DNA from: a virus
Length of the DNA stretch: 31,367 nucleotides
Direction: 5' to 3' (one strand)
IMG/VR virus record: IMGVR_UViG_3300032360_000033
Span: 1-31,367 of that record
The position numbers and the translations under genes were made by a program. Under the pieces are notes generated by a model. That model did not search any database and was not told the origin of the DNA. It saw nothing but the letters and a program-made list of their open reading frames with translations. Below are positions 1-31,367 of the stretch, one piece after another; within the stretch, counting starts at the first letter, position 1, and each line of letters begins with the position of its first letter.

Positions 1-2
1 TA

Positions 3-344
3 GCCAAGGAAGTCGCTGCGCTCGAGTCTTCTGAAGCTGCTTTTGAAACATACCAGCAAAAACTTGGGGTTATCCTCAAGCATAAAGGCAAAGCTTACAG
101 GGAAGAGCAGGAGGCTGCTTTTCAGTCGAAAGTAGAACAAGAGCTTCAAAAGCGCTTGGCTACCCTTGACCAATCTAAAGCTTCTGCCTCAGAAGGAGCT
201 ACAGTTGAAGATCTCGTCGAAAACGTTGAAGTTTCCGAGGAGCCCGCAATTGTGAATAATAACGAAGCGTCCTCGCAAGAGGAATCTCTTCGGGACAAGT
301 TCATGAAAGCTTTTAATCCTGACACAGTTTCAGTAACATACTAA
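3..344 (+). CDS. C-terminal part of a scaffold-like capsid assembly protein (5' partial)
   Basis: The frame is open from the window edge, so this is the tail of a longer gene whose start lies outside. About 113 residues are visible. The first 50 are rich in Glu, Gln, Lys and Ala and should form a charged helix or coiled coil; then comes an acidic, Ser-rich, probably disordered stretch and a short basic end with the motif LRDKFMKAFNP. Placement just before a decoration-like gene and the major capsid gene, together with this composition, matches scaffolding proteins or the scaffold part of a protease-scaffold fusion. No protease motif is seen in the visible part. The 156 TTG codon is in frame but internal, so it is not the start. 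The next gene begins 6 bases after the stop. The function is inferred from position and composition only. Confidence 0.6.
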   Translation, partial: AKEVAALESSEAAFETYQQKLGVILKHKGKAYREEQEAAFQSKVEQELQKRLATLDQSKASASEGATVEDLVENVEVSEEPAIVNNNEASSQEESLRDKFMKAFNPDTVSVTY

Positions 345-350
345 AATATT

Positions 351-1019
351 ATGGCATTAAGACTATATCCATTCAGGCAATATAGCGATCACGACGTGAT
401 CAATATGTTCGCCAATCAGATAGTTGATGATAATCCATCAACTAATGGCGACGGTAGTGCCGGTGTGCTCGTGAAGGTGCTGAGTGGTAACCTGAAGAAA
501 GACGTGGTTGAATTCGCATCTTCTTCGAGTTATCTTGGTAAAACCGACTACCCATTCTTGGGTGCCGATAAATACCCTCAAGTTCCCCTCCGGTGCATCG
601 CTGCAACAACCGGCGCCCCAGTATTAGGCGTCACCCTTAATCAGACGATTAAGAACGACGAGAACGGTGAAAAACTCATCTATAACCCGATCAAAGCAGA
701 CGAGCTTCAGGCCGTTCTGAGTGGTCAGGCAGTTCCGGTGGCCACAAGAGGTTTATTTACCTTTTCAGCTGATGCGTATACAGAAAGCGCTACATTCATT
801 CCGGGTGGTTTGGCTGTTGTTAGTGCAACAGCAGGTACCATGGATGGCATTAGTGCTGATCTGTTGAACTTGCATCGTATAGTTGGGCATATTGTTGCCA
901 CGGGCAACAGAACCTCTCAAAACGGGCAATCCGACGAGTTTGCAGGTACAGGTACTCAACAGTACGCGATGGTTCACATTGATGCTTCTGCATCATGGGG
1001 CGTATCAGACAATGGCTAA
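351..1019 (+). CDS. Putative capsid decoration (head stabilisation) protein
   Basis: This 222-residue protein has no signal peptide, membrane segment or catalytic motif. It is Gly/Ser/Thr/Ala-rich with alternating beta-type segments, for example around SAGVLVKVLSG, and ends with a stretch (VHIDASASWG) typical of a structural beta protein. It lies directly between the scaffold-like gene and the major capsid gene, the usual place for a decoration or cement protein in HK97-fold phages (as lambda gpD precedes gpE). The start is the only ATG close to the previous stop. It has no Shine-Dalgarno site but carries the AAATANTATGG context shared with three other genes here. It could instead be a minor head protein. 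The role is inferred from gene order; I do not recognise a named family. Confidence 0.55.
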   Translation: MALRLYPFRQYSDHDVINMFANQIVDDNPSTNGDGSAGVLVKVLSGNLKKDVVEFASSSSYLGKTDYPFLGADKYPQVPLRCIAATTGAPVLGVTLNQTIKNDENGEKLIYNPIKADELQAVLSGQAVPVATRGLFTFSADAYTESATFIPGGLAVVSATAGTMDGISADLLNLHRIVGHIVATGNRTSQNGQSDEFAGTGTQQYAMVHIDASASWGVSDNG

Positions 1020-1045
1020 TAGCTAAGTAAAGGAATTATAATATA

Positions 1046-2188
1046 ATGAAAATTACATTAAAAAGAACCCCAGAACAACTCGAGCTTATTAAGGCTATGG
1101 CCTCTAAGAATCGAGACACTGCTTACAGTGCACAGGTTGCCTTAGCCGAGTTTATTGGCCCCGTTGTTTCGGAAGTTATTAATAACGCTCCGACAATCAG
1201 CAATCTATTCACTCCCCTTCAGTATAACGCTGACGACAACCCTTCTCTTCCGTTGGATTTGTATTACAACATCTTCGATGAGGATTATATTCAGGTTTGG
1301 AGTCAGTCAGTTGCCGGTGGTCTTCCGACCAATATGGTGCAACCTACTGCTTCGGAGCTTAAGTTCACAACCTACACCTTGGATAGTGCGGTTGCTTTCG
1401 ATAGGAAGTATGCCTCTCGTTCACGGTTGGACGTGATTGGTAAAACCTTCACCCGTGTAGCACAGGAAGTGTTGCTGAAACAGGAGAGGACTTCCTCTAA
1501 CCTGTTGATGACAGCGCTTGCTGAGGCTAAAAACGGCAAGAGCCAAGAGGTCGGCGACAATATGAATGTTTTCCGTACAGGTACGGCGGACACCCTCATA
1601 TTGAACGATCTTAACAAACTCCTCACTAAAGCCAAGCGCGTTAACGCTTCTTGGTCTGGTGGTACTCCTACGGGGGCGCGTCACGGAATCACTGACCTTA
1701 TCGTTTCTCCGGAAGTGGTAGAGCAGATTCGTGCTATCGCTTACAACCCGATGAATACTACGGGAGCTTTGGGAACGACAGCTGTAACGGATATTCCAGC
1801 GACGGATGCGTTACGTAACGAAGTGTGGAAGTCTAGTGGTGTTACCGAATTCTTTGGTATCAACATCATGGAAGTTCTTGAGCTTGGTAAGGGTAAGCGC
1901 TATAATGATGTGTTTGCTACTGTTGCGGCAGGTCAAACTTACAACAAGAACGAGGGTGGCAATGCGAGTGCCTTTAATGGTGCAAATTCGCAGATCCTAG
2001 TTGGTTTGGATCGTAGCCGTGATGCGCTGGTGCGCGCCATTGCTGTGGATTCGGACACTGGTTCTGAGTTCAACTTGGTGGCGGACGATCAGTTCTCCAT
2101 TAGGCAGCAACGAATCGGTTACTATGGTGCTCTCGAAGAGGGTCGTATGGTTCTCGACAACCGCGCTTTGGTTGGCTTGATTATGTAA
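1046..2188 (+). CDS. Major capsid protein, HK97-fold
   Basis: This 380-residue protein forms the icosahedral shell. The length suits an HK97-fold capsid protein without a long delta domain. The N-terminal 35 residues are helical and charged; the region around residues 75-130 looks like the E-loop and P-domain, and the C-terminal end has the pattern RQQRIGYYGALEEGR followed by DNRALVGLIM, the strand ending that I associate with this family. It follows the scaffold and decoration genes and is closed by a strong intrinsic terminator 27 bases after the stop, as expected for the most highly expressed structural gene. A weak AGGA lies 11 bases upstream of the ATG. No obvious processing site is visible at the N-terminus. 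Family placement rests on pattern recognition and synteny, not a search. Confidence 0.85.
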   Translation: MKITLKRTPEQLELIKAMASKNRDTAYSAQVALAEFIGPVVSEVINNAPTISNLFTPLQYNADDNPSLPLDLYYNIFDEDYIQVWSQSVAGGLPTNMVQPTASELKFTTYTLDSAVAFDRKYASRSRLDVIGKTFTRVAQEVLLKQERTSSNLLMTALAEAKNGKSQEVGDNMNVFRTGTADTLILNDLNKLLTKAKRVNASWSGGTPTGARHGITDLIVSPEVVEQIRAIAYNPMNTTGALGTTAVTDIPATDALRNEVWKSSGVTEFFGINIMEVLELGKGKRYNDVFATVAAGQTYNKNEGGNASAFNGANSQILVGLDRSRDALVRAIAVDSDTGSEFNLVADDQFSIRQQRIGYYGALEEGRMVLDNRALVGLIM

Positions 2189-2215
2189 TAATTGAGCTTT
2201 TCCTAAGAAATTCAG

Positions 2216-2247
2216 CTCCACCCCGTTTTGGGGTGGAGTTTTTTTTT
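2216..2247 (+). terminator. Rho-independent terminator after the capsid gene
   Basis: A perfect 9-bp stem (CTCCACCCC paired with GGGGTGGAG) encloses a GTTTT loop and is followed by nine T residues. It closes the scaffold-decoration-capsid transcript. The next gene has its own candidate promoter element 12 bases after the T-run, which uncouples it from capsid expression. Confidence 0.93.
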
Positions 2248-2258
2248 GAAAAAATCCT

Positions 2259-2267
2259 GTGTATACT
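2259..2267 (+). promoter_or_regulatory. Candidate promoter element GTGTATACT
   Basis: It lies between the capsid terminator and the next ATG and matches the recurrent upstream element of this window (T-tract, A-tract, GTGTATANT). The six bases TATACT resemble a -10 box, but no -35 box lies at normal spacing. Confidence 0.4.
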
Positions 2268-2277
2268 ATTATTGTAT

Positions 2278-2727
2278 ATGGCAACAAAGAAAAAAAGCAC
2301 TAAAAAACGGGCTACCAAGAAAGCTGCGCCAGCTAAAAGGGCAAAAGCATCCACTAAGAAGCCTCGCGCTAAGCTCAGTGACCTGCAGTATTCGAGCGGT
2401 AAAATAGACGACGATACTCTCTCTAAAATTCAGGAACTGGAGGAGGTTTTGGGCGTACATGAGGTAAACCATTTTGGAACGAATGACCCCAATATCTTTG
2501 AGAATCAACTTAAAGAAATGACTCTTGCAGACCTTCAGAACCTTTGTGGCAAGGTCAGGTTGTTTGCTAGCGGCAATACGCGAGAACTCAAAGAAAAGCT
2601 ACGCAAGGAGTTTAGACGTGTCTCTCAAGGGCAACGGACCATTAGTATGCGCCAAAGCACCTCCGTTTGTGACCCAAAGCACCCTAATCATGAACAAGCC
2701 AAAAAGATTCTAGGTCAAGGGTTTTAA
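2278..2727 (+). CDS. Small basic protein with a SAP-like C-terminal domain
   Basis: The start chosen is the ATG at 2278, giving 149 residues. An in-frame GTG at 2233 lies inside the terminator stem and upstream of the candidate promoter, so it cannot be the start. Residues 1-33 are almost only Lys, Ala, Arg, Thr and Pro with repeated TKK/AKK units, like a histone H1-type tail, and should bind nucleic acid without sequence preference. Residues from about 75 to 115 (TLADLQNLCGKVRLFASG, then a KLRKEF helix) resemble the helix-extended loop-helix of SAP domains. A Cys and two His occur near the C-terminus (CDPKHPNH) but no full zinc site is clear. Its place between capsid and head-tail genes suggests a virion or packaging-associated DNA-binding protein. 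The SAP call is by pattern and the role is inferred. Confidence 0.55.
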   Translation: MATKKKSTKKRATKKAAPAKRAKASTKKPRAKLSDLQYSSGKIDDDTLSKIQELEEVLGVHEVNHFGTNDPNIFENQLKEMTLADLQNLCGKVRLFASGNTRELKEKLRKEFRRVSQGQRTISMRQSTSVCDPKHPNHEQAKKILGQGF

Positions 2728-2736
2728 GTGTAAATT
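2722..2736 (+). promoter_or_regulatory. Candidate promoter element, weaker copy (AAGTGTAAATT)
   Basis: It overlaps the stop of the SAP-like gene and lies 8-10 bases before the ATG of the next gene. It matches the shared element except for a shorter A-tract and TAAATT in place of TATANT. Confidence 0.25.
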
Positions 2737-2744
2737 ACTTTACC

Positions 2745-3290
2745 ATGGCTTGGGATTCAAACAAGAAGCAAACGCCCTATTTTGTTAGCACGGTTGCTAC
2801 AGGTATCTATCGCGACGAGTTTGATAGTGATACAGGGTACCAATCTATCTCTCAGATTTCCGGATGGCTGGAGAATAATGTAGGGCTGCTTAACACCCAA
2901 CTCTATACTTCTTTTTCAGGATCTGGAACTACTGATGGAGACACAGCCCTTCAGGGCACAGGGAATTTTAGGTACGAAGAAGCCGATATCTTCAAACAAC
3001 TCTATCTTGTAGAGTACTATAAAAAGAAAACACGTTCTGTTTTAAAGGGTATAGATAGTGCCGTTGACTTCATTACTTTGCGAGACGGAGATTCGACGAT
3101 TACGCGCACAAACAAGAACGAGATAGCCAAGACCTACAGAGGCCTCACTAATGACGCTCAGACGCGCCTAGACGCCCTTACGGCCAAATATAATATATAT
3201 GGTGCGGTTCCCGTACAAGTGGCAGGAGCGGACGCTACACCGCTCTCTGGGGAAGTTAATTATCCGGTATATAACGCTTTTGGGGGATAA
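2745..3290 (+). CDS. Putative head-tail adaptor (connector) protein
   Basis: This 181-residue protein has mainly helical segments: an ISGWLENNVGLLN helix near residue 40, a helix with EADIFKQLYLVEYYKKK near residue 80, and a third around residues 130-150. It ends with a short extended tail (YPVYNAFGG). A compact helical bundle with a free C-terminal tail, just after the capsid gene, matches the helical adaptor that docks under the portal (the HK97 gp6 / SPP1 gp15 position). No enzyme motif is visible. It is the last gene of the rightward head block and is followed 25 bases later by a bidirectional terminator. There is no clear Shine-Dalgarno site. I do not recognise a named family; the role is inferred from order and predicted fold. 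Confidence 0.5.
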   Translation: MAWDSNKKQTPYFVSTVATGIYRDEFDSDTGYQSISQISGWLENNVGLLNTQLYTSFSGSGTTDGDTALQGTGNFRYEEADIFKQLYLVEYYKKKTRSVLKGIDSAVDFITLRDGDSTITRTNKNEIAKTYRGLTNDAQTRLDALTAKYNIYGAVPVQVAGADATPLSGEVNYPVYNAFGG

Positions 3291-3315
3291 TCCTTACTCT
3301 TACATATTTAAATAA

Positions 3316-3345
3316 AAAAGCTGCCAAGTTTCCTTGGCAGCTTTT
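3316..3345. terminator. Bidirectional rho-independent terminator
   Basis: A perfect 13-bp stem (AAAAGCTGCCAAG paired with CTTGGCAGCTTTT) encloses a TTTC loop and has T-runs on both strands. It sits between two convergent genes and can end transcripts arriving from either side. Confidence 0.93.
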
Positions 3346-3366
3346 GATTAGTTAGGGGTATTTATC

Positions 3367-4866
3367 TTAACCCAACCATTTAGGGGTACCCTTATAAGTA
3401 AGGTCGTTATCTTTTTCTGCGCCCATGGGCCAATAAGGTAACGTGCGATAACGAGGATAAGAACCAGTCATAAACAACCCGTTGTTTTGATCGTTTGCCC
3501 CACCAATTTGAGTGGTAAAGGTCATATCTACGGATTCATTATCTCCAATAGCATTGGTAAACGTTTCGCTATCTAAGCGAGCGTTTTTCACCGTGTAAAC
3601 AAGTTTTTCGTTACCGGCTGAAGTACAGGCAGCATCTCTCATCGTCAAGGTGAAATCGTGTGTTGTCCTATTACAAAGTTCTGAAAACAGATTTTTGTTC
3701 TGAAGCTCAGAAACCACAGCAGAAACTGTACAACTGATATCAACAGGAAGATCAACTACTCGAGCGTAACCAAAAGTACTTCCAAGGCGTTGCAGGATTG
3801 TGCGACTCAATGGAACATTAATAGTGAAGCTTTGAATGTGGGCGGCTCCATCGCCAGCCATATCAGCTAGACCGTAATAAGATCCAGAGTTACCCATACT
3901 TAAGGTAAGATCGCCGGGGCGAAGAGCAGCAACATCAGCGCTACCAGTAGTGTTGAAGGATGTTCCATTTGTATTCTGATAAACTTGCGTACCTGTATTA
4001 CCCATTCCAGTTTGGAAAACATAACGGTTGGTTCCGCTGTTGCCTTCAAGGGATACACCGGGAACACCTTCATCCAAGAAGTAACTTGCTGTATCGCTTA
4101 TAGGAGCACCAGAAAGATGATCATCGACCTTAATATTGAAGGCTTCAACCGTAACGGAAGCGGTAGGAATGGAGCCCACTGCAGCTTCGACTGTGTAATC
4201 GCTCACAAAGCCATTGCCGATAGCAACCACATCGTTCTTGGTATAAGCGCTACCTGTGGTGGCTAGCGCAGTGGTTCCTTGTACGTCTTTGCCATCAGGG
4301 ACAACTGTAATGAAAAAGTTATTTCCTTGAGGGTCATTTAGAACGCCTGAAAGAGCTGAAAATCCTGACAAACATCCGTCGCCTGTCCAAAAATATTCAG
4401 TAGCGCTTGATCGAGCTGCGACCGCATTCCCCCCAGCATTGTTCATAGTGGGGACATTAAAGCCCATTTTTCTTTCGTTTCCGCCGTCTGTCAGGTAATA
4501 ATTAAAGTCTAGCCCAACAGTCGGAGATTCCATAACAATAGAATCCAAACGAGCCAATTGGCCAAATTCGTTAATATCCTGCCTGTTAATTGTAAAATTA
4601 AAGTTGGCGGATTGTATTCTTTCCATAGGTTCAATTAGGCTGCGACTCCTACAATTACCAGCGGCGGACGGATCTGCTGTCGTGCCTCCGAAGGAAGCCC
4701 GAGCTGGCACACCAGTCCAGTTCATGTTGTATGTCTCATCCTGCGACGTGGGGCCTGTGCCGCCCCCCGCGTTGTTGTTGCCTGTTTGAATATGGAAACC
4801 AGTGGAGCTAGGAGCTATAAAGAGCGCCTGACTCTGATAAATGATTCTGTTTCTTGAAGTAGCCAT
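3367..4866 (-). CDS. Putative major tail tube protein with two tube-like halves
   Basis: The protein has 499 residues. From about residue 83 it has a beta segment FNFTINRQDINEFGQL followed by LDFNYYLT; around residue 220 a second beta segment GFVSDYTVEAAVGSIPT. The second half repeats this plan near residue 345 (IQSFTINVPLSRTILQRLG, then VDISCTVSAVV). The same pattern occurs in the genes at 16447 and 19237. It is the only one of the three in the neck operon, next to neck genes, so it is the best candidate for the main tube subunit. A duplicated tube domain is known from phage T5 pb6, where trimers replace hexamers; that comparison is inference. It is the last gene of a leftward operon ending in the bidirectional terminator. 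Its start has the AAATANTATGG context and no Shine-Dalgarno site. Confidence 0.65.
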   Translation of the reverse strand: MATSRNRIIYQSQALFIAPSSTGFHIQTGNNNAGGGTGPTSQDETYNMNWTGVPARASFGGTTADPSAAGNCRSRSLIEPMERIQSANFNFTINRQDINEFGQLARLDSIVMESPTVGLDFNYYLTDGGNERKMGFNVPTMNNAGGNAVAARSSATEYFWTGDGCLSGFSALSGVLNDPQGNNFFITVVPDGKDVQGTTALATTGSAYTKNDVVAIGNGFVSDYTVEAAVGSIPTASVTVEAFNIKVDDHLSGAPISDTASYFLDEGVPGVSLEGNSGTNRYVFQTGMGNTGTQVYQNTNGTSFNTTGSADVAALRPGDLTLSMGNSGSYYGLADMAGDGAAHIQSFTINVPLSRTILQRLGSTFGYARVVDLPVDISCTVSAVVSELQNKNLFSELCNRTTHDFTLTMRDAACTSAGNEKLVYTVKNARLDSETFTNAIGDNESVDMTFTTQIGGANDQNNGLFMTGSYPRYRTLPYWPMGAEKDNDLTYKGTPKWLG

Positions 4867-4922
4867 AGTATTTTAAAGTTTTATTAAAAATAGTTACAGC
4901 CAAAATAGGGGTTTGAGAACTT

Positions 4923-5807
4923 TTATTGTCTGGGAAAACGGTATTTGTTGATTTCAAAGTCGATAAAACCTACATACAGTGGCACTGGTATGAATTTGTC
5001 CATTTTGTCTGAAATCTTAGAAACTGTAGTGTTTTGTACAAAGAAAATGTCTGTTGCATTGTTGTTTGCCACATTGTTATAATCATAACCTGTTGGGTAT
5101 GTGGATTTAATGTTACCGTATTCATCTAGAGGAGACCCTGTGTAGGGAATCCCTTTGAATATTTCCTTGGAAGCGTCTGCAAAAACAGATAGAATTCCAT
5201 CTAATTGATAAGTATTTTCCGCAAAAGCTACAGCGGTAATGTTTGAGATGGTGTTATCTTCACCTCCAAGGGCAAAGGGTTCGTTTGAGCTGGTGGTTGT
5301 AGAAAGAAAGACTGCAGGGGTTACTTCGTCATATGGGGCGACATTTGTCAATTCTCGTGTGTAGCGAGCATTGAGCTTATATTTACCTTCCATTATGAGG
5401 CTTTCTTCGTTTTGGTTGGAAACATAAGTATTAAAGTTTTTGACGCTGTATCCCCCGCTAATACTGGCGGTAGTGGCTACAGAGCTATCGAATAGAACCC
5501 GGCCGTTTTCGTAATCAAGTAGAAGGCCGCTGGTCCCTGTAGTGTTGCCAGCTGGGTTTGTAAAGGTAATAGGACCCGTGGGGCCATCTCCGCTAATCGA
5601 GGGCGTTGTGGCATTTGCAATGCTTTTATCATAAACCCATTGTTTATAAGGGGATCCGAATACTGTTTTATTTTGAATGCGTTCGTCTGAATAGTTATAA
5701 AAGTCGGTGCCTTGGAAATTTTTGTAGGCTGAGCCTTTATCGAGCAGGAAATGGTCGAACCATAAATAGAAGCTTGTTAAGAGTTTATGTTGATAAAGTG
5801 GTTTCAT
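4923..5807 (-). CDS. Putative neck or tail-completion protein
   Basis: This 294-residue, beta-rich protein starts with a helical segment (LLTSFYLWFDHFLLDKG), has a Gly/Thr-rich beta stretch around residues 70-125 (LLLDYENGRVLF) and a core around 130-225 that includes ARYTRELTNVAPYDEVTPAVFL and ENTYQLDGILSVFA. It ends with VPLYVGFIDFEINKYRF. There are no membrane segments or catalytic motifs. Its ATG overlaps the stop of the upstream neck gene (ATGA), so the two are probably translationally coupled. Lying between the neck protein and the tube gene, it most likely acts at the head-tail interface, as a tail terminator or completion protein. The family is not recognised; the role is from position. 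Confidence 0.45.
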   Translation of the reverse strand: MKPLYQHKLLTSFYLWFDHFLLDKGSAYKNFQGTDFYNYSDERIQNKTVFGSPYKQWVYDKSIANATTPSISGDGPTGPITFTNPAGNTTGTSGLLLDYENGRVLFDSSVATTASISGGYSVKNFNTYVSNQNEESLIMEGKYKLNARYTRELTNVAPYDEVTPAVFLSTTTSSNEPFALGGEDNTISNITAVAFAENTYQLDGILSVFADASKEIFKGIPYTGSPLDEYGNIKSTYPTGYDYNNVANNNATDIFFVQNTTVSKISDKMDKFIPVPLYVGFIDFEINKYRFPRQ

Positions 5808-6409
5808 GTGATGGTTTCTTTTTCGATTTTTCTGATCTCTTTATAGTAGTTATTAAGCAAAGAACTTAAATAAGATGTATTGCTAAACTTGCCTGCGCGA
5901 AGTTTTCCTTTCACTTGGACAGCTCCCCCTGAGCGGGAACGAGCGGAATCTTGGTATAGATATCTGCCCAGCCCAGAGATGCCTGTTTCAATGCCTTTTG
6001 CCCAACTACGCCCTGTCGCCCATGGCATCGGAGTAGCCTTAAAGAGTTCTGAGGTGGTAGGAACCGTAATGTTAATGTTCGTGCGACTCTTAGTGTGATG
6101 GTATCTTATCTCATATTTTTCTAACAATGTACGTAAAATGGCTAAGGGCTTATCTCCGCTGCTAAATCCTATGTAGGTAAAAAGGTTGCCTATCCCTCCG
6201 AGGGTGCCGCTTAAATTGCTAGAGCTAGCTCCTCCCTCTATTTCTGCGGTCACAGGATGTTTTTCAAAACTTTTTAATAGATTTTGTTGAGCTGATTTTA
6301 CTTTTTTTTCGATAGCCTGTTTAATCCCTCTAGTGTAAGACGCTTCGCGAGGCAGAGCACTCTGTATCTCTTTAAGCGTTTTACGAGTAACGGATTTGAT
6401 AGCGGGCAT
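5804..6409 (-). CDS. Putative neck protein (HK97 gp10-like position)
   Basis: The protein has 201 residues. The N-terminal 50 residues are helical and basic. A conserved-looking block follows: FEKHPVTAEIEGG, then GTLGGIGNLFTYIGFSSG around residues 70-85, and later PMPWATGRSWAKGIETGISG and a basic loop (SRSGGAVQVKGKLRAGKF) before a C-terminal helix. I associate this block order with neck or tail-completion genes of environmental phages, usually left unnamed; HK97 gp10-type proteins occupy the same place. One base separates the upstream stop from this ATG, and its own stop overlaps the next start. No enzyme motif is visible. The role comes from the combination of operon position and these motifs and is not certain. 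Confidence 0.5.
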   Translation of the reverse strand: MPAIKSVTRKTLKEIQSALPREASYTRGIKQAIEKKVKSAQQNLLKSFEKHPVTAEIEGGASSSNLSGTLGGIGNLFTYIGFSSGDKPLAILRTLLEKYEIRYHHTKSRTNINITVPTTSELFKATPMPWATGRSWAKGIETGISGLGRYLYQDSARSRSGGAVQVKGKLRAGKFSNTSYLSSLLNNYYKEIRKIEKETIT

Positions 6410-6410
6410 A

Positions 6411-6863
6411 TTAACTAACTGATTTGAGATAGATGGTATAAAACTTCACTCCAAAAACTCCGTGAGCACGAAAGTCGCTATCGATTGCAAATTTTTGACT
6501 ATCAAATTCTATTCGCTTAGCTTCCGACACTGTAGCGTAATCAGCAGCTTTGAATATCATTCTTACCTCTCCTTCGGGCAAGAAGATTTTAAGCTGGGAA
6601 TTTGACTGGCTATTTGCGAAATAATCTTCAGTATAATTTTTGCCATATAAAAGTCGTGCGGACACAGTCGAAGATTGAGGTGTATAAGTTATAGGTGTGG
6701 TTGCGCCTGCGTTGCCATAAATAGTATTATAAGACTGACTAGGAGAAGATACTGTGACTATCGCATCTTTGTAAACTGTGACGTCTCGTGCGAAGGTATC
6801 GTGCAGATCATCCATTGCGTTATTACAGGTTGTTTTTTCTGCATCTGTTAAAAGGCTTGCCAT
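6411..6863 (-). CDS. Putative head closure (stopper) protein
   Basis: The start chosen is the ATG at 6863, giving 150 residues. A GTG at 6878 is in frame but is part of the GTGTATA promoter-like element, so it is unlikely to be used. The protein opens with a short helix (TDAEKTTCNNAMDDLHDTF) followed by RDVTVYKDAIVTV, then a beta-barrel-like body with a Ser/Thr/Tyr-rich insertion, and ends with beta strands (GVKFYTIYLKSV). A helix followed by a phrase of the type 'F-x-R-x-VTVYK' and a small barrel matches the size and plan of head-closure proteins of the SPP1 gp16 type. It is the first gene of the leftward neck/tube operon and has an AAATANTATGG start context. The assignment is inferred from fold plan and order. 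Confidence 0.5.
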   Translation of the reverse strand: MASLLTDAEKTTCNNAMDDLHDTFARDVTVYKDAIVTVSSPSQSYNTIYGNAGATTPITYTPQSSTVSARLLYGKNYTEDYFANSQSNSQLKIFLPEGEVRMIFKAADYATVSEAKRIEFDSQKFAIDSDFRAHGVFGVKFYTIYLKSVS

Positions 6864-6930
6864 ACTATTTATATACACTTTTTTAAATTTATTTAGAAAA
6901 AAGTTATTTAAAAAGCATAATTTATAAGAT
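6864..6930. promoter_or_regulatory. Divergent promoter region between the neck operon and the tail operon
   Basis: This very A/T-rich region separates two divergent genes. On the minus strand it holds TTTAAAAAAGTGTATATA (6887 to 6870), a full match to the recurrent element and only 8 bases before the ATG at 6863. On the plus strand, TTTAAAAAGCATAATT just before the ATG at 6931 is a looser match with a CATAAT -10-like box. No standard -35 box is obvious. Confidence 0.5.
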
Positions 6931-7683
6931 ATGAAGTCTATTTATAGTTTCACGGTCAATACTACTGAAGAAGTAGAGGAAAAGACTAAAGAAAAGCGAA
7001 AAAACAAAGAAACAGGGGTTGAGGAAGAGATAGAAGTGTCCACAAAGACCGAAAAAGAAATTCCCCATGAAATAGTTATAAAACAGCCTACCCGCCGTCA
7101 ACTTGAAGAGGCGGATATGGAATACTCTATTGAAATTAGTCGTTGTATAAAAAAAGGGATTTTAACCAAAGCTATGTTGGCTAAGAAATATTCTGATACG
7201 GGGGGGATTTTAACCGAGAAGGATGCTGAACGCCTAGTTGATCTTTATAGTGAGTTAGCGGAGTTGGAGATGGATATGGCTAAAAGCGGGGCTCATCCTA
7301 CTGACGCCAAAAAGGGTAAAAAGGGATTGGGGGGTAGGTTAGCCATGACAAGACGAGAGATTGTTAATTTAGAGTCGGCCTATCAAAGTCTTTTCAATCA
7401 TACTGCTGACATTAAGGCGCAAAACAGAGTAATTTTGTGGTATATGGTTACCCTAGCTCATATTAAAAAAGAAGGAGCTGAGAACCCCACCCCACTCTTT
7501 GAGGGAAAAGAATTCGAGGATCGCATAGACGCTTATTATGATCAGGATGAAAAAGAGGATAAGATTTTTACTGCATTTTCTTCTAAGTTAGCAGCTATTA
7601 CCAGTTATTGGTATTTTAGTGAAAAGCCAACCCAAAAAGAATTTGATGATATAATCAATGACCTCAGTTCCGACCAAAGTTAA
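6931..7683 (+). CDS. Putative tail assembly chaperone, G-like
   Basis: The protein has 250 residues, is highly charged and mostly helical, with no membrane or catalytic motifs. Residues 1-50 form a beta segment followed by a Lys/Glu-rich insertion; then comes IVIKQPTRRQLEEADMEYS, a phrase typical of small proteins that describe domain-to-domain contacts, and long helices. It lies just before the tape measure gene in the lambda gpG position, and the next gene overlaps its end by 26 bases, as in the G/GT pair. It is the first gene of the rightward tail operon, with no Shine-Dalgarno site. Position is the main argument; the sequence is not a clear match to gpG itself. Confidence 0.5.
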   Translation: MKSIYSFTVNTTEEVEEKTKEKRKNKETGVEEEIEVSTKTEKEIPHEIVIKQPTRRQLEEADMEYSIEISRCIKKGILTKAMLAKKYSDTGGILTEKDAERLVDLYSELAELEMDMAKSGAHPTDAKKGKKGLGGRLAMTRREIVNLESAYQSLFNHTADIKAQNRVILWYMVTLAHIKKEGAENPTPLFEGKEFEDRIDAYYDQDEKEDKIFTAFSSKLAAITSYWYFSEKPTQKEFDDIINDLSSDQS

Positions 7684-8647
7684 CTTTAGATATTTATTTA
7701 AGGATATTGTTTACGGTTTTTCTGAAGTAGAGTTTGCGGGGAGTACTTTTTATGTTAAGCATCTTTCTTCTTTGGATCAAGTTGATCTAGAGGAACTTGA
7801 GGAGAGTTTTTTTCAGGAGGCTCAAAAACGGGGGCTTCCTACTGAAGAAGAAATTTTAACACGACTTCGTGATGAGGAGATGTGGACCACTGCTGATGAC
7901 GCGGAAATCACCAAAGCAGAAGCTTACATAGAGAGTCTAGAAAACACACGAAAACAACTCTATCTCAAAACGCAAATAGAGGACAATGTTGTCGAACGAG
8001 ATAAAGCTCGCATAAGGCTAAATCAATTATTGTCAATCAAAAGTAATTTAATTGGCAAAAGCTGTGAAACGCACGCTAAAAGCCGCACTAGCGACCATTA
8101 CATTTTAAAGTCTTTTTACGAAGACCGAGAGCTGCAAACTCCTTATTTTTCCGAGGAAAAGATCGACGAGCTCAATAAGGATGAGTTGTTAGAAATTATT
8201 ATAAGTTATAACAATAAAATTTTATGTTTAAATGATGATAACATTCAGCGCATTGTATTGCAAGATTTTTATAGTGCTTATTTTCCTTTTTCAGATAATG
8301 TAATGAATTTTTATGATAAACCATTATTTGAGCTTTCTCTTAATCAAGTCAAGCTGATTGTTTTTACTCGTATGTTTAAGAATATATTTGAAGGCTACCC
8401 AAAAATGCCTGACACTCTCAAAAAAGATCCTCAAAAAATTATTGATTATGTCAATGCTCAGGACAAAGCGAAAGATGTAACAGATACCTTAGACAAAGAC
8501 GGGGCTTCGACCATTATGGGCGCTAAAGAAGAGGACTATGAGTATTTAGGGTATAAGCAAAATCCACAGGGAAGATCGTTGAGCGATATGCTAAAGGCAA
8601 AAGGCGGCCGTATGGACATGAATGATTTGATGGAAACCATGACATAA
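7658..8647 (+). CDS. Putative tail assembly protein, GT-like position
   Basis: The protein has 329 residues. An N-terminal beta segment (NFRYLFKDIVYGFSEVEFAG) is followed by long charged helices (LEELEESFFQEAQKRG) and several Lys/Asp/Glu-rich segments. A C-terminal tail with GASTIMGAKEEDYEYLGY, rich in Gly and acidic residues, could be a docking segment. It overlaps the preceding gene by 26 bases in the +1 frame and precedes the tape measure gene by 48 bases. This is the place of the T part of lambda GT, which binds the tube subunit while the tape measure is coated. A true frameshift product looks unlikely because this frame has a TAA at 7652, three bases before the overlap opens. Coupled re-initiation at the ATG is simpler. 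The role is inferred from order. Confidence 0.45.
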   Translation: MTSVPTKVNFRYLFKDIVYGFSEVEFAGSTFYVKHLSSLDQVDLEELEESFFQEAQKRGLPTEEEILTRLRDEEMWTTADDAEITKAEAYIESLENTRKQLYLKTQIEDNVVERDKARIRLNQLLSIKSNLIGKSCETHAKSRTSDHYILKSFYEDRELQTPYFSEEKIDELNKDELLEIIISYNNKILCLNDDNIQRIVLQDFYSAYFPFSDNVMNFYDKPLFELSLNQVKLIVFTRMFKNIFEGYPKMPDTLKKDPQKIIDYVNAQDKAKDVTDTLDKDGASTIMGAKEEDYEYLGYKQNPQGRSLSDMLKAKGGRMDMNDLMETMT

Positions 8648-8659
8648 GCCGAACAAACA

Positions 8660-8678
8660 TTTGAAAAAAGTGTATATT
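8660..8678 (+). promoter_or_regulatory. Candidate promoter element before the tape measure gene
   Basis: TTTGAAAAAAGTGTATATT matches the recurrent element closely and ends 17 bases before the tape measure ATG. No Shine-Dalgarno site lies between, and a promoter here would give the tail block its own transcript. Confidence 0.45.
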
Positions 8679-8695
8679 TTATTAAATAGTGCACT

Positions 8696-11600
8696 ATGAT
8701 CAAACTCGATGCCATCATCAATGATAAGAAGCTTCTCGCTTCTATACAAAAAGGAGTAGACACTTTTAATAGGTCCACTGCGGGCAAGGCTAAGTTAAAC
8801 CTTAAAATAAACGAAAAGGGTTTTCGTCAGCCACTAGGTCGCATTACAGGGGACTTGGATAAGTTTGAATCTGCCCTTGCAGCATCCAATGCTCGTGTTA
8901 TCGCATTTGGCGCTTCCACTGCCGTTATCGGAGGAATGACAAAAGCGTTCAAAGAGCTTGCATCAACAACCATCAACGTACAAAAACAATTTGCTGACAT
9001 CAATCGTATTCTAAACGTTAGCAACAAAGAGTTTGAGAAGTTTTCCGGCAGTCTATTTGATATAGGTAAAAAAACAGCTACCACTTTTGACGATGCAGCC
9101 AAAGCTGCTTTAGAGTTTGCTCGGCAAGGTTTGGGAATGAATGAGACCTTGAAGCGTACGGCGGACGCGTTAACGTTGGTTCGTTTGACAGGCGTTAATG
9201 CCGAAAAGGCTGTAAGTTCTCTGACCGCAACGGTGAACGCTTTTCAGCAAAGCTCCCTGACTACCACAGAAGCGCTTAATAAGTTTGTGGCGGTGGAAAC
9301 AAAATTTGCCGTTTCAGCTAAAGATTTAATGGAAGGCTTGGGCCGTGTTGGGTCTGCTGCTGTGGATGCAAAGGTAGACTTCGATGAGCTGAATGCCATG
9401 ATTGCAGCCGTTCAGCAACAAACGGGTCGAGGTGGAGCTGTTATTGGTAACGCCCTTAAAACTATTTTTACCCGGTTACAGCGCCGAGATACCTTGACGG
9501 CGTTAGAGCAATTTAATGTTGAGGTGCAAGATATGGAGGGGAATATCTTGCCAGCTATGAATATTTTGCAAAACTTTGCTAAAACATATAAGACTTTAAG
9601 CGATGCTAACAAAGGTTATCTTCGCGAGCAAGTGGCGGGTGTTTTTCAGGCTAACATTTTGTCTGCTATAGTTAAAGATATCAATAGTGACTTTCAGGTT
9701 TATAACCGCGCGCTAAAAACTTCTACTGAGGCCACTAATGAGGCTGCTAATGCCAACGCTCGCTTGAACCAAACAATAAGTGCGCTATTATCGCAAACGG
9801 GAACTGAGTTAATTCGATTGCAAGAAAATATTGGTAAGGTAACTTTTGAGCCTATAGCTCGTGCCATTCTAGGACCTTTTAAAGATATTGTTTCTAACAT
9901 TAATGCCCTTCTTGATGGTGAGGGCATAGGAAGCGACTTTGCAAGTGGGTTGCTCAAGGGGATTAGAAATATTGTAGCTGGCCCGGGCCTTGTGGCAGCA
10001 ATCGCGGTAATTGGAAAAATTTTTATTACTACCGTGGGTTATATCACAAAAGCGATACCCACCCTCATAGGTATTACAACCGAAACGCAAAAACAAGCAA
10101 ATTTACAAGCAACTATAGAGGCTTTGCTTCAAAGTGATGCAGGCTTATCTAAGTTAATTGCCCAAAACGAAGGCAACGCTGCTAAGCAGGCCGGAATACT
10201 GGCGGGTCATGCGAAGGCACAAGAAAAGGCATTTAAGGCGTCTGTGACTTCTACTGGCTTGATTGCTAGCAATTTGCGGATGGCTGGCATGACCACAAAT
10301 AAATCTGGAGCTATTGTTCCGGGTCGTCGAGGTGCGCGTGGCTACGTGCCCGGTTTCGCCGGAGAGGCAGCAGACGTTCGTAAGGGGGTAGGTGGTGTAA
10401 GTTCTTCAGCTCGCCCCGTGCATATTCCTAATTTTGCTTTTGGTGGGGGGCAGCGTGGGAGTATGGTGGCCAATACTGGCGAGTATATGGTTCCTAATTT
10501 TAGGGGTGGTGGTTCTGCTGTATTTAATCCAGCGATGGTGAGAGCTAATGGTGGCTTGCCACAGGGAGCAAAAAGGATTACGGCTGCGCAGGGGTATGTT
10601 CCTAATTTTAAAATGACAACTCCGGGCCAGTATTTGCAGCAGCCCGGAGCTACTCTGGGGGGTTTAAGGCGAGGTGTTCAGAGCGGAAATATTAGCTCTA
10701 CCGATATGCAAAAAAATTGGGGCGGAGTAGCGGCTAAGTATGGAAAAACTGGAGAGCAGAGAGTCAATCAAATGACTACTAAAGCTGCCGCTATGAGAAC
10801 AACAGGTAAACCAAAAGCTATGCAGTTTTCCATGCCAGCTAAAGATATAAAAATCGGGGCTATTGTGGGCATGAAAAGCGGAGGAAAAACAGGTTATAAC
10901 CCTTCTAGTGGGTTTGGCGTGATTGGGAAAGAAGGTAAAATCGCTAACAAGGGGTTAGCCCAATTAGTGAGAAGCCCCGCCTATCAGGGAGCAAAGTTTA
11001 AGATAAAAAATATTCCGGTAGGAGCCATAAATACAATTGGCAAAGGCACAGAGAAAAAAAGTGCTGAGGACGTACTAAAAGAGAAGTTTACCTCGCAGAT
11101 GAACGACATCATGGTGCCTGCGCTAGGCAAGTATTCATCTTCAATATTTTCGGAGCTTTTCAAAGATGACGGACAGACGTTTGCTCAAACTTTAACCAAT
11201 ACTAGAGGCAAAAGGGTATTTTCTACAAGTGTTGAGGGCGGGATCATGGAATCTGCGTTGCAGTTTGCAGGGCAACAAGGCTCGAAGTTCGGTGGTGACG
11301 ATAGCGCTCGTTGGGATTTTGAAGAGTCAGGAAAGATAAGCAAACCGTTGTTAGATACTTTTTTTAAAGGGAAGACTACTCAGGTGGATCGGGCCGATGC
11401 TAAAAGATCAGATTCAGCCCCGAACATTAAAAGCTTGATTGGAAAATCATTTGGTACGGCATTGACCGCAAACCGCATAGCAAGATATGGCCCGGTAGCT
11501 ACGGCTATCAAGGGGTTGACAGCGAAAAAAGCTGCTGGTGGTTATATTCCTAATTTTGCGGGTAGGGGTATGATGACAGCAAGGGCACCAAAAGGGACGA

Positions 11601-14600
11601 TAGCCGCCCGGAACGCAGGGAATCTTCAAGTTGCTACGAAATCCGGTTTGACCGCATTGGTGAAGGGAATAGATTATAAGATTGTAGGTGGTAAGGCTCG
11701 TTTTACGGCAGTCGGGGAACAAAAGACTTTTGGTGCGGATTTAGAAAAAGGGGGCACGTCTTTAATGTTAGCAGATGGTCGTATGGTGTTGTCCAATAAG
11801 CCGCTTCACGGGATGGCTGCCATGCAGGCTAAAATTCCCGCCAATAAAATTGAGAGTCTCGTAGTAGGAGGAGGTTTTCACAATGTAAACACAGGGAAGC
11901 TAACTTTTAGAGAAAGTGATTTTGTTAATAGTAACAGGTTGCAACAAGTAGTGGCTGGTGCCAGTGGTTATATTCCTAATTTTGCAGGAGGAGGACTTGG
12001 CGCTGCTATTGGTCGAGAAAAAGCAGCGGGGGTTCCTTCATCTGCTATTCGCATTAATAGTTCGCCTCGTTTTCAATCGGCAGGGAATCCGGCAGGACTG
12101 GCGGTTACCAATAAAATGGATGAGCCTCGTGGCTTGAGAGATGTTCCTAATTTTGCAGATCTGGGTACTGATATTGTAGAAAGAGCCGGAGGACAGGCTG
12201 CATTATTGGGGATACCGGGATTAGACAAAAGAGGTAAATGGGCTGCTTCTTTCAATAAGGTGCTCGCTGGAGCCGCTCAGGATTGGGCCGATAACCGAAC
12301 CACCACAAAAGAATTTACTAAGGTAGTTGGAAAGTTAAGCAATCAATATGGTGTCACCGGAGAAGCACAAAAGAAAGTTCTCAAAAATACCTTAGCTCTC
12401 GGAAAACAATTAAGACCCGGAGGTGGTATGGCGGGTATGATGGCTATGATGATGATACCTATGGCGGGCGGTATGATTGAGCAAGGAGTAGGAGGTCAAG
12501 CAGGTTCAGCTATTAGCGGAGGGCTGACTGGAGGCGTGACGGGGGGATGGTTGGGCAGTATGGCAGGAGGCGCTTTGGCTACTAAATTTGGGGCGGCGGG
12601 TGGCATGGTGGGCGGACTCCCGGGCGCGGCAATCGGAGCTGGTGTAGGAGCATTGGTTGGTGCAACAGCAGGGATCATAACCTCATTGGATGCTACTGCT
12701 GACAGTGCAGCATCAGTGACAGCTGAGTTACAAGCCTTAGCCGGAGGCCTCAAAAGTAACGCAACAGCTGCTATACAATTTATTCAAGCACAAAAAGATT
12801 TGGCGGTTGCAGCTACTGAAGACGAGTTGGCCGCTGCGGCCAACAGGGCTACGATAGCTCTTGAGTCTATATCCGATACAGATTTGGCAGAGTCGTTCGC
12901 AGAGGCTGGAACTAATGTCAAAACATTAACAGATAATCTTGAGTTGTGGAGCGGCAAACAAGGCATTAAAATAAAAATGAAGGCAGCTCAAGCGGCCCTT
13001 TTGAGTCCCGCAGGACAAACAACAGAGGACGAAATAGAGAGGCTGGAGGCCGTAGGGGATCAAAAGGCGATAGACAGAAAAATGAAGGGTTTTTCCCGAC
13101 CCTTGGCTAAGCTTTTGATGGATCCTGCACTTTTTGGGCGAACAGGAAAAGACGCGAGAGGTGCGGAACCTCAGGAAGTGACTGATTTTTTTAAAGAGGC
13201 GGCGTCTATAAGGAGCGAATATAACCCCCTCGATTTTACGGGACAATTTAGTGAGGCAGATTTCAGGGGACTCCTTACGAAACATTTTGGCGAGAAAGGG
13301 ATGACAGGTGAGATGATAGGAGAGATGGCTCATGTCCTTGAGTCCCTTGATCCCGGCTGGACTATATATCAAGCCGAAGATCAGTTCAAAAAACACTTTG
13401 ACCAAGGGTTCTTTGCTGAGTTTTATGGCGAAATGTTTGGCGCCCAAACCTCGGGCCTAAAAGAATCCACGAAGACTCAGCTTCAAGGGGCCAATTATAC
13501 TCGTGATTTTGAGGCTCTTCTTAAAAGTATTAATACATCAGTTCTGACTTATACGGAAGATTTGGCTATTATATCCCATGAAGCAGCTGTTCGTAACGCC
13601 GCTCTTACTGCGCGCAAGGGGTTCCTTGGGTTTCGGGGGCGTGCTGCTAATTTAGGGGAAGCAAGAGGAGTTAGCGCTGCAAATTTTGCCGGAAAACGAC
13701 AAGCAGTCGACCGTAACGTCTTCAATCAAAATCAGGCGTCAATAATATCTAACTTAAAAAGTGTCTTCAAAACTCCCGCAGGAGTCCGGGGCGGTTTTCA
13801 GGACGTCTTTTTTGGTCAGGGAGGTTTTACTCAGCGAGGGGCTGCGGGAGGAATTGCCAAACTCAAGGAAGCGAGAGCTCTAGCTGCCGGTGCGCCGGGG
13901 ACCGGGTTGGGGGCCATAGCACCCGATGCGGTGGCAGGCATGACAACTCTTATCACAAAGTTAGAAGCGGCTTATAAAGAGCAAATGTCAGCTATCCTGA
14001 AAGATGAAAAAGTTCAAGAGCTGAAATTCAAGGCTGAAGAGTTAAGGGCCCGCATCACAACAGAGCAATTTCGTTTAGCTGTTCTTGAATCTAAAAATAT
14101 TCATGCCGAAAACATGAACATGAGTAAAGCTCGTGGAGAGTTCGATCTCTATAAGATGCGTCAGGAAAGATCTGTCCAATCCCCCGAGGCAATGTTTGGA
14201 CTCACCCCAATGCAGCAGGTTCTCAAAAAACAAGGAGCTTCAACTAATATTTTTAATAAGGGAAGAGAACTGGAGCAAAAGGATCGGTTGAGCGACGCGC
14301 GCCAAAAATTTATTGAAACAAAAACTCAGGTAGATTTAAATACTACCACCGGCAAATTGGTAGATGCTAACATCAAACTAAGGGATGCTGTTAATGCCCT
14401 CAACTCCACCTTAAACGGAACCCCAACAGCGCCAACTGGGATTAGTCCCGCAAGCTCACATAAAGGGCCTGCGTTCCAAGACCCTCTAACAAAGGCGGAC
14501 ATAGGTATCCGTATGGGACCGATTGAGTCCATAGCGAAAGGGGTTTCAAACGCTGTGAGCGACTTTTTTGGAGGAGACCCAGAATTACGCACTCAAAAGT

Positions 14601-16447
14601 TTGCCCTAAAAGACAAAGAGTCACAACTAGCTAATTTGCAAAAAAACCGTTACCAGTTGAGTCCAGAAGACAAAAAGGATATACAGCTGAATTATGACAC
14701 CGCGGGCGATGTATTCAATAAATTTGAGACGATGACTCCCGCGCAACGAAAAACGGGCGCGGAAAGGATGGTTGCTCAGCCTTTGCTTACGCCACAATTT
14801 CAAAAAGATAGGGTTTCTCAATGGCTGAAGGACAACGCTAGGGTCAAACGATTAGAAGAGGAGGTAAGCACATTAAAGGCAGCGATCAGTGGTCCCAGAG
14901 TAGCCCAAAAAACTACCGCCGCCGCCCCCACTACGCTGGCGGAGCGGGACGCCTTGCAAACGGATCTAGAAGCTTCATTTAAGAACGCGACGAATCGACG
15001 AGGGGCTCCTCTTTTGGATCAAACGGATACCACCGGCTATCATCCTCTTTTGTCGGCACAAGTGGGAGCGGGATTCAATGTTGAAAACTACAAGTTAACC
15101 AGCGACGAGCTTAAGTTTATTAATCAGCAGACACAGGAGATAAATCAAGCTGTCATGGCGGGAAATGTAGAAGGAGCAAAAACCTTGGCCCTTCAAAGAC
15201 AAAGTGCGGCTGAGGTATTTACTTTAGCTAAGGAAACTGATAACGCTGCAGATAGCGCCAAAGAACTAAGAGAGCACTGGGAACGCATAGACGCCGCCCA
15301 GTCCACAAAATTTTCAGCAGGGCTCAGAAAGGGATTCGATGATGTTGCACAGCAATCTCATTTTATCTATAGGGAACTAGGAGAAAAGCTTCCTGTACAA
15401 TTTAGGGATAACATGGTAGGGGCGATAGGAGCAGCGATGGATAAAACCTCTAGTTTAGGGGACGCACTTGACGGAGTTGCCTTAGCATTTTTAAGTACCA
15501 TGCGTCAGGCTTTTCTGCAGAGCGCGGTAAGCAGTATGATGGGTGCAGGCAAGACTTTGTGGTCTGGTAACCAGCGGGGCGGTTTCATCGCCGCACAAAA
15601 CGGCACGTTTGTAGGAGGAAACAGCACAGGAGATAGACACCCAGCCCTTTTAGAAAGCGGCGAATATGTTTTGAATCGTAATGCTGTCGGAGCTTTAGGT
15701 GGGCCTGATGCTTTGAATTCAATTAATTTTGGAGCGGCCCCTCGTTTCCAAAAAGGTGGAGGGCACCTGATGAAACTTGCAGAGAAAATCCCAAGTTCTC
15801 GTTTTAGTGGCCTCTTTTTGCAGAATAGCAATCCGGAGTATGATGAATACGCTGATGCTGCTGTCGAAAAACAGCAGAAGGCGATGGCGAAACACCAAAA
15901 GAAAGAACAAAAGAAGGCTATGATTCTGAGCACGATAATATCTGGTGTGATGGCCGCAGGAATGGGGGCTTTAAGTAAAGGGGCTAGCAAGTGGAATACT
16001 ACCAGTAAGTGGGGATCTAATCGAGTAGGTGATCCGGCTGGTTGGTCAACGATGAATAAGGTATTCGGACAAAAACCTGAATTTCCGGGAAGTCAAAGAG
16101 GAGGCTTTATTGGTCGTCAAGCTGGTGGTTCAATCGGAGGAGCAGTTGCCCGTCGTTATGGGTTGTTCCAAGGAGGAGGTACTGTACCTGTTTCATCAGG
16201 AGCCCCTTCTTTAGGTGGTTCTACTAACACTAATAATATTAGTATAAATATTGGCTTAGGAGGCGACAATGAGTCCCCGGGTAGTGGGGCTAGCCAAACA
16301 GCGACAGGAAACACAGGGGCACCCTCTAAGGCCAATACAGCGGACGCCAAGGCTTTGAGTGAAAAGATAAAAAGCCAAGTCTTGAAAATTTTAACAGAAG
16401 AACAGCGAGTAGGTGGCACGTTAAGCCCTTCGGCTAGGAGACCATAA
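8696..16447 (+). CDS. Tape measure protein with TP901-type core, PNF repeats and nuclease-like insert
   Basis: The protein has 2583 residues. It spans the tail lumen, sets tail length and is delivered with DNA. Residues about 90-400 have the TP901-1 type tape-measure core (VQKQFADINRILNVSN, EFARQGLGMNETLKRTADAL, TGRGGAVIGNALKTIFTRLQ). A hydrophobic segment lies near 425-450. Residues 549-1155 hold seven motifs of the type (G)Y-(I/V/M)-P-N-F (one has PGF), and between the fourth and fifth is a stretch with E852, D874 and D901-A-K903 that resembles a PD-(D/E)XK nuclease core. Residues about 1243-1327 are a Gly/Ala/Met-rich hydrophobic region. Coiled-coil-like helices follow. The end has HPALLESGEYVLNRNAVGAL (from residue 2315), a common tape-measure tail, then Gly-rich basic segments. 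The last codon overlaps the next ATG (TAATG). At 1.5 angstrom per residue an all-helical chain would span roughly 390 nm. Confidence 0.88.
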   Translation: MIKLDAIINDKKLLASIQKGVDTFNRSTAGKAKLNLKINEKGFRQPLGRITGDLDKFESALAASNARVIAFGASTAVIGGMTKAFKELASTTINVQKQFADINRILNVSNKEFEKFSGSLFDIGKKTATTFDDAAKAALEFARQGLGMNETLKRTADALTLVRLTGVNAEKAVSSLTATVNAFQQSSLTTTEALNKFVAVETKFAVSAKDLMEGLGRVGSAAVDAKVDFDELNAMIAAVQQQTGRGGAVIGNALKTIFTRLQRRDTLTALEQFNVEVQDMEGNILPAMNILQNFAKTYKTLSDANKGYLREQVAGVFQANILSAIVKDINSDFQVYNRALKTSTEATNEAANANARLNQTISALLSQTGTELIRLQENIGKVTFEPIARAILGPFKDIVSNINALLDGEGIGSDFASGLLKGIRNIVAGPGLVAAIAVIGKIFITTVGYITKAIPTLIGITTETQKQANLQATIEALLQSDAGLSKLIAQNEGNAAKQAGILAGHAKAQEKAFKASVTSTGLIASNLRMAGMTTNKSGAIVPGRRGARGYVPGFAGEAADVRKGVGGVSSSARPVHIPNFAFGGGQRGSMVANTGEYMVPNFRGGGSAVFNPAMVRANGGLPQGAKRITAAQGYVPNFKMTTPGQYLQQPGATLGGLRRGVQSGNISSTDMQKNWGGVAAKYGKTGEQRVNQMTTKAAAMRTTGKPKAMQFSMPAKDIKIGAIVGMKSGGKTGYNPSSGFGVIGKEGKIANKGLAQLVRSPAYQGAKFKIKNIPVGAINTIGKGTEKKSAEDVLKEKFTSQMNDIMVPALGKYSSSIFSELFKDDGQTFAQTLTNTRGKRVFSTSVEGGIMESALQFAGQQGSKFGGDDSARWDFEESGKISKPLLDTFFKGKTTQVDRADAKRSDSAPNIKSLIGKSFGTALTANRIARYGPVATAIKGLTAKKAAGGYIPNFAGRGMMTARAPKGTIAARNAGNLQVATKSGLTALVKGIDYKIVGGKARFTAVGEQKTFGADLEKGGTSLMLADGRMVLSNKPLHGMAAMQAKIPANKIESLVVGGGFHNVNTGKLTFRESDFVNSNRLQQVVAGASGYIPNFAGGGLGAAIGREKAAGVPSSAIRINSSPRFQSAGNPAGLAVTNKMDEPRGLRDVPNFADLGTDIVERAGGQAALLGIPGLDKRGKWAASFNKVLAGAAQDWADNRTTTKEFTKVVGKLSNQYGVTGEAQKKVLKNTLALGKQLRPGGGMAGMMAMMMIPMAGGMIEQGVGGQAGSAISGGLTGGVTGGWLGSMAGGALATKFGAAGGMVGGLPGAAIGAGVGALVGATAGIITSLDATADSAASVTAELQALAGGLKSNATAAIQFIQAQKDLAVAATEDELAAAANRATIALESISDTDLAESFAEAGTNVKTLTDNLELWSGKQGIKIKMKAAQAALLSPAGQTTEDEIERLEAVGDQKAIDRKMKGFSRPLAKLLMDPALFGRTGKDARGAEPQEVTDFFKEAASIRSEYNPLDFTGQFSEADFRGLLTKHFGEKGMTGEMIGEMAHVLESLDPGWTIYQAEDQFKKHFDQGFFAEFYGEMFGAQTSGLKESTKTQLQGANYTRDFEALLKSINTSVLTYTEDLAIISHEAAVRNAALTARKGFLGFRGRAANLGEARGVSAANFAGKRQAVDRNVFNQNQASIISNLKSVFKTPAGVRGGFQDVFFGQGGFTQRGAAGGIAKLKEARALAAGAPGTGLGAIAPDAVAGMTTLITKLEAAYKEQMSAILKDEKVQELKFKAEELRARITTEQFRLAVLESKNIHAENMNMSKARGEFDLYKMRQERSVQSPEAMFGLTPMQQVLKKQGASTNIFNKGRELEQKDRLSDARQKFIETKTQVDLNTTTGKLVDANIKLRDAVNALNSTLNGTPTAPTGISPASSHKGPAFQDPLTKADIGIRMGPIESIAKGVSNAVSDFFGGDPELRTQKFALKDKESQLANLQKNRYQLSPEDKKDIQLNYDTAGDVFNKFETMTPAQRKTGAERMVAQPLLTPQFQKDRVSQWLKDNARVKRLEEEVSTLKAAISGPRVAQKTTAAAPTTLAERDALQTDLEASFKNATNRRGAPLLDQTDTTGYHPLLSAQVGAGFNVENYKLTSDELKFINQQTQEINQAVMAGNVEGAKTLALQRQSAAEVFTLAKETDNAADSAKELREHWERIDAAQSTKFSAGLRKGFDDVAQQSHFIYRELGEKLPVQFRDNMVGAIGAAMDKTSSLGDALDGVALAFLSTMRQAFLQSAVSSMMGAGKTLWSGNQRGGFIAAQNGTFVGGNSTGDRHPALLESGEYVLNRNAVGALGGPDALNSINFGAAPRFQKGGGHLMKLAEKIPSSRFSGLFLQNSNPEYDEYADAAVEKQQKAMAKHQKKEQKKAMILSTIISGVMAAGMGALSKGASKWNTTSKWGSNRVGDPAGWSTMNKVFGQKPEFPGSQRGGFIGRQAGGSIGGAVARRYGLFQGGGTVPVSSGAPSLGGSTNTNNISINIGLGGDNESPGSGASQTATGNTGAPSKANTADAKALSEKIKSQVLKILTEEQRVGGTLSPSARRP
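10340..12157 (+). repeat. Cluster of seven (Y)x-P-N-F motifs in the tape measure gene
   Basis: The motif copies start at 10340 (GYVPGFA), 10421 (HIPNFA), 10484 (YMVPNF), 10592 (GYVPNF), 11540 (GYIPNFA), 11966 (GYIPNFA) and 12140 (DVPNFA). All except the first share the DNA word TTCCTAATTTT, so they look like recent relatives of each other or are held by strong codon constraint. They are usually followed by Gly-rich linkers and separate globular-looking segments. Confidence 0.8.
16436..16440 (+). promoter_or_regulatory. Shine-Dalgarno AGGAG, 6 bases before the ATG at 16447
   Basis: AGGAG lies inside the last codons of the tape measure gene at ideal spacing and confirms the TAATG-overlapping start. 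It stands out because most genes here lack such a site. Confidence 0.75.
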
Positions 16448-17454
16448 TGGCTAAAAACGCGGTACCAAGTTACGAATCTCAGTTTTTCCTTCGTAGTGAT
16501 CCTAAGGATGCATCTCCTGCGATGTATGGGGTGTCTGGTATTCGTGATTGGAGCGCCAGCTATAGTATCCCTGAGACCACAATTAATGTCTTGGGTGCTG
16601 GTTTTGTACGCAATATTTACGATGGCCCGTTGCAGGGACAGCTTTCTTTAACTCGCGATCTTATTTTAAACGATGATCCTGTTTTGAGTTATACTGGAGA
16701 AGATTCTTTTTCTGGTACATTAATTTATGATACTTATATAGGAAATGGAGATGAAAAAGTTTTTGGCTTTAATTCTGGCTATTTAACTAATTACTCTGTA
16801 AGTTGTGGGGTTGGGGGCGTTCCTACGGTGGATTCGTCTTTTGTAACTTTTGGTAGATTTGGCAGTGGCATTCGTCATGGAGATTTAGACTATTCTGGGA
16901 ACTCCCCACTAGAGGGATCTATGGGTATGAAGGTGCGGCCGGTACCAAATCAAGGTTCTATTTGGTGTGGTTTTGGGCAATCTGGCACTAACCGGGTTAC
17001 GCAAGTCACTCAAAACTATGAAATTGACAGAGAGCCTATTTACGATCTTAGCCAAAAAACAGCTTCAGATTTAACAGGTGGCGCAGGCTTTGTGCCAGCA
17101 GAGGTTATTACTAATTATCCTATAGAAGTTACAACAAATATGACAGTTGAAGTAGACGATTACGAAACTGCCAATATTATGGATACTATACGTAGCGGTC
17201 ACCATGAAACAATTAGCTTGACAATGTACCAAAGCGCTCTAAGCGCTGAGAATCTTTCAGGGCCAAATGAAGTAGGAGGCACTACCAGCTTAGAAGATGA
17301 TGACTCGCTGGCCTTAGAAGACAACGGCTACAAAACAGTATATAGATTTAATAGCGTAACGGGACAACTAGTGTCCCAAAGTGTAAAGACATCAATAGAT
17401 GGAACATTAAGTGTAGACTTAGAATTTAAAGACTTTTTAAATAGGAACTTATAA
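16447..17454 (+). CDS. Tail tube-like structural protein (paralogue B)
   Basis: The protein has 335 residues, nearly all beta. Residues about 27-70 have IRDWSASYSIPETTINVLG then GQLSLTRDL; residues about 115-135 have FNSGYLTNYSVSCGVGGVPT; a second round comes from about 180 (NYEIDREPIYDLS, then YPIEVTTNMTVEV). The same order occurs in the genes at 3367 (minus) and 19237, so the three are probably diverged paralogues with two tube-like folds each. Directly after the tape measure gene, it most likely builds the distal end of the tube or the ring to which the tip attaches. It has one of the few clear Shine-Dalgarno sites and overlaps the upstream stop by one base. No membrane or catalytic motif is seen. 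The paralogy is visible in patterns but was not computed. Confidence 0.55.
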   Translation: MAKNAVPSYESQFFLRSDPKDASPAMYGVSGIRDWSASYSIPETTINVLGAGFVRNIYDGPLQGQLSLTRDLILNDDPVLSYTGEDSFSGTLIYDTYIGNGDEKVFGFNSGYLTNYSVSCGVGGVPTVDSSFVTFGRFGSGIRHGDLDYSGNSPLEGSMGMKVRPVPNQGSIWCGFGQSGTNRVTQVTQNYEIDREPIYDLSQKTASDLTGGAGFVPAEVITNYPIEVTTNMTVEVDDYETANIMDTIRSGHHETISLTMYQSALSAENLSGPNEVGGTTSLEDDDSLALEDNGYKTVYRFNSVTGQLVSQSVKTSIDGTLSVDLEFKDFLNRNL

Positions 17455-17455
17455 A

Positions 17456-19237
17456 ATGGGACAAATAAATGAATATTCGGCTTTGTCGGTGCCTGCGAGC
17501 AACGATCTGCTTTTTATAGGCGACACCAGTGCAACGCCGGCCTATGAAATCAAAAACATTACAGTTGCTAATTTACATAAAGTGGCCAATGTAGCAGCGG
17601 AGGGCCCCAGTGGATTGAGCCTTAAAGATGATGGTACCAACTATGGTATTTTTATCAAAGATGGTGGAAACGTAGGTATTGGCACTGGCGCAGGTAGCCC
17701 TAATACTTTCTTAGAGTTAAATTCGGGCGCCAGAACAGCCACTTTCGTAGCAGGCACGGCATCTACATGGACCAATATGCTTTTGTTGAATCCTACGGAT
17801 ACGGCAAATGCGGCGGTGGGTATTAATTTTCAAGTTGACAATGCTTTTGATTCAGGCAGTGGGGCTGGAATTGTAGGCATTAAAAGTCATGCTACTTTAC
17901 CTCAAATGGATTTAGCTTTTATTACTGATCCGTCAGGAGCGGGTTCGGCTGAAGCGATGAGGATATTGCATGATGGTAACGTGGGAGTGGGAACTACAAC
18001 GCCGGGCGATAAAGTGGAGATTAAATACGATAACGCCAGCACAAACAGGGCTTTGCAATTAAATTTTGCTAGTGATAGTGCAGGGGTTGGAATGAAGTTT
18101 GCATATGCGGGAGCCGCGAAAGCTTATATTCAGTTTATTGGGTCGAATTATGGAACGACTGCCCGTAGAAATAAGTTAGAGATCCTAGGGACAGACGGAA
18201 TAACTTTTTGGCCAGATGGTGCCACAGCAGACGTCGTAATCAACACCGCTGGGAATCTAGGAGTGGGCACGACCACTCCAGCGGCGCTTGTACATATTGA
18301 CTCCGCTGTAGATAATGCCTTATATATACACTCTACGGATGTGTCCAAAATGGCGCGCATTAAAATGGCGCTAACAAGCAGTGGCGCGGGCTATATAGAA
18401 GATCATCCAACTTACATAGCTATTTCTGGGAGTAGTACCGTTGCTAGTAATAATTGCTTACAGATTAGCAAAGGGGAAACCACTAGCGGGGGGTACATTA
18501 GCATTGGTGATACACTAGGAACATTTTCTTATGCTATAACAACTAAAACAAGCACAGCTACCCAAGCAGCCTTTCAAGCAAACACTGGCACTAAGGGTTA
18601 TATTTATATTACTAATACGTCTAGTACTAACGCTCAAACTGCAGTAATATTTGGCAATGCGGAAACAAATTCGCCACGTTGGATGGCGGGTCAATTTTGG
18701 ACAGGCACCCCTTCTGAGAATTATTTTTCATGGAATTATTTGGGCGATACTGCTTTAGCAAACAATAGCCCCAATAGCGCTACCTTTAGTCCGGCTTCAA
18801 GCGCAGTAGAAAGTAATACTGCTTACTGTTCTCAGGCAGGTGGCCTAACCTGCGAAAACACAAGTGTTGCGTTTGGCCATATTCAAACAGACGGGACCAG
18901 TAGCACGACAGTATTAACAAGCACTTACAATATGCAGAGCCCAGTTACTTTAAGTACCGCTGGGGTGGCCACTATAACCTTTGGAAAAAAGTTAACATCT
19001 GCAAGCTATACAGTTATAGCAACTGGGTGGGATGGCACTCGACCGTTAGTAGGTTATGCTAGTACTAAAGCTGAGGGTTCTGTGGCTATTACATTTTATC
19101 GTTTAGATACGGGCGCGGTTATTGATTTGGAAGCTACTAGCGCTATTCATTTAGATTTTGTAGTATATGGCGGTACAAGCGCAGGTGTTAGTGGGATAGT
19201 CACAGCCCAAACGAGACTAGAAAAAGCAGCTCCCTAA
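17456..19237 (+). CDS. Fibre-like tail protein with GNVGIGTTTP repeats
   Basis: The protein has 593 residues. Near residue 33 it has ITVANLHKVAN, followed by beta-helix-like units ending in GGNVGIGTGAGSP (about residue 73), GNVGVGTTTPGDKVEIK (about 175) and GNLGVGTTTPAALVHID (about 265). Such units are common in trimeric tail fibres of environmental phages. The rest is Thr/Ser/Asn/Gly-rich, and the C-terminal part (about 480-590) looks like a small beta-sandwich. The intramolecular chaperone peptidase (S74) that often ends such fibres is not seen. Its ATG lies one base after the upstream stop, with AGGA 9 bases before, and its stop overlaps the next start (TAATG). It sits between two tube-like paralogues, so it may be a side fibre attached to the distal tube. 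The target is unknown. Confidence 0.6.
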   Translation: MGQINEYSALSVPASNDLLFIGDTSATPAYEIKNITVANLHKVANVAAEGPSGLSLKDDGTNYGIFIKDGGNVGIGTGAGSPNTFLELNSGARTATFVAGTASTWTNMLLLNPTDTANAAVGINFQVDNAFDSGSGAGIVGIKSHATLPQMDLAFITDPSGAGSAEAMRILHDGNVGVGTTTPGDKVEIKYDNASTNRALQLNFASDSAGVGMKFAYAGAAKAYIQFIGSNYGTTARRNKLEILGTDGITFWPDGATADVVINTAGNLGVGTTTPAALVHIDSAVDNALYIHSTDVSKMARIKMALTSSGAGYIEDHPTYIAISGSSTVASNNCLQISKGETTSGGYISIGDTLGTFSYAITTKTSTATQAAFQANTGTKGYIYITNTSSTNAQTAVIFGNAETNSPRWMAGQFWTGTPSENYFSWNYLGDTALANNSPNSATFSPASSAVESNTAYCSQAGGLTCENTSVAFGHIQTDGTSSTTVLTSTYNMQSPVTLSTAGVATITFGKKLTSASYTVIATGWDGTRPLVGYASTKAEGSVAITFYRLDTGAVIDLEATSAIHLDFVVYGGTSAGVSGIVTAQTRLEKAAP

Positions 19238-20052
19238 TGGCTAAGTTCATAAAATATGAGAAAGCATTACTTGAAATTGAAAGCCACAGTATTTTGGCCG
19301 AAAGTGCGGAGCTGGGTGTAGAAGCGTCACTCTCCCCGATAGAAAATATAACTGGAAGCGTTATGCGCTATGTGGCGGACGCTCCGTTAAAAGGTACCCT
19401 TTCCTTTAGTCATTATTTAACAGGGTCTCTTCATGAGTTCCTCAATCCTTTGACAAACGTAGAAAGGACGGGTGAGCCATTGAGGGGTAATTTAGGGGGG
19501 ATTGAGTTTGCTAGCGGATATATCAGGAGCCTTCAGTTTTCAGTGTCTCCTATGGCTCCTATTTTAGTGCGTTCTGCGATGGATATTTATGGAGAACTTA
19601 GCGTGTTAGATGCACAAGGGCGTAGCGATGAGGTAATGAGGGGGGTGCAGGACGATCCACGTGCTATCAGTCATGGAGCTCAAACTTATTTGGCTGGAAA
19701 TGATTTTGGTATAAATAATAAATTAGGCTTTTCTTATTCTGTTACATGTGAACGCAATCCAATGACAGTTATAGGGAGCGGTTTGCCTAGTCGGGTTACG
19801 AAAGAAAACGTACAAATTCAAATGACAGTACGTGGAGAGGATTTGGGGACGGTATTGACCACTACTGGATACGCAGCTATCGCAGATGTTTATGTTTATG
19901 GTGTTTATGCAGATGCTGGGTCCTCCGCAATGGGTCGTTTTGGCTGTACGGGACAGGTTCATTCACAGAGCATTTCTGCATCCGAAGGGTCTTCTATGGC
20001 TGGAGAGATTTCGTTATCTCAAGATTATTTAACCGGAAAACAAGTGGTATGA
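19237..20052 (+). CDS. Tail tube-like or distal tail structural protein (paralogue C)
   Basis: The protein has 271 residues and is the shortest of three tube-like relatives. It has an early ELGVEASLSPIENITGSV block followed by GTLSFSHYLT, then FASGYIRSLQFSVSPMAP, and a second round LGFSYSVTCERNPMTVIGSG then VQIQMTVRGED. This order matches the proteins at 3367 and 16447 with loops removed, so it should form a ring at the tube end. Lambda has no gene here, but other siphophages have a distal tail protein at this point. It overlaps its neighbours by one base (TAATG) at the start and by four (ATGA) at the end, so it is translationally coupled to the M-like gene. No enzyme motif is visible. Ring formation is inferred from the fold plan. 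Confidence 0.5.
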   Translation: MAKFIKYEKALLEIESHSILAESAELGVEASLSPIENITGSVMRYVADAPLKGTLSFSHYLTGSLHEFLNPLTNVERTGEPLRGNLGGIEFASGYIRSLQFSVSPMAPILVRSAMDIYGELSVLDAQGRSDEVMRGVQDDPRAISHGAQTYLAGNDFGINNKLGFSYSVTCERNPMTVIGSGLPSRVTKENVQIQMTVRGEDLGTVLTTTGYAAIADVYVYGVYADAGSSAMGRFGCTGQVHSQSISASEGSSMAGEISLSQDYLTGKQVV

Positions 20053-23000
20053 TAATTAATTCTGGAGTAACTAATATAGCAAGAGTACTGCCGTTCGAGG
20101 TGGGTAACGAGTACAAGAAGTACGATGTTGTTTACTATAGTGGTTATACAGATCCGAGCCCCGCCCCTCCCACTCTTCACCCGTGCTTGCAATCTGAATC
20201 CGGACATTGCTACTATACGGGAGACAGCATTACAACCTCAACAATTACTAATCGACCCTACGCAGCCGACACTGAATGGACTACGGGCTTTTTTGCAGAC
20301 GTGTCTTATGGGGCTACTGTTGATTATGAAGCTCTTAATTATACAACAGAGTTTGGTGATGGTTATTATAATGTTTTAAATAAAAGTGAAAATGCGGTGC
20401 GCGCTACCTTTTCAACGAACTTTGGCAAAAGAACTGATCAAGAGACAAAAGCTATCGTCCATATATTAGAAGATTCTTTTAATCGAGGAAATCATCCTAG
20501 TGGGGGTTATAGCGGTATTCCGTGGACGCCTTTTGCTCCTTATAATCAAAGTGGCGCCTTTTTTGTAGAAAGCTTTACGCAGGGCTACGAGTCTCCTGAT
20601 GTTAATAGTGTTTCTACTACCTTTTTTAGAGAAACAGCATCTACAACAAATTGGAAAACCTTATATATTCCTTTTGAAAACACGAGAGAAGATTATACGA
20701 ATAACAAAGCTTATTTTCAGCATGACGCAACGTTTTTACGGCAACTTCCCGACCAAGCAGCCTTAGTACCCACTCAAACAGGGTGGTATTATTTTACAGG
20801 GGAAAAACATGCCGACTATACTCCGCAAACTGGAATTTTAGGGACAGAGTATAACTCGCCAACAGGGCAGTACCCTTTATGGACGAAAGATAATTTTTAT
20901 TTTGATTTAAACCAAAACATCAGTATACCTCAAAATCCTCGTTTCACTAAACAAGACCTAGACAATGGTTTTACCATGAGGTTTGACGAAGGAATTAATA
21001 AAAATTTACTTGCCTTTCCGGTTGAGTTAAAAGGGCGAACAGATAAGGAGGCTCTCGCAATCGTTCACTTCCTTGAGCATCATGCGGGGGTTAAACTTTT
21101 TGAGTTTACACCCCCAGCTCCTTACGATTTTACAAATAAGGTGTTTTTGGCTTCTAGTTGGAGCCATACTATTAACTTTAAAGATAATAATGATGTCACG
21201 ATTAATATGCGTGAATTTCCTATTGATTATTTAAATTTGTCTACTGAGTTCAGGTCTTTGGTGACAGTGGTTAATCGGCCATTAAAAAATCTGTCAGCTT
21301 ATTGGAGTTGGCCAACAGAGGGAGGTGCAACGGGGCCAGTCAGCATAAATCGCTATGCTGGATCTAAATCCACGATAGAAAGAATAGAAAATACAGACTT
21401 TATATCAAATACTGGTATGAAAGTTTTCGCCATAACGGGGCAAAGCATTAGGACGGGATTCTATTTGACAAACAGCGGAAATACCGCCTTAAATACTTTC
21501 ATAGGTTACGATAGTCCTTATCAAGTTTTTGATTTTCCTTCAGGCCATTCGCATAATCCTGTGGTGACGGCGCCGGGTAGTTCTAGTTTTATCCCTTTTT
21601 ACTTTAAAGGCTTTAATGATAATATTACTGCCCCAGAGGTAACAACTGGTCCCGAATCAAGCGGTGTATATACGGCAACGCTAACATTAAAAAATAAGTC
21701 TAATTTTGACAATACTTATGACCCCAGTGGCTTAATTACTTTTGGTATTACCGGATATATTACAGGCTTTGATAAGGCTGCGGGGTTACCTGCTAACTGT
21801 GCTTATCCTTATAGGGGAAATGACGGCCAGACGCCAAATCATCCAGCTCGTTTTTTAATTCAAACGGGCTACTATGATGCTTCGGGGGTACCTCTAAATG
21901 TATTGGCGTGGCAGCATCCTGCTACCGGTCATGATTTAAATCGTTATTCTATTCAATATACTCAAGATAATAGCTGGACAGAGGTTTCAGGAATCCCTTT
22001 AACGGATTCTACTTCTGTGCGAAATATTGCGGGGGTGCAGGGTACCGGCTTTGAAATCAATCGTAAATACATTCAATCTTATGGTTTAGATTTCGCGAAT
22101 ACTGCCGGATATGTTCAGACCAATTTTTATAGTGGAATTTTAGTGCCACCAAGTTTGGCTGGGGATGGTCAAATTCCTGAAGGACTGAGAAATCTTCCAG
22201 ACCCACAAAACACAGGCATCCATCAAGATTCGTATTTTATACATAAAGGACTCTCTCACGATCAAGATTATTATTATAGGATGAGGTCAGAGTATATATC
22301 GCCATACAGCGACATTTTTGGTTCCATGTATGTATATGCAAGTGGAGCTGCGGATTTTAGTACCAATGTTTCCAATCAAGTATCTACCGGTTTGAGCGAT
22401 AGCTCCACTGAGTTTACTGATGCCAGAACAGTGATACCCACGAGATCCAAGCCTGCTTTTAGGGTGTATCTGGACCATGGCTCTTCAAACATTAATTTAA
22501 GCGGGGTGTTTATAGAAGCTTTGGTAGATCGCGGGCTAGTAAAACAAGAGAATGGGCTTGATCTGGTTATTGGCTCGAACCCTACGGCTGCAGATTATCT
22601 TGCCATCGCTGATACCGGGGCTTATGGTAATAACTATACTGGGGTACAATTTATATTGCGCCCGGATTCTCTAGTGGGTGCTGAAGGGGGGGCTTATCCC
22701 GCAGGAGATCCTGATGCAGGTATGATTATTCCTGCTGTAAGGACAGGGTACCAACTGTTAACTGGTGTGGTAAACCCAGCAGACGCAAGTGCCGGTGCTG
22801 ATCCAAATTTACAAAAACCAATAGCTGAAACTCCATCTGTGCTTGTTATGCAAAGCAGTTCTTTAATCGTGGGTCAAGGCGGAGAAGGAGGCGACGGAGG
22901 TGTGACACAGATTGTGCAAGGGGACATAGGAGAGTGGGGGCAGGGCTCTAAAAATAATCAGGGTGAAGATTCTAAATATACCTTGAAGTTAGACTATTCA

Positions 23001-25319
23001 TATACAAAAGATTCTACCGCGGGAGCGGATGCAGGTGATGCGATTTATATTTCACACCCTAGTATTGATAAGTTTTCTATTCGTAAGGATTATAATGCCA
23101 AAATCTATGGAGGCGGAGGCGGCGGAGGGGGCGGAGATCGCTTTTTAGCTGAAAAGATATTTTCCGTTAAATCCGCAGCTCACTCCCCTTGGAATTCTTA
23201 TAAAAATATAGCAGGATCAGTGGGAACATTTAAAAAGGGTTATGGGTTGACCTCAACTTGGACACCAGCAATAAAAATTCGAATCAGCGATGACGGAGAT
23301 GTTCTGGCCACGGTGGGTTCCACCTTTGCAGATACAATATCAGATAATGACTATATTCCTACATCTTATGCGAGTCCGGGCAATATAATTTTTAGAGCTA
23401 AAGATTTTATAGGGATCCATAGAGGGGGCGCTGGGGGTGGAGGAGCTAGCTTTAGGGCTGTTAGCGGAGGAACTCAGTTTTCGGTGCAAGGTATAAAAGA
23501 TTATATAAGCGATTCTTCTTATGGGGGCTATGGCTTCGGGGGGGCCGGAAATCTTCAGAGCGGCGGTGGTGTTGCAAACCATCGAAACGCTGGGTCAGAT
23601 CATGCTAAACACGCTTGGGGAGGAGATGGTGGAGATTACGGTCAGCCCGGAAACATAGGGTATACCTTTAATGAAAAAACTATGGGTATACCTTTTTTGT
23701 TAGATGAGGAAAGCAAAGCAGGAAAAGTTGGAGGGGCTGGGGGCAAAGCTATTCGTATTATTAGTACCAACACTAATTATACTGTGAGTAATTATCGCGG
23801 CAAACTTTTATCTATCACTCCTTCTATGACGCCCATCACAGCCATCCCCGGTTTAGTGGGATATTTTGAAGCAGGTAATAAAAGTTATAACACGGGAACG
23901 ACAGAAGCCGTTAGCGGAGCCGTCACTATTAACAATGTTGGGGGCTATACTATACCCACAACAAGCATCACTGTTTTGGCCACGAGTGTGGACATGAAAA
24001 GCGGAGATGTGATATATTTCTTTGAAGGCACCACGAAGGGAATTTTTACATTAGATGCGAATTTCAGTGCCCCAGTCACAACCCTTACCGGGGTTCTTAG
24101 TGGAGGCACCATACCCGATGCTGCGGTTGGAAATTTTGGGCAAACAGTGACTAAGTGGGTATCCACCAATGACGCCAACGTTTATTTAGAACAAACGACC
24201 ACAGACAACAAGCCAACTCTACAAGACACTGATAAAGAAGATCGAACGGTTGGGGAAGGCTCGGGGCTAACTAGATCAGGGGTAGTAACTGTCCGTCATG
24301 CGTTTTTTAATAATCAAAAATATATTTATTTTAGCCCTACTTTAAGTACTAAAATTAACTATATGAAGCTTCATGGGGCCACTTCAAATGCGGATTACGA
24401 TGGAGATATACAGATCAATAATGTTGGGCAAAGTTATGCGGCGGCAGATGGCATTACTATCGCCATACAGCCTATAGCTTTTTCAATTGCAGCGGGAACT
24501 GTGATTACCTTTCGTGGAGGTTCTATTTTTACAGTGACTTCAGCGGCTACCTATGGTTCCCCGAATCAGATTACCGCATTAACAGGAAACCTATCTGGCT
24601 CTGATTTGCACAATGGTGTTCGGGGTTATTACCGGTTATCTTCTCTGGGTAATGGCTTTGACATCTTTTATGTTATATATCCAAACAGGTGGTTTACCGC
24701 GTCGGGTAACTTTACAGCAGGTACCTCCAGCAACGACAACCAAGTAGGCAAAGATGCCGATTATCAAACGGGCTGGAGCGGGTTTTCCTCAACACAGAAA
24801 ACCCCTTCTGTTTTTTATAACCGCAAGAGCGCTCACGTTACAGATAATGCTGGGCTTGGAAATCTGCAAGAACAGTTTTCTTTTACTGATCGTGGATCTA
24901 CGCGAAGTCGTGATGCTATAGTGGGTAATTATCCTCGTCGGTCGTGGGTATACAATTTAAGTGGAAGTTCTAGGGGGGGAAAGCTGTATTTGACTGCACG
25001 AAATGATGGAAATGCAGTAGGAGGTGATACTTACGAGGGTGATAGTTTTATTTTTAATTCGTCAGGCAGCGTTTATGTGGGGGGAAGCAAAAGGGTAGGC
25101 AGTAGTGCTGTGGATCTTGGCTTCCGAGGAGCAATCGCCGCAATTGTAATTTTTAATCGACACCTAACCTCACGAGAAAAGCGTGAGCTTTTAGGGGTTT
25201 TGTTCAACAAATATTTAAGAACTAAGGCTGCAAACGCAGTAACGCAGGTAGGCCTTGAATATCAAAATAAACGGTCTGATCTCACCGGAATAGCAGGTCA
25301 AATATACTTTACTCCATAA
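20049..25319 (+). CDS. Giant tail tip protein with duplicated lambda M-like domain, Gly-rich and LamG-like parts
   Basis: The protein has 1756 residues. Residues about 10-85 look like a small CBM5/12-type module (YKKYDVVYYSG ... EWTTGFF). Two M-like minor tail domains follow: about 87-144 (TTEFGDGYYNVL ... RTDQETKAIVHILED) and about 290-392 (FTMRFDEGINKN ... RTDKEALAIVHFLEHHAG, then LFEFTPPAPYDF and ASSWSHTINF). An Ig-like region (about 440-570) and a fibronectin-III-like region (about 590-760) come next. Residues about 940-1240 are Gly-rich with nine Gly at 1021-1029, as in polyglycine adhesin tips. The C-terminal third looks like a LamG-type domain that closes with AIVIFNRHLTSREKRELL and holds two copies of a beta repeat (1307-1361, 1469-1526). 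In lambda, gpM is only about 110 residues. The protein probably joins the tube end to an adhesin. Its start overlaps the previous stop (ATGA). Confidence 0.7.
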   Translation: MIINSGVTNIARVLPFEVGNEYKKYDVVYYSGYTDPSPAPPTLHPCLQSESGHCYYTGDSITTSTITNRPYAADTEWTTGFFADVSYGATVDYEALNYTTEFGDGYYNVLNKSENAVRATFSTNFGKRTDQETKAIVHILEDSFNRGNHPSGGYSGIPWTPFAPYNQSGAFFVESFTQGYESPDVNSVSTTFFRETASTTNWKTLYIPFENTREDYTNNKAYFQHDATFLRQLPDQAALVPTQTGWYYFTGEKHADYTPQTGILGTEYNSPTGQYPLWTKDNFYFDLNQNISIPQNPRFTKQDLDNGFTMRFDEGINKNLLAFPVELKGRTDKEALAIVHFLEHHAGVKLFEFTPPAPYDFTNKVFLASSWSHTINFKDNNDVTINMREFPIDYLNLSTEFRSLVTVVNRPLKNLSAYWSWPTEGGATGPVSINRYAGSKSTIERIENTDFISNTGMKVFAITGQSIRTGFYLTNSGNTALNTFIGYDSPYQVFDFPSGHSHNPVVTAPGSSSFIPFYFKGFNDNITAPEVTTGPESSGVYTATLTLKNKSNFDNTYDPSGLITFGITGYITGFDKAAGLPANCAYPYRGNDGQTPNHPARFLIQTGYYDASGVPLNVLAWQHPATGHDLNRYSIQYTQDNSWTEVSGIPLTDSTSVRNIAGVQGTGFEINRKYIQSYGLDFANTAGYVQTNFYSGILVPPSLAGDGQIPEGLRNLPDPQNTGIHQDSYFIHKGLSHDQDYYYRMRSEYISPYSDIFGSMYVYASGAADFSTNVSNQVSTGLSDSSTEFTDARTVIPTRSKPAFRVYLDHGSSNINLSGVFIEALVDRGLVKQENGLDLVIGSNPTAADYLAIADTGAYGNNYTGVQFILRPDSLVGAEGGAYPAGDPDAGMIIPAVRTGYQLLTGVVNPADASAGADPNLQKPIAETPSVLVMQSSSLIVGQGGEGGDGGVTQIVQGDIGEWGQGSKNNQGEDSKYTLKLDYSYTKDSTAGADAGDAIYISHPSIDKFSIRKDYNAKIYGGGGGGGGGDRFLAEKIFSVKSAAHSPWNSYKNIAGSVGTFKKGYGLTSTWTPAIKIRISDDGDVLATVGSTFADTISDNDYIPTSYASPGNIIFRAKDFIGIHRGGAGGGGASFRAVSGGTQFSVQGIKDYISDSSYGGYGFGGAGNLQSGGGVANHRNAGSDHAKHAWGGDGGDYGQPGNIGYTFNEKTMGIPFLLDEESKAGKVGGAGGKAIRIISTNTNYTVSNYRGKLLSITPSMTPITAIPGLVGYFEAGNKSYNTGTTEAVSGAVTINNVGGYTIPTTSITVLATSVDMKSGDVIYFFEGTTKGIFTLDANFSAPVTTLTGVLSGGTIPDAAVGNFGQTVTKWVSTNDANVYLEQTTTDNKPTLQDTDKEDRTVGEGSGLTRSGVVTVRHAFFNNQKYIYFSPTLSTKINYMKLHGATSNADYDGDIQINNVGQSYAAADGITIAIQPIAFSIAAGTVITFRGGSIFTVTSAATYGSPNQITALTGNLSGSDLHNGVRGYYRLSSLGNGFDIFYVIYPNRWFTASGNFTAGTSSNDNQVGKDADYQTGWSGFSSTQKTPSVFYNRKSAHVTDNAGLGNLQEQFSFTDRGSTRSRDAIVGNYPRRSWVYNLSGSSRGGKLYLTARNDGNAVGGDTYEGDSFIFNSSGSVYVGGSKRVGSSAVDLGFRGAIAAIVIFNRHLTSREKRELLGVLFNKYLRTKAANAVTQVGLEYQNKRSDLTGIAGQIYFTP
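23109..23135 (+). repeat. Poly-glycine run (nine codons)
   Basis: Nine GGN codons in a row encode Gly1021-Gly1029 and open a region with many further Gly-rich runs. Mixed GGA, GGC and GGG codons argue against a simple replication-slippage tract and for selection on the protein. Confidence 0.9.
23967..24131 (+). repeat. Beta repeat, copy 1 (M-like protein, residues 1307-1361)
   Basis: The pattern is ITVLATSVDMKSGDVIYF, then GIFTLDA, then TTLTGVLSG and AAVG. It shares spacing with four other copies in this and the next protein. Confidence 0.55.
24453..24626 (+). repeat. Beta repeat, copy 2 (M-like protein, residues 1469-1526)
   Basis: The pattern is ITIAIQPIAFSIAAGTVITF, then SIFTVTSAA, then TALTGNLSG and GVRG. 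Copies 1 and 2 are both preceded by the phrase INNVG. Confidence 0.55.
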
Positions 25320-25323
25320 AACC

Positions 25324-27624
25324 ATGGCAACAGAAGCACACAATAAATCAATAACGGACCTTCTTCCAGATACACTGATAGAGTTGTTTGAAATTCAGGT
25401 AGGAGAGGGCAGAGGCGTAAAAAGATTTCATCCCGGTAAAATTATTGATAAAGATATTGTATTAAATAAAAAAATATATTACTGTCTTCCTATCGAAGCT
25501 ACAGGGTTTGAGTCTAAAGGTGACGGAGCCCTCCCCCGCCCAAAATTGGTAATAGCGAACCCTGACGGTTTAATTTCTGATCTGATAAAAAGGGAGGATG
25601 ATATGGTTGGCCACTCATTTAAAAGAATTAGAATATTTTTAAAATTTTTGGACGAGGTTAATTTTCCAGAAAACGTTAATCCATTTGGTAATTCTGATCC
25701 GGAGTCTCGTTTCGATGACGACTTGTATGTTTTTAATCGCAAAATATCAGAGAATAAATATTTTGTAGAGTTTGAGCTCGTTTCCCCTTTGGAGGTGGAG
25801 AACTATACATTACCAGCGCGCATTATGATTGCAAATTATTGTCCGTGGAAATACCGTGGAATAGGGTGCCGTTATGGATCTAGAGGCGACTATACCGGCC
25901 CTAAGACAAATTTAACTGCTCCAGACAATGTGAACAAGTTGCAATCAATTGATTTTTTTCCACAAAAAGAGTCACAGTTGATAACAGTGACCAAAACTGG
26001 AGGGGCTACGTCAGATGGAGCTCATACGGACGGTCCTTATACCTCGACCCCTATGGATGTTGATGCGTTACCCGTGGCGCTGCGTAGTGGCAATGAGTTA
26101 AAATTTGGGGCTACTGGAGCAGTTTTTACTTTGAGTGCTAATGCTGCGGCGAATGCTGTGGCTATTTATGGTAATCTCGTTGGGGATGTAGCTGATAATG
26201 CGGTTGGCACTTTGAGTTATCCTATAGGTAACTATTCTGCATCTCTAGGTATTGCAGAGACAGTGACCAATGGCGTGTTCGCTACCGATAGTGATTGGAC
26301 CAAAGGAACGGGGTGGTCAATTACTGGTGGAAAGGCAGTAGCCGTAGCGGCAGGGGAGGGTATACTCCTCTCTCAGAGTCCGCTTCAAAGTGCGGTAGCA
26401 CTGGTAATAGGTAAAAAATATCGCATCACCTACACGATTTCAGATAATACCTCCGGGGCGATTAGGGCAAGATTCGGGTCAACTCAATACCTTACAATAC
26501 AGTCGGGTAACGATACGTATACTGAGGATGTTGTTTGTACTTCTTTTAGTGGTAGTGGGGCTGTGCAGTTAGCATTTTCTCCGGGGCCGCATTATCTTGG
26601 CCAGTCGTTTACGGGAAAAATAAGCGCTGTTTCGGTTATACAACTTACCTTCGGCCTTGTTGTAGAAGAGCTTACGCTTAATCTTAGCTTCGGTCAAACA
26701 ATTCGTTTTGCAAATGGTGGGCGCTTTAAATTAGATGCTGAGGCGGATGATGGTGATACAGAAATTTTTGGGGATTTAACGATGGCAGCCGTAGGGGCAG
26801 CAGAGGAAGGAAGAACAATATTAGGCTCAGACCCTCGCGTACAAGGGGTTCCTATGGCAGACGAGAAAGACAAAAGGTTTGATGACCCTAATAGTGGGTT
26901 TAATCTTCAGGGGATGAGGTGGGTTTATGAATATAATCCTACTTTATTTAGTATTGCTCTCAGTGGCTCAACGAATGCCGCGAATGCGGTTGTGTTGTCC
27001 GTAGATAATATCTCCCAAAATATTAACCCTAATCGTACAATCACCTTATCGGACAGCGGTGGATCCGAAATAGGTACCTTTTATGTGACAACTTTGGCTC
27101 GTAAAACAGTTACGGTTGAGTTGGTCAAAGCGGCAGACCCTAGCGCTGATATCTCAATAGAAGTAAAGCCAGTTAACGCTACACTTAAAAAAGGAGAAAT
27201 AATTACCTTTAGTGCTACCCAAAGCGTGTTATTAACCAAGGATGTTAATAATGGAGATGAGGTTTTGTATGGAACGATCACTGGATCTACTATTGCTATC
27301 GGAAGCTCGGGTACTTTACGCACCAAAATCACGGGGAATTTAGTTTTAACCACGGGGAGCAGCGCGCCAGCAACAGCAACAGGCATAGTGGGATATGCCA
27401 AGGGAGATGTGGTGTCAATTAGCTCTTTAGAGGGCGACCCTCCTGCTCTTTTTGTGTGCATTAAGGACCATACTTCAGCCCAAGACCCGCGCTTCAAGAA
27501 AGAGTATTGGGTAGAAGATCAGTGCAGCAAAACCCTGAATGGGTGTAAGATGCGTTTTAGCGACTATCATCACCTTCCTTTTGGAGGCTTTCCATCCATT
27601 GAAGCTTACAGATATACCAATTAA
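25324..27624 (+). CDS. L: Lambda gpL-like tail tip protein with a 550-residue insertion between its cysteine pairs
   Basis: The protein has 766 residues against about 230 in lambda gpL. Residues 1-185 are the L-like N-terminal part and end with LPARIMIANYCPWKYRGIGC, giving C173 and C182. The C-terminal end has DQCSKTLNGCKMRF, giving C734 and C741, and LPFGGFPSIEAY. Spacings of 9 and 7 match the four cysteines that hold an iron-sulfur cluster in lambda gpL. The insertion contains three beta repeats (244-295, 445-496, 611-665), a jelly-roll CBM4/9-like domain (about 314-440, with DWTKGTGWSITGGKAVAV and ISAVSVIQL) and a CBM5/12-like module (691-730, YAKGDVV ... YWVED). It should lie in the tip beside the M, I and J proteins. 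It starts 4 bases after the M-like stop with no Shine-Dalgarno site. The L call is firm; the cluster itself is inferred. Confidence 0.82.
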   Translation: MATEAHNKSITDLLPDTLIELFEIQVGEGRGVKRFHPGKIIDKDIVLNKKIYYCLPIEATGFESKGDGALPRPKLVIANPDGLISDLIKREDDMVGHSFKRIRIFLKFLDEVNFPENVNPFGNSDPESRFDDDLYVFNRKISENKYFVEFELVSPLEVENYTLPARIMIANYCPWKYRGIGCRYGSRGDYTGPKTNLTAPDNVNKLQSIDFFPQKESQLITVTKTGGATSDGAHTDGPYTSTPMDVDALPVALRSGNELKFGATGAVFTLSANAAANAVAIYGNLVGDVADNAVGTLSYPIGNYSASLGIAETVTNGVFATDSDWTKGTGWSITGGKAVAVAAGEGILLSQSPLQSAVALVIGKKYRITYTISDNTSGAIRARFGSTQYLTIQSGNDTYTEDVVCTSFSGSGAVQLAFSPGPHYLGQSFTGKISAVSVIQLTFGLVVEELTLNLSFGQTIRFANGGRFKLDAEADDGDTEIFGDLTMAAVGAAEEGRTILGSDPRVQGVPMADEKDKRFDDPNSGFNLQGMRWVYEYNPTLFSIALSGSTNAANAVVLSVDNISQNINPNRTITLSDSGGSEIGTFYVTTLARKTVTVELVKAADPSADISIEVKPVNATLKKGEIITFSATQSVLLTKDVNNGDEVLYGTITGSTIAIGSSGTLRTKITGNLVLTTGSSAPATATGIVGYAKGDVVSISSLEGDPPALFVCIKDHTSAQDPRFKKEYWVEDQCSKTLNGCKMRFSDYHHLPFGGFPSIEAYRYTN
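26053..26208 (+). repeat. Beta repeat, copy 3 (L-like protein, residues 244-295)
   Basis: The pattern is DALPVALRSGNELKFGATG, then VFTLSANAA, then VAIYGNLVG and NAVG. It lies upstream of the jelly-roll domain. Confidence 0.55.
26656..26811 (+). repeat. Beta repeat, copy 4 (L-like protein, residues 445-496)
   Basis: The pattern is LTLNLSFGQTIRFANGG, then FKLDAEA, then TEIFGDLTM and EEG. It follows the jelly-roll domain directly. Confidence 0.5.
27154..27318 (+). repeat. Beta repeat, copy 5 (L-like protein, residues 611-665)
   Basis: The pattern is VKPVNATLKKGEIITFSAT, then VLLTKDV, then EVLYGTITG and GSSG. This is the most diverged copy. Confidence 0.45.
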
Positions 27625-27961
27625 AAGTGCTTTTTTGAGTTATATAAAGCGCATTTCTTCTTTTCACCAAGAAGAGATATGTGGGCTTGTGGCAGGTAGT
27701 ACTTTGTTTTTTGTTAAAAATATTTCTCCTGATCCTTTTAGTACTTTTTATGTTGATCCAGTTAAGCATTTAGAGGCTTCTAGGTCTCAAAATATAGATT
27801 TTTTCTTTCATTCTCACCCCGGGACTTCATGTAAACCGAGTGCAGCGGACATTGAGTTAGCGAACAACGCTTTAATTTCTTTTTTGATTTTTTCTCCATT
27901 GGAGGATAGGTTTGCTGTTTATAATCCTAAAAGCGAAGAAACCATTTATTTTTCTATTTAA
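27539..27961 (+). CDS. K: JAMM/MPN metalloprotease, lambda gpK N-half-like
   Basis: The protein has a JAMM zinc-protease signature: an upstream Glu in QEEICGLVAG and HSHPGTSCKPSAAD, that is H-x-H followed by ten residues and Asp. With the L-like gene before it and I-like genes after it, this is the lambda K position. In lambda, K also has a C-terminal NlpC/P60 peptidase half; this protein stops right after the JAMM fold, so that half is missing. The longest frame starts at an ATG (27539) that overlaps the L-like gene by 86 bases. A TTG at 27599 would give MKLTDIPIKSAFL, which looks like a natural JAMM start with 120 residues and only a 26-base overlap. I give the ATG but regard the TTG as at least as likely. 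In tails this domain is thought to process a tip component or to act on the cell envelope. Confidence 0.8.
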   Translation: MGVRCVLATIITFLLEAFHPLKLTDIPIKSAFLSYIKRISSFHQEEICGLVAGSTLFFVKNISPDPFSTFYVDPVKHLEASRSQNIDFFFHSHPGTSCKPSAADIELANNALISFLIFSPLEDRFAVYNPKSEETIYFSI

Positions 27962-27972
27962 AAGTGTATAAT
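27957..27972 (+). promoter_or_regulatory. Candidate promoter element TTTAAAAGTGTATAAT
   Basis: It overlaps the stop of the JAMM gene and contains a perfect TATAAT. It ends 6 bases before the ATG of the next gene and is among the strongest copies of the recurrent element. It makes the in-frame GTG at 27964 an unlikely start. Confidence 0.4.
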
Positions 27973-27978
27973 GTAGGT

Positions 27979-28671
27979 ATGATATCCGTTTCTATTGAAG
28001 GTCGTGCCGGGCAAATGTTAGGCACCAAATGGAAGCTTCATGTTGGTACGGTTGGAGAGGCGCTAAGGGCTTTACGCGCAAACGCTGGAAGTGTTTTTGA
28101 AAAGGCTTTAGGCTTATCTAGGGGATATGTGCTTGTGGTAGACGGGATTCCCGCCGAGTCTTCTAGTTGTTTTTTAAAAAAGATTAAAAAAAGCTTATGT
28201 TTTATCCCTGTTTTGGCGGGAGGGTTCGTGACTTTTTGGTATGCGGTATTTTCGCAAGTATTGATTGTAGCTCCCGGTTTGAGTTATGCTGCGGCTGCAA
28301 TTATAGCCACGGTAGTGGTTGTGGTTGCGGTGGCGCTCATTGCTTATGGAATTTATTCTCTTGTTGCCTTGTTGACACAGGATAAAGGGCCTGATATCGC
28401 GGGCGAGGGGACCAACAGTTTTGCTTTTCGTGGGCCTGAAAATGTGGCCGAACAGGGGCAGGTGGTTCCTGTGGGTTATGGCAGATTGCTGAGCGGTAGT
28501 CGCGTTATTTCGGTATCCTCCAGTAATGTGGATAAGCAGGTATGGGAGGATAACAATATGAAGGTATTCGGGGGCATGAGGTCTGTTTATACCAGAAGTC
28601 CAAACGTTGGGTCGGGCGGTGGAATAGTGATAGGACAGGATACGGTTCCGCGGCGTATAGGAAGGCTCTAA
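27979..28671 (+). CDS. I: Lambda gpI-like tail assembly protein, first copy
   Basis: The start chosen is the ATG at 27979, giving 230 residues; the in-frame GTG at 27964 lies inside the GTGTATA element. Residues 1-75 form a ubiquitin-like alpha/beta domain (ISVSIEGRAGQMLG, then TVGEALRALRANAG), ending with FIPVLAGG, as in gpI-type proteins. Two hydrophobic segments follow, about residues 80-100 and 105-130 (SYAAAAIIATVVVVVAVAL), which could insert into a membrane. The C-terminal part has ENVAEQGQVVPVGYGRLLSG and VISVSSSNVDKQVWEDN, then a Gly-rich end. In lambda, gpI is needed for tip assembly but is not found in the finished virion. The gene is followed without a gap by a second copy, and their C-terminal parts are nearly identical in DNA. 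Confidence 0.78.
   Translation: MISVSIEGRAGQMLGTKWKLHVGTVGEALRALRANAGSVFEKALGLSRGYVLVVDGIPAESSSCFLKKIKKSLCFIPVLAGGFVTFWYAVFSQVLIVAPGLSYAAAAIIATVVVVVAVALIAYGIYSLVALLTQDKGPDIAGEGTNSFAFRGPENVAEQGQVVPVGYGRLLSGSRVISVSSSNVDKQVWEDNNMKVFGGMRSVYTRSPNVGSGGGIVIGQDTVPRRIGRL
28504..28623 (+). repeat. 120-base near-identical block, copy A
   Basis: It matches copy B at 29182-29301 with four mismatches in 120 bases (about 97%). It encodes VISVSSSNVDKQVWEDNNMK and the Gly-rich end. Flanking gene parts are far less similar. Confidence 0.92.
28659..28665 (+). promoter_or_regulatory. Shine-Dalgarno AGGAAGG for the second I-like gene
   Basis: AGGAAGG lies 6 bases before the ATG at 28672, inside the end of the first I-like gene. 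It fixes the start at the codon right after the upstream stop. Confidence 0.75.
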
Positions 28672-29364
28672 ATGACAAATATATCTATAGAAGGACATTT
28701 GGCTGAAGTTGTAGGGTCTTCTTGGACTCTCAAGGTTAGAAATTTTATGGAGCTGTTTAATGCCATAGAGGCAAATACCAATAAGTTGCGAAATTATTTT
28801 AATGCGCGTAGCAAGCAATATTGGGCTATTTTCGTTGATGACGAGAGGGTGGATGCTGAAGGGTTTATGTTTCAGAATATTGAAAATAAACACGTTAGAA
28901 TTATTCCTTTATTGGCGGGAGGGGCGAGTTCGCTGGCGGCAGCTATTGTTGCTGCTATTGGCGTGGAGGGAACCGCGGCTTTGATTTTAGAGTTTGTTAT
29001 ATCTGCGATTATTTCTATGGCTATTTCTTTTGGGTTAAGCATGCTGATGGCCAAGTTAATGAAAAGCGATGATCCTGAAGCTGCCAACACTACTTCTTAT
29101 GTTTTTTCTTCTCCCGAAAATGTCAGCCAACAAGGACAGGTTGTACCTGTTGGATATGGAAGGGCAAAGGTGGGGAGCACTGTTATTTCGGTGTCCGCCA
29201 GTAATGTGGATAAGCAGGTATGGGAGGATAACAATATGAAGGTATTCGGGGGCATGAAGTCCGTTTATACCAGAAGTCCAAACGTTGGGTCGGGCGGTGG
29301 AAGTTTTGGCGGGGGAGGGGCTTGGATGTTCCAAAACAGTAGCGCGCCTTTGATACAGCACTAA
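28672..29364 (+). CDS. Lambda gpI-like tail assembly protein, second copy
   Basis: The protein has 230 residues, the same length as the first copy. Its N-terminal domain has ISIEGHLAEVVGSSWTLKV and RNFMELFNAIEANTN, clearly related to copy one but diverged. Residues about 75-80 carry the LLAGG phrase, followed by two hydrophobic segments (SLAAAIVAAIGVEGTAALIL, then ISMAISFGLSMLMA). The C-terminal part has ENVSQQGQVVPVGYGRAKVG and the shared block ending in SPNVGSGGG, but then its own Gly/Phe-rich end. It begins at the codon after the upstream stop with a clear Shine-Dalgarno site, and it precedes the J-like gene by 31 bases. Two I-like genes in tandem are unusual; the two may form a hetero-complex or one may be replacing the other. 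The functional split is unknown. Confidence 0.72.
   Translation: MTNISIEGHLAEVVGSSWTLKVRNFMELFNAIEANTNKLRNYFNARSKQYWAIFVDDERVDAEGFMFQNIENKHVRIIPLLAGGASSLAAAIVAAIGVEGTAALILEFVISAIISMAISFGLSMLMAKLMKSDDPEAANTTSYVFSSPENVSQQGQVVPVGYGRAKVGSTVISVSASNVDKQVWEDNNMKVFGGMKSVYTRSPNVGSGGGSFGGGGAWMFQNSSAPLIQH
29182..29301 (+). repeat. 120-base near-identical block, copy B
   Basis: It pairs with copy A at 28504-28623. The four mismatches are at the GTA/GTG, TCC/GCC, AGG/AAG and TCT/TCC codons; two are silent and two change a residue (Ser to Ala, Arg to Lys). Confidence 0.92.
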
Positions 29365-29395
29365 CATTAGACCTAAATGACACTAAGAAAATATT

Positions 29396-31367
29396 ATGGG
29401 TTACGACGTATTTGATAACGCATCTCACTTAGGGGCGGCTGGTACCAACGGCACGGGAGCTGAGGGTGGTCAAGCCTATGAGCCCGATGATGTTAACGTG
29501 GGTGTGGATGATCACATGCCACCTCCAGATCAGGTGGATCCAACACCTGCCCCAGATGTAACCACCCCTCAGACTCCTACTGGGCCACCGGGAAATGTTG
29601 GGGCACCGGGAAACATAGAAGTAGTCGGTTCAGCTACAGAAGAGGAAAAAGATAAGAAACGAGAAATTTCCAAACAAGGAGGAGCCGGTCCTTCTGGTCC
29701 ATTGCTTGAGTCGTCTTCCACTACTCGTACGCTAGCAGGCACAGTCAAAGTGTCCAATCCGGTGTTAGGAAGAAAAACTAATGCTGATATTGCTGCCATA
29801 CTAGATGGTTTAAAGCAGAGTGACATTTCTCCTTTTATCGATGACTTAAATGTGTTAAAACCATCGGCCCACAAGCCGGCAAAGTTAGAATCAGTGGGTA
29901 TTTATAAGACTATCGATCTTATATCAGAAGGCCCAATAGCGGGGCTATGCGATGCTCAGGGAAATTTAATCCCTTTAGTGGATGGAGCGGATACATTAAA
30001 CGAAAACGGTTTGAAAGGGATATATCTGAACGACGTTCCAGTTAAAAATAGCAGAGGTGGGACACTAAATTATCAAAGAATTCTTTCTGAAATCAAATAT
30101 GGTACCTTAAATCAAGGGTTGATGAAAGACAACGAACAAAAGTCGCTTTCTTTTTTAAGGTCATCTCAAACTTTTAATGTGGGGCTCAAGTTGCCGGGTC
30201 TTAATAAAAAACAATCTAACAATTTTTCGGGGGACACGAAAATAGTAGGCGGCGTGGTCCAGTACGGTGCGTCTTTTAAGCCTCAGATATATAAATCCGG
30301 CCCGCAAGTTGAGGGGCCCAGCGGCTTCGGCTTGGTAGACCCTGAGTATGACATTTACAGCTGGACTGACCCGAGTGCGCCAATAATCGATGGTATAGGC
30401 AGCGGTAGTAATTCGGTCATGAATCAAATGGTTACCGTGGGGGATGAGGCCAATTTTGTTTCTGTTTTTACGCGAGTGGGAGGATTGGAATCCGCGTCGT
30501 ATAGTATGGTGGACCGTATGAGGGAGGCTTTTGCTGTCCAGCCAGTGGTGTATCATCACACTATTACAAACGATAATGTTACTGATATAGAAATTAATTT
30601 ATTTGTGGATCAACTTTTTTTGCGAGATGTTAATCCGGAAATGGCCAAAGATCCATTAAACAATACAGCGTTTTTTGTGATAAAAATCGGATACGAAGAC
30701 AGCGATCGCCTCATTGGTGACGATTCTGGTACAGGCGACACGTTTTATGTCTTTGTTCCTATTTCCGGACTGTGCACTTCAAAGTATGAGCGCTCGTATG
30801 CTTTCCCGTTGCCGGTGATAGCGGAAGATAGAGATCGGCGTGTTTCCATTTGTTTAGCTCACGAAGAGCCAGTTCCTGAGGCCGTAGCTGTAGGGGCGAT
30901 TCAGCGTCAAGCGGGAGTGGCTACTGTAACGGAGATTGTTGACTCTCCTTTGGTATATCCTCATTCTGCTATTATGGCCACTTTGATTGACGCTAGATCG
31001 TTTGGGAGGGTACCCAAGCGTACTTTTGATATGAAGCTGCTTAAAATAAAAATACCGACCAACTATGACAGCGAGAACAGGGAGTATAGCGGGAATTGGA
31101 CGGGCCAGTGGGCAAAATACAAGCAATGGAGTAATAATCCAGCATGGGTTTTTTATGACATGATGTCAAGCAAGAGGTACGGTTTGGCTAAATATGGTTT
31201 TGGTGATGATATTGTTGATAAGTGGAATTTATATTCTATAGGAAAATATTGTGATGAATTAGTAGAAACAGGCTATCGTCCAGCTAATTTACCTCTTCAC
31301 TTTTCAATTCATTCGAACGGTGCGGTTGTCTTTATTAATGACAAGGGTAGCAGGCAAGATGGAACGG
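29396..31367 (+). CDS. J: Lambda gpJ-like host-specificity (central tail tip) protein, 3' partial
   Basis: 657 codons are visible and the frame runs off the window. Residues 1-165 are a Pro/Asp/Gly-rich, probably disordered extension (VDDHMPPPDQVDPTPAPDV), then a basic Gly-rich stretch. The J core begins near residue 168 with YKTIDLISEGPIAGLCD (S177-E-G-P180), continues with IYLNDVPVKNSRGGTLNYQ, and near the end has PHSAIMATLIDARSFGRVP and NNPAWVFYDMMSSKRYGLAK, both typical of gpJ-type hub domains. In lambda the SEGP phrase lies near residue 35, so this protein has an N-terminal extension of about 140 residues. J forms the trimeric tip, and its distal end binds the receptor; that end is outside the window. 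It has an AAATANTATGG start context and no Shine-Dalgarno site, and it is the last gene seen of the tip cluster. Confidence 0.85.
   Translation, partial: MGYDVFDNASHLGAAGTNGTGAEGGQAYEPDDVNVGVDDHMPPPDQVDPTPAPDVTTPQTPTGPPGNVGAPGNIEVVGSATEEEKDKKREISKQGGAGPSGPLLESSSTTRTLAGTVKVSNPVLGRKTNADIAAILDGLKQSDISPFIDDLNVLKPSAHKPAKLESVGIYKTIDLISEGPIAGLCDAQGNLIPLVDGADTLNENGLKGIYLNDVPVKNSRGGTLNYQRILSEIKYGTLNQGLMKDNEQKSLSFLRSSQTFNVGLKLPGLNKKQSNNFSGDTKIVGGVVQYGASFKPQIYKSGPQVEGPSGFGLVDPEYDIYSWTDPSAPIIDGIGSGSNSVMNQMVTVGDEANFVSVFTRVGGLESASYSMVDRMREAFAVQPVVYHHTITNDNVTDIEINLFVDQLFLRDVNPEMAKDPLNNTAFFVIKIGYEDSDRLIGDDSGTGDTFYVFVPISGLCTSKYERSYAFPLPVIAEDRDRRVSICLAHEEPVPEAVAVGAIQRQAGVATVTEIVDSPLVYPHSAIMATLIDARSFGRVPKRTFDMKLLKIKIPTNYDSENREYSGNWTGQWAKYKQWSNNPAWVFYDMMSSKRYGLAKYGFGDDIVDKWNLYSIGKYCDELVETGYRPANLPLHFSIHSNGAVVFINDKGSRQDGT

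Follow-up and report, generated by a model that had tools for sequence, protein, structure and literature searches.

The window, by which we mean the whole stretch of DNA analysed, is 31,367 nucleotides long and corresponds to positions 1 to 31,367 of the virus record IMGVR_UViG_3300032360_000033 in IMG/VR. It carries tail genes in the order M-L-K-I-I-J and a tape-measure-type gene:

8696-16447: tape-measure-type protein, 2583 amino acids (PF10145)
20049..25319, + strand: gpM-type distal tail protein, a fused chain of 1756 amino acids (PF05939, E 2.5e-14, in two stretches)
25324..27624, + strand: gpL-type tail-tip hub protein, 766 amino acids, with a split cysteine-cluster domain (PF05100, TIGR01600, 8iyk_L)
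27539..27961, + strand: gpK-type protein with a JAB domain, downstream of gpL (PF14464, E 5e-8)
27964..28671, + strand: gpI-type tail assembly protein, copy 1 (phrog_32, E 1.6e-21)
28672..29364, + strand: gpI-type tail assembly protein, copy 2 (phrog_32, E 1.9e-29)
29396..31367, + strand: gpJ-type central tail fibre, truncated by the end of the window (phrog_31 and relatives, E 1e-48 to 1e-50)

If both PF05939 stretches of the gpM-type chain are folded, the protein could form a trimer of fused pairs in place of the usual hexamer ring. The same chain contains two beta repeats (residues 1304-1363 and 1468-1528) akin to those in the gpL-type protein. The gpK-type protein is of the short, JAB-only form (140 amino acids) and gave no match to an NlpC/P60 peptidase domain, and the very long tape-measure-type protein implies an unusually long tail.

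The product of 25324-27624 had been called gpL-like in an earlier note on this DNA, and sequence comparison confirmed it as a hub protein of the lambda gpL type. The whole protein matches PF05100 (Phage_tail_L, the phage minor tail protein L family) in two stretches with an E-value of 1e-38 and 133.2 bits (cut-off 25), and TIGR01600 with 6.6e-45 and 153.1 bits, passing the curated cut-off of 70.75. Lambda gpL (PDB 8iyk_L) aligns with both halves (E 1.9e-20). Searched on their own, as the earlier note had proposed, the two terminal pieces each matched the expected part of the family: residues 1-190 correspond to PF05100 positions 9-158 (E 4.5e-32) and residues 725-766 to positions 175-204 (E 7.7e-7, 29.1 bits against a cut-off of 25). 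TIGR01600 is split identically, residues 725-766 alone giving an E-value of 1.1e-6. Scores for the DUF2163 hub subfamily (PF09356) lay below the 22.9-bit cut-off, with 20.9 bits for the C-terminal piece alone and 16.4 for the whole protein, and a Pfam profile search matched no family to the 534 residues between the two halves. Profile matches, our own HMMs, alignments and DNA junctions gave the following layout, all on the + strand:

25324..25893, + strand: HDI-type domain and first half of the cluster domain, residues 1-190 (PF05100)
25840..25869, + strand: first cysteine pair, CX8C (C173, C182), NYCPWKYRGIGC, invariant in 37 relatives and equivalent to lambda Cys173/Cys182
26044..26214, + strand: beta repeat 1, residues 241-297 (own HMM, E 3e-19)
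26254..26655, + strand: jelly-roll-like cassette, about residues 311-444, CBM4/9-like by pattern only (DNA junctions, copies elsewhere)
26647..26817, + strand: beta repeat 2, residues 442-498 (own HMM)
26845..26880, + strand: remnant of a lambda-type linker, GVPMADEKDKRF, residues 508-519 (alignments with lambda GPAVADEYDQ)
26986..27135, + strand: beta repeat 3, residues 555-604 (own HMM, E 2.5e-9)
27148..27318, + strand: beta repeat 4, residues 609-665 (own HMM, E 1.3e-18)
27388..27516, + strand: CBM5/12-like module, about residues 689-731, containing C712 (present in all insert-bearing clade members; weak CBM_5_12 resemblance)
27496..27621, + strand: second half of the cluster domain, residues 725-766 (PF05100)
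27523..27546, + strand: second cysteine pair, CX6C (C734, C741), DQCSKTLNGCKMRF, invariant in 37 relatives and equivalent to lambda Cys205/Cys212

The protein has seven cysteines, at positions 54, 173, 182, 405, 712, 734 and 741. Lambda gpL uses Cys173, 182, 205 and 212 as ligands of its cluster (PMC10721106), and the positions and spacings of C173/C182 and C734/C741 are exactly those given in the earlier note, which had also put the lambda pairs about 23 residues apart and the flanking residues as kept. Both statements hold, as C182 and C205 of lambda are separated by 23 residues and the lambda-type flanking sequence of each pair is conserved. In the window protein the distance from C182 to C734 is 552. 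When the seven cysteines were placed at random, a 9-spaced followed by a 7-spaced pair arose in 0.08% of shuffles, and homology is the stronger evidence for the pairs. A fifth cysteine, C712 (27457-27459), lies inside the CBM5/12-like module, 22 residues ahead of C734; it occurs without exception in the alignment of 37 clade members, is present in L158 and L304 as well, and may belong to the core of that module or serve as an additional partner in metal binding or a disulfide.

The content of the insert is modular and changes fast between close relatives. Clade members carry between zero and four beta repeats, and in the window protein our HMMs resolve four where the earlier note had counted three. 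All clade members with an insert have the CBM5/12-like module next to the second cysteine pair, and the shortest inserts (L158, L304, L038 and L042) contain no other module. The lambda linker AVADEYDQ survives as PMADEKDK (residues 510-517) inside the insert, indicating that modules were inserted both before and after it, at two separate sites. Within the clade the jelly-roll cassette is confined to the window protein and one relative, L001. Two others, L002 and L003, have best segments 90% and 82% identical to the window, and in both the sequences that flank the window's bases of about 26254-26655 abut one another, the cassette being cleanly absent. Its limits (about residues 311-444) were set by these DNA junctions and by the extent of matches in other proteins, as copies with 39-47% identity occur in unrelated phage proteins.

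The labels CBM4/9-like and CBM5/12-like, both taken from the earlier note, denote weak resemblances, the window copies having no significant Pfam match. The jelly-roll cassette gave chance-level matches only in Pfam and PDB profile searches, and among its 17 copies none matched CBM_4_9, with scattered weak matches to families such as DUF642 and CBM31. Residues 689-731 of the window protein did not match PF02839 (CBM family 5/12); the module of relative L304 reached 17.7 bits against CBM_5_12 (E 0.0037), below the cut-off of 26.2, and chitin-type deacetylases were in the top five of the PDB profile search with E-values of 0.5-3.

A scan of viral contigs yielded 46 loci where the gpL part has a relative. 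The C-terminal half is present in 45 of them, the remaining one (L015) being cut by its contig end, and every complete relative has CX8C and CX6C with 124-713 residues between the pairs. All four cysteines are invariant columns both in the alignment of 37 distinct close relatives and among 61 diverse gpL-type proteins, a set deliberately chosen for diversity from which known cases of cysteine loss were left out. The inserts of the window's clade all come from metagenomic contigs, and no relative turned up when bacterial genome contigs were scanned with either the clade alignment or the N-terminal domain. A very diverse gpL alignment contained no stretch of sufficient conservation for scanning a sequence collection.

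For a census of the pairs we used all gpL-type ORFs fetched, of which 179 were complete and unique, a sample shaped by the queries used. The exact CX8C...CX6C arrangement was found in 166, both pairs with somewhat altered spacing in ten, and neither pair in three (cyanophage MED4-117, marine virus AG-345-A17 and L306); the cysteines of L086, L089 and L309 were judged by eye. None of the 179 kept one pair without the other. The earlier note had named beforehand homologues of the same length with one pair missing as one finding that would speak against its reading, and the search for them returned none. The distance between the pairs is 22-26 residues in canonical gpL versus 79-713 in the window's clade, with no values of 30-60 in this query-shaped sample.

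Structure prediction gave results of different quality for long and short proteins. Built with 37 relatives, the AlphaFold model of the full-length window protein was poor (mean pLDDT 59.9, pTM 0.44), and the Foldseek matches of this model are still headed by lambda gpL, T1 and JBD30. For the short relative L038, which has 125 residues between the pairs, prediction with 61 sequences reached a mean pLDDT of 78. Lambda gpL is the best structural match of the L038 model, with an E-value of 1.2e-17 and 340 columns in an alignment that spans the insert and takes in both halves, and the top nine matches of the model also include the hub proteins of T1, JBD30, Chi, RcGTA and R4C. The model supports the order of the parts and does not reproduce the orientation of the lambda domains, the rmsd over the full match being 18 Å.

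Comparison with known hub proteins placed the split domain in context. With lambda gpL (8iyk_L, 8k35) the window protein shares the HDI domain, CX8C and CX6C with their conserved flanks, the linker motif ADExD and a gene neighbourhood of the M-L-K-I-J type, whereas the short lambda stretch between C182 and C205 is replaced by 552 residues with at least six modules. In the RcGTA hub an ion-binding domain formed by residues 143-167 and 250-263 surrounds an oligosaccharide-binding domain (residues 168-249) (PMC7296036), and the R4C hub has the same layout (PMC10276861). RcGTA g13 (6tba) and the roseophage R4C hub (8gtc) have a two-segment iron-sulfur domain around an inserted, oligosaccharide-binding-type domain, and the window protein, with its insert between the two cysteine pairs, probably shares the division of one metal site; the two hubs differ from it in belonging to a more distant hub subfamily, aligning with JBD30, a DUF2163 protein, and in that their insert is one domain of ~82 residues that is absent from the window protein. 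In JBD30, Cys147, 156, 238 and 245 coordinate one metal, whose identity as Fe-S is not settled by that paper (PMC11445458). We confirmed these positions in the sequence of the JBD30 upper baseplate protein gp50 (8rk3), which has the same spacings of 9 and 7 with a domain of ~81 residues between the pairs. Chi gp27 (8vjh) has a homologous layout with CX6C as second pair and aligns over its whole length with JBD30. Unlike the window protein, JBD30 and Chi have a single small domain without modular expansion.

A domain of ~80 residues thus lies between the pairs in RcGTA, R4C, JBD30 and Chi, and a solved metal or Fe-S site between split pairs is known for the first three, so that the principle of a split site is not new. 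New here are the size, the modularity and the rapid turnover of the insert within the gpL family proper. Our search of the literature for insertions in gpL, or for a hotspot of them, yielded RcGTA, R4C and JBD30 and, beyond these, only a remark on LSH1, where the C-terminal region of gpL was called hypervariable.

In lambda, three copies of gpL are present in the tip, each with its Fe-S domain on the outside (PMC10721106), and upon receptor binding this domain undergoes a rigid-body rotation away from the axis (PMC11101478). The window encodes a lambda-type gpL in which a modular insert of ~550 residues splits the four-cysteine C-terminal domain between the second and third ligands. We consider it probable that this insert reaches outward, where it would contact host glycans. 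As in lambda, both halves most likely make up a single fold around one cluster, be it Fe-S or another metal, and judged from sequence and analogy it is very likely that C173/C182 and C734/C741 share that cluster. We infer the metal cluster, the outward position and the glycan binding as follows. The insert would leave and re-enter the cluster domain at one stapled point and, because the lambda Fe-S domain is both external and rotating, it would be held there facing outward, probably displayed sideways and toward the cell in three copies, and be swung as the tip opens. Looping-out of the insert from a metal-stapled base, as the earlier note had proposed, is well supported by homology, by the joint retention or loss of the pairs and by the RcGTA, R4C, JBD30 and Chi structures. 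As to the task of the insert, we lean towards auxiliary contacts of the CBM5/12-like module and the exchangeable beta cassettes with glycans on the host surface as the most likely one, because of that module, the cassette turnover and the parallels with RcGTA and R4C.

The split cluster might also form around an insert that is purely architectural and serves as a collar, spacer or docking platform without binding host glycans, which we regard as rather unlikely. Possible docking partners are side fibres or the large gpM-type fusion; the insert consists mostly of beta repeats and shares them with this 1756-residue neighbour, so the two proteins could pack together, and in the profile searches no insert module passed the cut-off of a sugar-binding family. 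The jelly-roll cassette, however, is rapidly gained and lost among proteins that are 82-90% identical and is also found in unrelated phage proteins, which resembles the behaviour of host-interaction cassettes and not of a structural part, and the equivalent inserts of RcGTA and R4C were named oligosaccharide-binding by their fold.

It is improbable that the two pairs no longer sit on one cluster and instead bind separate ions, pair across chains of the trimer or form disulfides. The ~550 residues between them would allow such arrangements, the full-length model (pLDDT 59.9) is too poor to read cysteine contacts from, and C712, likewise invariant in the clade, makes other ligand sets possible. 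Against this, one metal site is maintained across an insert of ~82 residues in JBD30, R4C and RcGTA, both pairs are retained or lost together among the 179 ORFs, the Fe-S domain is a single fold unit in lambda, and the flanks of both pairs are lambda-like. That a gpL start was fused to an unrelated gene by misassembly or in a chimeric contig, as could be suspected for a metagenomic virus fragment without a relative in the bacterial genome contigs scanned, is ruled out by independent contigs, since this order recurs in 45 relatives, whose separate contigs stem from many samples, and the gene is a single open frame with syntenic tail genes on both sides.

The place between the second and third cysteine is also occupied in other gpL proteins. 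Synechococcus phage S-CBS4 gp036 and the S-2L minor tail protein are gpL of the PF05100 type with both pairs and an insert of 180-270 residues in the same position. In cultured S-CBS4 (L308 2965-4362) a gpL of 465 residues has 261 residues between the pairs, and this insert type is common to ~20 metagenomic relatives; in cyanophage S-2L (L341 727-2034) the pairs are 182 residues apart. Unlike the window's modules, to which they show no similarity, these inserts have, to judge from their sequence, long, apparently helical and heptad-rich arms around a central part, and we found no description of them in the literature searched. In the tree of N-terminal domains the inserts of the window's clade group together (94/80), with the helical-arm type placed elsewhere; a single clade for all proteins with an insert was not rejected by an AU test (p 0.10), and it is the unrelated insert sequences, not the tree, that argue for independent origins. 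The S-CBS4 group has two further conserved cysteines in the insert that may be disulfide-linked at the base of its central part.

We tentatively suggest that the gpL cluster may be a general metal staple and the loop between the second and third cysteine a swappable display site into which unrelated modules were inserted repeatedly (in the window protein the CBM5/12-like module with its beta cassettes, in S-CBS4 and S-2L the helical arms, in RcGTA, R4C and JBD30 OB-type domains), with host recognition evolving by cassette exchange while the hub stays fixed. The function of the lambda gpL iron-sulfur cluster is still to be characterised (PMC10721106). If the staple reading is true, the cluster would have a concrete job. 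The natural series with 22-713 residues between pairs, both present or neither, offers a testable answer, namely that the cluster holds the domain so that the loop can carry cargo. The series also marks a site that is hypervariable among uncultured siphophages and probably faces the host, of which no description was found in the literature searched.

Several gpL proteins deviate in other ways. In MED4-117 (L085), L306 (an IMG/VR contig) and AG-345-A17 (L342) gpL ends just ahead of the cluster domain, and the endings are similar, with EFPSxGTF in MED4-117 and AG-345-A17 and IFPSLGG in L306, which lies apart from the other two in the N-terminal-domain tree. AG-345-A17 has an insert within the N-terminal domain instead. 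In the Rhizobium phages RHEph10 and RHph_Y1_11 (L086, L309) the cysteines of the second pair are direct neighbours (CC) and those of the first lie 21 apart, possibly a variant cluster. L295, L297 and L303 combine normal pair spacing with a cysteine-rich insert of ~50-60 residues in the N-terminal domain.

Downstream in the window, the tandem gpI-type proteins are 43% identical, and a near-identical stretch of ~110 bases lies near the 3' ends of their genes (about 28511-28622 and 29191-29302), as if by recent conversion or duplication. The same gpI cross-matches are present in relatives L001-L003.
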